Translations under genes and position numbers: made by a program
Assembly (NCBI RefSeq): GCF_000723185.1
Contig: NZ_CBTY010000006.1
Span: forward strand, 62,001-126,000
Source of the DNA: Candidatus Nitrosotenuis uzonensis
GTDB lineage: Archaea > Thermoproteota > Nitrososphaeria > Nitrososphaerales > Nitrosopumilaceae
Length of the DNA: 64,000 bases
Direction: 5' to 3'
Shown: positions 1-64,000 of the stretch, piece by piece
Layout of the letters: the number at the start of each line of letters is the position of its first letter
How positions within the stretch are numbered: the stretch's first letter is position 1
The notes under the pieces: generated by a model
What the model saw: only the letters and a program-made list of their open reading frames with translations
What the model was told of the DNA's origin: nothing
Databases searched by the model: none

Positions 1-1
1 G

Positions 2-58
2 GATTACCCAGAGAAGCCATATGCGATTTGTGCTGGATTCAGACGAAGGTTATCTTGA
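2..58 (+). CDS. C-terminal fragment of an unidentified protein (cut by window start)
   Basis: An open frame from the window edge encodes 18 residues ending at TGA (56-58), with the tail DYPEKPYAICAGFRRRLS. Tails of the form YPEK..YAIC occur on small conserved thaumarchaeal proteins as far as I recall, which is the only reason to list it. It would overlap the 3' end of the convergent aspartate kinase gene by 20 bases. Too short to assign a function, and it could be chance. Confidence 0.3.
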   Translation, partial: DYPEKPYAICAGFRRRLS

Positions 59-1454
59 CCCTCTCTGAATGAACAGCGCGAATCGCCTTTTCAATATTAT
101 CATGCGAGTCGTCTGTTACTATGATGACGCGTGATGTCTCCTCCTGTGCGTCCATGTTCAGTATGTTGATTCCAGCCTCACCTATCCTTGAGCTTGCCTT
201 TGAGACTATCTGTTGTACACGCCACATCTCATCGCCTATGAGCGTCACTACTCCTCGGTTGTAAGTTATGGTTGCAAGCGAGTCAAAGCCTAACACATAC
301 CGCTCATTTCTTTTGACATAATCTGCATCCAAAAACAAGATTCTGGTAAACTCGATGTCATCCTTTGTGTATGGGGACAGTATGACAAATTCAGAGTATC
401 TTTTGTCCTTCTCAAGGGATTCCAGCAGTCTTTCCGCAGATCTGCTCTCTATTCTTAGTATGGCGCAGTTTTTCTTGCCAGTGACTATCTTGAGCGGGTG
501 TCCATTATGCCCTTCAAGCTTGCGCTTTATGGTGGTTGTCTTTTGTGGGTCTTTCATGTTTGTGATTATTATTGGCATGTCAACACCGTTCTCAAGAATC
601 TCCTTTATTGCTATGGGATCGAGGATCTTCATGCCGAACATTCCTGCAATTCTTGCCTCGTTGTATGATAGATGTGTGATATCGTCAAGTCCTTCACTCA
701 CCACTCTGGGATCAGCCGAGACCACGGCGCTGTCTTTTTCAAAATCTATGCTTACATTGTATTTTTTGTGGAATAAAATCCCGATATCAGCAGCAGTCCT
801 GTCAGTACCTCCACGCTCATATGTGGTCTCTATTCCGTCTACGGTCTTTCCGATAAAGCCGCCTATTGAGACTACATCGTTTTTGCGTACCATCTCCTCC
901 ATCGGCTCAAGACGCTTTTGTGATTCTGAGGCAAGAAAATTAGTTGATTCTATGTTGTTATCGGTAATTATGGGCCAAATGTCGTATCCTACCACATCGC
1001 ATTTTATGCCGCCGCTCTTTAGGATATAGTTCATCACATGCGACATTAATATCTCGCCTGAGAAGGCAAGCGCTCTTGATCGCACTTCATCTGCAAATGA
1101 TTTTCGCTCAACTGCCTCCTCAAAGGCCGACTGTGATTTCTCAAGCATGGAATCAATTGTTTTGGCGCATTCCTGCTTGTACTGCTCTGATACATAATTG
1201 AGCAGCCTGTCGTACGAGTTTCTAAATCCCGACATGTCGGGTCTGAGTCCTTCCTCGGCCTTTTTGCCTATGTGCAAGGCAAGGTCGGTCAACGATTTTC
1301 TTTTCCCCTCATGTATGGTAAGCGGGGCTGAAAACACTGCTATGACCTTGGAATCTTTTTTCAATTCGCTTATGCGGTCTACTATTCCAGTAACAAACTC
1401 CCCGTCAATTCCGCTTGCACTTCCCCCAAACTTGGCAACAACTAGTTTTTCCAA
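39..1454 (-). CDS. lysC: Aspartate kinase
   Basis: Phosphorylates L-aspartate to aspartyl-4-phosphate, the first step toward threonine, methionine and lysine/diaminopimelate. The 471-residue protein opens with the amino-acid-kinase motif KFGGSASG (residues 8-15), has the GGFIG and ERGGTDRTA segments near residues 200-220 that line the substrate and nucleotide sites, and ends in about 130 residues with an ACT-like regulatory pattern (GIDGEMW-type loop near 405, SRIGEAGINILNM near 425). The usual GRGGSD segment is ERGGTD here, a mild variant. The start is TTG; a box A (ACTTAAAAGC read on the minus strand, 1481-1490) lies about 32 bases upstream, predicting a leader of only a few bases. The gene stands alone; its promoter overlaps the end of the upstream glycosyltransferase gene. 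Confidence 0.9.
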   Translation of the reverse strand: MEKLVVAKFGGSASGIDGEFVTGIVDRISELKKDSKVIAVFSAPLTIHEGKRKSLTDLALHIGKKAEEGLRPDMSGFRNSYDRLLNYVSEQYKQECAKTIDSMLEKSQSAFEEAVERKSFADEVRSRALAFSGEILMSHVMNYILKSGGIKCDVVGYDIWPIITDNNIESTNFLASESQKRLEPMEEMVRKNDVVSIGGFIGKTVDGIETTYERGGTDRTAADIGILFHKKYNVSIDFEKDSAVVSADPRVVSEGLDDITHLSYNEARIAGMFGMKILDPIAIKEILENGVDMPIIITNMKDPQKTTTIKRKLEGHNGHPLKIVTGKKNCAILRIESRSAERLLESLEKDKRYSEFVILSPYTKDDIEFTRILFLDADYVKRNERYVLGFDSLATITYNRGVVTLIGDEMWRVQQIVSKASSRIGEAGINILNMDAQEETSRVIIVTDDSHDNIEKAIRAVHSERVKITFV

Positions 1455-1480
1455 ACAGCAGATTTCCCAAATCTTATTCC

Positions 1481-1490
1481 GCTTTTAAGT
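1481..1490 (-). promoter_or_regulatory. Box A of the aspartate kinase gene
   Basis: Reads ACTTAAAAGC on the minus strand, centred about 32 bases before the TTG start at 1454. This spacing matches archaeal TATA boxes, which sit about 26-27 bases before the transcription start, and supports the TTG start. It lies inside the last codons of the neighbouring gene. Confidence 0.5.
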
Positions 1491-2507
1491 ATTCGTCATA
1501 GTCTGTTTGATCACTTGCCATGCCTTTTGCGCCCCACTAGTCCCCGTTCTGTGGCGCGGCTCGTTTAGCTTTTTCAGTATGAGCTCTTCAAGTCTGAAGA
1601 GGTCTTGGTGTGTATATCCTTCTGTCCTTGCATTGTCTTCTTGCTCAAAGTGATTCTTGATTGGAATGAATATGCCTGGTGTGCCGTATACTTTTGCCTC
1701 ATCTATTGTGGATTTTCCGGCAAGTGATACTATAAGGTCTGATGCATAGATTATCTCATGCAAGTTATTTACAAATCCAAGATTGCGGATATTTGATTCG
1801 CGTGTTTGCAGCAAGGGCCCTGACACAATGACAACGTCCACATCGCCAAGTTTTTTTGATATTTGTATCATCTTGTCAATCAAAAAGCGCCCGGCATCGG
1901 TTCCGCCGACACTTACTGTTATGGTTTTTTTAACAAACGAGAGCTTTTCCCGTAGATCCTCTCTTGTGGATTTGGTTTCCCTAACTATTGGCCCAACATA
2001 TCTGATGTTATCCTTATCATTTCCAAACTCGGGAAGTATAACAAAGTTGCATTTTTTTATCATATCCTGCATGGATTTGTTCATTTTTTTCTCGATTATG
2101 GAGCCAAACCCACTTGTAAAGCGAGTCTGCAAAATATCTGTTATCAGAACAGTTGGTATTTTTTCTTCATGCGCTATGCTGATGGAAGCAAAATCCTCAT
2201 CGCTTATTATGATATCTGGCTTTTCCGTTTTGATGAACTTTCTTACAATCGCCTTGCAGTCTTTGTAATATTGATAGTACTGCCAGAGCCATTTGAGTGA
2301 TTTTTCAAGCCTGCCTTCTTTTACTTCAAATTTTGGTGGCCTGTACAAATCATCTACGTCAAATCCGCATTCAGAGATGAGCTTGACTGCCGCTGCGCCT
2401 GTGACAAATTTTGTATTTGTCTTCTCAAAGAGGGATGCAACTGCGATATCTCTTGTGGCATGGCCAAGGCCAATAGGACTGCAAAAAAACGCGACTTTGC
2501 AACTCAA
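1485..2507 (-). CDS. GT-B fold glycosyltransferase, MurG/UDP-GlcNAc-transferase-like
   Basis: Predicted sugar transferase of the GT-B fold. Visible features are the N-terminal loop SPIGLGHATRD (glycine-rich acceptor/phosphate site as in MurG-like enzymes), a mid-protein SVGGTDAG segment that begins the nucleotide-sugar domain, and the C-terminal VSLAGKSTIDEAKVYGTPGIF region, where GT28 enzymes hold the donor pyrophosphate. Length is about 340 residues. A TTG at 2531 would add eight residues, but the TTTAAA box at 2534-2539 lies too close for that start. A transcript beginning about 27 bases below the box would start at the TTG at 2507, so that start is preferred. The acceptor is unknown; S-layer or glycolipid glycosylation is possible. 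The gene diverges from tRNA-Val. Confidence 0.75.
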   Translation of the reverse strand: MSCKVAFFCSPIGLGHATRDIAVASLFEKTNTKFVTGAAAVKLISECGFDVDDLYRPPKFEVKEGRLEKSLKWLWQYYQYYKDCKAIVRKFIKTEKPDIIISDEDFASISIAHEEKIPTVLITDILQTRFTSGFGSIIEKKMNKSMQDMIKKCNFVILPEFGNDKDNIRYVGPIVRETKSTREDLREKLSFVKKTITVSVGGTDAGRFLIDKMIQISKKLGDVDVVIVSGPLLQTRESNIRNLGFVNNLHEIIYASDLIVSLAGKSTIDEAKVYGTPGIFIPIKNHFEQEDNARTEGYTHQDLFRLEELILKKLNEPRHRTGTSGAQKAWQVIKQTMTNT

Positions 2508-2533
2508 CGATTTCTCTGTTGGACTAATCAACG

Positions 2534-2539
2534 TTTAAA
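2534..2539. promoter_or_regulatory. Palindromic box A shared by tRNA-Val and the glycosyltransferase gene
   Basis: The palindrome TTTAAA is centred at 2536.5. On the plus strand the mature tRNA-Val 5' end (2564) is 27 bases away; on the minus strand the preferred glycosyltransferase start codon (2507) is about 29 bases away. Both spacings fit archaeal TATA-box geometry, so one box could serve transcription in both directions. Confidence 0.55.
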
Positions 2540-2563
2540 TGGTTTTTGACAAGGAGGTTTGCT

Positions 2564-2638
2564 GGGCCCATGGTCCAGATCGGTTATGACGTCGCCCTTA
2601 CACGGCGAAAATCCAGGGTTCAAATCCCTGTGGGCCCA
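2564..2638 (+). tRNA. tRNA-Val (anticodon TAC)
   Basis: A full cloverleaf can be drawn: acceptor GGGCCCA (2564-2570) pairs with TGGGCCC (2631-2637), discriminator A2638; D stem GTC/GAC; anticodon stem TCGCC/GGCGA around loop CTTACAC with anticodon TAC at 2599-2601; T arm CAGGG-TTCAAAT-CCCTG (2614-2630). No CCA is encoded and no intron is present. The 3' end (2627-2640) is duplicated at 11516-11529, marking it as the integration site of the adjacent element. Confidence 0.95.
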
Positions 2639-2640
2639 TT
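2627..2640 (+). repeat. attL: left copy of the integration site in tRNA-Val
   Basis: CCTGTGGGCCCATT, covering the last T-stem bases, the 3' acceptor strand and two bases beyond. The same 14 bases recur at 11516-11529. The integrase gene starts 57 bases downstream, the usual arrangement for archaeal tRNA-targeted integrative elements. Confidence 0.7.
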
Positions 2641-2696
2641 CATTCCAGTGTCTGGAACCCCTTAAGCCAAAGGCAAGACTTACTGGGCAGTCAAAA

Positions 2697-4112
2697 ATGG
2701 GACAATCAGACGAGCTACTAAAGGACAAAAACGTAAGGCGCTGGAACGAAAATCTTGCCCGCGGAAGCAAGATCACAGCGTCGGTCAGACTCAGAAGGCT
2801 GGCCTTGTTCTGCATCAGAACAAATATGACCCCATCAAAGCTGGTCAGAATTGGAAAGAAAAACGCAAGCAAAGTCGAAGATATCATGCACGATCATGTG
2901 GTCTGGCTGGAATCGCAAAACTACGCACCTTCATACATACAAGGAATAATCAAGTCTGTCCGCTCCTGGCTCTCATACAACTATATCGAGCTGAGGCGAA
3001 CAATAAAGGTCGCAAGATCAGATATTGCAGTAACACTTCAGGACGAAAAGGTTCCAACAAAGGACGAGCTTGAGAAAATTCTAAACACCGCAAATGTGAG
3101 GACACGTGCAAGCGTTGTCCTTGTTGCATTTTCTGGCCTGAGGCCACAGGTTCTTGGAAATTATGATGGAACCGATGGGCTGAAAATCTCAGATCTGCCG
3201 GAATTAGTAATCGATGGAAACAATATTTCCTTTACGCGATATCCGGCAATAATCAGGGTGCGGCCCAATCTGAGCAAGACAAAAAACAAATACTTTACAT
3301 TTTTGCCAAGGCAAGGATGCGAATATGTTGCAGGTTATTTGCGAAAAAGACTAGCAGACGGCGAACCTCTATCTGGCGATTCCCCAGTCATTGCAATAGA
3401 AAAAGGGTATGACACCAAACGAATAACAAAACAAACCACATCAAAAATAGTCACAACAAAGACCATCACTGCAGAAATTCGAAGCGTCCTAAAACCAATC
3501 ATAAATGCAAGGCCATACGTCCTCAGATCGTATTTTGATACACAGCTACTCCTTGCAGAAAGTAACGGCAAGATTGCCCACGCCTACAGACAATTTTTCA
3601 TGGGGCACAAAGGAGACATCGAGGCAGTCTACACCACAAACAAGGGAAGGCTCCCAGATGAACTTATTGAAGACATGCGAAGGGCGTTTCTTCAAAGCGA
3701 AAAATTCTTGTGCACAAATACCAATGAATCAATCTCTGACAAAAAGACGATGCTGCTTGAGATGTGGAAGGACCAAGCCAAGCTATATGGAATCGACCCC
3801 ATGAAAATAAAAATAGAAAGACAGCGAATCCAACAAAATCAAAAAACCATTCTGGAATCAACCGATTCCACTAATGATGAGATAGATGCAATCAAGGCAG
3901 CCATTCAGGATATAATGAGAAAAAACACGGATCAAACACATCTTCAAACAGAGAACAGGTCGTATGAGAGCAAACTAGTTGATAACGAAGATGAGCTTGT
4001 ATCGTGTGTTCAGAACGGCTGGGAGGTCATAAAGGAGCTAAACAATGGCAAGGTCCTTCTGAGGAGGACTGTCAGCAAAGACTGGCTCAGAGCGTCCAAT
4101 CATTCTAACTAG
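2697..4112 (+). CDS. Tyrosine recombinase / integrase
   Basis: Site-specific recombinase expected to integrate and excise the element at tRNA-Val. The 471-residue protein has an N-terminal SAM-like DNA-binding half and a catalytic domain with Arg in SGLRPQ (about residue 148), Arg in PYVLRSYF (about 277; the usual His of HxxR is Tyr), His in MGHKGD (about 304) and the nucleophile Tyr in EAVYTT (about 312). About 160 extra residues follow the tyrosine. The frame is open back through the tRNA to a TTG at 2559, but ATG at 2697 is preferred because the longer form would translate the tRNA. The 3' end overlaps the convergent metallopeptidase-like gene by 75 bases. The catalytic set looks complete. 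Confidence 0.85.
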   Translation: MGQSDELLKDKNVRRWNENLARGSKITASVRLRRLALFCIRTNMTPSKLVRIGKKNASKVEDIMHDHVVWLESQNYAPSYIQGIIKSVRSWLSYNYIELRRTIKVARSDIAVTLQDEKVPTKDELEKILNTANVRTRASVVLVAFSGLRPQVLGNYDGTDGLKISDLPELVIDGNNISFTRYPAIIRVRPNLSKTKNKYFTFLPRQGCEYVAGYLRKRLADGEPLSGDSPVIAIEKGYDTKRITKQTTSKIVTTKTITAEIRSVLKPIINARPYVLRSYFDTQLLLAESNGKIAHAYRQFFMGHKGDIEAVYTTNKGRLPDELIEDMRRAFLQSEKFLCTNTNESISDKKTMLLEMWKDQAKLYGIDPMKIKIERQRIQQNQKTILESTDSTNDEIDAIKAAIQDIMRKNTDQTHLQTENRSYESKLVDNEDELVSCVQNGWEVIKELNNGKVLLRRTVSKDWLRASNHSN

Positions 4113-4433
4113 CGATTCCACAACCTCTTCTTTTTTGGAATATGCTTGCCCAGATATGACAGAGAGGAGGGCATTGATTAGCTCAAGGTATGGTTTTGAT
4201 GCCGCACTTATCATTGCATCAAAAAACTCGTGCCGTAAGGTTTCAAGGGCATCTGCAAGATTTGTAGAATAAATGTAAATCGTATTTCCAATCACCTGGC
4301 CTTCTTTGGTATGATCTGTTTTTGGTATCCACAAGACTTTGAGATCAAGACCTATCATGCTTTTTTGTTTTAGGCAATCCAGCTCTTTTTGCAGCATCCT
4401 CGTTAATGATACCGATGATTCTTTTCTCATCAT
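4038..4433 (-). CDS. Metallopeptidase-like protein with an incomplete HExxH motif
   Basis: A 131-residue protein with an N-terminal basic helix (TRMLQKELDCLKQK), a beta-strand region (DLKVLWIP, GNTIYIYS) and the helix ETLRHEFFDAMI. In related archaeal proteins recalled from memory this helix reads TLRHEFxHxxI, a zincin HExxH; here the second His is replaced by Asp (HEFFD), so zinc-dependent activity is doubtful. ATG at 4433 or 4430 starts the gene. It overlaps the end of the integrase gene tail to tail by 75 bases. Role unknown. Confidence 0.55.
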   Translation of the reverse strand: MMRKESSVSLTRMLQKELDCLKQKSMIGLDLKVLWIPKTDHTKEGQVIGNTIYIYSTNLADALETLRHEFFDAMISAASKPYLELINALLSVISGQAYSKKEEVVESLVRMIGRSEPVFADSPPQKDLAIV

Positions 4434-4525
4434 GTATGTGAAAAAGATGGCAACTTTTTAAAAGCAAAATCAGTGTTTGTCATCTTTTTGGTCCTATCTT
4501 TTGTGGTACAAGAATTATCCAACTT

Positions 4526-4741
4526 TTAGCTAGAAATTACAAAGCTGCTACAATTTTTTGTTGCAGAATCGTAACTTTTTTTCCAAACAAGCGGTCTCAA
4601 AATACTGATACCATATCTTACACCATCATTTCTGGTTACAAAAACTTCAAAGATTCTTGCAGAGCCTAACTCCTTAAGTACAAATCCGTTGTTCCCGTAT
4701 CTCCTTAAGCCAAACCGTTTTCTTTGTATGTGACGCTTCAA
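4526..4741 (-). CDS. Small basic hypothetical protein
   Basis: 71 residues with TTG start, rich in Arg and Lys at the N terminus (MKRHIQRKRFGLRRYG), followed by a strand-rich middle (ARIFEVFVTRNDGVRYGISI). No family recognised. A nucleic-acid-binding role would fit the charge but is guesswork. It lies in the same orientation as the upstream minus-strand gene within the element. Confidence 0.3.
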   Translation of the reverse strand: MKRHIQRKRFGLRRYGNNGFVLKELGSARIFEVFVTRNDGVRYGISILRPLVWKKSYDSATKNCSSFVISS

Positions 4742-5590
4742 TTAGAACGCCAAAAACACACAAAAAATCCCCTGTTTGCATAGGAAAAACAGTACCTTTC
4801 CCAGTGTATTTGCTAAAACTCTAACATACACAAATCTGCATTCTTGGTTTCAAAATTTAGCTACCATACAAAAGCTTCCAATGCAAATCAACCTGGAGGT
4901 CGACTCTATTTTCCCCAAAAAACTTTGCAAAAAGTCGTCGGTGTCATATCGACAAACAAAATGGAGTAACTTCTGAGAATCATGCCATCATCCTTGGAAT
5001 TTTTAGCTCCAATCCGATGACTTTGCTAGCACAGCAGAGTGAATGAGTTCGAAAAACGCCTAACAACTAGGAGATTGCATTAATGTCATTTTGGGGCATA
5101 TCTGGCAGAAATAGCTTGATGATGGGTCAAAGTATTGTTCAGACAGAACGCAAGGATATGGCAATAAGAGGAGCATCTTCCTCCAAGGTCCAAAACGTCA
5201 GTGCCTAGTGTAAACTGAATTCCGTCAGACTATAGAATCTGGTAATAAATAATGAGTGTGAACCCAATACCCTCCATTCCCCATATTATTTCAAGGATCG
5301 TTATTTTTTTTGCAAAATTTTTTGCCAGATTTTTTCATTTCAGAATGATGTTAACATCATACTTTGTATCATACTATGATTTTGCAATTTTTTTATAATG
5401 TTTTAAATTATTCATGATTCTAGATTTTCCAACTCATAATCTTCATCAAATTTTTGTTGAAGATCATGAGATAAATTCAGAAAATAATATCGTTAATTTA
5501 CAGGATAGATTGAATTATACTCACGCGTCTCCTCAGCTAGAAAAAAGCATCAGAGATAATAGTCATCTGGATATCCACAATTCCATAACG
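4742..5590. other. Gene-poor stretch inside the integrative element
   Basis: About 850 bases without a convincing gene. Two small plus-strand frames (4776-4976 and 5414-5596) exist; the second begins 6 bases after a TTTTAAATT run and encodes an Asn/His-rich 60-residue peptide, but neither shows a recognisable pattern. 5290-5413 is very rich in A and T, with several poly-T runs and TATA-like boxes, and could be a promoter or origin-like region. No long inverted repeat was seen. Confidence 0.4.
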
Positions 5591-6562
5591 TTATGATTTC
5601 TTTGCCGAGTATGCTATCTTTTTACCATACTCTGGCAACGCTTCAGGCCTAGTTTTTACATAGTTTTGTATCTCCTTAGAAGACAGCGTGACTTGGTCGC
5701 CATTTATCTGCAATATTGACTCCCACCGTTTTAGCAAAATTGCAAGATGCTTTTCATCTAGCATAAAACTGGATTGAAACTTGGCTTTGCTGCCAATTTT
5801 TCTGAGTGCGTGTAAAAGCCAGTGTTCTATCTGCATTGATCTTGAATCAACCAGTACATTTGCAATAAATTTTCCTATTCTGGACTGATCCATCATCTGC
5901 GCATTGTTTAGATAAAGCTGCACTTCCCTGACAAAGTACCAGTCAAGACGATGTATCTTCGAGGAGTTTGACGTTGATTCTCTTCTGGCGCCCTCTTTTA
6001 GGCGCTCAATTATGTACTTGAGGTCGGGTTTGGCAAGAGTCTGTATTGTAGCTACAATGTCTTTTACGTTCTTGTCTGCCTCGTACTGGCCGTCCTTTCT
6101 TTGCTGCGTATATCTTCCGACTTTGGATACAATGAGATCCTCCATACTGACGCATCTAATCGTGCCATATCCAGGCACTTGGCCAAGTATGACGTGAGAC
6201 CAAGAAAAATCGTTCATTGGCAACGAATACAAGCTATTGTCCCAGATTTGGACAGTAATTCCAGACTTGAAATAAAAGTCTGCGACTTGAATGCCGTCTT
6301 TGTCTTTTTGAAGATTGCTGGAGGCAATATCTGGCTGCTCCTTTAGCAGATTGACTGCCTTGTCATAATCGTCAACTACAAAATCAATATCAATTGTGGG
6401 CCTTATCATGACATTGTGGATTGCTAATGCCCCAGCACCAAATATGGCATACCTGATTTTGTTGGATTCAAGAAGATTCCCAAAGTAATATGCGGATGGC
6501 AGCCAGATTCTGGGCTGGACTTCGGTCCTTGGTGGTGTTATTTTCTTTCGTTTGCCCTGCAT
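5591..6562 (-). CDS. Nucleotidyltransferase-fold protein, AbiEii-like
   Basis: 323 residues. Residues about 38-65 read YAIFGAGALAIHN...RPTIDIDFVVDD, matching the MNT/AbiEii nucleotidyltransferase pattern (G-A-x-A, then R-x-T-x-D-I-D, where the two Asp residues bind metal). The C-terminal half is mainly helical. It starts 15 bases after the upstream winged-helix gene, forming a two-gene operon with the regulator first, the order of AbiE type IV toxin-antitoxin systems. By analogy it would transfer a nucleotide to an RNA or protein and limit growth or phage; that is inference. Location on a mobile element supports a defence or maintenance role. ATG start. Confidence 0.6.
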   Translation of the reverse strand: MQGKRKKITPPRTEVQPRIWLPSAYYFGNLLESNKIRYAIFGAGALAIHNVMIRPTIDIDFVVDDYDKAVNLLKEQPDIASSNLQKDKDGIQVADFYFKSGITVQIWDNSLYSLPMNDFSWSHVILGQVPGYGTIRCVSMEDLIVSKVGRYTQQRKDGQYEADKNVKDIVATIQTLAKPDLKYIIERLKEGARRESTSNSSKIHRLDWYFVREVQLYLNNAQMMDQSRIGKFIANVLVDSRSMQIEHWLLHALRKIGSKAKFQSSFMLDEKHLAILLKRWESILQINGDQVTLSSKEIQNYVKTRPEALPEYGKKIAYSAKKS

Positions 6563-6577
6563 GTGAAATTACACGTT

Positions 6578-7246
6578 CTACACTGCATTTTCAGAGGGGA
6601 CAAACATCATGTCTTCCCTTGAGCCTTGCTGCATGGCGTTTTTTTCGGTATCCTTATCCGAAATTCTTATTACAACGTCCTCATCTGAGTCAGCCATCCT
6701 CACTATTTGTTCTGTATAGTTCACATCATCCACTGGAAAACATTTGACATAAATCACAGAACTTGCATTGCCGATTGTTTGACGGGGATCCTCCGTGGTC
6801 CTAATGCCTATTCCGTTGAACCCCTCATTGATAATTTCTCTTGCCTTGCTGTGAAATTTATTTGGAACCGCAACCTGGACCATGTTCCGTGATTCGTTTT
6901 TAGTGTACTTGATTTTGCTTGTCCCAACAAGGGCGTAATCGATATTGTGTTTTTCAAACATGCGTGCAACAAAGGTATCCGGATCCCATATTATGGAATT
7001 GATCCATTTTGCCGATTCAACCATGGACTTGACAACTGGGTGATTGCGATTGGTGACTCTAACAAAGACTTTTTTGCCTATCTTTGTGGCCTTGATGACT
7101 CCAATATTTTCAAAGGCGTATACCACTCTGCGAACTGTTGGAAACGGGATTCCTGTCCGGTGCGCAATTCCTGATATGGTGGAGCCTTGTCTGGCTACGT
7201 CTATTATCCTGGCGTTTCGAAAGTCGGGGATTGATTGCATACTCAT
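6578..7246 (-). CDS. Winged-helix regulator with C-terminal nucleotidyltransferase-like domain (AbiEi-like)
   Basis: 222 residues. Residues 12-65 form a winged helix (RNARIIDVARQG, SGIAHRTGIPFPTVRRVVYAF, then the wing KIGKKVFVRVT). Residues about 95-165 (IDYALVGTSKIKY..., VQVAVPNKF) resemble a nucleotidyltransferase scaffold lacking the paired Asp residues. It is the first gene of the pair with the downstream nucleotidyltransferase and is the likely antitoxin or repressor. Box A GTTATATAAATC (minus strand, 7266-7277) lies about 26 bases before the ATG, giving a leaderless mRNA; autoregulation there is plausible but not shown. Confidence 0.6.
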   Translation of the reverse strand: MSMQSIPDFRNARIIDVARQGSTISGIAHRTGIPFPTVRRVVYAFENIGVIKATKIGKKVFVRVTNRNHPVVKSMVESAKWINSIIWDPDTFVARMFEKHNIDYALVGTSKIKYTKNESRNMVQVAVPNKFHSKAREIINEGFNGIGIRTTEDPRQTIGNASSVIYVKCFPVDDVNYTEQIVRMADSDEDVVIRISDKDTEKNAMQQGSREDMMFVPSENAV

Positions 7247-7265
7247 ATTTATTATTAGACTAAGA

Positions 7266-7277
7266 GATTTATATAAC
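7266..7277 (-). promoter_or_regulatory. Box A of the AbiE-like operon
   Basis: GTTATATAAATC on the minus strand, centred 25-26 bases above the ATG at 7246. It fixes that ATG as the start of a leaderless transcript. Confidence 0.55.
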
Positions 7278-7757
7278 TTGCTATGATTTAGTCAAAAATG
7301 AGTAAATAGTATTATACGAATAAAGAATGGTGCGGAAAAGCTGGAGATGTGGATTTTGTGAGAAAAATCAAAGTTAGAAGCCTTGAGGCACACGTTCTAG
7401 CAAGGCATTCCTATGGAGATATCTTTTTGACAAAATCCACAATCAGGGACTCATCAAAACTAATGGTCTTGTTGTCTACGATTTTTACCGCATACAAGTT
7501 TTTGGCACCTTTCGTTTATCTTGTATGATACATTTGCCATCCCGCATATGGTAGAAACTATTGCTCCTTGTTGGCCTTTTGATGACAAAAGACTTAGATC
7601 TCCAAAACTATTCGAATTTCAGAGCGGTACTTTGGTTTTTGAATACTAATTGTTGTACCGTCCAACCGCAATCAACGGAGTTCCAATATGCGATGTTAAT
7701 AAGGTTTGATACAATATACATTGAATCAAAACTTAAAAGGAACCACTAAATGCATTC
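7278..7757. other. Intergenic stretch with a 12-bp inverted repeat
   Basis: About 480 bases with no clear gene. TGTGGATTTTGT (7348-7359) and ACAAAATCCACA (7430-7441) form a perfect 12-bp inverted repeat, and an inner hairpin GCCTTG/CAAGGC (7380-7385, 7401-7406) sits between them. On the minus strand a 28-residue frame (7411-7497, TTG start) has a protein-like composition (YAVKIVDNKTISFDESL) and may be a relic. A plus-strand 62-residue frame at 7561-7749 shows no family pattern. Confidence 0.4.
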
Positions 7758-7855
7758 GTAGTTCTATAGTAAATTCGTACCCTACGTAGTTGATTCTATA
7801 TGTATAGTATGTTGAGATAGAATCCATCGTCAAGGTTTTATAGTGAAATCTTATA
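7758..7855 (+). promoter_or_regulatory. Upstream regulatory repeat, copy 1
   Basis: Contains two TTCTATA direct repeats separated by AAATTCGTACC and CGTAGTT blocks, then a TATA box GGTTTTATAG near 7834-7843, upstream of a broken winged-helix gene. A closely similar arrangement occurs at 11841-11935 before a related gene. The conserved blocks look like regulator binding sites next to a box A. Confidence 0.5.
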
Positions 7856-7872
7856 GAATTACATTACCATTT

Positions 7873-8185
7873 ATGGAAATCACAGAACAGGTAAAACGAG
7901 TATGACAAGACATGATGTTCAAAAAAAACAGAAAATATTGGTGAATTTGAGCCAAGCAAGATAATTCTACCACGTATACTAAAGGCATTACTTGAACACA
8001 GTTCTATTGGAAGAACTATGTTGGCTACCATTGTCAATACCAATTATCCTATAGTAGCAAGTCATTTGGTGTGGCTTGAAGCTCGGTCTTACGTTGAATT
8101 TTTAATAGAAAATGGCAAGTTATTGGTAAAACTAACGGAAAATGGCAGAGAATTTGCGTTAAAAATTGCCAGTATTCCATATTGA
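7873..8185 (+). pseudogene. Broken winged-helix regulator (copy 1)
   Basis: The main readable part, 7931-8185, encodes a winged-helix domain (SKIILPRILKALLEH, IGRTMLATIV, VASHLVWLEA, wing and KLTENGREF). No start codon is in that frame: a stop lies at 7913-7915, and the upstream starts (ATG 7873, ATG 7902) are in other frames. An A8 run at 7921-7928 is the likely slip point. The last segment LTENG matches the second copy downstream (LTENGMK). Either the gene has decayed or the homopolymer was misread. Confidence 0.55.
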
Positions 8186-8317
8186 TTTTGAAACCGATCC
8201 CACAAACTATGGGTTGATAAAGATTACGTAGAAAGTTTACTGAAAAAGTAAAACTTTTACTTTTTAGGTAAAAACTCTACGTTTCTTTTATTAGATAGTA
8301 GGAAGGTAGGATGGATA

Positions 8318-9080
8318 ATGACTTTGAAAAACGATAAAAAACGAACTCAATCTAGAAAGTACTCACAATTTGTTTTGGCTACAATCAGCATATCTTTGTT
8401 GGTTTTTAGTCTAAATCCTGCAGCGGCAGTGTTGTACTATCCTCAAAGAGCTGATTGGGAGGGGCACGATAGTGCAAAAGGCACAAGATCTACTCTCGAC
8501 ATAACAACCCCTTCCTTAGCTACTGGAACAAATTGGTGGTGGGCAAAAACCTTTGCATTAGGCATGGTTGTTGTAGATGATCCTGTTAAAGGTGCAATGG
8601 GAGCAGGATGGGCAAGTTATATTCCTCTTGGAAGTAGTACGGCAGTAAAACAATATATCGTATACAAATATGATGTATCTGCTGCAAGTCAGGGATATAG
8701 CTTTGGAGGAAGTACGTCTGGTAGTATAACCACCCCGCGAGTAGAATATACCTCGGGGGGGTTGTTGGGATAGGGTAGTAAACGGAGTTACTTATAATGC
8801 ATGTGTAAGCGGCATGACTCAAGGACATGCAAAATATTACACATCAAGAAGCCATAGTGGAAACACAGTTCCCGAACAGCTCAATCCAAACGAATACAAA
8901 ACTGCAGGAGGATCATGGCAATACTTCTCTCAGAATCAGCAGCCATATTATTGTCATGCAGATTACGCCATTCAGAAGCTTAGTTCTGGAAACAAGTTTT
9001 TGACAAGTACTATGGCCTCTGGGAATAGCTGTACATACGGAGGCTCTGGTTTATCTGACAGCAACGCCATACCAGGTTAG
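8318..9080 (+). pseudogene. Exported Cys-containing protein, interrupted by a G7 frameshift
   Basis: The first frame (8318-8773) has a signal peptide (basic N terminus KKRTQSRKYS, hydrophobic FVLATISISLLVFSL, cleavage near AAA) and runs into a G7 run at 8755-8761, after which it stops. Removing one G joins it to the second frame through CWDRVVNGVTYNACVSG to the stop at 9078-9080, giving a 250-residue protein with four cysteines in the second half that could form disulfides outside the cell. A purine-rich ribosome site (AGGAAGG) precedes the ATG. The next gene follows after 10 bases. Function unknown. A real mutation, phase variation or a sequencing error would all explain the break. Confidence 0.55.
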
Positions 9081-9090
9081 GAGAAAGGAA

Positions 9091-9744
9091 ATGATAAATA
9101 AAAAATTCACAATAGCCGGTTCTTCGATAGGTCTAGCTGCTCTCCTGGTATTCGTATTTGCTGCTCCTGGATTTACAACACAGACAAACACCATCAAGAT
9201 GGGCTGCATGAGCCTAGATGAGGTAAATGCAATATCTACTATGAAGGTTAGATCGCCGACCCTACCTGCTGGATTTACTTTGCATTGTGGTCAAGCATCA
9301 CTTTATGAAGCTGAGTTACTATTTGCGGAAGAATCTGCTGAAAAAGGAGCAACAGTGAAGGAAAACATGCTTCAAAAAATCCAAAACGGTGCAATTCATG
9401 TCTACATAACTGACCTAAAAAGCAAAGTAGGGAATGAAGATTTCCAAAAAGAAATTGGTAATGTTGACGAGCAGATAGTAAAGGAATACGAACATATCAA
9501 ACAAGTCAATCCCTCCCTAGATCCTCAACTTGTCCAAATAAACGGTAAAAAAGCGTGGGCTTACGAGGCTTGTGAAGAATGCGGAAAACAAACTGCAACT
9601 TTTGAAGATGGCTCAGAGATTACCAATTCATTTGCAGTACCAGCTAGAGTAGAGTTCTACGATGATAATGGCATTAGATATTTCCTTGAATCGAACAGGC
9701 CGTTGTCAGACCTAATTGATGTAGCAAGATCGCTACAATCCTAA
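9091..9744 (+). CDS. Exported hypothetical protein
   Basis: 217 residues with an N-terminal signal segment (KKFTIAGSSIGLAALLVFVFAAPGF) and a soluble domain with cysteines in MGCMS, LHCGQ and ACEECGK. The CEECG pair could bind a metal or form a disulfide. It begins 10 bases after the frameshifted exported-protein gene with GGAG/AAGGAA upstream, so the two share a transcript. No family recognised. Confidence 0.6.
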   Translation: MINKKFTIAGSSIGLAALLVFVFAAPGFTTQTNTIKMGCMSLDEVNAISTMKVRSPTLPAGFTLHCGQASLYEAELLFAEESAEKGATVKENMLQKIQNGAIHVYITDLKSKVGNEDFQKEIGNVDEQIVKEYEHIKQVNPSLDPQLVQINGKKAWAYEACEECGKQTATFEDGSEITNSFAVPARVEFYDDNGIRYFLESNRPLSDLIDVARSLQS

Positions 9745-9962
9745 TTTTTTATTTTTTTACTAAACATCATCGTACTGACACTAAGCCACCGCTGCCTTTT
9801 GCTTGTAATTTTAGCTGAAAAACGTATGGTAGGGGTAAATTTTTACCCGCATCCACTCGGACCCGCTTTCACTGTGTATGCAAGCCCATTTGATTTATGG
9901 AATATTTTTACAAACGAATTTGTAGAATACTTTAAGAATCTCCTACTAAAATTCAAAAGCAA

Positions 9963-11405
9963 ATGAATCGTTTTGTTACTAGTTTTTTCTGTATGCTAGC
10001 TTTTTTCATTTACGTAGATGTAGAATCAGCGGAAGCACGAGAGATTGCCCCATTTAGTTTCCATCTGGATGAACAGCTGATGATTAGCACTAACTGGTCC
10101 TATATGGAAACCGGCGGAAAGCCTGCATCTGTTGTAATGAAAGGAGAAGAGGTAGAATTACCATTGAAGATCTTATCAGCAACAACAAAACCAGTTAATC
10201 TTGAATTTCATGTAACTTATGGAATCGAACAAATCGGCCCAGCCAAGATGCCACGCGGTGTTACAATAGAAATAACTCCAAAGAACATGCTATTAAAACC
10301 AAATCAAGATCAAACATTGAAAATCCATGTCAAAGTGGACAAAAATGCCCCATCAAACAAATACGACATACAAATTGTAGCCCAGTGGCCAGAACCAAAT
10401 GGCTTTGTAGGGACTTCATTTTCCCTCCCTGCAGGAAAAGATTTTGGTCCAGATTCTATTGCTGTTAATTTTTTCCCTCCACCACTAAAGCAGACAAAGG
10501 ATGGAATCTTGCTAACAGAAGTGGTTTGTACAAATGACTACGTTCTGGTTCTCAAGGCATCCAGTAATATTCCAGCTTGTATTAGTCCAAAAAACGTATC
10601 AAAATTAATTGAGAGAGGATGGGCAAAAGCCGAGCAAAGATCTGAATTTGTTGAATTTATGAATGTGAGATTTACACCTGCCAAATTTCCTGGTTTGACT
10701 CGTGATATGGAAAAATATGCAATAAACTTTACAGAGCAAGATTTGGAATCTGTTCCAAAAGTTAAACAAATGTTAGAGCATGCATTATCTGCACCAAAGA
10801 TGCAACTATGTGATATGGTCACTTTAGAAGAGAATAATCCACCAAGTAAATACAAAATCATTACGTTAAGGCCATTTTCATTCCTTACTCAAAGTTACCT
10901 TATATCTCAGGAATCCAACCAGTATCATTCATGGGCCAATAAAAATTTGGAAGCATACCAAGTTCCAACACTGCCTGATTATCATTATTTGAGATACAAA
11001 GGAGAAGTTTTTACTTTGACATTTATACCACTATCTGAACAAGAGGCATATCAAAGGTATTATGGTATTGATGAATCTCTTTTAGGTCCAGAAAATACAT
11101 CACCGCGACTATGCGTTATAACAGATTCCTATTCATACGTCCAGGGTGATACCATAAAAATTTCAGGTCAAGCGAAATTTACAGATCCACCGCTATTAAT
11201 GCAAATTCGCTTTGAAGGTATTTTAGTAGAAGAAAAAATTATTCCAATATCGGAGGATGGTAGTTTTTCACAGTCAGTAATTACATCAGGTACTTCGTGG
11301 TATCATGTAGGAGAATATGAAATAGTGGTATCCGACAGTAAAGGAGTCAGCTACGGTGTTACATTTGAATTAACGCCAAGAAACGATTCCAGTGATCAAT
11401 CGTAA
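9963..11405 (+). CDS. Large exported protein with beta-sandwich domains
   Basis: 480 residues: signal peptide (FVTSFFCMLAFFIYVDVESAEA), an Ig-like domain near residues 55-150 (VVMKGEEVELPLKILSATTKPVN, NQDQTLKIHVKVD), a middle alpha/beta part with DNYVLVLKASS-like and CISPKN segments, and a C-terminal Ig-like domain (YSYVQGDTIKISGQAKF) similar to those on many thaumarchaeal surface proteins. A box A (TACTTTAAGAA, 9928-9938) lies about 30 bases before the ATG. Surface or periplasm-like space is expected; function unknown. Confidence 0.6.
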   Translation: MNRFVTSFFCMLAFFIYVDVESAEAREIAPFSFHLDEQLMISTNWSYMETGGKPASVVMKGEEVELPLKILSATTKPVNLEFHVTYGIEQIGPAKMPRGVTIEITPKNMLLKPNQDQTLKIHVKVDKNAPSNKYDIQIVAQWPEPNGFVGTSFSLPAGKDFGPDSIAVNFFPPPLKQTKDGILLTEVVCTNDYVLVLKASSNIPACISPKNVSKLIERGWAKAEQRSEFVEFMNVRFTPAKFPGLTRDMEKYAINFTEQDLESVPKVKQMLEHALSAPKMQLCDMVTLEENNPPSKYKIITLRPFSFLTQSYLISQESNQYHSWANKNLEAYQVPTLPDYHYLRYKGEVFTLTFIPLSEQEAYQRYYGIDESLLGPENTSPRLCVITDSYSYVQGDTIKISGQAKFTDPPLLMQIRFEGILVEEKIIPISEDGSFSQSVITSGTSWYHVGEYEIVVSDSKGVSYGVTFELTPRNDSSDQS

Positions 11406-11515
11406 TTCTGTTGACGATAAACTTTAACAATCTGAACTAGCACCATATTGTAGAGCCATAAAATCATGAAAAACCACAAAAAATCTGTGGTTCCGGACGC
11501 TGGAGCAGGTGAGAA

Positions 11516-11529
11516 CCTGTGGGCCCATT
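11516..11529 (+). repeat. attR: right copy of the tRNA-Val 3' end
   Basis: CCTGTGGGCCCATT, identical to 2627-2640. Just upstream, CAGGT-GAGA-ACCTG still folds like a shortened T arm, but the rest of the tRNA is absent, as expected for the displaced end of an element inserted in a tRNA gene. Confidence 0.65.
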
Positions 11530-11840
11530 GGATTTTATTTTAGAATCAAAATTTCGCTGATTTTTTACCTCAATTAAAAAATACTTTTAGAAACTGAAAT
11601 GGAATTTTCCAATTTGTACGGAATTCTTTGGAAATCCAAGGTTTGGGCTTGGAAGGATTTGAACCGTATGTAGGAGTGAGCCCATTTCACGCTCAAAATT
11701 GGCATAATTATCAGAATTAAAACCTAGTTTAAGCAACTTTTTCACAAAATCATCCATAGAATTTTTGATACTTGTATGTTGATTTGAGAATTAGCTCAAT
11801 CCAGATTTAATAAAAACTTAAATGTCATTATGACTGTGAT

Positions 11841-11935
11841 GTAATTCTATAGCAAATTCGTACCTTCCGTAGTTAGTTCTATATCAACAGTTTGTTCGGA
11901 TAAAATACTGCGTCACAGTTTTATAGTTGAATAGT
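11841..11935 (+). promoter_or_regulatory. Upstream regulatory repeat, copy 2
   Basis: Shares TTCTATAG-AAATTCGTACC, CGTAGTT and TTCTATAT blocks with 7758-7855, followed by a TATA box (CAGTTTTATAG) about 30 bases before the start of the second winged-helix gene. Conservation of the blocks against diverged surroundings suggests a regulator binding site. Confidence 0.5.
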
Positions 11936-11951
11936 TTGACTTTTTCCATTA

Positions 11952-12235
11952 TTGGAAATGAAAGTTGAACGCAAAAAAAAACTAAAAAGAATTGACTGGG
12001 ATATTGCGGAACGAATCATACTGGTATTGTATGACAAAGGGGAGCAGAGACGAACTCCGCTTGCAACAAAATGCAATCTAAACTATGCAAACTGCCTTCT
12101 TTATATTCAATGGATGATGTACTTGGATCTTGTCAGGTGGAAAACTGTAGGGATGATGAGGATCTGGTCTGCCTCACTGAGAATGGGATGAAACTGGGAA
12201 GAAAACTGCAACCCCTTCTAAAATTTGCCAACTAA
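11952..12235 (+). pseudogene. Frameshifted winged-helix regulator (copy 2)
   Basis: The first frame (TTG 11952 or ATG 11958) encodes a winged-helix core: DWDIAERIILVLYDKG, then RRTPLATKCNLNYANCLLYIQWM and YLDLVRWKT. Near GGG at 12150-12152 the frame must shift by one base to read DDEDLVCLTENGMKLGRKL to the stop at 12233-12235. This wing and C-terminal helix are typical of archaeal single-domain winged-helix regulators. Without the shift the protein ends in an unrelated tail at 12191. Same break type as copy 1. Confidence 0.55.
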
Positions 12236-12324
12236 AAACACCGTACTTAAGTCTTGCTTACTCCTGTAATAGTATTGCAGGAGTGAGTTCGTCTTATTAA
12301 TTAGTAGGAAGGTAGGAATCAACA

Positions 12325-13077
12325 ATGACTAACAAAAACATCCAATTCACATCCATTGCAATTGTAATGGCATTTGTGGTAGGTTTCAGCCTTGTAGGAA
12401 TTCCTGAAGCTGACGCCGCAGCAATTGACGAAAAATTTGTCGAATATGCCAAACAATACCAAGATGTGAAAGAAAGAAAAAATACTGCTACCGGTGAAGA
12501 AAAAATACGATTAGAGCAAACAGAAGCAGATCTACTTGCTTTTCTAAACAAACAAGGATTGCCAAACGATGAACAATACAAATCTAATCCATCATATTGG
12601 ATTGATTTAAGACATACAGTTCTTGAAAGAGAACAAAAGCATGATTCTGTAAGCCAAGTTGATTATTCTGGAGATAGTCAAATTACACTAGCATGTGGAT
12701 GTACACACGGCCTGAAACTAAAAGCTGGATACTCTGTCTATGCTTGGGGAATTTGGTGGCCACACTATGCTAGCTTCTTCACAGAAATTGGAGTGGGTCA
12801 AAACAACTATTCATTGATTTACTTCAATGATCCTGAAAATGATTATGTCCAGCCTTTTCAATACACACAATCAAAGACTTCAGGAAAGACAATCAATTAT
12901 GATTGGGAATACACTGCTCATGACGCAAGCTACGATCTAATTGCTAGTAACACTGGCGGTGTCAACCACTATTATCCAACGACATCTAGTTACTTTGTTG
13001 TTTATAGTCCAACTCTAAACAATGTAGAAAATGGTAGCGAGTTTAAATACAGCGTAGAAGTCAATAGTATCTCATGA
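12325..13077 (+). CDS. Exported hypothetical protein
   Basis: 250 residues with a signal peptide (FTSIAIVMAFVVGFSLVGIPEADA), a charged helical segment about residues 35-95 (YAKQYQDVKERKNTATGEEKIRLEQTE region) and a beta-rich C-terminal domain with ACGCTHG. It has the same leader as the gene at 8318: GTAGGAAGGTAGGA just before an ATGAC start. Likely a secreted or surface cargo protein controlled by the adjacent regulator cassette; no family recognised. Confidence 0.6.
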   Translation: MTNKNIQFTSIAIVMAFVVGFSLVGIPEADAAAIDEKFVEYAKQYQDVKERKNTATGEEKIRLEQTEADLLAFLNKQGLPNDEQYKSNPSYWIDLRHTVLEREQKHDSVSQVDYSGDSQITLACGCTHGLKLKAGYSVYAWGIWWPHYASFFTEIGVGQNNYSLIYFNDPENDYVQPFQYTQSKTSGKTINYDWEYTAHDASYDLIASNTGGVNHYYPTTSSYFVVYSPTLNNVENGSEFKYSVEVNSIS

Positions 13078-13143
13078 TAAAAGATACCTCCTCTTTATTT
13101 TTCAAATCAATAACTCTAAAAAGAAAAGATGGAGAAATAACGC

Positions 13144-13413
13144 ATGATTATCTTTGATTACAATCCTCAATTTTTTAAATTACATCCAGAGTATACAAGA
13201 GAAGAGCTGCTGAAACTACAAGAGGATATTCTTGCAGTGATTTCAGAGGGTTCTGATGATATTGAAAGAGATCTAAATTCTAAAATGGACAGATACCACA
13301 TTCATGTTATTTTGAGAGAATGTCACGATCGAAAACTTATACAACGAGAAAAACTTGGATATGAAATTATAAAAGGTGACAAAGTACCACGTTACAGATA
13401 TTTTACTATCTAG
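13144..13413 (+). CDS. Small winged-helix-like protein
   Basis: 89 residues, mostly helical, ending with a wing-like strand pair (LIQREKLGYEIIKG, PRYRYFTI). It follows the exported protein by 66 bases with a GGAG ribosome site (GATGGAGAAATAACGC) and probably shares its transcript. Possibly a regulator of the cassette; weak evidence. Confidence 0.45.
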   Translation: MIIFDYNPQFFKLHPEYTREELLKLQEDILAVISEGSDDIERDLNSKMDRYHIHVILRECHDRKLIQREKLGYEIIKGDKVPRYRYFTI

Positions 13414-13535
13414 GATTCAATAAAATTAAAATCCAAATCGAATTTATTCAAATCTTAACGCATGAATCCGATTCTGTGTAATCCACGGGGTTTGTTCTTG
13501 GTGTTTACTTTCGGGGCTGGGCGGGTTGAGGAATC

Positions 13536-13634
13536 ATGATTGAAAGCCACCTTGGCAAACTGGATTTTGTAAAGTCGGTAATCGAGCAAGCCGCCTCCGT
13601 AACGCAGTTCTATGCAGAATCGCATCTCATGTAG
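13536..13634 (+). CDS. Very small protein (32 aa)
   Basis: ATG at 13536 preceded by GGTTGAGGA, encoding a helical peptide (MIESHLGKLDFVKSVIEQAA...). Its TAG abuts the ATG of the next small gene. The ribosome site and tight coupling are the only support. Confidence 0.35.
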   Translation: MIESHLGKLDFVKSVIEQAASVTQFYAESHLM

Positions 13635-13841
13635 ATGAAGGACTGGACGTGTCTGTGCGGAAGGTTTGTACGAGACAAGCGTCTCTGCCCAAGCTGCAAG
13701 CTGATGAGGTTCAGCATAGAAAACTCGACAGTTCTTGATTACTGGGGTTTGAAATTGGGTGCTGTATCAAGCGGCTCGCCATTTAACATGCCAGTAAACT
13801 CTTTCTCAGAGCACGTCCTAATTTCCGCAATTTTTGAATAA
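13635..13841 (+). CDS. Small zinc-ribbon-like protein
   Basis: 68 residues with a treble-clef-like start: CLCG (residues 6-9) and CPSC (18-21), two Cys pairs spaced to hold one zinc ion. The rest has no recognisable pattern. It starts directly at the stop of the 32-residue frame. Possibly a nucleic-acid-binding or regulatory mini-protein. Confidence 0.4.
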   Translation: MKDWTCLCGRFVRDKRLCPSCKLMRFSIENSTVLDYWGLKLGAVSSGSPFNMPVNSFSEHVLISAIFE

Positions 13842-13952
13842 TTTTCTGATCAGGAGTTTTGATATCAAAATTGTAGTTTTAGCTATGGTCTTAGTTTATA
13901 GTCAAATCTAATCGTCTTATCTATGCCCCCACCATTACTTTACAGCTAAGAA

Positions 13953-16631
13953 CTAGGATTTGACTCCTGATAGTTTCTCTTTGATGGCATCATACAAAAG
14001 CTCGTCTTTCTGGGTGTCCAGCAAATCCTGAATAAACTTTTTGGGGTCTCTTTTCCATGCCAATACGGTCTGCAAATGACTTACAAATGTGGGAAACGCA
14101 TTCCTTTTTTCATATTCGACAGACCAGTCAAACCTGCCTGTATTTATCCCGCCCCTGAGTGCTACAAAAACAATGCATGTACTTATCTGCTCTTCTGGCA
14201 CACCTTCCAGTATGGAATGCATTTTTCTATATACTGCGAGCTGTCTTTTGTGATCTGAGACACGATTTGAATTCTTGTCCGTTTTGTAGTCTATAATGAG
14301 GTAACCTTTATCATGCTGAAATATCGCATCAATAAATCCGATAAACATCAGGCCCTGATCATCGCATGTGATCATGGATCCAAGTGGAAGCTTTCGCGGT
14401 TTTTCCACTCCGATTATCTTCAAGCCTAGAAAATCCCTTTTAATCTGCTCTATAGCCTTCATGCCGTTTTCCACAGCCCTGCGTACATCATCGGCAAACT
14501 GCTCTGGTCTCGCACTACCCTTGGAAACTTCTGCTAATGCGTGGTGAACCGCAGACCCAAAATCGGTCGCAGCATGATATCTTGGTATCTTTATGATGTT
14601 CTCTATGAGAAATTCATAGGGATCTGTCTTTACACTTGAATACGAGAAATGCTCCACATTTTTGAAATAATCTATGATGGTCTCCTCAAGCCACCCGTTC
14701 TCTGATCTTAGCAATGCTTCGGATTCTTTTGTTCTACCAGCTATGAATAGCGAAAAGGCCTCTGACAGCCTATTGTTCAATCTGGTCGCCACCATCTCAT
14801 CCTGTCTGTCATCCACTTGTATTTCAGATAGGTTTTCCACATAATAGTTCCTTGTATTTTTGTCATCTGTTATCACCACAAGCTTTTCCTTTGCCCTAGT
14901 GAATGCCACAAAGTCAACTCTGAGTGACTCTTCTTCAAGTTCAGTCTTGACGTCAATGTCACTTGACTGCAGTATTGCCTCCACAATCATGTCTACAAAA
15001 GTCGTTCTTTTGGATGTAGTTGGTATGTAGACAACCACATCAAATGCCTTGCCCTTTGCCTTGTGAACTGTAGTTAGTGTTATCTTGGAGGAATTATTGC
15101 GTTCAACATAGGACTCTTCTGCTATGGAAATATAATCAAAGAGACCTTCCTCAGTAGGAATACCCATGGCAAGATATTCGTCTATCTGCCGTTTTACGGA
15201 TATTGCCGTCGCAAACCACTCCGAACCTTTTGAGACGCACAACGGAAAGACTACTCTGTCAAACAGGCTATCAAATTCCTCCCTTTTCATTGCCATTCCC
15301 CAAGCTTTGATCTTCTCCAGCTTATCTGATTCCTTGTTTTTGTGTGCTCTTGACATATCAAAAGCCTCCTTTAGGGTATAAGGTGAGAATATAGTGAATG
15401 CAGCCGATATCTTGGCTTCTATTCTATCCGATATCAGCCCTCTCACAAAATTCAAAATCTCTCTTTTAGCCTGCTCTGTTGTTGCCTGTGATGACGTTGA
15501 TGAATATCTTATGTTGTTAGCATCAAGATATTGCGATATCTCGATAATCTGCTTGTTTGTTCTTGTGATTATGCCTATTGTTTTCTCTTGGTTTGTCTCC
15601 ACCACTTCGAGTATCTTGGAGAGGTATGCGGAAGTAGAGATTATCTTTGGTATCTGACCTCTATCCATGGATTTGAAGCAAGCCAGTTCGCGCTCAAACA
15701 TATCTCGGTTTTTGGTCCTATTAAGAAAGTGTTCTTTAGAATAGTCCAGTATCTCTTGACAGCTTCTTCTGTTAAGTGAAAGCAGCTTTGATTCACAGAT
15801 TCCTGTGAACTTGAGAAAGTTCTTTATCGAGCCTCCTTGAAATCCGAATATTGCCTGCTTGGAGTCTCCTACCAGAAACAAGTTTTCACCTACCATCTGG
15901 GCTATCCTTGCCTCAAGCTCGTTCATATCCTGCATCTCATCAACTAGAACGTGTTTGAATTTTGATCCGCGAAATTTCTCTATGAATCTCAAAAGCATGT
16001 CTGAATAATCTATCGCATTTCCTTTGGAATCCTCGTAGTGTATGTATGCATCAACAAAATATCTCAGAAATGCCTTTATCTCGTCAAGTGAATATGATGT
16101 CTTGGCCTGATCGTACAGTTTGTCAAGTAAGGCGTTTGCCTTTTCCACATCTATTTTGTCTGGCGTTATGCCAAAGCTCTTAATGTATCTCATAGCATTT
16201 TCAGTCTTTGGGACGATATCTGATATTATGTAGTCTTTAGAATAATGAAATGCATTATTTTTCTCAAAACTTCCAAGAATCATGTATCTCATTAGATTAT
16301 TGCCTACAATGTCGCCTGTCACCACACTCGAATCTACTAGATAATTATACGCAAAGCTATGAAAAGTGTGAATATTCAACTTCATCAAATCCGAATCAGA
16401 CAGTTTGCCCTTGGCCATCTTGAAGATGGCATCGAACATCTCTTTCTTTGCCTTTTCTGTAAATGTTATGCAGAGAATCTCCTCCGGTTTTACTCCGCTC
16501 TCAAGCAAGCTCATTACCTTCATTGAAAGAGTAGTTGTCTTGCCCGTACCAGGATTTGAGATAACTATGGTGTTTTTGTCTGAATTTAGTATCTCAGCTT
16601 GTTCCTTTGAAGGCTGCAAACTGGTGGGCAT
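13953..16631 (-). CDS. UvrD/AddA-like superfamily 1 helicase fused to a RecB-type nuclease
   Basis: 892 residues acting on DNA ends or repair intermediates. Helicase motifs in order: Q-like start (QPSKEQAEIL), Walker A SNPGTGKTTT (about 26-35), Ia ITFTEKAKKEM, Walker B LVDEMQD, III LVGDSKQAIFGFQGG, V/VI VHKAKGKAFDVVVY and FVAFTRAKEKLVVI. The C-terminal ~180 residues carry a PD-(D/E)XK nuclease: ALAEVSKG helix, GFIDAIFQ and LIIDYKTDK (D...DYK catalytic set), as in AddA/RecB. ATG start. It is a single gene with no AddB partner nearby, so it may process double-strand breaks alone or with Mre11/Rad50 encoded elsewhere. Confidence 0.88.
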   Translation of the reverse strand: MPTSLQPSKEQAEILNSDKNTIVISNPGTGKTTTLSMKVMSLLESGVKPEEILCITFTEKAKKEMFDAIFKMAKGKLSDSDLMKLNIHTFHSFAYNYLVDSSVVTGDIVGNNLMRYMILGSFEKNNAFHYSKDYIISDIVPKTENAMRYIKSFGITPDKIDVEKANALLDKLYDQAKTSYSLDEIKAFLRYFVDAYIHYEDSKGNAIDYSDMLLRFIEKFRGSKFKHVLVDEMQDMNELEARIAQMVGENLFLVGDSKQAIFGFQGGSIKNFLKFTGICESKLLSLNRRSCQEILDYSKEHFLNRTKNRDMFERELACFKSMDRGQIPKIISTSAYLSKILEVVETNQEKTIGIITRTNKQIIEISQYLDANNIRYSSTSSQATTEQAKREILNFVRGLISDRIEAKISAAFTIFSPYTLKEAFDMSRAHKNKESDKLEKIKAWGMAMKREEFDSLFDRVVFPLCVSKGSEWFATAISVKRQIDEYLAMGIPTEEGLFDYISIAEESYVERNNSSKITLTTVHKAKGKAFDVVVYIPTTSKRTTFVDMIVEAILQSSDIDVKTELEEESLRVDFVAFTRAKEKLVVITDDKNTRNYYVENLSEIQVDDRQDEMVATRLNNRLSEAFSLFIAGRTKESEALLRSENGWLEETIIDYFKNVEHFSYSSVKTDPYEFLIENIIKIPRYHAATDFGSAVHHALAEVSKGSARPEQFADDVRRAVENGMKAIEQIKRDFLGLKIIGVEKPRKLPLGSMITCDDQGLMFIGFIDAIFQHDKGYLIIDYKTDKNSNRVSDHKRQLAVYRKMHSILEGVPEEQISTCIVFVALRGGINTGRFDWSVEYEKRNAFPTFVSHLQTVLAWKRDPKKFIQDLLDTQKDELLYDAIKEKLSGVKS

Positions 16632-16801
16632 ACATTATTTCTGGAATTTTACCTATACAAAAAGAATTTTGCAACGTTACGTGCCAGTATGTGCATCAAA
16701 TCAGGCAACTGCACGCGTAATTGGATTTACGATCTCTTTAATCACGCCAATTCGTATCATAGCATGATCGCATGATCCACAGAAATGTTAAATGCGATTA
16801 A

Positions 16802-16825
16802 CACATTTCCACAGTTGGAAATGTG
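16802..16825. promoter_or_regulatory. Perfect 9-bp inverted repeat, candidate operator
   Basis: CACATTTCC-ACAGTT-GGAAATGTG. It lies just below a box A-like TGTTAAATG (about 16785-16793) and before ATG 16837 of the EamA transporter, where a bound repressor would block initiation. It could also act as an RNA hairpin in the leader. Confidence 0.45.
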
Positions 16826-16836
16826 AGATATGTCCG

Positions 16837-17898
16837 ATGGTATTTGGAACATTTTGGTTTAATTGGCCTCTGTATGGACTATTCCAAAATATACCAAAAC
16901 TACCTGCCATTAATGCAAACATACTTGCGCTGAACCCACTCCCGGCGACAAAATCTGGGCTGCGGGTTTTTTTCAAAAAAAGACTACTTTTAGGATACAT
17001 TTTTGCAATTATGGCTGCAGTCCTGGCAAGTCTTACACATTCACTATCAAAGCCTTTGCTTGATGGTATAGAGCCGACACAGTCTATGAATCCACTGGTA
17101 CTTGCCGTACTAATTTACATGGTGGCAGGCCTATTTCTCACTCCTGTAAAAAAATCCGACAAGTCAATACGCAGGCTGGGCGCAAAGAATCTTGCCCTTC
17201 TTTCCATGATTGGAATTGCCGAGGTTGCCGCAATGATCGTTTCGTTTTTTGGCATAACGGAAACAACTGCAGTAAATGCATCCATATTCATCAACGCAGA
17301 AATAATATTCTCAATTTCAATTGCGGCAGTTTTATTCAAAGAGCGTCTCAGGCAGAATGAGATACTCCCGTTCGGCCTTGTACTGCTTGGGGTGGTTGCA
17401 ATACCAGTAGGCTATGACTTTTACCAGCACGGCATGGCGTTTACAAATCTTGTTCTTGGGGACATGCTGATAATACTTGGCGGTTTGTTTTTCTCAATTA
17501 GTAACATTATTGCAAAGTATCTAAGTGGTAACATTGATGCAAAGCGCATCACACAAATCTCATCGTTTGTGGCAGCTGGATTTGGTCTTGTGATGATATT
17601 AAACTTTAACATACCGTTTGATATTCAACTCTCTCAGCTGCCCACGGTGGTGGCAATGGGAATACTGGATGTAGGCCTTGCGACTCTTTTGTTTATAATC
17701 GCGCTTCGAACCATAGGGGCAATCAAGACAATACTCATATTTTCTACCGCCACCGTTTTTGGCATGATCTTTGCCCATGTGTTACTGGGCGAGTCCATAA
17801 CTGCTCTGAATATCGTATCAATAGCTTCTGTTTTCATAGGGCTTTACTGGCTAAGGAAAAGATTCTCAGAAGAAGAGGCAGAAAAGCATACAGCGTAG
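16837..17898 (+). CDS. EamA/DMT-family transporter
   Basis: Ten-helix drug/metabolite transporter family protein, an inner-membrane exporter or importer of small metabolites. Helices are visible from about residue 50 on in two EamA repeats: repeat 1 ends with NAEIIFSISIAAVLFKERL, repeat 2 with ILIFSTATVFGMIFAHVLLGESI, the typical helix-4-like ends followed by short acidic or basic turns. ATG 16792 would extend the protein through the inverted repeat at 16802-16825, so ATG 16837 is preferred; about 45 residues before the first helix remain unusual. Substrate unknown. It ends one base before the convergent methyltransferase gene. Confidence 0.75.
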   Translation: MVFGTFWFNWPLYGLFQNIPKLPAINANILALNPLPATKSGLRVFFKKRLLLGYIFAIMAAVLASLTHSLSKPLLDGIEPTQSMNPLVLAVLIYMVAGLFLTPVKKSDKSIRRLGAKNLALLSMIGIAEVAAMIVSFFGITETTAVNASIFINAEIIFSISIAAVLFKERLRQNEILPFGLVLLGVVAIPVGYDFYQHGMAFTNLVLGDMLIILGGLFFSISNIIAKYLSGNIDAKRITQISSFVAAGFGLVMILNFNIPFDIQLSQLPTVVAMGILDVGLATLLFIIALRTIGAIKTILIFSTATVFGMIFAHVLLGESITALNIVSIASVFIGLYWLRKRFSEEEAEKHTA

Positions 17899-18723
17899 TT
17901 ATTTTTTGCACAAGAGCGTGGTATACCAGCCGCCAAGTGCTATCTCCTTATAATCTTCAAATCCTTCAGCAGAGCGTCGTTTCATAATATCTAATATCTG
18001 ACTTGCGGTCACAGGATACACACGTTGTTCCACTCCATCAATATGGAATAACTCGAATCCAAATCCAGTAAGTCTTTCCAAATATTCTTTTGGCTCTACA
18101 CCAGAGTTTGCAATTGCATTTGGCCAGAATTCCGTTAGTAGACTGACATTCTTGTTTTCCGTTATGGTCTTTTCCATTCCTGTTATGGCTTTTCCTTCCG
18201 AACCCTCTATATCCATCTTGATAAAATCGACTCGAAGATCACCTGCCTCGCTTTCAAGATACTGATCGATTGTCACGGTTTTTACATCAACAGTATTTTC
18301 GGTCGAATCTGATCCAGTGCTGTAATGATAGTCAAAGAGGCTGTGCTCTGAGCTATAGTATGGGGAAAGGTACAGCTTTGCACTTCCGATCTTATCTGAT
18401 ACTGCACAATTGATCACTTTGACATTGTCAAAACCGTTTTCCCTTGCACTTGCCCTGATCAAATCTACATTGTGTGCAAACGGTTCAAAAGAAAACACTC
18501 TCCCTGCATTTCCAACCAAACTTGCAGCAAGCATTGAATAAAATCCAAGATTAGCCCCAATATCCACCATCGTATATCCTGGCTTTAGATTCTCCCTTAT
18601 TACGGCAGTCTCCAGTTTTTCATCATTGTATGCACCTGTGAACTTTACCTGTCTTGATAGATCCTTATCGGATTCATCCAAAACCATCTTGAACTTGCCA
18701 AAGTCGTGCACCCACGTCTTCAT
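17899..18723 (-). CDS. FkbM-family SAM-dependent methyltransferase
   Basis: 274 residues. Motif I VDIGANLGFYS (about 53-63) binds S-adenosylmethionine, SFEPFAHN follows at the end of strand 2, and FIKMDIEGSEG (about 163-173) is the signature of the FkbM family, which O-methylates sugars or polyketides. Cell-surface glycan methylation is a reasonable inference. The ATG is placed by a box A palindrome (18742-18753) 24 bases upstream. Tail to tail with the EamA gene. Confidence 0.85.
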   Translation of the reverse strand: MKTWVHDFGKFKMVLDESDKDLSRQVKFTGAYNDEKLETAVIRENLKPGYTMVDIGANLGFYSMLAASLVGNAGRVFSFEPFAHNVDLIRASARENGFDNVKVINCAVSDKIGSAKLYLSPYYSSEHSLFDYHYSTGSDSTENTVDVKTVTIDQYLESEAGDLRVDFIKMDIEGSEGKAITGMEKTITENKNVSLLTEFWPNAIANSGVEPKEYLERLTGFGFELFHIDGVEQRVYPVTASQILDIMKRRSAEGFEDYKEIALGGWYTTLLCKK

Positions 18724-18741
18724 GCATGGTATTCTCTAATA

Positions 18742-18753
18742 CCATTTAAATGG
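18742..18753. promoter_or_regulatory. Palindromic box A between the FkbM gene and a membrane-protein gene
   Basis: CCATTTAAATGG, a perfect 12-base palindrome centred 24 bases above the FkbM ATG. On the plus strand a second box (GGATTTAAC, 18752-18760) is about 28 bases before the ATG at 18784, so the divergent genes have overlapping promoters. Confidence 0.5.
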
Positions 18754-18783
18754 ATTTAACAGGTAAAGTTCGTACCTGATTTT

Positions 18784-19563
18784 ATGAAGCCTCAAGAAGT
18801 ACCAAAGAGAATTGATTCGTTGAGCCTTGGCGTTATTTTCATTATAATCGCACTCGGAGTAGTATTTCAGATCTTTAACTATTTCGTAATAGAGCAGATG
18901 GATGATGAGCTTGATGTAATTGAAATCTCAGTTACAGTGGTATTTGGTATTGCGGCAGTGATGGTGTTTCTAGTTTCCAGAAGCTACAGCTGGAAGACTG
19001 AGGTGTTTGGCAAGACATACTTCTCACTAGGTATGGCATACTCCATGTTCATAATAGCTGAAATAATCTGGGATTATCATGAAGTGGTTCTGAAGACTTC
19101 GCCATATCCTTCGCCTGCCGACGTATTTTATTTTGCATTTTATCCATTTACCATATATCACCTTGTAAAGAATTGCAAATTCTTCAAACCGAAGCTTGGC
19201 AAGATTGAAAAGACATGGCTTCTTGCAATTCCTTTAGTAATAATAGGAATCTATTCTTATTCTGCGTATGACCAACTAGGTGAATTCAATCTTGATTTTT
19301 ATTATGGAAGCGTATTTGTCATAGGAACATCAGTTACACTTACTTTTGCGATTCTTGGAGTCACAATATTCCGACATAGTTTGCTTGGAGTGATCTGGAT
19401 GTTACTTGCATTCGGGATATTTCTGAATAGCTTGGCTGATGTGTGGTATTACTATCTTGAAATATTTGATCTTTATTCAAGGGAGCATGTCACCATGGCA
19501 CTTTGGTTTACTAGCACGAATTTTATCATATATGCACTGTACAAGCACTACAAATCGATATGA
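18784..19563 (+). CDS. Multi-pass membrane protein of unknown function
   Basis: 259 residues with about seven membrane helices (starting LGVIFIIIALGVVFQIF, ending VTMALWFTSTNFIIYALY) and loop motifs SPYPSPADVFYFAFYP and SLADVWYYY. Proteins with a PSPADxFYF segment between helices recur in archaeal and bacterial membrane sensor proteins as far as I recall, but I cannot name the family. Leaderless start from the adjacent box A. Confidence 0.65.
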   Translation: MKPQEVPKRIDSLSLGVIFIIIALGVVFQIFNYFVIEQMDDELDVIEISVTVVFGIAAVMVFLVSRSYSWKTEVFGKTYFSLGMAYSMFIIAEIIWDYHEVVLKTSPYPSPADVFYFAFYPFTIYHLVKNCKFFKPKLGKIEKTWLLAIPLVIIGIYSYSAYDQLGEFNLDFYYGSVFVIGTSVTLTFAILGVTIFRHSLLGVIWMLLAFGIFLNSLADVWYYYLEIFDLYSREHVTMALWFTSTNFIIYALYKHYKSI

Positions 19564-19577
19564 CCGGCTTATTGGCA

Positions 19578-20321
19578 TCAGATGAGGAACTCTGAAGCAT
19601 TAATTCCATCCTCGGTAAGCTCTATCCATCTATTTCTTCCAATTTTTTCTACGCGGACAAACTTCCACTGGTTTTCTAGTGGCTGTATGATGTTCTTGTC
19701 AAGACTTGCAAATCTTGCCTGCGTCAAATTCTCCTCCCTTGCGTTAACCGTGATCAAGTGGTCTCTTTCTGCAATATCGGCCATCTGTTTTTTTGTTATT
19801 TTACCGCCATGATCCCTGATTATCTTAAGTGCTAGGATAAGCTCAGGCCTTGGTGTGTGGATCTGATACGCTGGTATCTGGATGAGGTTTTTCACTCCGT
19901 ACGACATCTGTTTTCCCTCAAAACCAGAATATCTTTCAGCTTCGGCATAAAACGGGATTATACTGTTATTTTCATTGAACATCATGCATGCCATCATGCA
20001 TGCAATTGCTTGAATTTTTGAGCCTGATGCAAGATTCACATAAAGCGTGTTCTTTTGTTCGCTCTCAATTATTCTCTTTACCGATTTTATTATATTAAAA
20101 AGGTCTAGCCTGTCATGGTATTCTTTTACGACCCTGATCTTTTCCCTCTGCAGCTGTTTTTGGATCTTCTCTATATACGATCCTGCTTTATCTTCGCTTG
20201 GTTTTTCGTGCACCAGCAACCAGACCTTGTCAGCTTTCATCTCTTTTGCTGGCATTACAACTCTGTCGATCTCAAATCCGACAGGGGCTATGTGTACACG
20301 GAGGGTAGTGAGATTACTCAT
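19578..20321 (-). CDS. CARF-like domain protein with C-terminal winged helix (HFX_2341/DUF6293-like)
   Basis: 247 residues. The N-terminal domain begins VHIAPVGFEIDRVVMPA and continues ADKVWLLVHE, with YVNLASGSKIQAIACMMA near residue 95, the Rossmann-like layout of CARF/SAVED-type ligand-binding domains. The C-terminal ~90 residues hold a winged helix (GGKITKKQMADIAE, LTQARFASLDKNIIQPLE, wing IGRNRWIELTEDG). It resembles the archaeal HFX_2341 regulator family (from memory). Such domains bind cyclic oligonucleotides or other nucleotides; here no CRISPR or cas gene is nearby. It shares a divergent promoter with the tiny gene at 20387. Confidence 0.7.
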   Translation of the reverse strand: MSNLTTLRVHIAPVGFEIDRVVMPAKEMKADKVWLLVHEKPSEDKAGSYIEKIQKQLQREKIRVVKEYHDRLDLFNIIKSVKRIIESEQKNTLYVNLASGSKIQAIACMMACMMFNENNSIIPFYAEAERYSGFEGKQMSYGVKNLIQIPAYQIHTPRPELILALKIIRDHGGKITKKQMADIAERDHLITVNAREENLTQARFASLDKNIIQPLENQWKFVRVEKIGRNRWIELTEDGINASEFLI

Positions 20322-20352
20322 GAAAGTATCTAAAGTATGCTTACTATTGTGA

Positions 20353-20364
20353 TATTATATAATA
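20353..20364. promoter_or_regulatory. TATA-like box between CARF regulator and small genes
   Basis: ATTATATAATAA, nearly symmetrical. It lies about 28 bases before ATG 20387 on the plus strand and about 36 bases before ATG 20321 on the minus strand, so it could serve both. Confidence 0.4.
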
Positions 20365-20386
20365 ATTTCTACAGTACATGTGCTCT

Positions 20387-20473
20387 ATGAACAAATCGAT
20401 AATGTTTCCAAGAATAATCCGAGAATTTGATGACGGTCATGACGAAGAGCCGATGGTTTACAAGTGCAGCTAG
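20387..20473 (+). CDS. Very small acidic/basic protein (28 aa)
   Basis: ATG 20387 is 28 bases below the TATA-like box; the peptide is MNKSIMFPRIIREFDDGHDEEPM plus five residues. An ATG nine bases earlier is possible. The next small gene starts immediately after its TAG. Support comes from the promoter spacing and coupling only. Confidence 0.35.
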   Translation: MNKSIMFPRIIREFDDGHDEEPMVYKCS

Positions 20474-20623
20474 GTGGTCGCAGTGCTGACTGAAGAGCAA
20501 ATAAAAAAACTACTGGCAGATATCAAATCTGCTTATCTTGTAGGCTACTTTAACAACGATCTTGATACTGAGGCAGAAAAATGGGGCCAGATCCAGATTC
20601 TGGAATGGATTCTTTCCAAATAA
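20474..20623 (+). CDS. Small conserved-looking helical protein (49 aa)
   Basis: GTG start directly after the previous stop. The sequence has an amphipathic start (LTEEQIKKLLADIKSAYLVG), then YFNNDLDTEAEKWGQIQ and ILEWIL. Similar short proteins occur in marine ammonia-oxidising archaea as far as I recall. Function unknown; tight coupling suggests co-expression with the preceding peptide. Confidence 0.5.
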   Translation: MVAVLTEEQIKKLLADIKSAYLVGYFNNDLDTEAEKWGQIQILEWILSK

Positions 20624-20645
20624 TTCTCATTTTTTAGAATATGGG

Positions 20646-20653
20646 TATAAAAG
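20646..20653 (+). promoter_or_regulatory. Box A upstream of the candidate structured RNA
   Basis: TATAAAAG; transcription would begin near 20676, before the strong stem at 20725-20804 and 190 bases before the next start codon. Confidence 0.4.
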
Positions 20654-20675
20654 CTTAGTCAATTTTAATAGAACA

Positions 20676-20815
20676 ATCTTTGGCGATCTAGTGTAAAGCA
20701 TAACATGTTTTACAAACTGCACTCGTCACTGGCACGCTTGCATAACTAGCAAGCAGTGGTCTACCAGCCTGTTGCTATTGGCATTGTCTGATCGTGCCAG
20801 TGACCATTCTTAAAT
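20676..20815 (+). ncRNA. Candidate structured RNA or long leader
   Basis: GTCACTGGCACG (20725-20736) and CGTGCCAGTGAC (20793-20804) pair perfectly over 12 bases. Inside, GCTTGC-ATAACTA-GCAAGC forms a second hairpin. A box A lies upstream and no gene occupies the stretch. It could be an independent small RNA or a structured 5' leader of the PH-like protein genes that follow. No match to a known RNA family could be made by eye. Confidence 0.4.
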
Positions 20816-20865
20816 TAATCAGGTTTTCTTACCGTGTGAAATCGCTTCGTACAGGAGAGGCAATT

Positions 20866-21162
20866 ATGAATTCATATCTGGTACATTGCAAATATGGTAA
20901 ATCAAATCTCATTTTGACAAACTTCCAAATTATGATTGAAAATTTTAATGGACTTGTGCTGTCACTTGAATACTCTGAGATCTCAGACTTGCAACTAGTC
21001 GATTTAAAGTCGGCCAGAATATCTTGGATGGAAGGAGAAAGTCTCTATCATCTTTCCATCAAATCAAACATGGCATCAAAAATCATACATGATTATGTTA
21101 TTGCCAAGCAAATCTATGAGGAAAAATATGCATCTGTCCAAGAATACAAGGAATACGTTTGA
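20866..21162 (+). CDS. PH-like domain protein, first of a tandem pair
   Basis: 98 residues. The pattern K-Y-G-K-S-N-L-I-L-T-N, then GLVLSLEYSEISDLQL, alternating strands and a C-terminal helix, resembles a PH/GRAM-like fold. The downstream gene is its paralogue of identical length. ATG 20866 is chosen over an upstream GTG because GGAGAGG lies 6 bases before it and the GTG falls inside the 20725-20804 stem. Binding partner unknown. Confidence 0.55.
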   Translation: MNSYLVHCKYGKSNLILTNFQIMIENFNGLVLSLEYSEISDLQLVDLKSARISWMEGESLYHLSIKSNMASKIIHDYVIAKQIYEEKYASVQEYKEYV

Positions 21163-21424
21163 AATAACGTCCAGTCCTCATGGAAAAGGATACCTGCATA
21201 TAACTGATTCTGGAATCTACTTTGAATCTTTGATATATGGTCGTGTTTTCTCTCTTGACTTTGATACTATTACAAGGTATGGTATACAAGGACGACAGTT
21301 CAGAATCGACTGGATCATAAATGACACAAAATTATACTATGTTTTAACTGCGCCGTCCCCAAAACGAATCTTGGTTTCATATCAGAGAACAAATGAAGAA
21401 TATGCACGTTCTGTACAGAAATAA
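21128..21424 (+). CDS. PH-like domain protein, second of a tandem pair
   Basis: 98 residues paralogous to the preceding gene: HGKGYLHITDSGIYFES corresponds to YGKSNLILTNFQIMIEN, and VFSLDFDTITRYGI to VLSLEYSEISDLQL. It overlaps the first gene by 35 bases in another frame, so translation is probably coupled. ATG 21128 gives the same length as the paralogue. Confidence 0.5.
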   Translation: MHLSKNTRNTFEITSSPHGKGYLHITDSGIYFESLIYGRVFSLDFDTITRYGIQGRQFRIDWIINDTKLYYVLTAPSPKRILVSYQRTNEEYARSVQK

Positions 21425-21446
21425 ACTGGGTATTTGATTACGTAGA

Positions 21447-22727
21447 TCACTTTTGAAGGTCTTTAGAGTCATGTGAGAGTGTATTTTTCCCAGATCTGTC
21501 ATGCCCCATGGGGGTTGGTTGAAAGTTTCTTTCAATAATTTGAGTGTTTGTCAATGTGGGGCTATGCAGACTCCTTCCAATTCTGGTCGGGTCGGTCATA
21601 GAAATAGAACCTACCGTAGATCTGGCAAGATCTATGCCAGATACTGCAAGATTTCTCATGCCATGCATCGCATTGAATACGCCTGACGCAAGGCGCATTC
21701 CACTACCACTTACAATTCCACCTACGACCGTACCAGCAGATACCGCACCAGTGATTGCTGATGACACAGAATGGAAAATCGAACCGAGTGCAGGAACAAT
21801 CATGACAGGAATAAAAGTGACAAGCCCCATGACTGCAAGAGCCGCAAACCATTCTACGATTGGATCTGGACTGGCTGATGCGAATGTCTGCAGATGTGCG
21901 ACTCCGGCAACTAATGCAAGTGCAGAAAACAGAGGCGCCATAATTAGACCGAACAACGCATCTATCATTCTACGAGTAACTCTTCTGAACATAGGCAGCA
22001 ATGATAAGACTAGCACAAGCGGTATTGCAATTGCAATAATGGCAGTGAGTATCAACCTGATCGTGCTCAGAAGAAACGTCAAAAACATGAATACCAAAAA
22101 TGCTACTGCTTTGAATATTGCAAGAAATGTGGTCATAAACATGTTTTTGAGCGTGGTAAAAGGATCTGTTACACCTGCCACAAGCTTGTCTAGTGAAAAC
22201 TTGCATGATTCATCGTTTGGATGGCATTCTATACCGCTTCCAAGCTTGTTCAGAAGATATGCCACATTGCGTGAAGGTCTATCTGGCTCTTCATAATTTA
22301 GTATCCATACGGATGTATGTTCAACTGAAATCGCAATGAGATCCCATAATGGGGGGAAAAAGAAAAAAAACAAGATAAAGATAAGACCTCTTGACAGAAT
22401 ATTGTATCCGGTTTCTGGTGGGACGAAGTTGATATGTTCAAACATAAAGGACATTCCTGCAAATATTATCACAAATACAAATGCAGTCAACGCAATGTTG
22501 CGCAGGATCTGATAAATCTCAAAATTCCTATTGCCGGTTTCTCTACCGTTGTCTATGCTGTAGTCAAATTTAGGCATCTCTGTTATGAGCTTGATGTATG
22601 ATATTTCAAGAACATCAGACCAGGTCAGAGTTGCTGCCACAACAGCTATTATGGCAACTACGATCCCTAGCATAATCACTCCGGCATCAAGAACAGCCGG
22701 ACGATTCTTCAAAACTAATTTTACCAC
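21447..22727 (-). CDS. VirB6/TrbL/CedA-like polytopic membrane protein
   Basis: 426 residues; probable membrane channel or scaffold of a type IV secretion-like DNA transfer apparatus. Hydrophobic segments: 14-36, 76-98, 110-135, a long double segment about 200-245 and two more to about 320. A large hydrophilic loop (about 140-195) holds ECHPNDESC, two cysteines that may form a disulfide outside the cell. The tail is glycine/serine-rich (SAITGAVSAGTVVGGIVSGSG) then polar, as in TrbL/VirB6 proteins. GTG start placed by a box A (about 22745-22755). It is encoded separately from, but oriented with, the small membrane genes at 23521-24876. Assignment by topology and context, not by a unique motif. 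Confidence 0.6.
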   Translation of the reverse strand: MVKLVLKNRPAVLDAGVIMLGIVVAIIAVVAATLTWSDVLEISYIKLITEMPKFDYSIDNGRETGNRNFEIYQILRNIALTAFVFVIIFAGMSFMFEHINFVPPETGYNILSRGLIFILFFFFFPPLWDLIAISVEHTSVWILNYEEPDRPSRNVAYLLNKLGSGIECHPNDESCKFSLDKLVAGVTDPFTTLKNMFMTTFLAIFKAVAFLVFMFLTFLLSTIRLILTAIIAIAIPLVLVLSLLPMFRRVTRRMIDALFGLIMAPLFSALALVAGVAHLQTFASASPDPIVEWFAALAVMGLVTFIPVMIVPALGSIFHSVSSAITGAVSAGTVVGGIVSGSGMRLASGVFNAMHGMRNLAVSGIDLARSTVGSISMTDPTRIGRSLHSPTLTNTQIIERNFQPTPMGHDRSGKNTLSHDSKDLQK

Positions 22728-22922
22728 ATGTTAAATGTAAAATTTGATTTTAAGATGCAGTTGATTGGAAACTAGAATAATTATTGACGTGATCACGCAG
22801 ATTAGGTGCCTAGATCTGCAAATTATATCATATTGTCCAATCAAGCAACACCAGATGGTCAAGGTTGCAATCCTGCCGCTTCCATGATTTATAGCATGCC
22901 AATCGGGCAATTCTCAAATTGG

Positions 22923-22932
22923 TTTTTAAAGT
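22923..22932 (+). promoter_or_regulatory. Box A of the TBP-paralogue gene
   Basis: TTTTTAAAGT, centred about 24 bases before the TTG start at 22951, predicting a leaderless transcript and supporting that start. Confidence 0.45.
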
Positions 22933-22950
22933 AATCTGGTTTTGCTCTAG

Positions 22951-23496
22951 TTGCAAAAAATAGTAATTGATTTTGTAAATGTTGTAGCTACTACCTGCCT
23001 TCGAAAACAGATCGACCTTGAAAACATGGCAACAAAGCTGCCTAATGCTGAGCTTAACACCTCCAAATTTCCAGGCATAATTCTAAAAATCAAAAACCCG
23101 CGTGCAACAGCGCTAATTTTCAGCTCAGGTGCGCTCATATGCACAGGAACCCAATCTGTCTTACAGGCTCGCCAAACTACAAACAAAGTCATTGAAATGC
23201 TTAGCAATGCAGGATACAATGGTTCCGCAGCTAGAATAAGAATTGAAAACATAGTGGTGTCAGTAAATTATGGCAGGCAGATTAACTTGGATAAATGCGC
23301 AAGGGTACTACCAAGATGTATGTATGAGCCAGAACAGTTTCCAGCAGTATTTTACAGAATGGGTAATCCTATTGCTACCACGTTGATATACAAGACGGGG
23401 AAATTAGTCTGTACGGGTCTGAACACAGAGAAAAAGATTATTCTGGCAATAACGACTATGGAAAGGCAGCTACTCGAAAAACAACTATTCGTTTAA
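22951..23496 (+). CDS. Divergent TATA-binding protein paralogue
   Basis: 181 residues in two direct repeats typical of TBP: repeat 1 DFVNVVATTCL...NTSKFPGIILKI...ALIFSSGALICTG, repeat 2 IENIVVSVNYGRQINLDK...EPEQFPAVFYRM...TLIYKTGKLVCTG. The DNA-kinking aromatic positions (FPG/FPA and LIF/LIY) are mostly kept, but Phe to Tyr and loss of the second Gly distinguish it from the canonical TBP. The TTG start is fixed by its box A. It lies inside the secretion/pilus gene cluster, divergent from the VirB6-like gene; it may direct a TBP-specific set of promoters. A separate housekeeping TBP is expected elsewhere. Confidence 0.82.
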   Translation: MQKIVIDFVNVVATTCLRKQIDLENMATKLPNAELNTSKFPGIILKIKNPRATALIFSSGALICTGTQSVLQARQTTNKVIEMLSNAGYNGSAARIRIENIVVSVNYGRQINLDKCARVLPRCMYEPEQFPAVFYRMGNPIATTLIYKTGKLVCTGLNTEKKIILAITTMERQLLEKQLFV

Positions 23497-23520
23497 ACGT
23501 CAAAAACGTGATAAAAAAAC

Positions 23521-23919
23521 TCACAAATATTTTTTGCCTATTTTCTTTACCAAGAACTTGTTGCTAAAATATGCCTCAAGATGACTGATGCCAAACACAA
23601 ATGATACTATGGAGATTGACACGACGTTAATGGCATGTTCAAAAATAATCGCAATTATAACTATGGTTGCAGTCTCCACCAAGAACTGGACTGGTACTGC
23701 CTTTTTACCCATTTTTCTGTACAGAATCGGAAACACAAGATTTCTTTCATGTTCAAGAAGTTGCAAATTTGAAATGGTAATTCGTAGATCAAAATAATAG
23801 CAGAAAATCCATACTGCAAAGAAAGGAAGTAACAGGTACTCTGGAACACCGGGTCTGAAATAAAAATAAAGGATAAGAGCTGCTGCCATGGGCATGGCAG
23901 TTCTCATATCTGCGAACAT
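23521..23919 (-). CDS. Small polytopic membrane protein of the secretion locus
   Basis: 132 residues with four predicted helices (AAALILYFYF, YLLLPFFAVWIFCYYF, TATIVIIAIIF, VSISIVSFVFGI) and a basic cytoplasmic loop (EHERNLVFPILYRKMGKK). Its ATG overlaps the stop of the upstream two-helix gene (TAATG), showing translational coupling. Size and position suggest a VirB3-like accessory component, but no family motif is visible. Confidence 0.6.
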   Translation of the reverse strand: MFADMRTAMPMAAALILYFYFRPGVPEYLLLPFFAVWIFCYYFDLRITISNLQLLEHERNLVFPILYRKMGKKAVPVQFLVETATIVIIAIIFEHAINVVSISIVSFVFGISHLEAYFSNKFLVKKIGKKYL

Positions 23920-24206
23920 TATCTGAATGGCCGGAGGGCCAATTTCAGCTTTGAGACTGCGATTATCACCACAACAACTATGAGGCCGCCTCCCACGAAT
24001 CTTAGGAATGGTAATATCTTGCTTAGCATGGTCGTAATTGCAGGCGGAATATTCTGTATGTTCGGATTTTCAAAATCCACTCCCAAAAGCCATTCCATTA
24101 TGTCTTGGGCCAAGAATATTACAGCCCCCGCAATACCGGCTGCCACCACTATGTTGATGTATTTCTGTCTGTCTTCCTGATCTAGCGCTGCTTGGTTTAA
24201 CATCAT
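23919..24206 (-). CDS. Two-helix small membrane protein, VirB2/CedA1-like pilin candidate
   Basis: 95 residues: short polar start, helix about 18-40 (INIVVAAGIAGAVIFLAQDI), polar loop with NPNIQNIPPAITTML, helix about 66-90 (FVGGGLIVVVVIIAVSKLKLAL) and a basic end. This two-helix hairpin with no cleavable signal is the build of VirB2/TraA-type conjugative pilins and of the archaeal CedA1 pilus subunit. Coupled to its neighbours on both sides (25 bases after the PrgI-like gene, 1-base overlap downstream). Inference rests on topology and context. Confidence 0.55.
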   Translation of the reverse strand: MMLNQAALDQEDRQKYINIVVAAGIAGAVIFLAQDIMEWLLGVDFENPNIQNIPPAITTMLSKILPFLRFVGGGLIVVVVIIAVSKLKLALRPFR

Positions 24207-24231
24207 TCATCAAAATACGATTGAATTTAAG

Positions 24232-24876
24232 TTAGAAATCTCTGATGTGTATGATTTCTTCAAACACAGGATCTTTTATGCCCTCGACAAAAACTGACAA
24301 TCTCTTATGTCCAAGTGTTTGCGGTATTATCAAAACTTCAATCTCTCCATTGTTATTTGTGGAAAGTGTGGATATTACATTACCGTCAAATTCCACTCTA
24401 GTCTTGGCATTAGAAATTGGAGTTCCATCTGGCATCTCAAGTTTTATCTGGAGACGCATGGGCTTGCGTGGATCTGCAAATACGTCTCGAACTCTAATCT
24501 GTTTTTGTGATGCTGGCATTATTGGTTCAAATAGCTTTGGTTGAGCAAGCTTCTTACTCTGATTCTTGTGATGTGTTTGCCACGTGATTGATTTTTTACA
24601 TGATGTCTGTTTTGCAAGCATAAATATGATGATTGAAATTAGCTGCATTTCAGGTGGTTTTACATGGAATTTTTTGAATCCAAAATAACTACCGACTACA
24701 AGAGCTGTTATCGCTAGTGGGCTCTCAAATGTCTGGTATGCACTCCATGTGATTATGGCAGAAAAGCCTACTATTGCCATTTGTCTCATGCTTAACTTGC
24801 CAATTATTGGAAAGGCAAATACTGCCTCATGAAGTGGGCTGAGATCTTCAAAATAAAGGAGCTCAATCTGCTTCAT
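24232..24876 (-). CDS. PrgI-like membrane protein with C-terminal Ig-like domain
   Basis: 214 residues. The first ~70 (PLHEAVFAFPIIGKLSMRQM, then two helices AIVGFSAIITWSAY and LAITALVVGSYFGFKKF) match the PrgI pattern found next to VirB4 ATPases in Gram-positive and archaeal type IV secretion loci. After a basic linker, residues about 130-214 form a beta domain (RLQIKLEMPDGTPISNAKTRV, NNNGEIEVLIIP) like carboxypeptidase-regulatory or Ig-like repeats, an unusual addition. A box A-like CTTTTATTTT lies about 25 bases before the ATG, so it may also start its own transcript. Confidence 0.65.
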   Translation of the reverse strand: MKQIELLYFEDLSPLHEAVFAFPIIGKLSMRQMAIVGFSAIITWSAYQTFESPLAITALVVGSYFGFKKFHVKPPEMQLISIIIFMLAKQTSCKKSITWQTHHKNQSKKLAQPKLFEPIMPASQKQIRVRDVFADPRKPMRLQIKLEMPDGTPISNAKTRVEFDGNVISTLSTNNNGEIEVLIIPQTLGHKRLSVFVEGIKDPVFEEIIHIRDF

Positions 24877-24909
24877 ATTATCTGATTGACAGAAAAAATA
24901 AAAGGAAAT

Positions 24910-25401
24910 CTATGACATTCTGACTGACACAGACATCATTTCACGTAACGTAGATCCCTCAGGGGTTGTGACTATGACCTCAAGAGGTAGCGTATCGCCT
25001 ATATTGTGGGCAATTATTGGGGAACCGGAAACATCGACTATTCTGGCCGAAGCACTACCTGTCTGGCCTGGACCCAACGTTGCTGGGAATATGGGCACAG
25101 TGAACGGTTGGAGGCCTACTGTGATCGGATCTGCGTCTATTTGCAGATTCACCACACTTGATGAGAACACCTTGTTTCCTGAATTCTTTATCGTTACTGA
25201 CAACCATTGTTCTCCGTTTGTCTGCTTGAGCACGTTTGCGTTCTCTATGGTCATTGAGCCCTTCAATGATGCCGTATTTGCAGCTGATGCAAACACGGAA
25301 TAACCGCTTATTCCTGCCGCGACTGCAACTCCAATCAAAATGATCGAGGTTACAGCAGGGGAAATTGCACGTCTTTTGCTATAGATTTCTGTCATTGACA
25401 T
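24910..25401 (-). CDS. Archaellin/type IV pilin-like protein
   Basis: 163 residues from ATG 25401. The class III signal is SKRRA-ISPAVTSIILIGVAVAAG (residues 8-30): basic residues, a cleavage site for a FlaK/PibD-type peptidase before ISPAV, then the hydrophobic assembly helix. The body is a beta-sandwich of the FlaF/FlaG/CARDB type (SVTIKNSGNKVFSSSVVNL, GPGQTGSASARIV). The frame stays open 300 bases further upstream, but that part overlaps the divergent platform gene and is not needed. It is a likely subunit of the pilus built by the neighbouring FlaJ/FlaI-like proteins. Confidence 0.72.
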   Translation of the reverse strand: MSMTEIYSKRRAISPAVTSIILIGVAVAAGISGYSVFASAANTASLKGSMTIENANVLKQTNGEQWLSVTIKNSGNKVFSSSVVNLQIDADPITVGLQPFTVPIFPATLGPGQTGSASARIVDVSGSPIIAHNIGDTLPLEVIVTTPEGSTLREMMSVSVRMS

Positions 25402-25459
25402 AAAATATAATACAGCAGTTAAGGCAAAGCGCCTTTTTTTCTCATCCTGCTTTACTAAC

Positions 25460-27346
25460 ATGAAGGCAGTCAAGATCATATTATTTTTCACATTCACGAT
25501 CATGTGGGTGTCAGCCTTTGTCCAGAATACTGTATTGTTTTTCTGCTGCATTGGAGTGCTTATTGTGCTTACGGGACTCACAGTAGACAGAGCGTCAATC
25601 AAACTAAGAATCCAAACTACATTTGCATTTACAAGATCTATTCTGACAAAATATGTAGGCAACGGACAGATGAAGATAAGAGTTAGCGCAAACAACAAAA
25701 TCATTAGTTTTACAAAACCAGTGCTAAAGCATAGATTGTTGTCTCTTATACAAAAAAAACTTGGTCAACAAATAGAGAACAAAATAGCAGTATCAGGACG
25801 AGCTCAAAATCCAAGAATCCTTGCACAAAAAAGTCTCTCGTACGCACTAGTTTCTCTTTTAATATCCGTGCCGTTGTCAGCATTTTTGGGATTTTCTCTC
25901 AGTCCTGCCCTGTTTTTTCTTGTAGCCACGCCTATTATATGGTGCATCTATCCGATACTGAAACTAAGATTTGTTGTATTTGACCGTAGACTTGCAATAG
26001 ATGATGAGCTTGCATTTTTCACACTATATGCTAGCGTTATGCAATCAGTTGGACAATATCTTTACCAGTCAATTGCAGACGTGATAGGCAGAGAAATATT
26101 TCCCGGCATAGAGAAGGAGGCAAAAATGCTGTGGAGAAACATACAGCTTTTTGGAATTGATCAACAAAGTGCGCTTAACATACACGCCATGACTCATCCT
26201 AATCAACATTTTAAGAATCTATTACTCGGATATGTCTCAATCAGCAAGAGTGGAGGAGATCTAGGAGCATATATGGAAGCAAAAGCTGGGGAGTTTTTTC
26301 GTAAAACACTATTCAAACATTCTGCATATCGTTCCAGCGCAAACATAATTGGTGAGTTGATGTTGATTCTTCTTACAATACTTCCGACTCTAATACTGAC
26401 ATCCTCATTTCTTCTTGAAGACGGCTCAATCATGACTATGATGGGACTGTCATTTGTTGTGATTCCAGTGCTCACATTATCTATTATTCTGACTATAAAC
26501 TTCTCTCAACCAAAGCATTATGATGACGTACCGTTTGATCCTCGTTCAGTAATCGCAGGAATAATTACAACAATCATCTTGTTGACAGTAGAATATCCAA
26601 TCTGGTTTGTGATTGGAGCAGGTATGGCTGCAGCCTCTGCATGTAACTTTCTGTTATGTGTTAGACAAATTAGACAAATATCGCTTGCCGACGCTGCACT
26701 CCCTGATTTTTTCAGAGATATTACTGAATATAGTAAAATTGGAATTCCGATTCAGAACGCAATAATAAAGATCTCAGAAGGGCGAACATACAATCGATAT
26801 TTTGATGAACTTCTCAGAAAAATAGCCTCTTCCCTAAAGTATGGACGCGATCTTTCAGACGTGCTTCAATCAACAGCCGTGCGTTCCTGGATTGTAAGGA
26901 CATCATTTTTCATTCTGGGCAAAATCGCAAGTAGCGGCGGCGGCACAGCTCAGATTCTAGAGCAATTAACCGCCTTTTCATCAGACGTGCATCAAACAAA
27001 AAAGGACACTCGGGCAAGTGTCAGCATAATTTCGTATTTTGCTCTGACAAGTCCACTTTTAATGTCCTATACCTCGGGGGAAATGTTAAGAATTTTACAA
27101 AAAATCGATCTCAGAATGAGTCCACTGATGCAGAATTCATTTAGCATTCAGTATGCACTTGTAGGAAGTGAGCTTACTGATATGATTGGACTTCTTATCG
27201 TCATATCGGGAACAAGTTTAGGCCTAGTTGTTTCAAAACTAGTTCATTTTACGGTAAAGCATACGCTACTTCTTCTAGTATCTTTGATAATTTCTATTAT
27301 TTCAGTAGTGATCTACCCACATCTTCCATCACTGATTCAAACGTAG
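25460..27346 (+). CDS. FlaJ/TadC-like pilus platform protein with two T2SSF domains
   Basis: 628 residues. Two cytoplasmic F-domain units are visible: about 185-265 (ELAFFTLYASVMQSVGQYL, FKNLLLGYVSISKSGGDLGAYME) and about 415-515 (LPDFFRDITEYSKIGIPIQNAI, KYGRDLSDVLQ, IASSGGGTAQILEQLTAF), each followed by paired membrane helices. This double layout is that of archaeal FlaJ/ArlJ and fused TadB-TadC. It anchors the secretion ATPase at the membrane. It is divergent from the pilin gene and convergent with the FlaI-like gene, 11 bases apart. Confidence 0.8.
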   Translation: MKAVKIILFFTFTIMWVSAFVQNTVLFFCCIGVLIVLTGLTVDRASIKLRIQTTFAFTRSILTKYVGNGQMKIRVSANNKIISFTKPVLKHRLLSLIQKKLGQQIENKIAVSGRAQNPRILAQKSLSYALVSLLISVPLSAFLGFSLSPALFFLVATPIIWCIYPILKLRFVVFDRRLAIDDELAFFTLYASVMQSVGQYLYQSIADVIGREIFPGIEKEAKMLWRNIQLFGIDQQSALNIHAMTHPNQHFKNLLLGYVSISKSGGDLGAYMEAKAGEFFRKTLFKHSAYRSSANIIGELMLILLTILPTLILTSSFLLEDGSIMTMMGLSFVVIPVLTLSIILTINFSQPKHYDDVPFDPRSVIAGIITTIILLTVEYPIWFVIGAGMAAASACNFLLCVRQIRQISLADAALPDFFRDITEYSKIGIPIQNAIIKISEGRTYNRYFDELLRKIASSLKYGRDLSDVLQSTAVRSWIVRTSFFILGKIASSGGGTAQILEQLTAFSSDVHQTKKDTRASVSIISYFALTSPLLMSYTSGEMLRILQKIDLRMSPLMQNSFSIQYALVGSELTDMIGLLIVISGTSLGLVVSKLVHFTVKHTLLLLVSLIISIISVVIYPHLPSLIQT

Positions 27347-27357
27347 ATGTAATCATG

Positions 27358-28827
27358 TTATTTGGAATAGTATTGTGATATGTCAAGACAGGCATTGTTA
27401 TTTGATGTCTGAGCATGTTTGAGCCTTGTTAAAAATGAGATCCTACTCTGTAGGTCTTCCTCCGGTTCTACGTTCAAAATCTTGGCTGCATCGTAAACCT
27501 TGACACTCTTCTCAAGCAGATGCGCAATATTTCTGGTATCATACAAACCAGTTTTCCTATCGTATGAAAAAATCTCGTTAAATGATATGGAGTTGCTCTT
27601 GGAAAGTACCTCCTTTATACTTATTACCTTCCTTACAAAATTTCCATTCTGATCTCTCAGTCTTGTCATGTGTAGTATATACCAGAGTAACATGTGCTGT
27701 CCTGTCTTGATGTTTATCGGCTCAGAAGACAGCCGGTTCAGAGCTGATTCGGCTCCAGATGCATGAAATGAAGTCAATCCGCCATGTCCTGTAGCAGCAC
27801 TCTGGAACAAATACTGGGCTTCCTGGCCCCTGACTTCGCCGACAACCTCAAAATCTGGCCGCATTCTAAGTGATGCCTTGATCAAATCCATTATTGTAAT
27901 ATCAAAATTTGACCTAGTGATCATGGGGGACGATCTCGTAACAAGTCTGACCCAGCGGTAATGCGGAATCTTTAACTCTGGCGTTTCCTCTATTGTGACA
28001 ATCTTCCAGCGTGGGTTTGACATACCGATGAGTGCATTGATAAGAGTGGTCTTACCAGAACCCGTCTCACCAATCACAAGACCGAACGATTTGGCATCAA
28101 TTAACATCCAAAGATAGGCTGTAATCAGCTCATCAAGAGCTTCCATTCGCAGAAGATGTGCTATGGTCAGTGGCGCTCGCGTAAATTTTCTAATATCAAT
28201 TGTAGGACCAGGTAAGGAGATTTCATTTCCATAAGTTACAGTTATCCTGTCTCCATCCTTTGTCATTGCGTTCATTATGGGCATAGCCGTAGTGACAGAA
28301 TTTCCAGATTTTTGTACCAATCTCTGTATGAACGAATTCATAAGATCAAAACTTCCGAACTGGAAATTTGTGTTCAATATGTTAAACTCTGTATGCTTGC
28401 GGTGAACCAAACCTACATTTCTGTCAAATCGTTCAACGGTGATTTCTTCGACATTTTCATCCCTCATTAAAACATCTAGAATACCATACCCTAGTATGTC
28501 ACGAACAAGATAGTATCTAAGACTCTGAAAGTGTTCTGATAGAAGGCCTGTTACTGCTTGTTGTTCTGCTTCTTTCCAGATGTGGTCTTCGACATATTTG
28601 ATGGGATCATCGGTACCATCCAGCGGCTCTAGAGAATGATAAAGATATTCCATAATCTGAGAATACATGGAATGAACATCCTTGGTAAGAGGAGGCTCAA
28701 TTATCAGGTATTGTCCGTCTTGAGTGATGTAAATCTGGCAGCCATTGACCTTGTAGGAATCAATTATCTGTAAGCTAGACAGCTCCGCATGATGGTTTAT
28801 TATCTCAAAGCTGAACCTCCTATTCAT
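27358..28827 (-). CDS. FlaI/TadA/VirB11-like secretion ATPase
   Basis: 489 residues. N-terminal domain to about 200 with DILGYGILDVLMRDENVEEITVE, typical of TadA/FlaI; then GDRITVTYG, Walker A GETGSGKTT (about 270), Asp box VTIEETPELKIP, Walker B/MRPDFEVVGEVRGQEA and His box GHGGLTSFHA. Powers pilin assembly or DNA transport with the FlaJ-like protein. Box A CTTTTATG (about 28847) fits a leaderless ATG at 28827. No FlaH or other archaellum accessory gene is nearby, so this is not a complete archaellum locus. Confidence 0.88.
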   Translation of the reverse strand: MNRRFSFEIINHHAELSSLQIIDSYKVNGCQIYITQDGQYLIIEPPLTKDVHSMYSQIMEYLYHSLEPLDGTDDPIKYVEDHIWKEAEQQAVTGLLSEHFQSLRYYLVRDILGYGILDVLMRDENVEEITVERFDRNVGLVHRKHTEFNILNTNFQFGSFDLMNSFIQRLVQKSGNSVTTAMPIMNAMTKDGDRITVTYGNEISLPGPTIDIRKFTRAPLTIAHLLRMEALDELITAYLWMLIDAKSFGLVIGETGSGKTTLINALIGMSNPRWKIVTIEETPELKIPHYRWVRLVTRSSPMITRSNFDITIMDLIKASLRMRPDFEVVGEVRGQEAQYLFQSAATGHGGLTSFHASGAESALNRLSSEPINIKTGQHMLLWYILHMTRLRDQNGNFVRKVISIKEVLSKSNSISFNEIFSYDRKTGLYDTRNIAHLLEKSVKVYDAAKILNVEPEEDLQSRISFLTRLKHAQTSNNNACLDISQYYSK

Positions 28828-28984
28828 GCAGTCTATACATATTGTTCATAAAAGACGTCACAGCAGAATGCGACCTGATTATGGATGTAAGGCGTCGTTA
28901 AAATCCAAAACAATCTAGTTCTTCTAACTACAAACAAAATTCCAGCAGTATCATCGCCTTAATTGCTGTGTTTGTTTTGTAGCG

Positions 28985-30793
28985 ATGAATTTGCAAAAAA
29001 AGACAAATCAAAAACTAGAATTTGTCTATGAAATCAAGCCTACAAACTTTAGCACTCTACCTGACGATAAAAAAATTGTTGCACTAGGCAGGTTTTTCAA
29101 CATAATCTCATCTATTCAAAAACCGGTCCGAATATTGATGATAAAAGAACCTCTGACACTGGAAATGGGAACAGATATGAGGACACTACAAATTCCAAGA
29201 ACCTACCTTGTATCAGAGGAACCACTGGAACAGTTTCTGCAACAAACAGGATTAGAGTATTCTGTGGCTACGAACAAACCTAAATGGGACATACAGGAAG
29301 AACGGCTATCTTTTCTAAAATTAAAAGACGGTAGTCTGGCAAAATGCTATACATTGTATGGGATTCCTGCCACACTTTCAGCAGCATGGGCTCATCAGCT
29401 ACTCGCATACGTAGACTTGGTGTCAATAAGAATGAGGCCAATTGAGAATCATAGGGCAATATCATCAATTAACAGAATCGTGGGATTGATAACCGCGAGC
29501 ACGGCAAAAAACCCAGCTGCGCACTATAAATATGAAAAGGGAATGGATCTGCTGCAAGCACTCGCAAGGCAAGAGACAAGATTATTCAAATGCTCGCTTG
29601 TAATAATGATACGAGCGCAGCATTCATTTGCATTGAAACTGGCCGACAAGAACTTCAAAAATGCCACAAGATCAACCTTGTCATCATTTGAAGCTACACC
29701 GACAATGCAGATGGGAATGCTTGAGAATGGGATTGGAAAGCAGCTCTACTTTGAGCTTGGCTCTTGCGCCATATTCTATCCCTTTGTCTCAGCTGACATG
29801 ATTGAGATACCGAACGGTGTTGCTCTTGGAATAAACATGAACACACTTGCCCCAGTCATCTTTGACTACTCACAAAGGGACAACTACAATATACTGCTGC
29901 TCGCAACCTCAGGTGCAGGTAAATCCGTTACGGCAAAAACAATACTTGCCCGACTGATAAAAAAATATCCAACATCTCACGTCTTTGTGGTCGATCCTAA
30001 TGGTGAGTATGAAATAGTGGCAGACTTTCTTCAAATACAAGTAATCAGGGCCACCGAAGAGAAAGAACTTGGCCTTGATCCATTCAATCTTTTCAAACCT
30101 GATGATGCGGCGGAAATAATTGGTGATATATCAAAGGCAGATAATGTAGTGAGAAAGGAATTTCGAGCCAAAGCTCAGGGATGTAAATCGATAATAGACC
30201 TGTACGAGAAAGTTGACAAGCTGGCGCAAAGCTATCTTAAGGATCTGGTGACTGGCTCCCTTCACGAAGTTCTCAGTGGAGAGTCCAAGCTTGAGGACAG
30301 AGCAGTGATCTCGCTACGTGGCACTTCTGGAGAGGAAAGAATTTCCATGTTGTTGCTTTTAGCTCTTGGCAAGATCTGGAAAAAGATAAACTCGTTACCT
30401 GTAGCAGTGCCAAAAATACTACTAATTGACGAGGGTTGGATGTTGTTTAACATGTCAAGCGCTGGCAAGTTTCTAGATATGATAGCACGCATGGGTAGAA
30501 AGTTTAACGTAATTTTCATATTTATCACGCAAAGACCGGAAGATGTCATCGAAAACCAGTATGGCAGGGCCATCGCGGAAAATGCTGCTACAAAAATATT
30601 CCTGCAAAATACGGAACAGGCATCGGAGAAGATCAAAAAGGCAATGGATTTGTCCGAGCAAGAAGCTGACATGCTAAAAACGCTCTCAAGAGGACAGTGT
30701 CTTTTTTTAACAAAAGATTATCGCCTTAGAGTCCAGATAACGCCATCAGACGACGAGCTTAAAGTGTTTTCAACTACACCTATGGACAAGTGA
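28985..30793 (+). CDS. VirB4/TraC/CedB-like conjugation ATPase
   Basis: 602 residues. N-terminal ~270 residues include ALKLADKNF and EATPTMQMG as in VirB4/TraC proteins; the ATPase domain has Walker A ATSGAGKSVTAK (about 307-318), VFVVDPNGEYE, Walker B KILLIDEGWML, ITQRPEDV sensor and Arg-finger region, and a C-terminal SRGQCLFLTKDYR segment. A hexameric motor for a type IV secretion-like channel; in Crenarchaea the related CedB energises DNA import. A box A GCCTTAATTG (about 28951-28960) places the leaderless ATG. Together with the VirB6-, VirB2- and PrgI-like genes it defines a transfer apparatus. Confidence 0.83.
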   Translation: MNLQKKTNQKLEFVYEIKPTNFSTLPDDKKIVALGRFFNIISSIQKPVRILMIKEPLTLEMGTDMRTLQIPRTYLVSEEPLEQFLQQTGLEYSVATNKPKWDIQEERLSFLKLKDGSLAKCYTLYGIPATLSAAWAHQLLAYVDLVSIRMRPIENHRAISSINRIVGLITASTAKNPAAHYKYEKGMDLLQALARQETRLFKCSLVIMIRAQHSFALKLADKNFKNATRSTLSSFEATPTMQMGMLENGIGKQLYFELGSCAIFYPFVSADMIEIPNGVALGINMNTLAPVIFDYSQRDNYNILLLATSGAGKSVTAKTILARLIKKYPTSHVFVVDPNGEYEIVADFLQIQVIRATEEKELGLDPFNLFKPDDAAEIIGDISKADNVVRKEFRAKAQGCKSIIDLYEKVDKLAQSYLKDLVTGSLHEVLSGESKLEDRAVISLRGTSGEERISMLLLLALGKIWKKINSLPVAVPKILLIDEGWMLFNMSSAGKFLDMIARMGRKFNVIFIFITQRPEDVIENQYGRAIAENAATKIFLQNTEQASEKIKKAMDLSEQEADMLKTLSRGQCLFLTKDYRLRVQITPSDDELKVFSTTPMDK

Positions 30794-30814
30794 GTGTATT
30801 TGGCTGAACAATCG

Positions 30815-30822
30815 TTTTATAT
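30815..30822 (+). promoter_or_regulatory. Box A of the riboflavin operon
   Basis: TTTTATAT, centred 26 bases before TTG 30844. It selects the second of two adjacent TTG codons so that the protein begins MFTGIVEG. Confidence 0.5.
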
Positions 30823-30843
30823 CGTTGTCACGCCACCTGATTG

Positions 30844-31434
30844 TTGTTCACTGGTATAGTTGAGGGAACTGGTAGGATACTTGGTATAAAAAAAAATACC
30901 GACCGCAGAAGTGCAGTAAAGCTGACAGTAGATCTTGGTAGAAATGCAAAAGGACTAAAAATAGGACAAAGCGTTGCCATAAACGGCGTATGCCTTACTG
31001 TGACGGGAATCTCAAAATCAAAATGCGATTTTGAGATGATTGATGAGACAACAAAAAAAACCGATCTTGGAAACCTAAAGGTTGGGGGTATAGTGAATAT
31101 TGAGCGCAGCTTGAAAGTGGGAGACAGGATGGAAGGACACTTTGTCCTGGGCCACGTGGATGGAGTTGGAACTATAACAAAAATAGAGAAAAGACCAAAG
31201 GAAATAAAGATCTGGTTTGAGATCCCAAAACACCTAAGCCGGTTCATTGTACAAAAAGGCTCAATAGCAATTGATGGAATCAGCCTCACCGTGGTTGATG
31301 TGAAAAAAAATCTTGCATCGGTATGTCTTATCCCACATACTGTGGAGGTAACTAACTTTCAGATACGAAAGATAGGCGACAAAGTTAATATTGAAACCGA
31401 CATCCTTGGCAAATATCTTCTAAAACAGGAATAA
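30844..31434 (+). CDS. ribE: Riboflavin synthase, bacterial-type (alpha chain)
   Basis: Dismutates two 6,7-dimethyl-8-ribityllumazine molecules to riboflavin. 196 residues in two lumazine-binding barrels: MFTGIVEGTGRI at the start and MEGHFVLGHVDGVGTI at about residue 95, each with the conserved substrate-binding loop (AINGVCLTV; AIDGISLTV). Many archaea use an unrelated RibC-type synthase, so this bacterial-type enzyme is noteworthy. First gene of the riboflavin operon; leaderless TTG start. Confidence 0.88.
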   Translation: MFTGIVEGTGRILGIKKNTDRRSAVKLTVDLGRNAKGLKIGQSVAINGVCLTVTGISKSKCDFEMIDETTKKTDLGNLKVGGIVNIERSLKVGDRMEGHFVLGHVDGVGTITKIEKRPKEIKIWFEIPKHLSRFIVQKGSIAIDGISLTVVDVKKNLASVCLIPHTVEVTNFQIRKIGDKVNIETDILGKYLLKQE

Positions 31435-31476
31435 TTTACTACCAAAATAGTGGTAATTACTAATTTTCTAGTAAAC

Positions 31477-31484
31477 CTTATAAT
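31477..31484 (+). promoter_or_regulatory. Internal box A before the DHBP synthase gene
   Basis: CTTATAAT centred 27 bases before ATG 31508, suggesting a second promoter inside the riboflavin operon and supporting that start. Confidence 0.45.
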
Positions 31485-31507
31485 TGCGCGCAAACCGAGT
31501 TTATCAT

Positions 31508-32182
31508 ATGAGCATCGATGATGCAATAACCTCGCTAAGGCAGGGTGAATTCATCTTACTATATGACTCGGGAGGGAGGGAAAACGAGGTGGATATGGTG
31601 GTGGCTGCTCAATTCGTAACGCCAGAACACATATCAAGAATGAGGCAGAATGCGGGTGGTCTTATCTGTCTTGCAATAAACGATTCTTTTGCACAAAAGC
31701 TAAATCTGCGGTACATGCATGATATACTATCCCGCTCATCGGACATCGATACTGACTCCAAGCAGATGATAATGGGAACTGCACCATACGGAGATCATCC
31801 GACGTTTTCGATATCTATTAATCACAAAAAGACGTTCACCGGAATAACTGATCTTGACAGGGCACTTACAATAAAAGAACTTGCCAAGTTGTACAATTCA
31901 AACGAGCCCAAAAAAGAGTTTACATCTACTTTCAAAACGCCGGGACATGTTCCATTATTGCTTGCATCAAACGGGCTTTTGGCAAGCAGACAAGGACACA
32001 CTGAAATGTCAGTATATCTGGCAGAAATATCCAAGCTCATACCGGTAACTGCAATTTGTGAGATGATGGATTCTCAAACATACTCTGCACTTACAGTTGA
32101 CAAGGCCCGTAAGTTTGCCAAGGAAAATGCAATTCCATTTATAGATGGCAAGGAATTGTTAGAGTTCTCAAAGGTGCACTAG
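31508..32182 (+). CDS. ribB: 3,4-dihydroxy-2-butanone-4-phosphate synthase
   Basis: Converts ribulose 5-phosphate to 3,4-dihydroxy-2-butanone 4-phosphate, the four-carbon precursor of lumazine. 224 residues; DSGGRENEVDMVVAA (near 25-40) is the acidic metal/substrate loop, NAGGLICLAI, GITDLDRALTI and TPGHVPLL (RT/K-PGHVFPL-type) complete the active site, with GHTEMSVYLAE at the C-terminal part. An upstream start would add eight residues, but the internal box A points to ATG 31508. Confidence 0.9.
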   Translation: MSIDDAITSLRQGEFILLYDSGGRENEVDMVVAAQFVTPEHISRMRQNAGGLICLAINDSFAQKLNLRYMHDILSRSSDIDTDSKQMIMGTAPYGDHPTFSISINHKKTFTGITDLDRALTIKELAKLYNSNEPKKEFTSTFKTPGHVPLLLASNGLLASRQGHTEMSVYLAEISKLIPVTAICEMMDSQTYSALTVDKARKFAKENAIPFIDGKELLEFSKVH

Positions 32183-32183
32183 C

Positions 32184-32597
32184 ATGAATGTTGCAATAGT
32201 CACGGCGGAATTCAATGAAGAGATAACATCCCGAATGCTTGAGGTCGCATCTGAGAAGGCAAAATCGCTAAATCTTAACATCAAATATTCCTGCAAGGTG
32301 CCAGGCGCCTATGATATGCCAATAGTGGTGGATGCGTTACTGCAAAGAAAGGATGTTGACGGGGTCATCACGCTTGGCGCAATAATAAAGGGACAGACAA
32401 AGCACGACGAGGTAATTGCTCAATCGACTGCAAGGTCGCTCACAGAACTTTCAGTAAAATATCAAAAACCAGTATCGCTTGGAATATCCGGCCCTGGAAT
32501 GCAGGAACGACACGCATATGCCAGAATACGCCCAGTTGCTGAAAGGGCGGTGGAGGCCGTACTAAAACTATCAAAAGAGCTTGAAAAAATACGATGA
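32184..32597 (+). CDS. ribH: 6,7-dimethyl-8-ribityllumazine synthase
   Basis: Condenses the pyrimidine and four-carbon precursors to lumazine. 137 residues with AEFNEE (N-terminal substrate contact), VPGAYDMPIVV, ITLGAIIKGQTKHDEVI (phosphate and catalytic His) and a C-terminal helix with RAVEAVLKL. ATG one base after the preceding stop; its end overlaps the next gene by four bases. Confidence 0.92.
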   Translation: MNVAIVTAEFNEEITSRMLEVASEKAKSLNLNIKYSCKVPGAYDMPIVVDALLQRKDVDGVITLGAIIKGQTKHDEVIAQSTARSLTELSVKYQKPVSLGISGPGMQERHAYARIRPVAERAVEAVLKLSKELEKIR

Positions 32598-33346
32598 TCC
32601 AGATAACTATAATCAAGATAACCGAATACGGACCGTGGACGCTCACACTAGGCAGCGACAGGGAACATGAACTACAAATGCTGCAAGCAGAACTTTACAA
32701 GGAAATCCAAAAGCTGTTCTCTGAGAAAAACTGCATCGTATTCTCAAACAGATTTGACGAATTCTTTGTAGTTACAAACGGACTTTCCTTGCAGGATCAC
32801 ATCGAAATACAAAAAAAGATGCAGCAGGTATCCAGTCTTAAGCTAGCAATGTCAATAGGATATGCTGAGACACCTTTTGAGGCCAATCTTAAAGCATACG
32901 AGGGAAAAAAGACGCCCGTGATCTTGGACAGTAACCACACAATATACGGATTTATCAACGGCAAGTCGGACTTTGTCACAATAATGCATCTTGATGTGGA
33001 GAACCTGACGATGAGACGTAAGATAGAGTCCCCATATGAGATATCGTCAATCATTTTCAAGCTGTACTCTAGAATGTCAGAGTTTTTTCTGCAGAAAAAA
33101 TCACTTACCTTCTTTATGGGAGGCGATAACTTTATGGTAGTCTCGGCAGGAAAACATAAGGAAAACGCAAAAGAGTTTTTAGATATTGCAAAAAAGGAAT
33201 TTGGAATCACGCTCAACTGCGGGATAGGAACAGGCAGAACTGCAAGAGAGGCAGTAAAGCTTGCAACAAACTCGCTTGACACAATACGCAAAATAAGGGA
33301 CTCTGAGAAGCCTAAACCGGAAATTTACGAAATGTCATGCTTTTAA
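32594..33346 (+). CDS. arfA: GTP cyclohydrolase III
   Basis: Archaeal first step of riboflavin (and deazaflavin) synthesis: opens GTP to a formamidopyrimidine nucleotide (FAPy). 250 residues in two palm-like halves: VFSNRFDEFFVV (about 50-61) and TFFMGGDNFMVVS (about 172-184) hold the metal-binding acidic residues related to GGDEF-type folds; NCGIGTGRTAREAV follows. Overlaps both neighbours, so it is translated with the operon. Its product needs deformylation, for which the next gene is a candidate. Confidence 0.88.
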   Translation: MIQITIIKITEYGPWTLTLGSDREHELQMLQAELYKEIQKLFSEKNCIVFSNRFDEFFVVTNGLSLQDHIEIQKKMQQVSSLKLAMSIGYAETPFEANLKAYEGKKTPVILDSNHTIYGFINGKSDFVTIMHLDVENLTMRRKIESPYEISSIIFKLYSRMSEFFLQKKSLTFFMGGDNFMVVSAGKHKENAKEFLDIAKKEFGITLNCGIGTGRTAREAVKLATNSLDTIRKIRDSEKPKPEIYEMSCF

Positions 33347-34518
33347 AAAATATCAGCATACTTTATGGAAAAGACCTGAAATACGTGCCGTCTGCAAGCA
33401 TACAAATCACAAATCAAAAATTTGGAAAGATGACCTCGTCCGTTTCCGGAGGCAAGGCAGTTGATTGCGAAGGATTACTACTTGTACCGGGATTTGTAAA
33501 CATGCACACTCACATAGGTGACTCAATAGCAAAAGACGCAGTATTAAGTGGGACGGTGGACAGTAAAATACACCCAATTTTTGGCGCAAAACAGCGAATA
33601 CTCAAGAACTCTATGCCTGAACACCTTGCAAGCTTTATGAAAAACACGTGTTATTCCATGTTGAAAAAAGGAATCACAACGTTTGTCGATTTCCGGGAAG
33701 GTGGTCTTGAAGGAGTCCACCTGATCAAAAAAGCGCTCTCTACAATGCCAATTAGATCTGTCGTGCTTGGGAGACTAGAATACTATCAGGACAAAGATCA
33801 GATAAGAAAAAACACTCCGCTAAGAACAAATGACAAGAAAACACTTACAAAAATACTCCGGCATTGTGACGGCCTCGGTGTCAGCGGAGCAAACGAGAAT
33901 AGCGATTCTGTTCTACAATATTACTCAAAAACAGGAAAAATTCGCGCCATACACAGCTCAGAAACAACTCAAAGCGTACGAGTTTCCAAAATGGTGACTG
34001 GACGCTCCGAAACAGAAAGAGCACTTGCTATAAAACCTCACTTTCTGGTACATATGACATTCGCATCGAATTCGGATCTGGCTCTTGCGGCAAAAAAGAC
34101 ACGCGGAATAGTAATATGCCCTCGTGCAAATGCGGCACTTGCAGAGGGCATACCGGATTTTATGAAAATGAGGAACGCTGGCTGCACCGTGGCAATAGGC
34201 ACCGACAACGTAATGGTAAATTCGCCTGACATGCTCAAGGAAATGGATTATCTGTGGAAGGTGACCATGGGGACACATAGAACTGGAGTGGATCCAAAAG
34301 AAATACTAAAAATGGCAACGGTGAACGGCGGGATTATACTTGGAAAAAAAATCGGCTCTGTTGAAGAGGGATATCTGGCAGACGGATTTTTCATTGACAA
34401 ACATGCAGTTGACCTTGAGCCGATTCACAACCCACACGCATCTCTAGTGCACAGGGTTACAGAGCACGCAATACGTGCAGTAATGATTGGGGGCCAAATA
34501 GTGCATGGAAAGATCTAG
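33337..34518 (+). CDS. Amidohydrolase of the riboflavin operon, candidate FAPy deformylase
   Basis: 393 residues of the metal-dependent amidohydrolase superfamily: NMHTHIGDS (metal HxH), IHSSETTQ, HMTFAS (metal His) and IGTDNVM (catalytic Asp), plus the C-terminal ADGFFID typical of cytosine/guanine deaminase-like members. It lies between the GTP cyclohydrolase III gene and the pathway reductase gene, overlapping both (10 and 14 bases). The known archaeal deformylase ArfB belongs to the creatininase family and is not seen here; this enzyme could do that step or another pathway hydrolysis. The link is from position, not homology. Confidence 0.75.
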   Translation: MLLKNISILYGKDLKYVPSASIQITNQKFGKMTSSVSGGKAVDCEGLLLVPGFVNMHTHIGDSIAKDAVLSGTVDSKIHPIFGAKQRILKNSMPEHLASFMKNTCYSMLKKGITTFVDFREGGLEGVHLIKKALSTMPIRSVVLGRLEYYQDKDQIRKNTPLRTNDKKTLTKILRHCDGLGVSGANENSDSVLQYYSKTGKIRAIHSSETTQSVRVSKMVTGRSETERALAIKPHFLVHMTFASNSDLALAAKKTRGIVICPRANAALAEGIPDFMKMRNAGCTVAIGTDNVMVNSPDMLKEMDYLWKVTMGTHRTGVDPKEILKMATVNGGIILGKKIGSVEEGYLADGFFIDKHAVDLEPIHNPHASLVHRVTEHAIRAVMIGGQIVHGKI

Positions 34519-35155
34519 ACCGTTTGTAATAATGAGTGCAGCGATGAGCATTGACGGCAAAATTGCCACAAAAAACGGTGACTCTAAACTATCTTCAAAA
34601 CAGGACCTTGTGCGTCTGCACAGGATGAGGGCTAATGTGGATGCCATACTTGTTGGAAAGAACACTGTGGAAGTAGATGATCCGCTACTGACAGTAAGGT
34701 ACACAAAAGGCAAAAATCCGGTACGAATAATACTTGATTCCAAAGCTCAGATAAAGCCCAGATCAAAAATTCTCAAAACCGCACATATAATACCAACAAT
34801 AATTGCCGTCTCCAAGAATGCCCCAAAAAAGAATCTTGCACGACTTGACAAGTATCCTGTGGAGGTGATGGTGATTGGTGATAATAAGATAGATCTGCGG
34901 AAGCTTCTTGTCGTACTAAAAAAACGTGGAATCAAAACAGTGCTTGCAGAAGGTGGTGGCACAATGAATTGGGAGATGGTGAACAGGCGCTTGGTAGATA
35001 GACTGGTAATAACTGTAACACCATATCTTGTAGGTGGTGCAGATGCAATAACCCTTGTAGAGGGTACGGGTTTTGCAAAAATACAAAATGCTGTGAAATT
35101 GAAATTGCGTAATGTGTCTAGGCAGAAAAACGAATTGGTTCTGTATTATAGCTGA
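34505..35155 (+). CDS. arfC: 2,5-diamino-6-(ribosylamino)pyrimidinone phosphate reductase
   Basis: NAD(P)H-dependent reduction of the ribosyl side chain to ribityl. 216 residues, RibD C-terminal-domain fold: MSAAMSIDGKIAT (about 10-22), LHRMRANVDAILVGKNTVEVDDPLL (nucleotide-site helix and loop), NPVRIILDSKAQI, VLAEGGGTMNWEMV and the final DRLVITVTPYLVGG. Last gene of the operon; its end overlaps the convergent TFE gene by 10 bases. Confidence 0.9.
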   Translation: MERSRPFVIMSAAMSIDGKIATKNGDSKLSSKQDLVRLHRMRANVDAILVGKNTVEVDDPLLTVRYTKGKNPVRIILDSKAQIKPRSKILKTAHIIPTIIAVSKNAPKKNLARLDKYPVEVMVIGDNKIDLRKLLVVLKKRGIKTVLAEGGGTMNWEMVNRRLVDRLVITVTPYLVGGADAITLVEGTGFAKIQNAVKLKLRNVSRQKNELVLYYS

Positions 35156-35661
35156 CGTCGCATATCATTTCTAATTTCAGTTATTTTTGACTCTAGAGCC
35201 TTTTTGAGCTTGTCGTTTTTCTTTAGGTTGACAACTTGGCCGCACCTTGGGCACTTGAAGAACATTTCCAGAGCTGTCTCGAATGTGATCCTTGGACAGT
35301 CTTCATTTCCACAATGGTAAAACTGTGATGAATTCTCATAATCAAGTCTCTGCTGCAGTCTCTCGGCAATCTTTTTTTTCTGGTTTTCAATAAAATTTTC
35401 TACCTCGTCCTTCCTTGAGCGCCACCTGTAAACGAACCAGCCCTTTCTCTCATCCTTTACCCTGATTCCTGTAATGAGTGCCTTGCCAAAAAGATCATAG
35501 AGCACTTTTCTTACCATGTTTATTCTAAGTCCTGTGGAACTGGCAATTTCTTCATCTGTTGCATCTTCTGCCTTTAGCAGGGCACGTGCAACTTTGAGGT
35601 ATTCATCCCCGCCGATCATGGCAGAGATTCTTACAAACGGATCCTCGTACGATTCAACCAT
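35146..35661 (-). CDS. tfe: Transcription initiation factor E, alpha subunit
   Basis: Assists TBP/TFB-directed RNA polymerase in promoter opening. 171 residues: winged helix at about 15-95 (ATDEEIASSTGLRINMVRKVLYDLF, then RKGWFVYRWRS), an acidic-basic coiled segment, and a zinc ribbon with CGNEDC and CPRCG at about 115-140. ATG start. It is the last gene of the minus-strand run PhoU-HflX-Trm56-TFE, 28 bases after Trm56. Confidence 0.92.
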   Translation of the reverse strand: MVESYEDPFVRISAMIGGDEYLKVARALLKAEDATDEEIASSTGLRINMVRKVLYDLFGKALITGIRVKDERKGWFVYRWRSRKDEVENFIENQKKKIAERLQQRLDYENSSQFYHCGNEDCPRITFETALEMFFKCPRCGQVVNLKKNDKLKKALESKITEIRNDMRRQL

Positions 35662-35689
35662 GACTATCAGACAGACTTTGTCTATTTAT

Positions 35690-36217
35690 TCAATCGCTTT
35701 TATCCCGCACATTTTTGCCCTTCTCTGAGGGTATGATTTCAAGTCGCGCGTTATCGTACTTGACGTCAAACTGCCTTCCCTGTTGTATGCGGTCCAAAAC
35801 AATTGCTAGGGCGGAGATTTCCGAGTGCGGCTGGTTTCCCACTGCAACATTATAGTCTGCATAATCGTACACTTCACGTGGAACCTTCTCTGCGCCTACA
35901 ACAATTAGTATTTCTTTTTCGTCGGCAAGTTTTTTCTGTATGTGATTGATGCCCTCCCCGTACATGGTAAGGTGCACTATCTTGACAGATTCCTTCTTTT
36001 TTGACTTGAGAAGCTTTCTCCAGTCCTCGATAAACTCTATCTTAAACTTGCCTCCCCATGTTTTGTTTACTTTGTATATGGTCTCCTTGATTTCAGGGTT
36101 GACCTCGTTCATATAGATTCTTGATGCCCCAAATGCGCGCGATACAAGCGCCACGTGAGTAGTGACCCTGTCATCACGAACAAGCCTTTGACCTATCCTT
36201 AAAACCTCAATCATCAA
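35690..36217 (-). CDS. trm56: tRNA (cytidine(56)-2'-O)-methyltransferase
   Basis: Methylates the ribose of C56 in the T loop of archaeal tRNAs. 175 residues of the SPOUT/trefoil-knot fold: [21 protein letters not shown] at the start, then the C-terminal knot [37 protein letters not shown], which binds S-adenosylmethionine. Starts 11 bases inside the upstream HflX gene. Confidence 0.9.
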
Positions 36218-37328
36218 AATCCACCAAGTCCGGCCTCTTTGGCGGCTGCTTTATTTGCGGTTCTTGCTCTCCAAGCATTTTTCCTGCCAGCTCAAGAAGC
36301 TTTGAGATGTTCTGCTTGGTTACAGCGGAAACGGGAACCCATTTTTTGTTCTCTGATAGTCCTAAAAGATCTGCCTTTTCCAAGATTTCCTCTGGCGCCA
36401 CCAGATCAGATTTGTTTAGTGCATAGATTACCTTCTGCTGATCCACCTCAAGATCTGCCATGGTTTTAAGGCAGCTTCTTAGCTTCTTTTTCAACTCGAG
36501 CGGGGAATCACTTACATCTATTACTACAATTACCACGTCTGCATATTTTAGCTCCTCAAGCGTGGATTTGAACGCCTCTATCATATACGCAGGTAGTTTG
36601 CTTATGAATCCGACAGTATCTGAAATAAGAGTCGGTTTACGCTCAACTAAAAACTTGCGCGTAGTTGTTGAAAGTGTGGTAAACAGTTCTGGGCTTTCCT
36701 TTTTTGCTTCGCCGGTAAGCGTGTTAAACAAGGTTGTCTTTCCTGCAGATGTGTATCCTGCAAGCGATATGGTCTTGAATCCTACACGTCGCCTTGCCTC
36801 GCGATGCAAGGCCCTTTGCCTGCCCATCTTTACAAGCTTTGATTTGATACTCTTCATCCTGTTCTGGATGTCATTGTAATAAGTGTCCACTTCATACATT
36901 CCTATTCCCATAAACCCTGGCTGCTCTCCCATCTTGGCAAGTCGCACCTTTTCCTTCGCTCTTGACATTTCATATCTGAATTGGGCCAGCTTTATCTGCA
37001 GACTCGATTCGTGGCTTGTAGAACGTCTTGCAAATATCTCAAGAATGAGAGATTCTCTGTCAAGTATGTTTGTCTTCAAGGTGGATGCCAGATTATAGTT
37101 CTGGCTTGGCCTGAGCACCTCATCATAAATTATGACGTCCGGTTTTATCCTGAGCACAATCTCCTTTAGCTCCTCTACCTTTCCCTCACCTAAACCATAT
37201 TTTGGCCTGTCAAGAAACTTTTGCCTGATTATTTTTTCCACCTTATAGTCGGCTGCATCGCACAAGCCAAGGGCTTCTTTGATCGAGTCCTCATTGTCGT
37301 ACGTGATAAGAATTGCAGTTTGACTCAT
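36207..37328 (-). CDS. hflX: HflX-type ribosome-associated GTPase
   Basis: 373 residues. N-terminal HflX domain ([28 protein letters not shown]), glycine-poor coiled linker ([18 protein letters not shown]), then a GTPase domain with P loop GYTSAGKTT (about 198), DTVGF (G3) and NKSD (G4). Binds large ribosomal subunits and may rescue stalled ribosomes. Nine bases after PhoU and overlapping Trm56, so part of one operon. Confidence 0.9.
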
Positions 37329-37337
37329 AATGACAAC

Positions 37338-38384
37338 TCAGGGTCTTTTTTTGAGCATTTTCTCAATGTTCATATTGAGCACAATCTCTGCGATGTCACT
37401 TGCGTACTCTGCAATTCTTGTGATATTTCCTATCATCCTCTTTATCCTAAATGCTTCCTCCTCATCTTTTATTGATTTGAGTGATTCTAGAATTCTTTTC
37501 TCATACTTTGATATTTCTGAGGATTTCTTGATGGCAAGCTCTGCCTGATTGAAATCTTCCTTGAACAATGCCAAGCAAGCCTGATCCAGAACTGATGTGG
37601 AAAATTCATTCAGGCTCTCGATTTTTTCCATCGCGTCCTTTCTTACCGGCTTTTTGAATTCCAGCAGATCCTTGGCAATAAGCGAGGCATGATCTCCGGT
37701 CCTTTCTATGTTCTTCACTATTATTCTATAACCTAGACATTGTCTTGCATTATCAAATCCCATGTCCTTTAGCATGTGCTCGTTCTGAATTGCAATCTTT
37801 AACTGTCTTATGATGTAAAATCCGAATCTGTCTACTTCATCATCGCTGTCGATTACTTCCTTTGCAAGCTCTACATTACCTTCCTTTACAGCTAAAAGTG
37901 CGTCCTTTAACATTGATTTTGCAAGGTGCAGCATCCTTTTGAACGCCCCATCAACTGATAGTTCCAGTAGGTTTACAAGAACTTGTATTGTGATGCCGTC
38001 AACTGAATCGGAGATTATCTCTGCACCCATAAGCATTCCCTTTACGGCAGATTTTATCGCATTTCTCTGACCTGGCTGCAACCTGTCAGCTTTTGGTTTT
38101 ATCTGGATTGTCTTGTAGCCAAGAAAATACAATGATACGAGCTTTCTTACTATGGTTGCATTATCGTCGTCTCTGCTGATTTCAAGTATGGCATCTTCTT
38201 GCTGGACTAACTTTGCTTGATCTTTTGCAGGAAGAATCTTGAGCGCTGATTTGCCTTCACGTGTTATCGTAATCTGATCCCCTTGCTTTAAGCCAAGGTC
38301 GATAACCCATTGCTTTGGAAGCGATACAATGTATGATGACTTGCCTGTGAATTGAATCCTTCTTGTTTCTTCTCGTTCTGACAC
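37338..38384 (-). CDS. AbrB-domain PhoU-like phosphate regulator
   Basis: 348 residues. Residues 8-50 form a SpoVT-AbrB DNA-binding swapped hairpin (RRIQFTGKSSYIVSLPKQWV, GDQITITREGKSALKI); the remainder has two PhoU three-helix bundles, with IVKNIERTGDHASLIAKDLL and GNITRIAEYASDIAEIVL (the ExxxD metal-binding pattern). Typical of archaeal phosphate-uptake regulators that also bind DNA. The frame extends upstream to 38684 over the divergent pilin gene; box A CTATATAG (38405-38412) points to GTG 38384 as the start. Confidence 0.87.
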   Translation of the reverse strand: MSEREETRRIQFTGKSSYIVSLPKQWVIDLGLKQGDQITITREGKSALKILPAKDQAKLVQQEDAILEISRDDDNATIVRKLVSLYFLGYKTIQIKPKADRLQPGQRNAIKSAVKGMLMGAEIISDSVDGITIQVLVNLLELSVDGAFKRMLHLAKSMLKDALLAVKEGNVELAKEVIDSDDEVDRFGFYIIRQLKIAIQNEHMLKDMGFDNARQCLGYRIIVKNIERTGDHASLIAKDLLEFKKPVRKDAMEKIESLNEFSTSVLDQACLALFKEDFNQAELAIKKSSEISKYEKRILESLKSIKDEEEAFRIKRMIGNITRIAEYASDIAEIVLNMNIEKMLKKRP

Positions 38385-38404
38385 AATATAGGTAATAATT
38401 GCTT

Positions 38405-38412
38405 CTATATAG
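38405..38412 (-). promoter_or_regulatory. Box A of the PhoU-HflX-Trm56-TFE operon
   Basis: CTATATAG centred about 25 bases before GTG 38384, fixing the leaderless start of the first gene. Confidence 0.5.
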
Positions 38413-38478
38413 ATTGTTGATTTCATATGCGAAAGTGGTCGATTCGCTGGCTTAAGTGGTGCGTACATATTTGTGAGC

Positions 38479-38904
38479 ATGGGCCACAGAGCTATTAGTC
38501 CTGCGATAACTAGCATATTTCTGATCGGATTAGCTGTAACTGGTGCTGTATCTGCCGGAAATGCCATGTTCAAACAAAATGATATCTCCCAAAAGTCCGC
38601 ACGCCTTGACATTCTTGATGCCCAGCTTATCCGGCTTGGAGATGACAAGGCGTATTTTGGCTTCACGGTAAAAAACACCGGCACCGTTACCTTTGCATCT
38701 GTGAATATACGTATGTCTGATGGAACTGGGGCCCTCCAGATATTTACTGATGAGAGCTTGCTTGAACCGGGGGATCAGATTAGCAAATATCTGATCGATG
38801 ATATGGTGTTAGATTCTGGAGTAAAATATCTGGTGCATATTGACGGTGTGACAACTAGTGGTTCAGCATACAGCATTGCGCAAACTGTGACGGCAAGAGG
38901 CTGA
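38479..38904 (+). CDS. Archaellin/pilin-like protein
   Basis: 141 residues starting MGHRAISPAITSIFLIGLAV: a class III signal almost identical to that of the pilin at 24910-25401 (RRAISPAVTSIILIGVAV), then a beta-rich domain (AYFGFTVKNTGTVTFASVNI). Box A GGCTTAAG (38449-38456) is 26 bases upstream. First gene of a three-gene surface operon. Probably a pilus subunit assembled by a FlaI/FlaJ pair such as that at 25460-28827. Confidence 0.7.
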   Translation: MGHRAISPAITSIFLIGLAVTGAVSAGNAMFKQNDISQKSARLDILDAQLIRLGDDKAYFGFTVKNTGTVTFASVNIRMSDGTGALQIFTDESLLEPGDQISKYLIDDMVLDSGVKYLVHIDGVTTSGSAYSIAQTVTARG

Positions 38905-38909
38905 ATGTC

Positions 38910-39389
38910 ATGCGTGTTAAGACAAATTTAAAACCCTCATTCGGAATCTGCCCGAATCTGAGAAAGACGCGAGGTATCTCAGAAGCAGTTTCTGCAATGG
39001 TTCTGCTGACTGTAATTGCAACAGTTTCAATTTATGCCATGAGTAATTCAACAAAAAATACTACCGAGCATGGACTTTCGATATCAGATGTAATGGAACA
39101 AAAGGGAATGCGTACTCAGGAGCTACTAAGCGTAATATCAAAAAACGTCTCGCAAGATAAGATTGTCTTAGAAGTGATTAATTATGGAACTAAGGAATTT
39201 CTCATTAACAAGATATTCGTTGACGGCAACGAGTCTGCATTTACAGTTTTAAGCGCTGAAGGTACTCATATTGAGAATCGGACACTAATGCCACGTCAGA
39301 TATTGAGCCTGCATGTTCCACAATCCGGTCAAACACTGCAGATTCTTACTGATTCTGGTAACATTTTCAACTTCGATTTGGGCTTTTAA
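38910..39389 (+). CDS. Pilin-like protein
   Basis: 159 residues. After a 20-residue leader, KTRGISEAVSAMVLLTVIAT supplies a class III-like signal and assembly helix with Glu at +5 of the mature protein, typical of type IV pilins. The body has beta segments (KIVLEVINYGTKEFLINKIFVDG). Starts five bases after the preceding pilin stop, so co-translated. Confidence 0.65.
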   Translation: MRVKTNLKPSFGICPNLRKTRGISEAVSAMVLLTVIATVSIYAMSNSTKNTTEHGLSISDVMEQKGMRTQELLSVISKNVSQDKIVLEVINYGTKEFLINKIFVDGNESAFTVLSAEGTHIENRTLMPRQILSLHVPQSGQTLQILTDSGNIFNFDLGF

Positions 39390-39409
39390 GGCAACCGTGT
39401 TTTGAGCAG

Positions 39410-41719
39410 GTGAGAATAATCGGATGTTTTCTCATGGTGATAGCAACGGTGATAATGGTACAATATGCCGGTGGCTCAAATCAGAATGATGATTTGTATC
39501 AAGACAAGTCATACGATATTGTCAGCTCAAATCCGGAAGTATTGTATGGCTGGCATGTTTCTGCTGGTGGCCAACGGATTAGAGGTGATACCTGGTATCT
39601 TGGATCATGCATGATATGGGTTGATACAATTATCACAAAGTCTTATTCAGGTGAATTTGTAAGAAACAATCCGGACAACTCGTTCTATCCGGGTGATGGT
39701 TTTTCCTATTCTTTCACTTATGGCTGGTCAGGTGATCCACTGGAATGTCAAAATCTTACCGTATGTCCTCTTTATTCCAAGCACATAACGCCTGGCAGCA
39801 ACATTGACTGCAACCTTGGAAATCTAAAGGTAGTTCAAAGAAAGGCTTCGGATGGTGGCAATACCATGACTTTATCTGGAACTGCCAATATCTCTGTTGA
39901 CGAGAATGCCTCAGGTCACTACATAGGACTCCAAATTAATGCGCAAAGGTGGGGTTGTTATTTTCCAGAGGGAGTACCTGCAACGTGTGGTTGGGTACAG
40001 ATCTCAACGACAGGAGGCTTTGCACCTTCTGTTCTGAGGCCGAACGTTCAGCTTGCGTTATCGCATGAATATGTGGATGACTCTGACGGTTACAGATCTG
40101 CAAATTTGGACGGCACGTACTATCTTTGGGATGCAATCAATGTAGTGCATGAACCAATATACAAATGGAAAAAAGACAGGGTTGGTACGCTGTCAGTAAG
40201 AATAGCAAAAGTGCATAATCTGGAGATTGAAAAAGAATTCCAGTGTGAGGTAAAAGCATGCAGCCACACACTTGTACACGATGGATTCTTACCGTGGTCA
40301 AGAAATTACGAGTATGGCGATGGTCATACCGTCTACAACGCAACAGACAAGGGCGAAATTAGAAAACACACAATTGCATATGTAGCAGAATTGTACAATT
40401 TGGGGCAGATCGTTAAGAAAGCATCCAACTCAACGGACATACTAGTAGTAGCATACGAGCCGATATTTACTGCCCATCCCTACCTCGTACTAAAAGACGA
40501 GCAATGGTGGAGCTGGTCCAACAGGCAGGGGATAGCGTTAGATTACAAAGGATCCTTGGGAAGTGGTACGGATGATTTGCATAAAATCCATGAAAATCGG
40601 AGAAGCAAGATAAATGCACATGTCTATACTGGCCATGCATACAATCCAATAAGTAAGGTGCCTCTAACTGAGGTTTTTCTATGGAGCGAAGCCAATCCGA
40701 TTTCAAGGGAGCCAGAATATGGATGTGCAGATGAAGAGTTTGATTTGTCATCATTTGAAGCAAAAAGTGAAAGGACTGCAATGTTCGTTAAGGCCGGATA
40801 TGGTAAGATTGCATTTTCATATCCTATACTCAAAACAATGTTGGAAAAACGATACATAAATGCGACAATTGATAACACTTTGCAATCTGTAAATTTTGCA
40901 GGATTAAAAACAAGAAATCTCACTGAATATCAGTACCAGTATCCTGATGTGAAATTCAACAATCCAATCAAAATACTCACATATGATTCTGAAGGGTCAA
41001 GAACGGAACTACCAGTACAGGTAAGCATGACTCCTGATTTGACCAAAGACGCAATGTACATACATGATTACACATGCAAGAAAATCTTACGGGATACGGG
41101 AAACCCAAAGCTTGCACACATAATAGTCTCTGATATGTATGGCAAGGCAAACACTGCAAGCGGGAGGGGATATCTTAACATGAAGGCACATCTTACGTCT
41201 ATTTGGTTTCCGTCATTTTACTCAATTCTGTCAGACGATCCACTATCAATTCCCATTCATCAGGGATATAGAACGCTTTCACCATACGATATTGCAATAA
41301 CTGTGGGGGATAAGAATAGAACACTGAGCCGCGTTGTAAGTTTTCTATCTCCCTTCGTACATATAGTGAATCTTGATTCTGACAACCATCTTAACGTGAC
41401 TCAAAGTAACGGCCTCGTAAGAATCAATCCACATGAAACATTTGGCGAGATAGAAACAGTTTCTGTCAACGGTGTATTCTTGGAAGAAAACTGCACGAAT
41501 GGTTGCACCACTACGGATAAGGGAGACGATCTTGAGATTGAAGCCTGGAATATCTGGGGTGGGCGTGCTCTAGGCTATGTAAAAAGATACAAGACAAGTA
41601 TGCAAGAAGAACACGATTGGGACGCTATACTAATTGCAGCAATGATAATGCTGGTAGGCGTATTCATATGGAGATTCTCAGGACAGATCCTACAGTATCT
41701 AGGGCTCAAAAGAGCCTAA
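39410..41719 (+). CDS. Large cell-surface protein with C-terminal membrane anchor
   Basis: 769 residues, GTG start. N-terminal hydrophobic segment (IIGCFLMVIATVIMVQYAGG), a long beta-rich exterior with several cysteine pairs (GSCMIW; LECQNLTVCPLY; ECEVKAC-like QCEVKACS; ENCTNGC), and a C-terminal helix (AILIAAMIMLVGVFIWRF) with a basic tail. Transcribed with the two pilin-like genes. It could be a pilus-associated adhesin or minor subunit; no family recognised. Confidence 0.6.
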   Translation: MRIIGCFLMVIATVIMVQYAGGSNQNDDLYQDKSYDIVSSNPEVLYGWHVSAGGQRIRGDTWYLGSCMIWVDTIITKSYSGEFVRNNPDNSFYPGDGFSYSFTYGWSGDPLECQNLTVCPLYSKHITPGSNIDCNLGNLKVVQRKASDGGNTMTLSGTANISVDENASGHYIGLQINAQRWGCYFPEGVPATCGWVQISTTGGFAPSVLRPNVQLALSHEYVDDSDGYRSANLDGTYYLWDAINVVHEPIYKWKKDRVGTLSVRIAKVHNLEIEKEFQCEVKACSHTLVHDGFLPWSRNYEYGDGHTVYNATDKGEIRKHTIAYVAELYNLGQIVKKASNSTDILVVAYEPIFTAHPYLVLKDEQWWSWSNRQGIALDYKGSLGSGTDDLHKIHENRRSKINAHVYTGHAYNPISKVPLTEVFLWSEANPISREPEYGCADEEFDLSSFEAKSERTAMFVKAGYGKIAFSYPILKTMLEKRYINATIDNTLQSVNFAGLKTRNLTEYQYQYPDVKFNNPIKILTYDSEGSRTELPVQVSMTPDLTKDAMYIHDYTCKKILRDTGNPKLAHIIVSDMYGKANTASGRGYLNMKAHLTSIWFPSFYSILSDDPLSIPIHQGYRTLSPYDIAITVGDKNRTLSRVVSFLSPFVHIVNLDSDNHLNVTQSNGLVRINPHETFGEIETVSVNGVFLEENCTNGCTTTDKGDDLEIEAWNIWGGRALGYVKRYKTSMQEEHDWDAILIAAMIMLVGVFIWRFSGQILQYLGLKRA

Positions 41720-41904
41720 GTTGCAAACTTGCTCTTGAACTCGATGACTTCTATGTTTCTGCCGTCAATTATCTCATGAGTTATCTTGGGCTTGAAATTT
41801 GGCTCATCCTTTGGGAGTATCTTGCCCGCCGCATCGGCCTGAAAATACGTGACTGTAGCCACGGTTACTACAAGCACGAGTATTAGCAGTATTGTAGTCT
41901 TCAT
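41716..41904 (-). CDS. Small exported or membrane-anchored protein
   Basis: 62 residues: N-terminal hydrophobic segment (TILLILVLVVTVATVTYFQADA), then a short hydrophilic part (KPKITHEIIDGRNIEVIEFKS). Box A-like CTTTAATAA lies about 26 bases before the ATG. Its end overlaps the convergent surface-protein gene by four bases. Unknown function. Confidence 0.5.
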   Translation of the reverse strand: MKTTILLILVLVVTVATVTYFQADAAGKILPKDEPNFKPKITHEIIDGRNIEVIEFKSKFAT

Positions 41905-42022
41905 GTGGTTTCAATTATCCCTTATTATTAAAGCAGAAAGGAAATTTCCTGTAAATTATGATTCCATTTTGGTAATCTGTATTCTGGAAATCTTTTTTAC
42001 GCTTTTGTGGCCAACAAAATCG

Positions 42023-42274
42023 ATGGCTGATTTGACATTCAATGAAAGAATGATTCTCATCCAACATGCAATCAAAAAATACGAGAACGAAGCAGTGTTA
42101 CTTGAGAAGCTCAAATCTGTGCTTCCAGAAAAGGACATTCAGAGGAGCCTTGATACTTTGATCGGTACGCAAAGGGTAAGGAGAATAGGACCTGACATAC
42201 TCCAAAATAATGAGAGTCATACTGAGCTTCCGGATCTGCCAGAAAATCTCAAATCACTCATCGAAAATCTCTGA
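42023..42274 (+). CDS. Small helical hypothetical protein
   Basis: 83 residues from ATG 42023: FNERMILIQHAIKKYENEAVLLEKLKSVLPEKD suggests a helical, possibly winged-helix-like or coiled domain, ending in an acidic tail. A longer frame from 41849 would overlap the divergent small gene; a T-rich box (TTTTTTACG) 26 bases above ATG 42023 favours the short form. Unknown function. Confidence 0.45.
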   Translation: MADLTFNERMILIQHAIKKYENEAVLLEKLKSVLPEKDIQRSLDTLIGTQRVRRIGPDILQNNESHTELPDLPENLKSLIENL

Positions 42275-42338
42275 ATTCTCATGCAATCCAGTCTCTCGAC
42301 AAATTTTTAATTAACTGGCAATCATCATCTGTGATACA

Positions 42339-43088
42339 ATGGAAGAAATACTAACTCAAATCGGGGAGTTATCGCCAGTTCTGATAATGGGGCTGGGGCT
42401 GGCAATTGGATTGGAACATGCATTTGAGCCAGATCATGTCGCAGCTGTAGGCACACAAGTATCAAAAGGAAGATTTGCCCAGAAAACAACAAAACAGATA
42501 GTAAAATCAGGAGCAATAAAATCGTCCATTTTAGGCGCAATGTGGGGGGCTGGACATACAACCACATTGGTACTGGTTGGACTTCTAGTCTATGCATTGG
42601 CAATAAATATAGAACAGCAGGTTTTTTCAGGACTGGAATTCACAGTTGGGATTATGTTGGTTATTCTTGCAATAACCACAATGCTTAACAAAAAATTCAG
42701 ATTCAAACACAGGCACCCACACCAACACAAAGATGGAACAATTCATTATGATGCACATGATCATTTGGATGTAAATCACAGACATGGTCACCATTCCTAT
42801 CTGATTGGATGTATCCATGGCCTTGCTGGAAGCGGTAGTCTTGTGGTAATTACCGCAGCTACACTGAACAATACTGCTATGGTTCTTAGCTTTATTCTGA
42901 TATTCGGCATAGGTTCTATTATCGGAATGGCTCTGGTAAGCGGAATACTGGGTCTCCCATTTGCATTGTCTTCAAAAGCTGAAAGAATACACAGAATTTT
43001 GCGTTATGCAGCAGGAGCATTCTCACTGCTAATAGGCATTAACATACTGTACAGCGTAGGCATAGTTGATAATCTGTTCGGACTCTAA
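42339..43088 (+). CDS. Nickel/cobalt transporter-like membrane protein (NicO/UreH-type)
   Basis: 249 residues with six helices. EHAFEPDHVAAV (about 26-37) carries the HX4DH signature of Ni/Co permeases; a second site HTTTLVLVGLL follows. A cytoplasmic His-rich loop (about 125-155, 16 or so His) separates the two halves and should bind divalent metal. Likely supplies nickel (urease) or cobalt (cobamide), needs known for these archaea. Stand-alone gene, convergent with the radical SAM gene (4-base overlap). Confidence 0.8.
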   Translation: MEEILTQIGELSPVLIMGLGLAIGLEHAFEPDHVAAVGTQVSKGRFAQKTTKQIVKSGAIKSSILGAMWGAGHTTTLVLVGLLVYALAINIEQQVFSGLEFTVGIMLVILAITTMLNKKFRFKHRHPHQHKDGTIHYDAHDHLDVNHRHGHHSYLIGCIHGLAGSGSLVVITAATLNNTAMVLSFILIFGIGSIIGMALVSGILGLPFALSSKAERIHRILRYAAGAFSLLIGINILYSVGIVDNLFGL

Positions 43089-43966
43089 AATCCCCTAAGT
43101 CCTACTGGCCTTACAACCTCGGGGTGTTGCTTCATCCAAGCTATTTTTTCTAACATGGCTTGTTTGTCGTGAGGAAACGTTCCTTTAATCGTATAGGCGT
43201 TAGAACCGTGATTTGCCCTAAAGATGACGTCATCATTTACGTCAATCTGTCGTATTAGATCCTCAAGCTCATCGAGCGCTTCCGAATCACTTACTGGAAC
43301 GAACGGCTCGCCAAACTTTGTCAGAAACTCTTCTTTTATTCCGTTTTCAAGATACAAAGTCAGTGCTCCTACATAATGTGGGGATGCCTCGTTTAGGACT
43401 CTGGCAGTGCCACGTATGTGTTCTTTTGAATGAGTCTTTCCGCCAAGTCCAAGTATCACCATGCATGATAGTATGTATCCTGCCGCCTTTGCTTTCTTGC
43501 AGGCCCTGACTATGGTTGTAGCTGTGGCCCCCTTTGTTACTTTTTTTAGAACAATATCTGAGCCGCTTTCTATTCCAAGATAAAACATGTTAAGACCACT
43601 GTCGCGTAGAGTTTTGAGTTCCGATTCTGATTTTTTAAGAACGTTCATTGGCATTGCATAACATGCTATTCGTTCAAGCACCGGGAATTTCTCATACAGA
43701 TATTTTACGATTTTTTGCATATATTCGGCATCAAGATTCAACGCGTCTCCGTCCGCAAGAAAGATTCTTTTTGTCTGGGGCAGAATTTTTGACATCATAT
43801 CTATCTCTGCCTTTACCTCGTCCCACGGCCTTTCTGAATACTCTTTTGTTCTGTACATATCGCAGAATGAGCATTTGTTGTATGAGCATCCTAGCGTGAC
43901 TTGGAATATGAGTGAGTCTGCCTCTGAGGGAGGTCTGTATAATGGATAATCATAGTTTAACATCAT
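43085..43966 (-). CDS. Radical SAM protein
   Basis: 293 residues from ATG 43966. The [4Fe-4S] cluster motif is CSYNKCSFC (Cx4... arranged Cys-x4-Cys-x2-Cys) near residue 27; then RIFLADGDALNL, FYLGIESGSD and MVILGLGGKTHS are the SAM-binding strands of Elp3/B12-independent radical SAM proteins of the YgiQ/oxygen-independent coproporphyrinogen oxidase-like type. Product unknown. A GTG at 44029 could add 21 residues, but an ATATAC-like box about 27 bases above 43966 suggests the shorter form. Confidence 0.78.
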   Translation of the reverse strand: MMLNYDYPLYRPPSEADSLIFQVTLGCSYNKCSFCDMYRTKEYSERPWDEVKAEIDMMSKILPQTKRIFLADGDALNLDAEYMQKIVKYLYEKFPVLERIACYAMPMNVLKKSESELKTLRDSGLNMFYLGIESGSDIVLKKVTKGATATTIVRACKKAKAAGYILSCMVILGLGGKTHSKEHIRGTARVLNEASPHYVGALTLYLENGIKEEFLTKFGEPFVPVSDSEALDELEDLIRQIDVNDDVIFRANHGSNAYTIKGTFPHDKQAMLEKIAWMKQHPEVVRPVGLRGF

Positions 43967-44044
43967 TTGAGTATCTCTAAGCAAGTTTAGTATATTATTT
44001 TTCGGTGGAAAACGTTTTTCTTCTAACACAAAATCTGACTCGTA

Positions 44045-44347
44045 ATGGCAAATGACCCATACGCCAAGCGACTTTTGTGGTTTGTTTTTGCTGGCTCTAG
44101 GGGAGGCGTAAACAGGCTCAAACTGGTCAAGGCCTTACTGGAAAAACCTCTCAATGCAAACCAGCTCGCAAAGGAGATGGGTATTGACTATAAAGCAGTA
44201 CTACACCATGTAGGAGTTTTGGAAAAAAACAACATTATCACCAGGCTTGGCGAGAAATACAACGTTACATTCTTCATATCCAATTTTCTTGAGGCTAACA
44301 TGGAGTCCTTTGAGCAGATAGCAGGGGAACTGGAAAAAAGTAAATAA
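44045..44347 (+). CDS. ArsR-like winged-helix regulator
   Basis: 100 residues: GGVNRLKLVKALLEKPLNANQLAKEMGIDYKAVLHHVGVLEKNNII is a clear winged helix with recognition helix DYKAVLHHVGVL, followed by a strand pair. No metal-binding Cys set. It is 23 bases upstream of a three-helix membrane protein gene and both are probably co-transcribed. Confidence 0.75.
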   Translation: MANDPYAKRLLWFVFAGSRGGVNRLKLVKALLEKPLNANQLAKEMGIDYKAVLHHVGVLEKNNIITRLGEKYNVTFFISNFLEANMESFEQIAGELEKSK

Positions 44348-44370
44348 GCTATATTGGGGGTCTTTTCTAA

Positions 44371-44655
44371 ATGGAGACAACTTCTGCTGTTCTATCTGGC
44401 GTTTCGATTGCAAACATGATAGTGCTTGGAATCCTGATGTTCGTGTTCGGCCGGATGTATGCTAGGACAAAGGCGCAGCTACCACTTGGCATGATTGTGT
44501 TTTCGGTGATGCTGTTCCTGCACAACACTATAGGAGCATATGCGTATTTTTCAATGTCGCAGCTTTTCTCACATGAAATATTCCCGTATCTGCTTGGAGT
44601 ACACATTGCAGAACTTGCGGGTATTCTGATATTCCTAAAAATAACGATGGACTGA
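44371..44655 (+). CDS. Small three-helix membrane protein
   Basis: 94 residues with three hydrophobic helices (SIANMIVLGILMFVFG; LGMIVFSVMLFLHNTIGAYAYF; LGVHIAELAGILIFLKI). It follows the winged-helix gene in the same direction. HTH plus small membrane protein pairs recur in thaumarchaeal genomes; the role is unknown. Confidence 0.6.
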   Translation: METTSAVLSGVSIANMIVLGILMFVFGRMYARTKAQLPLGMIVFSVMLFLHNTIGAYAYFSMSQLFSHEIFPYLLGVHIAELAGILIFLKITMD

Positions 44656-44687
44656 ATCTATTTGTATACGGTTTTTCCAATATCCGC

Positions 44688-45140
44688 ATGAAGACCAGCT
44701 ATCGAGAATATCTTAAGCTAAACAAGAATCTGATAATCTCGTTTTTAGTTGCGCTAATTGCATCTGCAACAGTCGCACAACTGTTTTCAGAAGAAGAAAG
44801 CTACGTAAATAGTAGCTATACCGTGATAGTGGATTTTACTGTGTTCTATTCCTCATTTAGCATCCTATTCTATATTGACAATCGAAAAAGATATCGTCTG
44901 CCCGACGGTAAAACTGACAATAATCAGCTAAAAAAAGATCTTGTAAAGATAATCTCGTCCCTTGGAGTTGGGGAGATAATATACATGGCCACTAGATGGT
45001 ATTTGCAGTATTATTTCCTGACACTTGAATACGAACCATACATTGCTTCAACGATAGCTCATCTGGCGTCTACACTGGTATACATGATAGCTGTAAATCT
45101 GAGTGTCAAGTTTACAAGACTGTACAAGCATGACGCTTAG
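44688..45140 (+). CDS. Four-helix membrane protein
   Basis: 150 residues: helices at about 15-32, 43-62, 85-108 and 120-142, separated by a basic loop (DNRKRYRLPDGKTDNNQLKK). No family recognised. Its end overlaps the RNase H-like gene by 11 bases, so the two are coupled. Confidence 0.6.
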   Translation: MKTSYREYLKLNKNLIISFLVALIASATVAQLFSEEESYVNSSYTVIVDFTVFYSSFSILFYIDNRKRYRLPDGKTDNNQLKKDLVKIISSLGVGEIIYMATRWYLQYYFLTLEYEPYIASTIAHLASTLVYMIAVNLSVKFTRLYKHDA

Positions 45141-45486
45141 CATATACGTGGACGGTTCTGGCGGTGAAAACTCAGGGTACGGGTACTTTGTAAAAGAGAC
45201 AGGTGAATCATATTATGAAAAAAGGAAGGGAATAACAAACAATCAGGCCGAATACTTGGCAATAATTGCCGCCATGGAAAAGTTTGCCCAAATGGATGAA
45301 GAGATAATCATATATTCGGATTCAAAAAATACAGTGTCGCAACTTAATCATGAATACGCCATAAACTCCGAGCAGCTTCGGGAGCTTGCAAGGCAAGCAT
45401 GGTCTGTCATGGGAAAGATTCCAAATCTGAAGATAGTGTGGATTCCAAGAGCACAGAATCTTGCAGGCAAGATGCTTGGTAGCTAA
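45130..45486 (+). CDS. RNase HI-like protein, short form
   Basis: 118 residues from ATG 45130. Ribonuclease H fold: IYVDGSG (first Asp), NNQAEYLAIIAAM (Glu), IYSDSKNTVSQL (second Asp). The end RAQNLAGKMLGS replaces the usual AD of the fourth acidic position, so the last metal ligand seems lost and activity may be reduced or use another residue. Overlaps the upstream membrane-protein gene by 11 bases. Expected to cleave RNA in RNA:DNA hybrids. Confidence 0.75.
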   Translation: MTLSIYVDGSGGENSGYGYFVKETGESYYEKRKGITNNQAEYLAIIAAMEKFAQMDEEIIIYSDSKNTVSQLNHEYAINSEQLRELARQAWSVMGKIPNLKIVWIPRAQNLAGKMLGS

Positions 45487-45644
45487 AAATAACGACCTTG
45501 CAGCTCCATGTTTGATCCCCTCCAAAGTGGGAATTAAGCCCACAAAATGAGACGGAATCGATTCTTGGCATTCGATTACCTATCTTGACAAGATAATCAC
45601 TGATAAGCTGAATGCACGATATGCAGATCGCCTGTACTAAGAAT

Positions 45645-45654
45645 AGTTTATTAT
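45645..45654 (+). promoter_or_regulatory. Box A of the ADP-forming CoA ligase gene
   Basis: AGTTTATTAT centred about 29 bases before ATG 45679. Confidence 0.4.
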
Positions 45655-45678
45655 GGAAATATAGTCAGCCACAATTAC

Positions 45679-47775
45679 ATGGCAGATTCAGCATTCTTAT
45701 CGCCAAAATCTATTGCAATAATCGGCGCGTCTGACAAGGAAGGAAGTGTCGGTCGTGCAATCACTTCTAATATAATGAAAGGGTACAAGGGTAAAATCTT
45801 TCCAATATCGCCTACACGTGACAAGGTCTTTGATATGTCTGCATTCAAAACGGTGCTCGATGTTAAAGAGCCAATTGATCTTGCAGTGGTGGTAACAAAG
45901 AACGACATTGTTCCAGGAGTGCTAGAAGAGTGCGGCAAGAAAAAGATCAAGGGTGTCATAGTAATCACTGCCGGCTTCAAAGAAGTTAACGAGGAAGGAC
46001 GCAAGCTAGAGCAACAACTCAAAGACATAGTCAAAAAATATGGAATCAAGATGATAGGGCCCAACTGTCTTGGAGTGATGAACCTTGATCCAAAAACAAT
46101 GATGAATTCTACTTTTCTTAAAATTACTCCCAAATCAGGACAGATAGCACTGGTATCGCAGAGCGGAGCAATCTGCGCTGCACTTGTAGAGGATGCAAGT
46201 GCACAGGGCATTGGGTTCTCGGCGGTAATCAGTCTTGGAAACAAGGCAGATCTTAGCGAGATAGATGTTCTGAAGATGTTAGCAGAGCATGAACAAACAA
46301 AGGTTATAGTAATGTACTTGGAGGACATGGGAAACGGCCAAGAGTTTCTCAAAGTATGTAAACATATCACAAAGAAGCTCAAAAAACCAGTACTAGTTCT
46401 CAAATCGGGAAGAAGTCCTGAAGGGGCAAAGGCGGCAATGTCCCACACTGGGGCTCTTATGGGCTCTGATGAGATTTATGATGCAGTGCTTAACCAATCT
46501 GGCGCTATCCGTGTAGATTCAATGGAAGAGCTGTTTGATTACGCAACTGCGTTCTCAAAGCAACCACTTCCACTAAAGGGAGATCTTGTAATTGTCTCAA
46601 ATGCAGGAGGCCCTGCAATCATATCGACTGACGCATGCTCCAAGTACGGTATAAAGATGGCCTCGATCGAGGATATCAGACCTAAGATAAACGCAGTAAT
46701 CCCACCTTGGGGTAGCTCAAGAAACCCGGTGGACATAGTAGGTGATGCAGATTACAACAGATTCAGCAATGTACTAGATAACGTGCTTTCGCACAAAAAC
46801 GTTGGCTCCGTCATTGCAATGTGTACTCCGTCTGCAACTCTAGACTATGATAAGCTAGCAGAAGTAATAGTGGCCATGTCAAAAAAGTACAAAAAAACAA
46901 TGCTTGCGTCTCTGATGGGTCTTGACGAAGGAATCAAAAATAGAGAGATACTAGCAGCTGGCGGGGTTCCATACTATACTTATGCAGAAGGAGCAATCCG
47001 CGCCCTTCGTGCAATGCTCAGATTTTCAAAATGGCTGAACACTCCTGAAGGCGCAATTACAAAATTCAAAGCTAACAAGGCAGCAGTAAAGAAGGTGTTT
47101 GCAAGCGTCAAAAAACAGGGAAGGACAAACCTGCTTGAAGAGGAAGGACAGGAGGTACTCCGCGCATACGGATTCCCTCTGCCCAAGAGCGTTCTTGCAA
47201 AAACTGCAGACGAGGCTGTCAAGGCGGCAAAGAAAATCGGATTTCCGGTAGTAATGAAGATTGCATCGCCTCAGATAATCCACAAATCAGATGCAGGAGG
47301 AGTAAAAGTAGGAGTTGCAAACGAGGAGGCAGTAAAGGAGGCGTTTGATATTATAATCAAGAACGCCAAAAAATACAACAAGAACGCGCAAATCAAAGGC
47401 GTACTTGTACAGGAAATGGTCAAAGGCGGCAAGGAACTCATAATAGGCTCAAAGCAGGAACCTGGCTTTGGCCCAGTAATAATGCTCGGAATGGGAGGAA
47501 TATATGTCGAGGTTCTCAAGGACGTAACATTCCGTCTTGCACCTGTAACAAACAGAGAAGCAGATGATATGATTGACTCAATAAAAACAAAGAAGCTTCT
47601 GGACGGTGTCAGGGGAGAAAAACCAGCAGACAAAAAGAAACTATCCGAACTAATCCAGAAACTATCCGCACTTGTAACTGATTTTCCGGAAATAAAAGAG
47701 CTTGACATGAATCCTGTCCTTGTAATGGAGCAAGGAAAGGGCTGCAGAGTTCTTGATGTACGAATAGGGCTCTAA
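45679..47775 (+). CDS. ADP-forming acyl-CoA synthetase (hydroxypropionate or hydroxybutyrate ligase type)
   Basis: 698 residues: CoA-binding Rossmann domain (IAIIGASDKEGSVGRA), succinyl-CoA-ligase-like domains with GPNCLGVMN and SQSGAICAAL, catalytic phospho-His segment AMSHTGAL (about 256), and a C-terminal ATP-grasp domain (VVMKIASPQIIHKSDAGGVKVG, FGPVIMLGMGG, LDMNPVLV). In ammonia-oxidising archaea such fused enzymes activate 3-hydroxypropionate or 4-hydroxybutyrate using ATP to ADP, which saves energy in the carbon-fixation cycle. Which acid this copy uses cannot be decided from sequence. Monocistronic with a leaderless start. Confidence 0.85.
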   Translation: MADSAFLSPKSIAIIGASDKEGSVGRAITSNIMKGYKGKIFPISPTRDKVFDMSAFKTVLDVKEPIDLAVVVTKNDIVPGVLEECGKKKIKGVIVITAGFKEVNEEGRKLEQQLKDIVKKYGIKMIGPNCLGVMNLDPKTMMNSTFLKITPKSGQIALVSQSGAICAALVEDASAQGIGFSAVISLGNKADLSEIDVLKMLAEHEQTKVIVMYLEDMGNGQEFLKVCKHITKKLKKPVLVLKSGRSPEGAKAAMSHTGALMGSDEIYDAVLNQSGAIRVDSMEELFDYATAFSKQPLPLKGDLVIVSNAGGPAIISTDACSKYGIKMASIEDIRPKINAVIPPWGSSRNPVDIVGDADYNRFSNVLDNVLSHKNVGSVIAMCTPSATLDYDKLAEVIVAMSKKYKKTMLASLMGLDEGIKNREILAAGGVPYYTYAEGAIRALRAMLRFSKWLNTPEGAITKFKANKAAVKKVFASVKKQGRTNLLEEEGQEVLRAYGFPLPKSVLAKTADEAVKAAKKIGFPVVMKIASPQIIHKSDAGGVKVGVANEEAVKEAFDIIIKNAKKYNKNAQIKGVLVQEMVKGGKELIIGSKQEPGFGPVIMLGMGGIYVEVLKDVTFRLAPVTNREADDMIDSIKTKKLLDGVRGEKPADKKKLSELIQKLSALVTDFPEIKELDMNPVLVMEQGKGCRVLDVRIGL

Positions 47776-47901
47776 TCACAACAATATTGTAAGCAGTACG
47801 ATCGCTGCAGAGGCCACAGCGATAAACCCGTAAAATCCTACCTTGTATCTTGGAGTGCCTGCTGTCTTACGGAATATGTTAAAGTTGATCTTTTGTCCCA
47901 T
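47776..47901 (-). CDS. Small single-helix membrane protein (41 aa)
   Basis: From ATG 47901: short basic start MGQKINFNIFRKTAGTPRYK and one membrane helix (YGFIAVASAAIVLLTILL). It overlaps the 3' end of the small zinc-ribbon gene (47910 stop is 9 bases upstream of its start), so they form a pair. Size and layout suggest a Sec61-beta/Sbh-like tail protein (basic cytoplasmic part then one helix); this is plausible but unproven. Confidence 0.5.
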   Translation of the reverse strand: MGQKINFNIFRKTAGTPRYKVGFYGFIAVASAAIVLLTILL

Positions 47902-47909
47902 AAAATCAC

Positions 47910-48077
47910 TTAATGAGATAATAGCGGGGCTTGATGCATGTGATACTGCGGCTCGGTGATATAGTTGCATTTCATACAAATGAACTGTGCAAATTCTTTG
48001 CCGCATAATGCACAATTCTCTGGCTGGGTGTACTCACGCAACTCCTCACCGCATTTTCTACATAGATCTACTCGCAT
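47910..48077 (-). CDS. Small multi-zinc-ribbon protein (55 aa)
   Basis: ATG 48077 to TAA 47910-47912. Three CxxC knuckles: CRKC (6-9), CALC (22-25) and CMKC (34-37), plus His residues near the end (YHMHQ) that could complete a second site. Reads as a complete zinc-binding mini-protein. It precedes the 41-residue membrane protein by 8 bases. A TATA-like ATCTAATATC (about 48107-48117) is upstream. Function unknown. Confidence 0.6.
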   Translation of the reverse strand: MRVDLCRKCGEELREYTQPENCALCGKEFAQFICMKCNYITEPQYHMHQAPLLSH

Positions 48078-48195
48078 TTTATCTCAACACTACTATACAC
48101 CAAGACGATATTAGATAGGTTCAACAACTTAGCTGATTACTCATCAAAGTAGCTTAGAAGATCCTATCATGGTGTGTTTGTAAGTAATACTAACA

Positions 48196-48336
48196 TTGGT
48201 CCAACTAGCTCAACCAAGTCATTGGAACTATGTCGTGCACGCACCGTTCAAAAGAGTCATTGCTTGGGATGCGTTTTTCTTCATTCTGGGTATTTGTACG
48301 GGAGCGGGCATAGGAGCATTCCTAGCTACCCTGTAA
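48196..48336 (+). CDS. Small membrane protein (46 aa)
   Basis: TTG start. A hydrophilic N terminus (VQLAQPSHWNYVVHAPFKR) leads into one helix (VIAWDAFFFILGICTGAGIGAFLATL) that ends the protein. The composition looks coding in this frame only. No strong box A at the right distance, so the start and reality are moderately uncertain. Confidence 0.4.
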   Translation: MVQLAQPSHWNYVVHAPFKRVIAWDAFFFILGICTGAGIGAFLATL

Positions 48337-48363
48337 GGGAATGCTTTATTTTTTTAGTATATT

Positions 48364-48771
48364 ATGAACAGCATGAACAGAAAACCGCTTGAAAAGATTT
48401 TGGACTTTACAATACTGAGTCTTGCGGTAGTCTACTTTGTCGGATTCCTGTCGTTTTATCCTGATTCTATTTTCCTCAAGGAAGCGCCATATCACATACC
48501 GCGTGAATATGAATTATATTTTGAATATGTATTGTGGGTGTTCTTTTCTATACTGGTTCTTGATCTCTATTTGAAATACAAAAAGCTGAACAGCTGGAAA
48601 CAGTTCCTCAAAAAACACTGGCACGAAATTATAATGCTGGCACTAATACCCTTTCTTGCAGTGTTTAAGATTGCCAAGATTGCAATCAAGCTTGTAAAGA
48701 CCATGAAAGCCTCCAAGTCTGGCTTTAAGGTATTTTACAAGGCAAAAAAAGCATCAAAGCATATTGATTAG
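48364..48771 (+). CDS. Membrane protein with two to three helices and a basic tail
   Basis: 135 residues: helices at about 12-30, 48-68 and 88-108, then a strongly basic C terminus (KLVKTMKASKSGFKVFYKAKKASK). The layout resembles the voltage-sensor-like half of ion-channel proteins but lacks a pore. T-rich box GCTTTATTTT lies 20 bases before the ATG. Ends over the convergent ArsR gene by four bases. Confidence 0.55.
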   Translation: MNSMNRKPLEKILDFTILSLAVVYFVGFLSFYPDSIFLKEAPYHIPREYELYFEYVLWVFFSILVLDLYLKYKKLNSWKQFLKKHWHEIIMLALIPFLAVFKIAKIAIKLVKTMKASKSGFKVFYKAKKASKHID

Positions 48772-49070
48772 CAGCAGCCTGGTGTCTCGCAGCATACAGT
48801 GGCCATCTTCTCTGAAGTCTCGACTATCTCGCTTATCATCCTTGAGATGTCTTTGTTTGCAATCGCATACATTGTCATCTTGCCTCTCTCACTGGCAGTT
48901 ACAATGCCACACTCTTTTAGCAAGCGTAGGTGATGTGAGACTAGTGGCTGATCCTTTTTTAGCTTCATGACAAGATCGTTTACTGACATCTCGTTGTTTT
49001 TCTGCAATAGCTCCAGTATGTTAAAGCGCGTTTCCTCGCATATGCATTTGAGCAGGGTTATGCCATTCAT
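48768..49070 (-). CDS. arsR: ArsR-family arsenic-responsive repressor
   Basis: 100 residues: winged helix (RFNILELLQKNNEMSVNDLVMKLKKDQPLVSHHLRLLKECGIV) with C8, C10 near the start and CCETPGCC at the very end. C-terminal vicinal cysteines of this kind bind As(III) in the Acidithiobacillus-type ArsR. Divergent from the arsenate reductase gene over 43 bases, so it very likely represses both directions. Confidence 0.85.
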   Translation of the reverse strand: MNGITLLKCICEETRFNILELLQKNNEMSVNDLVMKLKKDQPLVSHHLRLLKECGIVTASERGKMTMYAIANKDISRMISEIVETSEKMATVCCETPGCC

Positions 49071-49113
49071 ATCAATAATAATTTATATCAATTGTAGTTT
49101 ATAAGAGTTGTCG

Positions 49114-49515
49114 ATGCCTTCGAAGAAAGTACTTTTTGTATGCGTGGAAAACGCAGGTAGGAGCCAGATGGCAGAAGGTTTTTTCAGAAAGTACTGTCCT
49201 TCAGGATACGAACCGCAGAGTGCTGGAACAAAGCCAATAGGGACAATAAATCCTCTTGCGGTGCAGGTAATGCGTGAGGCGGGGGTGGACATTACAAATC
49301 AGACTCCAAAGACTATCTCAAATTCAATGATAGAAGAGGCTTTCCAGATAGTCAACATGGGCTGCATGGACAAAGAATCATGTCCTGCCCTGTTTGTCAG
49401 GGGAATTGTAGACTGGTCCATTCCGGATCCAAAGGGAAAGACAATCGATGAGGTGAGGAAAATTCGTGATGATATAGAAAGGAGAGTGCGCGATCTTTGC
49501 AAAACCTTGGAATGA
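49114..49515 (+). CDS. arsC: Arsenate reductase, low-molecular-weight phosphatase type
   Basis: Reduces arsenate to arsenite with thioredoxin. 133 residues; P loop CVENAGRS (Cys-x5-Arg) at about 10-17, redox pair in NMGCMDKESCPAL (about 80-90) and general acid Asp in WSIPDPKG. ATG 49114 is chosen over a TTG six bases upstream because the AATTTATATC box (49081-49090) is 27 bases before it. Co-transcribed with the aquaporin gene (ATGA overlap). Confidence 0.88.
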   Translation: MPSKKVLFVCVENAGRSQMAEGFFRKYCPSGYEPQSAGTKPIGTINPLAVQVMREAGVDITNQTPKTISNSMIEEAFQIVNMGCMDKESCPALFVRGIVDWSIPDPKGKTIDEVRKIRDDIERRVRDLCKTLE

Positions 49516-50180
49516 AAGGATTGTCAATAAATCAGAAGATCTTTTTTGCCGAGCTTATCGGCACTTTTGTCGTTGTGGTGTGCGCAACTGGATCTGTGGT
49601 GGCCAATGTAAAGTCTGGCGGAACGATCGGGTTGTGGTTTGAGGCCTTTGCCCCATTTGTAGCCGTGGCATTAATGGTTTATGCATTTGGAAGGATATCT
49701 CTTGCCCATTTTAACCCAGCTGTAACTGTATCGTATTTTATATCAAAACACATCACAAAGCGACAATTCTTCATCTATCTTACAGCTGAAGCAATAGGGG
49801 CTGTTCTGGCCACACTATTTGTAAAAAATGTGATTGGCACCGAAGGTAATCTAGGTGCCAACGCACCGAACTATTCATTTCCGATTCCTATGATATTCGG
49901 AATAGAGGTTCTTGCAAGTCTTCTTTTAATGGCCGTGATAATGTGTGTAGTTCACACAAAGGGATTGCGGGGATTTAGCGGAATCGCAATAGGTGGAATA
50001 ATCGGCCTTGACATATTCTTTTTATCGTTCATTTCAGGTGCATCCATGAATCCTATACGAGCTCTCACACCGGCTTTATTTTCTGGCGTGCTAGGTGATT
50101 TGTGGCTGTATTGGAGCGCAACGTTTGTAGGTACATCTATAGTCGGATTTATCTACAGACGCAAATTTGTTCGCAAATAG
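49512..50180 (+). CDS. Aquaporin/glycerol facilitator-like channel, candidate arsenite exporter
   Basis: 222 residues, six helices and two half-helices: HFNPAVT (first NPA) and ASMNPIRAL (second, NPI in place of NPA). Its start overlaps the ArsC stop by four bases (ATGA). Fusion or coupling of an aquaglyceroporin with ArsC is known as an arsenite-efflux solution (AqpS-type), which the context supports. No ArsB or Acr3 gene is seen in the window. Confidence 0.82.
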   Translation: MKGLSINQKIFFAELIGTFVVVVCATGSVVANVKSGGTIGLWFEAFAPFVAVALMVYAFGRISLAHFNPAVTVSYFISKHITKRQFFIYLTAEAIGAVLATLFVKNVIGTEGNLGANAPNYSFPIPMIFGIEVLASLLLMAVIMCVVHTKGLRGFSGIAIGGIIGLDIFFLSFISGASMNPIRALTPALFSGVLGDLWLYWSATFVGTSIVGFIYRRKFVRK

Positions 50181-50489
50181 TCAGTCGAATTTTTCTGGCC
50201 TGAGAACTTTGACATCAGACACATAGAGCACTATGGCGTAATCTGAAAACAAAGTTCTGGCAATTTCTTCTGTAACGTCTTGAAGCTTATTCTGGGGAAG
50301 TATTACCTCGATTTTCACATTCTTTTCATTTTGCAATCCTTTGCCTCGTATTCCCTTATCGCCGTTTCCTTCTGCTTCCCATACAGTGTACCCAGATACC
50401 TGATGTTTTCCAAGTATCTCAATTACGTTCTTTTGTGCTAGAATCTCACATGTCACACTGAGTAGTTTTACATCGTAAAGCTTCATCAC
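50181..50489 (-). CDS. PII-like regulator of the bicarbonate transporter (SbtB-like)
   Basis: 102 residues: ferredoxin-like PII fold with KLLSVTCEILAQKNVIEIL, GYTVWEAEGNGDKGIRGKG (SbtB-type T-loop region) and VKIEVILPQNKLQDVTEEI. In cyanobacteria SbtB binds adenine nucleotides and inhibits SbtA. It follows the transporter gene with a four-base overlap, as in sbtA-sbtB operons. Confidence 0.78.
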   Translation of the reverse strand: MMKLYDVKLLSVTCEILAQKNVIEILGKHQVSGYTVWEAEGNGDKGIRGKGLQNEKNVKIEVILPQNKLQDVTEEIARTLFSDYAIVLYVSDVKVLRPEKFD

Positions 50490-51577
50490 AGATCATGACT
50501 CCAATAACCGAATAAGTCTGTTGCCGGCCAGTCGTGAATTATGGTGGATATAGTCAGCATTACAGGCAGTAATATGATAATGTTATACGGAAAAGTAATT
50601 CCCAGAGCGGATGTAATGTATAGACTGGGTTTTGCTTGCGGTATGGCAGTCCTAAGCACTGCAGGAGCTGCAATAAAGGAGGCACTAGCAAGAAGAAGCC
50701 CAAACATTACTGTGCCGCCAACACTAAGGCCTAGATATGTAGCCACAAAAACTCCGATTATGCCGTTTAGTGTTGGGATTGCAAGTGAAAACCCTATCAG
50801 AAAAACCCCTACCTTTTTTACATCATCAAGACGATGTCCTGCAATTATTCCCATCTCTATCAGAAATATGACGATGGCTCCCACAAACAGATCCTCAAAA
50901 AGGAGCTTTATCGGCGCAAACCCTTCCTTTCCTATGGTATATCCAATTATGATACTTCCAATCAGGATCACGACGGCCTTGCCTGTAATGGATTCTCGCA
51001 ACACTTGGAAAAGCTTGGTTTTACTGGAATCAATTTCCAACATGCCTAGTCCATCGTTTTCAATCTCAGCGTTCTTTGCAAATGCCTGTTTTTTTGCTAG
51101 CATTTGCTTTGATACTACCATATTTGTCATGAATATTGCAAGTATGAATGCAAGGGGTTCAAGCACAGCTAATATGGCTGCGATATATCCTTCAGATTCT
51201 ATTCCCTGGTTTTTCAAAAATGAAAGGCCAACAGAGAATGTTACCGCGCCGACAGCACCATATGTTGATGCAAGTGCATACGAGTCAAACACGTTGAACT
51301 TTCCCAACCGGCGGAGTATCTGATAGTGATTGAGCGTCATGAGCAAAGACAGTACTATTGCAACCAACATGGGGATCATCATACTTTCAAATCCTGTTTT
51401 CCTCATCTCAATTCCGCCATGAAGCCCAATTGCGGCAAGTAGGTATATGGGTAGAAACTCTGATATTGCCTCCGGAATTTTCAGATCCGATTTTATCCGC
51501 GCAGCTACTATACCCAAAATGAAAAATAGCACAATAGGGGTTAGAATATTGTCTTGAATTAGGCCTAATATGTCCAT
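50486..51577 (-). CDS. sbtA: SbtA-like sodium-dependent bicarbonate transporter
   Basis: 363 residues with about ten helices in two related halves: LTPIVLFFILGIVAARIKSDL and LLAAIGLHGGIEMRKTG in the first, GAIVIFLIEMGIIAG and GLLLASASFIAAPAVLRTAIP in the second, with TYGAVGAVTF and ASFIAAPAV at the likely substrate/sodium site. A charged loop (about 165-195) divides them. Supplies bicarbonate for the hydroxypropionate/hydroxybutyrate carboxylase, which uses bicarbonate. Paired with the SbtB-like regulator. Confidence 0.83.
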   Translation of the reverse strand: MDILGLIQDNILTPIVLFFILGIVAARIKSDLKIPEAISEFLPIYLLAAIGLHGGIEMRKTGFESMMIPMLVAIVLSLLMTLNHYQILRRLGKFNVFDSYALASTYGAVGAVTFSVGLSFLKNQGIESEGYIAAILAVLEPLAFILAIFMTNMVVSKQMLAKKQAFAKNAEIENDGLGMLEIDSSKTKLFQVLRESITGKAVVILIGSIIIGYTIGKEGFAPIKLLFEDLFVGAIVIFLIEMGIIAGHRLDDVKKVGVFLIGFSLAIPTLNGIIGVFVATYLGLSVGGTVMFGLLLASASFIAAPAVLRTAIPQAKPSLYITSALGITFPYNIIILLPVMLTISTIIHDWPATDLFGYWSHDL

Positions 51578-51766
51578 TAAATCAGCTCAGAAAATTTTAT
51601 GGTGTTATAGCATATGTTACACAAAAAGAATCAATCTGTCTTACAATTAACACACAGAACATTTTTTCAATCGTTATAAATATGTGCTTGTCACTATGGT
51701 TTTTCTACATTATAAATTTTGAAAATTTGTCCAATCTACCTTAAGTGTCAATCGTTGTTTAATTTC

Positions 51767-52804
51767 ATGAATGTGCAAATGATCTTATTCGTTATCTTTA
51801 CAATTTCTATTTTGTTTATCATCACTGATGTGATTTATGTAGAATCTGAACAAATACAATCAGATGCAATGTGGGGATTCGGCGAAAATCTCAAGACAGG
51901 AGACCGATTTTCATATCGCATTTGTGAGTATTCTTTACATATTCCGGAATTGCCAGAGCCATGCTATGATATAACTATGCATTTCTTACATCTGCTACCG
52001 ACGACACATGGAAATACATGGATAGTTGCTACTGAGATTTTTCACGCTCAAAAACAAATCAACACTGTCTTTCATATTGATGCAGACTCGTTTGAAATTA
52101 CTTCCGAGGGAGCTACTATTCAATATGCCAGCTCGCTTGAGAGGACCTTGGAATGGATAAAAAAATACGCCCATAAGATGCGGCCACAATCCCTTGCAGT
52201 GGGTAAATCGTGGGGGGTTGTGGCAACAGATGCCGGCTCACCTATAACTTTGATGGTGAGCCAGACGGATTTTATGACCACCCAAAATGATGATTTTGTT
52301 GCCTACAAGATAGGCTATGAATTAACAAAGGAAAGCCATGTCTACGTAAAAGATGGGTTCCCATTTCCACTGGAAATGGCAATATACAAGCCAGTTTCAG
52401 GCCAACTTCAGCCCTTGATGTTTACGGCGACCTTGATTTCTCATTCCGTCTCACATGTTTTCTGTGATCCACCGACCTCAGTACCAAAAATACCGTCGTA
52501 TTTTGGAGCTAAAATTGAACTTGACAAGGACAATTTATCAGACCAGAACAAACCGCATTCATATCACAAGACATCAGAACAAGGCAACAGTTTACCATCA
52601 GAATCAAAGACAACTGATGCGCCTGATATCGAGGACTCCGTTGGTTCTAATGTAATATCCTATGCAAAATTTCTAGAGATTATCAAAAATATGACCGGAC
52701 AGAATATTGGTGATGATATACATTCCAGCAACAAGACGATAGTAGGTAATGTTACCGGTACTGTCTCAAAAGTTGCGGAAAATAACACAATAAACGTGCA
52801 TTAG
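51767..52804 (+). CDS. Exported hypothetical protein
   Basis: 345 residues from ATG 51767: signal segment (ILFVIFTISILFIITDVIYVES), a central mostly beta region (GDRFSYRICEYSL, SWGVVATDAGSPITLMVSQTDF) and a Ser/Asn-rich C-terminal stretch with possible N-glycosylation sites (NMT, NKT, NVT, NNT). A TTG at 51719 would add 16 residues; the box ATTATAAATT (51709-51718) suggests transcription near 51741, so ATG 51767 after a short leader is preferred. Unknown function; probably at the cell surface. Confidence 0.55.
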   Translation: MNVQMILFVIFTISILFIITDVIYVESEQIQSDAMWGFGENLKTGDRFSYRICEYSLHIPELPEPCYDITMHFLHLLPTTHGNTWIVATEIFHAQKQINTVFHIDADSFEITSEGATIQYASSLERTLEWIKKYAHKMRPQSLAVGKSWGVVATDAGSPITLMVSQTDFMTTQNDDFVAYKIGYELTKESHVYVKDGFPFPLEMAIYKPVSGQLQPLMFTATLISHSVSHVFCDPPTSVPKIPSYFGAKIELDKDNLSDQNKPHSYHKTSEQGNSLPSESKTTDAPDIEDSVGSNVISYAKFLEIIKNMTGQNIGDDIHSSNKTIVGNVTGTVSKVAENNTINVH

Positions 52805-52838
52805 CATGTATATGTAATATAAAAAAGAAAGAAAGGGG

Positions 52839-53252
52839 TTAGTTTCGTGGTTTCCAGCTGCTTATCCAAGAGTTGATAATGTTCTGATTCAGCTCTGCAA
52901 ATGCATTTGAGTTCTGGTTGACAGTCTTGATGTTCTGGATTGTTGCATCAAATGCTGTCTGTATGACCTTGCTGTTTGTCTCAACTGCTTTTACAAAGGC
53001 ATCGGTAGTCTCTGAAATTACTGCAACTGTTGTCTCTGGAATCGATGTGTTCACGCCAGCCTTGTTTGCATAGTTTTGCGAAATCGAGGTTGCAGTGTGC
53101 ACAAAGTTGCTCCAGGCAGAGAACATCTCCTGACTCAGATTTGTGTACGATTGCAGTGACTGTGTTGCTGTTTTCTCAAAGGTACTTTTTACTTTATCAA
53201 AACTCTTGGCATAGACTGAAAATACGTCTTTTTGATTTTCGTTTGTTGCCAT
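52839..53252 (-). CDS. Phasin-like protein
   Basis: 137 residues, almost wholly helical with amphipathic repeats (KSFDKVKSTFEKTATQSLQSYTNLSQEMFSAWSNFV; ETTDAFVKAVETNSKVIQTAF). Matches the phasin pattern of proteins that coat polyhydroxyalkanoate granules. ATG 53252 has AAGGTG upstream and a ~50-base leader below a TATA box set inside an inverted repeat (53320-53350). A longer frame overlaps the divergent aldehyde dehydrogenase promoter and is rejected. Confidence 0.65.
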   Translation of the reverse strand: MATNENQKDVFSVYAKSFDKVKSTFEKTATQSLQSYTNLSQEMFSAWSNFVHTATSISQNYANKAGVNTSIPETTVAVISETTDAFVKAVETNSKVIQTAFDATIQNIKTVNQNSNAFAELNQNIINSWISSWKPRN

Positions 53253-53319
53253 TTTGTTTTTCACCTTTTGTTTGGAATGGAATGTAGCCTTGCCCTTTTT
53301 CTGAGTGAGGTTTTTTATT

Positions 53320-53350
53320 CCATTCATTGGTTTTATACACCAATGGATGG
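53320..53350. promoter_or_regulatory. 12-bp inverted repeat enclosing the phasin TATA box
   Basis: CCATTCATTGGT and ACCAATGGATGG (11 of 12 pairs) flank a seven-base spacer with TTTATAC; read on the minus strand the box is GTATAAA. A protein bound to this dyad would block TBP. It lies about 70 bases before the phasin ATG and about 80 bases before the divergent dehydrogenase start, so both genes might be controlled. Confidence 0.55.
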
Positions 53351-53428
53351 TATTTAAGGATTTGGTTTTAATTGGTAATAGTTGGTTATCAACACCATAC
53401 TTATTTAGAGCCATGCCTGAGAACATGC

Positions 53429-54817
53429 GTGAAGATAACCACTGTTAATCCTGCAACAGAGCAGCCTATTCAGACATATTCTCAGATGGAAAAGGACGAG
53501 ATAACTCAAAAGATAACGCGCTCAAAGTCCGCATTCCCTAACTGGAGGATGGATTTTGAAAAAAGAAAATCACTGATTTACGATCTTGTCTCATATTTGA
53601 GAAACAACAAGATCCAACTTGCTGAAGTGGCCACAAAGGAGATGGGCAAGGCACTCAAAGAGTCAATATCTGAGGTTGAGAAGTGCGCGTGGGCGTTGGA
53701 ATTCTACGCTGATTATGGGGGATCCTTTATCACAGAAGAAGTACTCAATACAGATGCGCGCAAAAGCTTCATAACGTTTGAGCCTCTTGGCGTGGTGGCA
53801 TCAATAATGCCTTGGAATTTTCCGTACTGGCAGGCACTAAGATTTGCGGCTCCATGTCTGATGGCGGGAAACACTATAGTCATGAAACCGTCGAGCGTTA
53901 CGGTACAGTGTGGTCTTGAGCTTGAAAAAGCATTTCGTGAATCCGGATTTCCAGAAGGCGTATTCTCTGTAGTAATAGGCAGCTCAGAAGCTGCAAACAA
54001 TCTGATAGATTCCGATGTAAATGCTGTTACGTTCACTGGTAGCACAAATATAGGAGCCATGGTGGGCAAGCGAGCTGCATCACAACTAAAAAAATGTGTA
54101 CTTGAACTTGGCGGAAGTGATCCATTCATTGTACTTGAAGATGCTAATATTGAAAAGGCCGCAAATGGAGCAGTGAAGGGACGATTCATCAATTGCGGTC
54201 AGTCGTGTATTGCATCAAAAAGATTCTTTGTGTCAAAAAAAATTGTAAACGAGTTTATAGAAAAATTCATCCACAATACATCGAGACTTTCAGTTGGTGA
54301 TCCGATGATAATTGAAAATGATATGGGACCTCTTGTCAACAAGGAAGCACTTGAGAACATATCTTCTATAGTGGATGACGCAAGAAAGAAGGGCGCAAAC
54401 GTGTTATTGGGAGGAGAGCGAACTGGTAATGTGGGTTATTTCTACAAGCCCACTATACTTACCAACATCACTCCTGAAATGCGCATTTCACGGGAAGAGA
54501 CATTCGGACCTGTGGCACCAATTACGGTGTTTGAAGATGAAAAGGAGGCACTACGGCTTGCAAATGATTCAGAATTCGGCCTTGGTGCAAGCATATGGAC
54601 TGAGAATCTTAACAAAGCAGAAGCACTCTCACGCAGAATTGAATCTGGGATAGTTACCGTCAATAATGTGGTCATATCCGATCCACGAATACCGTTTGGA
54701 GGAATAAAGCAAAGTGGGTATGGAAGGGAGCTTTCAAGGTATGGCATGCTCGAGTTTGTAAACATCAAATCGGTCAGATTTTATGATCAGCTAATTCATC
54801 ATCATTACGTGGAATAG
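53429..54817 (+). CDS. NAD(P)-dependent aldehyde dehydrogenase, semialdehyde/acyl-CoA reductase type
   Basis: 462 residues: MPWNFPYWQALR (about 125), substrate-binding Asn in PWNFP, LELGGSDPFIVL (general-base Glu), catalytic Cys in FINCGQSCIAS (about 267), and EETFGPVAPI near the end. Closest recalled relatives are succinate-semialdehyde dehydrogenase and the ALDH-family enzymes proposed for malonyl-/succinyl-CoA reduction in thaumarchaea. Leaderless GTG start from box CTTATTTAG (about 53400-53408). Direction of the reaction cannot be told from sequence. Confidence 0.82.
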   Translation: MKITTVNPATEQPIQTYSQMEKDEITQKITRSKSAFPNWRMDFEKRKSLIYDLVSYLRNNKIQLAEVATKEMGKALKESISEVEKCAWALEFYADYGGSFITEEVLNTDARKSFITFEPLGVVASIMPWNFPYWQALRFAAPCLMAGNTIVMKPSSVTVQCGLELEKAFRESGFPEGVFSVVIGSSEAANNLIDSDVNAVTFTGSTNIGAMVGKRAASQLKKCVLELGGSDPFIVLEDANIEKAANGAVKGRFINCGQSCIASKRFFVSKKIVNEFIEKFIHNTSRLSVGDPMIIENDMGPLVNKEALENISSIVDDARKKGANVLLGGERTGNVGYFYKPTILTNITPEMRISREETFGPVAPITVFEDEKEALRLANDSEFGLGASIWTENLNKAEALSRRIESGIVTVNNVVISDPRIPFGGIKQSGYGRELSRYGMLEFVNIKSVRFYDQLIHHHYVE

Positions 54818-57271
54818 CTAAGAAGAGAGAATACTGCCTCCGTGTATGGTGGCAGTTGCATGGCCTTTTCCGGCATGACTGGTAAGTGTGTGTCCACTTG
54901 GTATGGGTGGTATCGGACCATCTGCTTGCGTATTTGCGTATACATAGAATTCTATCATGTCTCCAGCAAATGCGCCGGTAGTAAGCACTCCGTTAATCAC
55001 GGTCTGCGGATACGTATACGTGGCAATAACAGTTGAAGAAGATCCGCTTACGGTCCCAGTATTTGTCACTAGGGGGTTTGCATTAAAGTAAATCTGCTTT
55101 TGGGAGACAAACTTTCCATTCCTGTAGATATCAACATATGCTCTGAGTGGATCTGTTGGTGGTGGTGCGGGTGGAATTGGTGGCGGCGCAGTAAAATATG
55201 CCGAATTTTCTATTCGCGAGCTACCTGAAATCGTTGCAGTAATTGATGTTGTAATGGTTCCATCTGCAGTAGAAATTACATATGCGACCGTGCCAGTAGT
55301 GGCCGAAATCGACGATACGATGCCATCCCCATCATATCTTGTAATGGTGGATGTGCTGGGTGTTATGGCTTTAAGGCCTGTACTGCCAAGCACCTCGGAG
55401 ATTGTAATGCTTGCCGCAATTCCGTTGATTTTCATATTGATCTTCTGATATCCCGGAATTACAGGTACTCTGATGCGTTCGCCGGAAGAATAATCTCCAT
55501 TCAAATAAGAAAGCGGCATGCCGTCAAGATGCATATCCCCAATAGTTACATTTCCTATGATTGGAATCTGCACATACGCATGTGCCACGTATGCGATATT
55601 TTCTTGACTGGGCACATGGAGCGTCATTTGATTCAGATTGTCAAAAACTACCATGGAGAATGCGCCACGATATTTTATAGATGCAGGATAAAGATACATG
55701 ATACCGCCCTGATTTGTGCCGCTTATGTTGATGTCCTCTAAAAGAAGAGTGACTGTTCCATCAGACTGCGCCATGCCACTGGCACTGGCAAAGCCGTCCT
55801 TGATTATCTCATATGGCACGTTTTCTGGGAGGCCTGTGATCTTCAAGTATGGTGTAGTCTTTAGATCAAATGCAGTTGCCTTTATAGTGAATGCATTACC
55901 ATTAGGCTTTGCTATTAGATACATCTGCTTCCCAGCTGGAAATGTGTATGTAGATTGATAGTTGGGCCCAAATATGAGGTGAAGAGTGTTTGCAGGACTC
56001 TGATCAAATACATGCACGGTACCTGGAATTGGAATGTGTGGGGGAGACGTATTTGGATAATTGTATTCTGTCCAGCCCCATGTGCAGCTTGAATCTCCAC
56101 ATAAAAGACCATAGTTGCAATATCCAACATTGACAGTCTCCGAGATTGACTGGATTCTCAGCTGGCCAGAGGTTGAAGTGGAAACTGTGGGGGTATAAGA
56201 TGATGCTCCATTGATTCTCTTTACATTATATTGTGTTGATACTGCTTTGTTTGGTTGCAGTGATAGCGTATGTGATACTGTGTATGGTGCACCACATCCA
56301 CCGTGAACATGACCGGATGGGTGGATGCTAGAATATGGAGAGCTCCACACACTCCAACCGTACGATGTATTGTATGGAATATTCATCAAGTCATTTTCAT
56401 TAAATTCCTCGAGTCTTAGTTGTGCATTTGCAGGAACATTAGTTTCAAACAAAAGAAGCTGGCCTCCAAAATCGTTTAGCTTGACAATGACCGTTCCGGT
56501 TCCAGAAAACGTAATCCCTTCCTGCCCCTGTACTGCAATTCCGGTCCCGCCTACGGTTCGTGACTGTGAATAACTTAGAACATTTGGTCTGATGGCCCCT
56601 GATTGCTGAAGTGCATTCTGGGAAGGCACGTAACTGTACTCTGTGCTGAACTTTGGTATCGTAAGTATTGTTTTTGGATCAGAGTCCAATATCTGGGCTG
56701 CAAAATCCGCTGGGTTTGTAATTATGTTGTAAGGTTTTAGCGAACTAGATACTCCTGAAACACCGTACCCGTAGATTAGCTTTCCCTGATAATTAGCATG
56801 AATTATTCTGGAAGCAATACCCATCCCATTAATCATAGACGTACTGTCGTCTTCTGTTGCTAGCAACTTGTCCAAACTTGCGGTAAACATGTTTCCAAGT
56901 TCCGTTATGCCAACTATGGTCTTTGATTCAAAATCTGAAACCGACAGTTCCTCTGGAGCATACGAGAATTTTTCCAAAGGTGCAATGCGCAGTCCTGGCT
57001 CTGAAAATGGCTTTGTTGCCAGCATACTTGCCCTGTCATCGAAGATGCGGATCTCCTTTAGTGTGGATGGGTTTATTCCTTTATTCTGTATGCTCAGAAT
57101 ATTTTCCAAGACTTTCATTTCCAGCGATTCATGATGTTTCTGTGTCTGAATAATCATCGCATCTTGTGCCAGTAGGGCATTGTTGGTGAAAACATCTGAG
57201 ATGAAAGAAATCATGGATAATGCAACCAATGCAGAAAACCCTATGGCTGCTATCAAATACGGGCTTGACAT
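54818..57271 (-). CDS. Large pilin-like/cell-surface protein
   Basis: 817 residues from ATG 57271 (box CTTAATACG about 27 bases upstream; a TTG six bases earlier is possible). The start MSSPYLIAAIGFSALVALSMISFISDVF is a type III-like membrane anchor; the rest is exported: a helical neck (about 40-115), several beta domains, Cys pairs (GGCGAPY; YCNYGLLCGDSSC), and a Pro-rich spacer (APPPIPPAPPPTDP) before a last beta domain ending in a His-rich turn. Could be an adhesin or pilus tip. It is transcribed with the upstream 925-residue gene (66 bases apart). Confidence 0.6.
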   Translation of the reverse strand: MSSPYLIAAIGFSALVALSMISFISDVFTNNALLAQDAMIIQTQKHHESLEMKVLENILSIQNKGINPSTLKEIRIFDDRASMLATKPFSEPGLRIAPLEKFSYAPEELSVSDFESKTIVGITELGNMFTASLDKLLATEDDSTSMINGMGIASRIIHANYQGKLIYGYGVSGVSSSLKPYNIITNPADFAAQILDSDPKTILTIPKFSTEYSYVPSQNALQQSGAIRPNVLSYSQSRTVGGTGIAVQGQEGITFSGTGTVIVKLNDFGGQLLLFETNVPANAQLRLEEFNENDLMNIPYNTSYGWSVWSSPYSSIHPSGHVHGGCGAPYTVSHTLSLQPNKAVSTQYNVKRINGASSYTPTVSTSTSGQLRIQSISETVNVGYCNYGLLCGDSSCTWGWTEYNYPNTSPPHIPIPGTVHVFDQSPANTLHLIFGPNYQSTYTFPAGKQMYLIAKPNGNAFTIKATAFDLKTTPYLKITGLPENVPYEIIKDGFASASGMAQSDGTVTLLLEDINISGTNQGGIMYLYPASIKYRGAFSMVVFDNLNQMTLHVPSQENIAYVAHAYVQIPIIGNVTIGDMHLDGMPLSYLNGDYSSGERIRVPVIPGYQKINMKINGIAASITISEVLGSTGLKAITPSTSTITRYDGDGIVSSISATTGTVAYVISTADGTITTSITATISGSSRIENSAYFTAPPPIPPAPPPTDPLRAYVDIYRNGKFVSQKQIYFNANPLVTNTGTVSGSSSTVIATYTYPQTVINGVLTTGAFAGDMIEFYVYANTQADGPIPPIPSGHTLTSHAGKGHATATIHGGSILSS

Positions 57272-57337
57272 GAACAATATGGAGAATTGCGTATTAAGGA
57301 TGAAGCAAAATACGTGAAGAAAAAAATCACATATATC

Positions 57338-60115
57338 TCATGGATATGATCTGGTTTTTGGCCTCCATACCATTTTGATAAAATTATGGAGATTCTGCCT
57401 GCTAAGATAAAACCTGATGTCTAGTCCTTTACGCATTACAAAATTAACATATAGTGTAACAGAAACTGCTGTACCTACTATGAGCATCAAAAATGTATGG
57501 TCTTCTCTTAAAATTGCCCTTGCACTGATATCGTTTTCTGCAATGAAAGTAACTTGGGCTGAATTGGAATCAATTCCCTCCCATCTGTCGAAAACATCAC
57601 GAATCAGAAACCACATTCTGTCTTTTGGCGGAACACTTAGCGTTACTTGTGCTCCATAAGTGTAAAATCCCGATCCAAGTGCGTTATCTACTTGGACTCT
57701 TACCGTTCTGTCGTAGTTTGCCGTAACTTCGACGCTCTTGCCAAGGAACAGACGCTCTATCTTGCTATCTGTAATGATCTGATCTGCAAACAAGATGCTG
57801 TTCAACCTATAACCTCTGCCTCCCACCAGAACATCAGGCGGAAAACTTGCATGGAAAAACTGCGGCTTGATTTCCTCATGAAAAGGAGTGACTATACTCT
57901 TTGTGGTGTTGCCAACATGAATCTGGTGTTCTATGTTAAGCTCATCACCATCGTTTGCAACTGCCCTGATTAAGATATCAACAAATCTCTCAACATACAG
58001 CGACATGGTATTTTTCGTGGAGGCATATCCGTCCCGTGTGGCAATAATAGTGATGTCATAGGAACCGCTTTTGTCAGGCGTTACAAGAAAAGATCTCTCG
58101 CTTATTTTCTCATATGGAAAGGGCGAGTCAATCATAGTTTCAAAGTCGTCAATATCACCAACTAAATCAAGCTGAAATTGCTTTCCCACCTTGTTTGTAA
58201 CTCCGTTCGTAATTATCTCTACATTAAACACGTTGGCAAAAGACTCCACACTACGACTGTCAGCTCCCACTCTGGTCACAACCCCGATATTCTCAACACC
58301 TGCTTCATCTATGATGACGCGCCCTTCCACTACTGAGACTCCATCCGTGGTCGAAGTGCTAGCTGAGATCAATCTGCGAATTGGCACACCGCTGGAATCG
58401 ATTTCGTGTATTGTATACGGGAATGGCTCTGATTTGTGCACTAATGGTGGCACATCCAATGTCACTGATGATGCAGCTCTGGATGGAAGTAATACTGCTT
58501 CCAACGGCGCAAATCCGTTTGCAAAGACCGTTATCCTATAATCTTCCTCTAACACTCCGGAATGAATTGCAGTGTTTTGTGCCGGCATGCTAAATTCTGT
58601 ATGACTATTTCCTGAAATGAGCGTGAACTTTGTTGACGGTATTACTTTTTTGGCATTGACAAGAGAGCCGGAATCATCTATTACTGATATCATGGCAATA
58701 TCGCCGCTTGATCCCAAGGTGGCTGGTATCTGCGTCACCTTTATTTTGTAAGAGTCTCTGAATGCAGGCGATATGACTAGCGTAGAGTTGTACTGCTCAA
58801 GCCCCGGGCCGGAGACAAATATTGTGTGGTTTCCCTGACTGATTCCAGATACTTCAAACCGTGTGGCATGAGTTGAACCTATTCCGTTGGATAGCGCCTT
58901 GGTTTCTGATAAGGTCAAAATCTGTGGATGCCTTATTCCGGAGGAACTCAAAGTCACAGTTCTACCATCTATTGGAACTGGCGTTATTTTAGTAGGCATT
59001 TGCTGCCCATTAGTCATGGGGCTTGTTTGATAAAGTGCTATTACTCCATACGCACTAGAATCAGTTACCGACGGATAAAACCACGCCATCGCGATATTAG
59101 GCGTAGCACCGCGCACTTGATCCTCATCAATCATCGGAATATTCTGTATGATATTTACAGAACCTACAAAAACATCAGTACTACTTGATCCAAATCCGTC
59201 TATGCTAACAGTTACAGCCGATATTCCTGGCTCATAAGAGATCAGTTGCCCACTACCTACGCCGTCTATAAGAGGGATTCTAAGAAGCGCATCGCCATAA
59301 TGTTTGATATGTGGATTCTCATTGAATCGAACTGACTTTAGATTACTAGATGATACATATGCATATGTGACATATGGTATCTTGTATGGCATGCCATCCT
59401 TCTCAAGCCACACAAAAAAGAACGCCCTCGAATTTTCCAGTATGATGTTAGGTGCTACAGCAATTCTGACTGTGATATTATCGCGAACTTTGGTGATGAC
59501 CTGCTCTGCAACTGATAGATTCTTTGCGGTAGCAAAAATTTTTCCACTACCTCCTACCTTTGCATGAAATTTTACACTGTACTCTCCTGCAGGTATTTTG
59601 ATCTCTGTCTTCTCAATCTCAATCATATTCGTTGTGGACAATGTAACGATGAGATTCTCTTTTACTGCTGCAGGCGTACCATTTGCATCAGTTGATATGA
59701 CGTAGCCTATGATATTCTCAGTCTTTGTTGTGTTTGCTGGAAGTACTATGGACAGCATTTCAGGTTGACGCTCGGACGAATGGACGGAAATACTTGATGA
59801 GATCATATTTCCGTTTACCAGCGCAAATATCTGTGAGCTTCCTTCCCTGAGTGGCATTATATGGAAAATTCCGTGGTTTGAGTGTGCCGGTATGTGTACG
59901 CTTTTTGGAATTTGTATGACCTGAGGATCACTTGTGGAGAGAATCACCACTTGGCCGGTTTTTGCAGCTTCATCTAGGACAACCACGCCTTCGTAACTTT
60001 CACCAGTTACAATCCTTGCCGGGGTCCACACATAAGGAATTTCAACATGGCTGCTTACCTCTGGGATGAAACAAAATAATACCAAGACAGAAATCATGAA
60101 TGCAAAACTTTGCAC
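57338..60115 (-). CDS. Very large exported multidomain surface protein
   Basis: 925 residues, GTG start: signal segment (SFAFMISVLVLFCFIPEVSS), then about eight Ig-like domains of 80-100 residues (PARIVTGESYEGVVVLDEAA; VAPNIILENSRAFFFVWLE; ITNGVTNKVGKQFQLDLVG and others), and one membrane helix near the end (TFLMLIVGTAVSVTLYVNFV) with a basic cytoplasmic tail. Box CCTTAAATC about 26 bases before GTG 60115. First gene of the two-gene surface operon. Confidence 0.62.
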   Translation of the reverse strand: MQSFAFMISVLVLFCFIPEVSSHVEIPYVWTPARIVTGESYEGVVVLDEAAKTGQVVILSTSDPQVIQIPKSVHIPAHSNHGIFHIMPLREGSSQIFALVNGNMISSSISVHSSERQPEMLSIVLPANTTKTENIIGYVISTDANGTPAAVKENLIVTLSTTNMIEIEKTEIKIPAGEYSVKFHAKVGGSGKIFATAKNLSVAEQVITKVRDNITVRIAVAPNIILENSRAFFFVWLEKDGMPYKIPYVTYAYVSSSNLKSVRFNENPHIKHYGDALLRIPLIDGVGSGQLISYEPGISAVTVSIDGFGSSSTDVFVGSVNIIQNIPMIDEDQVRGATPNIAMAWFYPSVTDSSAYGVIALYQTSPMTNGQQMPTKITPVPIDGRTVTLSSSGIRHPQILTLSETKALSNGIGSTHATRFEVSGISQGNHTIFVSGPGLEQYNSTLVISPAFRDSYKIKVTQIPATLGSSGDIAMISVIDDSGSLVNAKKVIPSTKFTLISGNSHTEFSMPAQNTAIHSGVLEEDYRITVFANGFAPLEAVLLPSRAASSVTLDVPPLVHKSEPFPYTIHEIDSSGVPIRRLISASTSTTDGVSVVEGRVIIDEAGVENIGVVTRVGADSRSVESFANVFNVEIITNGVTNKVGKQFQLDLVGDIDDFETMIDSPFPYEKISERSFLVTPDKSGSYDITIIATRDGYASTKNTMSLYVERFVDILIRAVANDGDELNIEHQIHVGNTTKSIVTPFHEEIKPQFFHASFPPDVLVGGRGYRLNSILFADQIITDSKIERLFLGKSVEVTANYDRTVRVQVDNALGSGFYTYGAQVTLSVPPKDRMWFLIRDVFDRWEGIDSNSAQVTFIAENDISARAILREDHTFLMLIVGTAVSVTLYVNFVMRKGLDIRFYLSRQNLHNFIKMVWRPKTRSYP

Positions 60116-60201
60116 TGCCTGAAAACATCAAATTGATTTAAGGTAGATGTCTGTGCTTTTAAATCCGGCATTTCATGTTTTTACGCGATCTGTATTGCAT
60201 A

Positions 60202-60208
60202 TTTATAG
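60202..60208 (+). promoter_or_regulatory. Box A of the 4-hydroxybutyryl-CoA dehydratase gene
   Basis: TTTATAG (in CATATTTATAGC) centred 25-27 bases before ATG 60230; fits a leaderless transcript. Confidence 0.5.
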
Positions 60209-60229
60209 CAGTTAACGGTTAGGTTTGAT

Positions 60230-61729
60230 ATGGCAATTAGGACAGGCCAGGAGTACATCCAAAGTCTTAGGGGCAGAAACCTTAAGGTCTATCTTTTTGG
60301 CGAGCTTGTAAAAGAGCCAGTAGACCATCCAATGATACGTCCTTCAATTAATGCAGTTGCAGAAACATATGATCTTGCGGTAAGAGAGGAAGAACTGGCA
60401 GCCCCGATGTCAAAAATATCTGGTAAGAGAGTAAATCGATTCCTGCACATTGCAGAATCTGCACAAGATCTCGTACTGCAAAATAAAATGCAACGAAAGC
60501 TTGGTCAGTTAACCGGAACATGTTTTCAACGATGTGTAGGTATGGATGCACTAAACTCGCTACATTCTGTAACTTTTGAAATTGATGAGAAATATCATAC
60601 CAATTATCACAAAAATCTACTGGATTTCATCAGAAAAATGCAAGAGGAAAACCTTGTCATCGGAGGAGCTATGACTGATGTCAAAGGAGACAGAAGCAAG
60701 GCCCCAAGCGAGCAGATTGATGAGGATCTGTTCCTGCATGTAGTAAAAAGGACCCCAGAGGGAGTGTATGTGACGGGCGCAAAAGCACACCAGACTGGTT
60801 GTATAAACTCACACTGGATAATAGTGATGCCCACAATACGACTTTTGGAAAAGGACAAGGACTGGGCTATAGTGGGAGCAATACCTGTAGATGCCCCAGG
60901 AATCACATACATCTACGGCCGACAATCATGTGATACAAGAAGTATGGAAGAAGGTGACATTGATAGCGGCAACTCCAAGTTCGCAGGACAAGAGGCAATG
61001 ATAATTTTCGATAACGTATTCATTCCAAATAATTTGATATTTATGAACGGTGAATACGAGTTTGCCGCAATGCTTGTCGAGAGATTCACATGTTACCACA
61101 GAAGAAGCTATGTGTGCAAAACCGGGCTTGGAGATGTTCTGATAGGCGCCGCAGCAGCAATTGCAGATTATAACGGAATTCCAGATGTATCCCACATTAG
61201 GGACAAACTAGTGGAGATGACGCACCTTAACGAATCAATCTATGCTGCAGGAATATCGTCCTCATACCAAGCTCAGGAGATGAAGTCAGGCGTATGGCTT
61301 AATGATGACATGCTTGCAAACGTTTGCAAACACAACGTTACAAGATTCCCATATGAGATATCTAGACTTGCTCAAGATATCGCAGGCGGTATAGTGGTAA
61401 CGATGCCGTCTGAGAAGGACTTTAGACACCCTGTAACAGGACCGCTTTTGAAAAAGTACCTCGCTGGAAGAAAAGGTGTTGATGTTGAGAACAGAATGAG
61501 AATTCTAAGACTTATTGAAAATATGACCCTTGGACGAAACGCCGTTGGATACCTTACAGAGTCGATGCATGGAGCAGGCTCTCCACAAGCCCAGAGAATC
61601 CAGATTGCGCGACAGATGCAGCTTGGATACAAGAAAAAGCTTGCCAAGAGCCTTGCCAACGTAAAAGAAGATGCAGAAGATACACCTGAGAACTCTGATT
61701 ACTTTAAGCGTGTCTTTAAACTAAGATAA
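60230..61729 (+). CDS. 4-hydroxybutyryl-CoA dehydratase
   Basis: Key radical enzyme of the hydroxypropionate/hydroxybutyrate cycle: dehydrates 4-hydroxybutyryl-CoA to crotonyl-CoA using a [4Fe-4S] cluster and FAD. 499 residues. Cluster ligands are visible as C98 and C102 (GTCFQRCVG), H290 and C296 (YHRRSYVCKTG), closely matching Clostridium AbfD spacing; TGAKAHQTG and NVFIPN line the flavin/substrate site, and the final helices carry ESMHGAGSP. The C-terminal extension ends in a charged tail. Monocistronic; strong diagnostic gene of chemolithoautotrophic thaumarchaea. Confidence 0.95.
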   Translation: MAIRTGQEYIQSLRGRNLKVYLFGELVKEPVDHPMIRPSINAVAETYDLAVREEELAAPMSKISGKRVNRFLHIAESAQDLVLQNKMQRKLGQLTGTCFQRCVGMDALNSLHSVTFEIDEKYHTNYHKNLLDFIRKMQEENLVIGGAMTDVKGDRSKAPSEQIDEDLFLHVVKRTPEGVYVTGAKAHQTGCINSHWIIVMPTIRLLEKDKDWAIVGAIPVDAPGITYIYGRQSCDTRSMEEGDIDSGNSKFAGQEAMIIFDNVFIPNNLIFMNGEYEFAAMLVERFTCYHRRSYVCKTGLGDVLIGAAAAIADYNGIPDVSHIRDKLVEMTHLNESIYAAGISSSYQAQEMKSGVWLNDDMLANVCKHNVTRFPYEISRLAQDIAGGIVVTMPSEKDFRHPVTGPLLKKYLAGRKGVDVENRMRILRLIENMTLGRNAVGYLTESMHGAGSPQAQRIQIARQMQLGYKKKLAKSLANVKEDAEDTPENSDYFKRVFKLR

Positions 61730-61748
61730 TGTTTTAAAAAATTTGGGG

Positions 61749-62099
61749 CTACGCCCGCCACATCTTCTTCCAAGTTTCGGCAAACTTGTTCATCATCTCA
61801 CCGTAGGCTTTTAGCTGTTCCATTCCTGCCTGATTTGTCAGCTTTTGCCAGTCCTCACCGAATTGCTTGAACATATTCTGGCCTGAATCGCCTATGGCCT
61901 TTTGCCAATTCTGGTAGAATTCTTGCAGTGTACTTGGACTTGACTCGCTTGTTGCTTTTTGCATCACTTCAAGATATTTTGCTTGAATGTCGGTGCCTAT
62001 CTTTTGCAACGACTCGAACGTCTGGGTCCATTTCTTTAACAACTCGCTGTACTCATTCCACATGGCATCCCAGCTTTTTGTTTCGTTATCTTTGCTCAA
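61749..62099 (-). CDS. Phasin/PhaE-like granule protein
   Basis: 116 residues, TTG start, almost entirely helical and Trp/Gln-rich: SWDAMWNEYSELLKKWTQTFESLQK, then NWQKAIGDSGQNMFKQFGEDWQKLT. Pattern of heptads with Trp resembles the small PhaE-type subunit or phasins of archaeal polyhydroxyalkanoate synthesis. Box TTATTTATCG (about 62122-62131) is 26 bases above the start. Convergent with 4-hydroxybutyryl-CoA dehydratase; crotonyl-CoA/3-hydroxybutyryl-CoA from that cycle is the natural polymer precursor. Confidence 0.6.
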   Translation of the reverse strand: MSKDNETKSWDAMWNEYSELLKKWTQTFESLQKIGTDIQAKYLEVMQKATSESSPSTLQEFYQNWQKAIGDSGQNMFKQFGEDWQKLTNQAGMEQLKAYGEMMNKFAETWKKMWRA

Positions 62100-62300
62100 T
62101 ATATCCAGATAGACACTCTACGATAAATAATGATCTAATGTGCAAGCACGTCATGATGCAGTTATGGCTAACAAACGTTTGATACTATGTGCAAAACCTG
62201 CCCTGAATGTAACATCTGAATGATCATTTACGATATTTTTAAACAACTTTTTTGTTATTTCACAATTCATGATAAATATGTTATCTGCGATATCTTTGAT

Positions 62301-62444
62301 ATGAGCTATTGTATAGAATGTGGAGATGAGGCAGCCGTATGCTTCTGCCAAACCGAAAAAAAACCCATGAGTGAATATCTGTCCGCACTAAAAGAGTGTG
62401 AAGACCTAAAGTGTTATTGCAAAAGGCACTTGCCTACGGGATGA
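62301..62444 (+). CDS. Small Cys-rich protein (47 aa)
   Basis: ATG 62301, leaderless below GATAAATATG (62269-62278). Cysteines in CIEC (4-7), CFC (14-16) and CEDLKCYC near the end suggest a zinc or iron site; SEYLSALKECE forms a helix between them. The RAM-domain gene follows four bases later, so they share a transcript. Function unknown. Confidence 0.55.
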   Translation: MSYCIECGDEAAVCFCQTEKKPMSEYLSALKECEDLKCYCKRHLPTG

Positions 62445-62448
62445 GTAT

Positions 62449-62685
62449 ATGACCACTGCATATGTTCTCATAAACTGTGATCTGGGCTCTGAGGACAAGG
62501 TCCTCTCTGAGCTGAAATCAATTAAAAAGATCAAAGAGACAAGGGGCGTGTTTGGCGCATATGATATAGTTACAAAGATTGAAGCACCTTCTTCGGAGAT
62601 GGTAAAGGATATCATTTCTTCGAAAATAAGAAGGATAGACAGGATACGTTCTACATTGACATTGATGGGGGTGGATGAAAAATAA
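62449..62685 (+). CDS. Stand-alone RAM (Lrp/AsnC effector) domain protein
   Basis: 78 residues with the complete RAM fold: AYVLINCDLGSEDKVLSEL, ETRGVFGAYDIVTKIEAPS, IDRIRSTLTLMGV. It lacks the DNA-binding helix-turn-helix of full Lrp proteins and probably binds amino acids or modulates partners. ATG one base before the stop/start overlap with the next gene. Confidence 0.8.
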   Translation: MTTAYVLINCDLGSEDKVLSELKSIKKIKETRGVFGAYDIVTKIEAPSSEMVKDIISSKIRRIDRIRSTLTLMGVDEK

Positions 62686-63086
62686 TGTCGCTTCTAAGCA
62701 AGATCAAATATCCTGCATACGATGAAAAGTGCAGGACGCTGTGCAAGGAAGATCATATCAGGTTTGCCGGTATTTTGGACGAATATGGTAAACTTGTTGC
62801 AGGGGGATTCAAAGAAGGTCTTGTCCCACTGGAAAGCGATAAAAAAAGACTGTATGATTTTATGAAATTTGTATCGGAAATATCGTTGCGAAAAGAGCTT
62901 GACAAGACACTTGGCCCAATCAACTATCTTGCTGCAAGGAGGGATAAAGTAATACTACTCAGTTTCCCGTTTCCGCTTGCAAAAATGACACTTTTAGTTT
63001 CGGCGGATAAATCTCTTGATATAGAAAAGCTAGCATCGCATGTATGCAGTGTATTTAGTTGTGAGCACGCGCGACTAGGAAGTTAG
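62685..63086 (+). CDS. Roadblock-like small protein (thaumarchaeal family)
   Basis: 133 residues: IRFAGILDEYGKLVAGGFKEG (about 25-45), then a helix with ESDKKRLYDFMKFVSEISLR and strands with KVILLSFPFPLAKMTLLVSAD. The G-x-x-D-E-Y-G-K-x-x-A pattern resembles Roadblock/profilin-like folds of a family abundant in Thaumarchaeota (possibly DUF6659, from memory). Overlaps the RAM gene by one base. Often signalling-related; role here unknown. Confidence 0.6.
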   Translation: MSLLSKIKYPAYDEKCRTLCKEDHIRFAGILDEYGKLVAGGFKEGLVPLESDKKRLYDFMKFVSEISLRKELDKTLGPINYLAARRDKVILLSFPFPLAKMTLLVSADKSLDIEKLASHVCSVFSCEHARLGS

Positions 63087-64000
63087 CTATCTTAGTGCCG
63101 AATCTACCATGAGCGCAATGAACAGTACCGCAAGGTAGGGGCTTGAGAACTTGAAGAGCATCCATGATGCCTTCTCTGATGGCTTTGCAATAACCCAGAA
63201 CGAGAGGGCCAACATTAGTGCGCCTGACGCAATGGCCGTGTACAAGTAAACCTCACGCATCACTGGTTCTCCAGATTCTGTACTCAAAAAGAACGGTACC
63301 ACACTGAACAGCACCATCACAAGTGTCGATATTGCAATTACTCTTACCGAGGTCTTCTCTGATTGTACTGCAGTAAGCATGGGCACGTTTACCTTGTTAT
63401 AATCGTCTTTAAAGTGCAACGTAAGAGCCCATATGTGCATCGGAATCCAGATGAAGACAAGGCCTGCCATGACCAGTCCAAGATCCCACAGACCTTGCAA
63501 TGTAACAGCAGCATATCCTATCATGGGCGGGGATCCGCCGCAGAGACCTCCCAAAATGATATTTGCCCTACTTCTTCGCTTCAGTGCATGAGAGTATACT
63601 AGAACATTGTTTATCAGACCAAATGCCATGAAAGTTCCTGCCCATATCCCATTCCAGAATCCAGCGGTGTATGATATTGCAAACGCGCATGCAAGCGAGA
63701 TTCCAGCAAGCACGAGCCCAAAATCTCTAGCTCTCTCAGGAGGAGATATCCTGCCTGAAGGTATCGGTCTTCCCTTGGTGCGTTCCATTATTGCATCAAT
63801 GTCCCTATCGTGATAGTTTGTCAGAGTGTTGGCCGACGCAGAGCCAGCAGCCACACCAAAGAGCATAAGTGCCCAAGTGAGCGGCGATACCTCTACACTG
63901 TAAATCTTTGAGGCCACGATAGCTGCTCCGAATGCGGTAAATACTAAAAGATACCAGATCTTTGGCTTTGTAAGCTCATAATACGTCTTAATTTTTGAGC
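63087..64000 (-). CDS. ctaB: Protohaem IX farnesyltransferase (UbiA family), 5' end beyond window
   Basis: Adds a farnesyl group to haem B for haem O/A of terminal oxidases. The frame is open to the window edge and upstream of GTG 63917 reads KIKTYYELTKPKIWYLL..., the typical N terminus, so the true start lies outside. Nine helices; first polyprenyl/Mg motif NYHDRDIDAIMERTKGRP and second KDDYNKVNVP with the characteristic MHIWALTLHFK between them. It fits the haem-copper oxidase of ammonia oxidisers. Confidence 0.9.
   Translation of the reverse strand, partial: SKIKTYYELTKPKIWYLLVFTAFGAAIVASKIYSVEVSPLTWALMLFGVAAGSASANTLTNYHDRDIDAIMERTKGRPIPSGRISPPERARDFGLVLAGISLACAFAISYTAGFWNGIWAGTFMAFGLINNVLVYSHALKRRSRANIILGGLCGGSPPMIGYAAVTLQGLWDLGLVMAGLVFIWIPMHIWALTLHFKDDYNKVNVPMLTAVQSEKTSVRVIAISTLVMVLFSVVPFFLSTESGEPVMREVYLYTAIASGALMLALSFWVIAKPSEKASWMLFKFSSPYLAVLFIALMVDSALR

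Follow-up and report, generated by a model that had tools for sequence, protein, structure and literature searches.

A candidate chromosomal conjugation-type transfer machine with an Ups-like pilus in Nitrosotenuis

In a Nitrosotenuis genome (G000), one genetic unit, lying within a 64,000-nt stretch of one contig (hereafter the window), encodes both a channel of VirB type and a type IV pilus. On balance, and from sequence comparison, we favour reading this unit as an archaeal transfer machine of conjugation type that is chromosomal, probably domesticated and equipped with an Ups-like pilus of its own. It would be a probably domesticated relative of the transfer modules of thaumarchaeal ICEs, most likely serving cell-to-cell DNA exchange, and transfer could run either outwards, as in conjugation, or inwards, like Ced import. 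Gene content, homology of the parts, their co-inheritance, purifying selection in relatives and the absence of mobile-element hallmarks from the locus are established. DNA transfer is favoured because VirB4, VirB6, PrgI and the coupling protein (T4CP) are homologous to proteins of Sulfolobus plasmids, several of which are typed conjugative. The original prediction of a DNA-exchange or secretion machine holds in that the locus is one chromosomal unit with this plasmid homology, and falls short in that the 10-kb core is only part of the whole machine. Its eight proteins are all encoded by intact ORFs; the neighbourhood also includes a TBP gene (22951-23496) and GRAM-family genes (20794-21424) that it overlooked, and further parts lie beyond its span of 21447-30793, as far as 60115. 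These satellite parts (38473-41719, 51719-52804 and 54818-60115) are intermingled with riboflavin, aldehyde dehydrogenase and transporter genes. The parts in the window are:

20794..21162, + strand: GRAM/PH-like family protein 1 (up1), whose family accompanies the system in several genera
21089..21424, + strand: GRAM/PH-like family protein 2 (up1b); same family as up1
21447..22727, - strand: VirB6-like polytopic channel protein (NF046089, plasmid profile match, Foldseek)
22951..23496, + strand: TATA-binding protein (TBP) paralogue within the locus (PF00352, 9.5e-48)
23521..23919, - strand: membrane protein with several predicted helices (four-helix protein; 15-sequence family)
23919..24206, - strand: two-helix VirB2/CedA1-type pilin candidate (T4SS_pilin and TrbC, both weak)
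24232..24876, - strand: PrgI-like protein, perhaps with an Ig-like domain at its C terminus (PF12666, MG4)
24910..25395, - strand: type IV pilin of 161 aa, class III signal RRA/ISP (UpsA, arch_flag_Nterm)
25460..27346, + strand: double FlaJ/TadC platform, UpsF-like (T2SSF, UpsF)
27358..28827, - strand: FlaI/TadA-type assembly ATPase, Walker A GETGSGKT (T2SSE, FlaI, BasE)
28985..30793, + strand: VirB4-type ATPase (PF12846, NF045975, plasmid alignments)
38473..38904, + strand: second type IV pilin, RA/ISP; family downstream of VirB4 in other genera
38910..39389, + strand: third type IV pilin, RG/ISE (sequence motif and synteny)
39410..41719, + strand: S769 surface protein (signal helix, beta-sandwich domains, C-terminal anchor)
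51719..52804, + strand: S361, one N-terminal hydrophobic helix (synteny with S769 and VirB4)
54818..57277, - strand: S819, large exported protein (homologue beside the system in four loci)
57338..60115, - strand: S925, large exported, C-terminally anchored protein (adjoins the core in Nitrosotenuis sp. L117)

The channel half includes a VirB4-type ATPase, as a T4SS requires. In profile searches this protein scores above the cut-off of PF12846 (1.4e-20) and below the equivalog cut-off of the mycoplasma ICE VirB4 (NF045975, 3.8e-37), and alignments with plasmid-encoded VirB4-type ATPases from Sulfolobus and Thermococcus cover 81-100% of its length. The VirB6-like protein falls below the cut-off of the CD3337/EF1877 mobilome membrane protein (NF046089, 5.6e-4), which 4 of 17 family members match, and the family profile matches a 586-593-aa protein of Sulfolobus tengchongensis plasmids with a probability of 95.8%. 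A search of its profile against PDB sequences gave nothing usable. The Foldseek matches of its model (pLDDT 61) include R388 VirB6 chains (best prob 0.91), all with E > 0.1, and the VirB6 assignment is weak on its own. Equally weak by itself is the VirB2 assignment, with matches below cut-off to T4SS_pilin (6.5e-4) and TrbC (0.037); the protein has two hydrophobic helices and its gene is conserved beside those for the four-helix and PrgI-like proteins. GPCR matches obtained in the PDB search with the VirB2 profile were discarded as composition artefacts. The PrgI-like protein matches PF12666 (0.0084) and MG4 (0.0094) weakly and small Sulfolobus plasmid proteins with probabilities of 90% and 78%, and its gene lies beside VirB4 in Nitrososphaeria and Bathyarchaeia. 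In the four-helix family none of the 15 members matches Pfam, and D44, T48, E58, E82, H113 and N120 are invariant. VirB3 is a candidate role for this protein.

A coupling protein, judged by sequence, is present in the genome and not in the locus: a pair of T4CP genes lies on another contig (C9), so that the lack of a coupling protein stated in the original prediction is true of the locus and not of the genome. The C9 coupling gene scores above the cut-offs of PF12696, PF02534 and PF10412, and its profile matches a Sulfolobus plasmid coupling protein at 100%, most pairings of plasmid proteins other than those of VirB6, PrgI and T4CP staying below 6%. Some carriers have T4CP genes no more than ~10 kb from VirB4; because in 10 of 31 genomes a T4CP is present and VirB4 absent, its partnership with the channel in G000 is a proposed one. 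The relaxase family PF03432, the only one searched for, is absent from the genome, as had been predicted for relaxases in the locus, and for Sulfolobus conjugative plasmids and thaumarchaeal ICEs no relaxase is known (PMC6563490).

The pilus half comprises a pilin, a platform and an assembly ATPase. The 161-aa protein has a class III signal motif and one N-terminal helix, and its matches to UpsA (3e-4, 20.9 bits vs a cut-off of 130) and to the archaellin/type IV pilin N-terminus (arch_flag_Nterm, 8e-4) are both below cut-off; described earlier as archaellin-like, it is indeed a pilin, of the type IV/Ups type rather than an archaellin proper. The platform has two T2SSF stretches (2.6e-15) and UpsF as its best family (~2e-79, 267.5 bits vs a cut-off of 400). 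The FlaI-type ATPase matches T2SSE (7e-31) and, below cut-off, archaellum FlaI (298.8 bits vs 550) and BasE (272 bits). The pilus proteins are homologous to those of the Ups pilus at scores below the Ups equivalog cut-offs. FlaI falls short of its own equivalog cut-off and the other genes of the locus match no archaellum-specific family, in line with the lack of FlaH and other archaellum genes in the original prediction. The genome has one prepilin peptidase gene. As for the retractable pilus that the original prediction allowed for, PilT-family ATPases are reportedly absent from archaea (PMC4858521).

Further genes accompany the two halves. A TBP gene also occurs close to the system in L068, in L077 and in numerous loci of Bathyarchaeia. 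The GRAM/PH-like family matches PF02893 in 5 of 13 members (best 4.4e-6), the window's own up1 copy giving no Pfam match; elsewhere the up1/up1b family occurs as longer single proteins of 250-380 aa, and the true start of up1b is probably downstream of 21089. The second and third pilins (38473-39389) form a cluster with S769 (38473-41719), and the family of the 38473..38904 pilin sits downstream of VirB4 in other genera. Of 300 genomes, 39 have S769, and VirB4 is present in 36 of those 39 as compared with 56 of all 301; the P of 1e-28 for this co-occurrence takes no account of phylogenetic relatedness and is given no weight. A model of the 769-aa protein (pLDDT 81.5) gives generic Ig-like adhesin-type matches. 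S361 follows S769 in L124, L135 and L137 and lies <10 kb from VirB4 in five genera; an S819 homologue adjoins the system in L031, L124, L135 and L137; S925 directly adjoins the core in Nitrosotenuis sp. L117 and is likewise found in L103-L105, L110 and L135.

A transfer module of an ICE, either mobilisable in trans or decaying, rather than a host function, is an unlikely reading that nevertheless explains several features. Thaumarchaeal ICEs have the same mixture of VirB4, VirB6, TadC, FlaI and pilins (PMC6563490), and Nitrosocaldus loci carry TFB-ParB beside VirB4. The distribution is patchy, also within the genus; G078 has two copies that are 85-97% identical in their main shared stretches, G140 has broken remnants, and the chromosomal site differs between G000 and G082. 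Against this, searches of the locus revealed neither an integrase nor an att repeat nor a tRNA boundary, in agreement with the prediction of a chromosomal locus not flanked by att sites, and no direct repeat or tRNA lies at the ends of the core. PF00589 is matched only once in the genome, by a frame that contains two stops and lies ~68 kb outside the window. The window contains TBP with no match to ParB or TFB; both marks of thaumarchaeal ICEs, the integrase with border att repeats and the TFIIB-ParB gene pair, are missing at this locus. The interspersion of satellite parts with housekeeping genes, the intact frames and the grouping of VirB4 by genus (Nitrosotenuis, Nitrosotalea and most Nitrosocaldus) also argue against this reading, as does purifying selection in relatives, dN/dS being 0.03-0.31 for both halves in Nitrosotalea and Nitrososphaera pairs. 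A scan of IMG/VR with VirB4 gave only 9 distant matches and therefore no sign of viral origin. Two other candidates were rejected. The conserved stretch 20484-20621, suspected of being an attachment site at an RNA or tRNA gene, gave nothing with Rfam or ARAGORN and looks like a small ORF; the hairpin 20725-20804, considered as the end of an element, has no further copy in either the window or the compared loci.

A protein-secretion or adhesion apparatus, with surface proteins or effectors leaving through the VirB-type channel and the pilus used for attachment, appears rather improbable. It would fit the co-inheritance of several large exported surface proteins with the system, the lack of PF03432 and of a coupling gene in the locus, and the pilus with no known function that Abby et al. 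list for ammonia-oxidising archaea (AOA) (Abby et al., 2020; PMC7554672). However, the surface proteins bear their own N-terminal signal-like helices, the channel parts are homologous to plasmid transfer systems, and a coupling-type ATPase is encoded in the genome and close to VirB4 in some carriers.

The unity of channel and pilus, also anticipated in the original prediction, rests on their linkage and on the distribution of the platform. A system-specific, Ups-like form of the platform (E < 1e-90) was found only in VirB4-positive genomes except for G106 and G297, the latter carrying a VirB4 fragment; the main groups of the VirB4 tree recur in the FlaI tree; and in other archaea the same genes form one contiguous, sometimes nearly complete locus (Nitrosotalea-like, Cenarchaeum and others). 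Same-genus homology breaks off at 20621 and picks up again at 30841. That the halves are separate systems adjacent by chance is hardly credible and is ruled out by synteny, because FlaI or FlaJ lies <10 kb from VirB4 in 29 of 54 loci from 14 genera, even though platform homologues of other pili occur without VirB4 and Nitrosocaldus, with channel and S769 and no FlaI/FlaJ found within ~10 kb of VirB4, shows that the halves can separate.

As a conjugation-type transfer machine, the system might work as follows. The cell's prepilin peptidase would cut the pilins, which the FlaI ATPase would assemble on the UpsF-like platform, and the pilus together with exported S769, S361, S819 and S925 may keep two cells together. 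VirB6, the VirB2-like and the four-helix proteins would provide membrane passage; PrgI would dock VirB4, which would drive assembly or transport, and the coupling-type ATPase from elsewhere in the genome would deliver the substrate, most likely DNA. The locus TBP could act as a dedicated initiation factor turning the genes on. We tentatively propose for AOA a host-owned DNA-exchange machine in which a conjugation channel, an aggregation pilus of Ups type, a TBP reserved for the system and Ig-like surface proteins are inherited together; in Nitrosotenuis this unit would be scattered over the chromosome, and its own basal transcription factor would turn it on. A literature search found no AOA-specific DNA-exchange mechanism besides ICEs. 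The Ups/Bas-related pilus of AOA gains a testable function and nitrifiers a testable route of DNA exchange, and the list of archaeal conjugation-type parts is extended by S769, S361, S819, S925, the GRAM-family proteins and TBP, most of them outside any Pfam family. Cultured carriers may exist among relatives such as the closed Nitrososphaera-type genomes G131 and G108 and Nitrosotenuis chungbukensis (G090).

Among known systems, thaumarchaeal ICE modules with the same gene mix were published in 2019 (Krupovic et al., 2019; PMC6563490), a single module holding VirB4 and VirB6 together with a TadC platform, pilins and an ATPase of the FlaI type. Neither they nor this locus has a recognisable relaxase, and both have a basal transcription factor nearby, TFIIB there and TBP here; unlike those ICEs, the present locus lacks integrase, att repeats and ParB, has its coupling gene on another contig and has its parts interspersed with housekeeping genes, and S769, S361, S819, S925 and GRAM-family proteins are not described for ICEs in what was seen of that paper. 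The Sulfolobus plasmids pNOB8, pKEF9, pHVE14, pHGQ25 and pRT2, of which the first three are typed conjugative in PLSDB, have homologous VirB4, VirB6, PrgI-like and coupling proteins. Their transfer genes are plasmid-borne, type IV pilus genes are not annotated in those records, and a large protein with an N-terminal hydrophobic stretch lies between PrgI and VirB6; profile comparison of this similarly placed 780-aa protein with S769 detects no sequence kinship. The crenarchaeal DNA-import system Ced/Ted is, like the machine proposed here, a chromosomal domesticated T4SS-derived channel of VirB6, VirB2 and VirB4 types (Beltran et al., 2023; PMC9905601). The Ups pilus with which Ced works is separate, whereas here the pilus genes share the channel locus. 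Although the original prediction had pointed to Ced/Ted, it is not the closest relative: VirB4 matches CedB at 1.8e-6 (26.9 bits vs a cut-off of 700) and monoderm VirB4 at 3.8e-37, and no CedA or CedA1 match is listed for the VirB6-like or VirB2-like protein. With the Ups/Bas pili of Sulfolobales the system shares the UpsF-like platform and UpsA-like pilin, at scores under the Ups cut-offs, and its pilus is, going by the family match, probably the AOA pilus listed by Abby et al. (PMC7554672), for which a link to a VirB channel is unmentioned in the portion consulted. Finally, among NCBIfam families, VirB4, VirB6 and the VirB2-like protein match best those of PrgI/PrgJ-type conjugation systems of monoderms (Firmicutes and Tenericutes); unlike these, the system described here is archaeal and comes with a pilus module and S769-type surface proteins.

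The locus and its satellite genes are most likely a domesticated conjugation-type machine, the pilus and surface proteins of the same system serving the putative contact step. The eight proteins that the original prediction assigned to one composite locus at 21447-30793, combining a VirB-type channel with archaellum-type pilus genes, are all encoded by intact ORFs. In family searches, VirB4, FlaI and the double platform, for which the best family is UpsF (2e-79), gave strong matches, and PrgI, VirB2 and VirB6 weak but consistent ones. Two GRAM-family proteins at the left end of the core and a full TBP gene within it (PF00352, 9.5e-48) had been missed. The predicted structure of the VirB6-like protein is of modest quality (pLDDT 61); all its PDB matches had E > 0.1, several R388 VirB6 stalk chains among them (best probability 0.91, TM 0.44 of target), and the structural resemblance to R388 VirB6 is suggestive only. 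The alignment of the four-helix membrane family (23521-23919), which has no Pfam match, contains D, T, E, E, H and N residues that never vary, a pattern that may reflect enzyme activity or metal binding.

At E below 1e-20, VirB4 homologues were found in 56 genomes of a class-wide sample of 300 plus the source genome. Of the 54 loci examined, 29, from 14 genera, have FlaI or FlaJ no more than 10 kb from VirB4. Most of the gene set is contiguous in L124, L135 and L137; the order in L124 is GRAM, VirB6, prepilin peptidase, FlaJ, pilin, PrgI, VirB2, four-helix, FlaI and VirB4, followed by pilin, pilin, S769 (a 769-aa surface protein), S361, GRAM and S819, and L135 additionally has S925 behind S819. 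Independence of the two halves, which the original prediction named as a refuting observation, was seen only in part. Nitrosocaldus keeps the channel, S769 and a coupling protein with no FlaI/FlaJ match near VirB4, and the channel can thus occur where no such pilus is close by. The system-type platform lacked VirB4 only in G106 and G297, the latter having a fragment of VirB4. In a Cenarchaeum-like genome, an actin/ParM-like gene stands between VirB6 and FlaI (L068, 6184-7173).

Families that flank VirB4 in other genomes are also present in the window, away from the core:

38473-41719, two pilins and S769
51719-52804, S361
54818-60115, S819 and S925

Their order is that of L135, but housekeeping genes intervene in the window. 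G003, a relative with a complete genome, has the riboflavin and aldehyde-dehydrogenase stretches in the same arrangement as the window, whereas no match to the satellite genes was found in those of its parts that were searched. S925 adjoins the core in another Nitrosotenuis (L117). Of the 39 genomes in which S769 was found, 36 have VirB4; the other three show S769 only as a partial match (G106, G142) or as a frame broken by a stop (G140). The predicted structure of S769 (pLDDT 81.5) has beta-sandwich domains and a C-terminal membrane helix. Its matches are Ig-like adhesins and receptors of a generic kind, streptococcal antigen I/II domains among them, which would fit, though not prove, a role in cell contact. 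The predicted lack of a coupling protein is true of the core, but not of the genome: contig C9 carries a VirD4/TraG-type ATPase of 648 aa, which scores above threshold for three Pfam T4CP families, adjacent to a gene of 392 aa. In N. chungbukensis these two genes are found about 15 kb away from VirB4, and in several genomes the ATPase match falls within a single frame of about 1050 aa. Since 21 of 31 T4CP-positive genomes have VirB4, this link is real but not strict.

The window occupies 62001-126000 of contig C6 in a genome of 1.64 Mb (99.7% complete). Nitrosotenuis genomes that lack the system are homologous to the window's DNA up to 20621 on the left and again from 30841 on the right, and in the pieces of these relatives that were examined the left and right flanks never occurred together; this places the core in an insertion, or at a breakpoint, of about 10 kb. 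As predicted, no att-like repeat was found, the two core ends having none of at least 10 bases in common. No tRNA was found near the core and no intact PF00589 gene in the genome, where the sole match, about 68 kb past the window, is a frame interrupted by two stops. A small ORF of about 46 aa (20484-20621; 80-86% DNA identity in relatives) ends where the inserted core begins on the left. Just ahead of the first GRAM-family gene, the perfect 12-base inverted repeat GTCACTGGCACG (20725-20804) frames a strong hairpin (-43.6 kcal/mol over 20690-20815, z -4.0), with no counterpart found in the other loci examined. Elsewhere in the window, a DUF6036 nucleotidyltransferase gene and its 222-aa neighbour (5591-7246) are possibly an AbiE-like toxin-antitoxin pair.

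For pairs of close relatives, dN/dS was 0.03-0.31 for both halves and the surface proteins; hardly any value is available for the window itself, because most genes have reached saturation at synonymous sites when compared with G082, a relative carrying the system. Nitrosotenuis (99/100) and Nitrosotalea (100/100) group by genus in the VirB4 tree, and the same two groups appear in the FlaI tree. The system is patchy within Nitrosotenuis, and G140 has broken remnants of it. In N. chungbukensis (L032, 643-8452) the left half of the transfer locus is replaced by defence-like genes (apparent HerA-like ATPase, GHKL-like ATPase, Vsr-like nuclease and Dcm-like methylase), FlaI being truncated and VirB4 intact. 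Together these observations point to repeated loss, alongside which some gain by transfer may have occurred. One Nitrosotalea genome (G078) has two copies of the system (L034/L104 and L035/L102/L103), 85-97% identical in their main shared stretches; in one of them an AbiE-like gene pair separates FlaI from the four-helix gene.

Transfer genes of the VirB4/PrgI type have a TBP gene as neighbour in Nitrosotenuis (22951-23496 in the window), in the Cenarchaeum-like L068 (14064-14606) and in many Bathyarchaeia loci. This arrangement is seen in:

L140-L143, L145, L146, L148, L150, L153 and L159, TBP beside transfer genes

TFB takes its place in Nitrosocaldus and ICE loci, and such genes are candidates for recurrent private basal transcription factors.

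The window VirB4 can be aligned, over 81-100% of its length, with VirB4-type ATPases from plasmids of Sulfolobus (25-30% identity) and of a Thermococcus (28%); CedB, in contrast, is only a weak match. Profile-profile comparison with Sulfolobus plasmids matched VirB6 (95.8%), PrgI (90% and 78%) and T4CP (100%). Mismatched pairs mostly stayed below 6%; the exceptions were VirB6 against the pNOB8-type protein, where a weaker match was to be expected (47%), and plasmid VirB4 against the T4CP profiles (15-25%). PLSDB types pNOB8, pKEF9 and pHVE14 as conjugative, and pHGQ25 and pRT2 as non-mobilizable. This component-wise kinship of sequences is the strongest argument that the substrate would be DNA. 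The T4SS origin of Ced/Ted was already known (PMC9905601), as were ICE modules that combine VirB with pilus genes (PMC6563490) and an orphan Ups/Bas-related pilus of AOA (PMC7554672). New here are the chromosomal, dispersed form of such a machine, the wider part list, the recurrence of a TBP, and the tie, component by component, to Sulfolobus plasmids.
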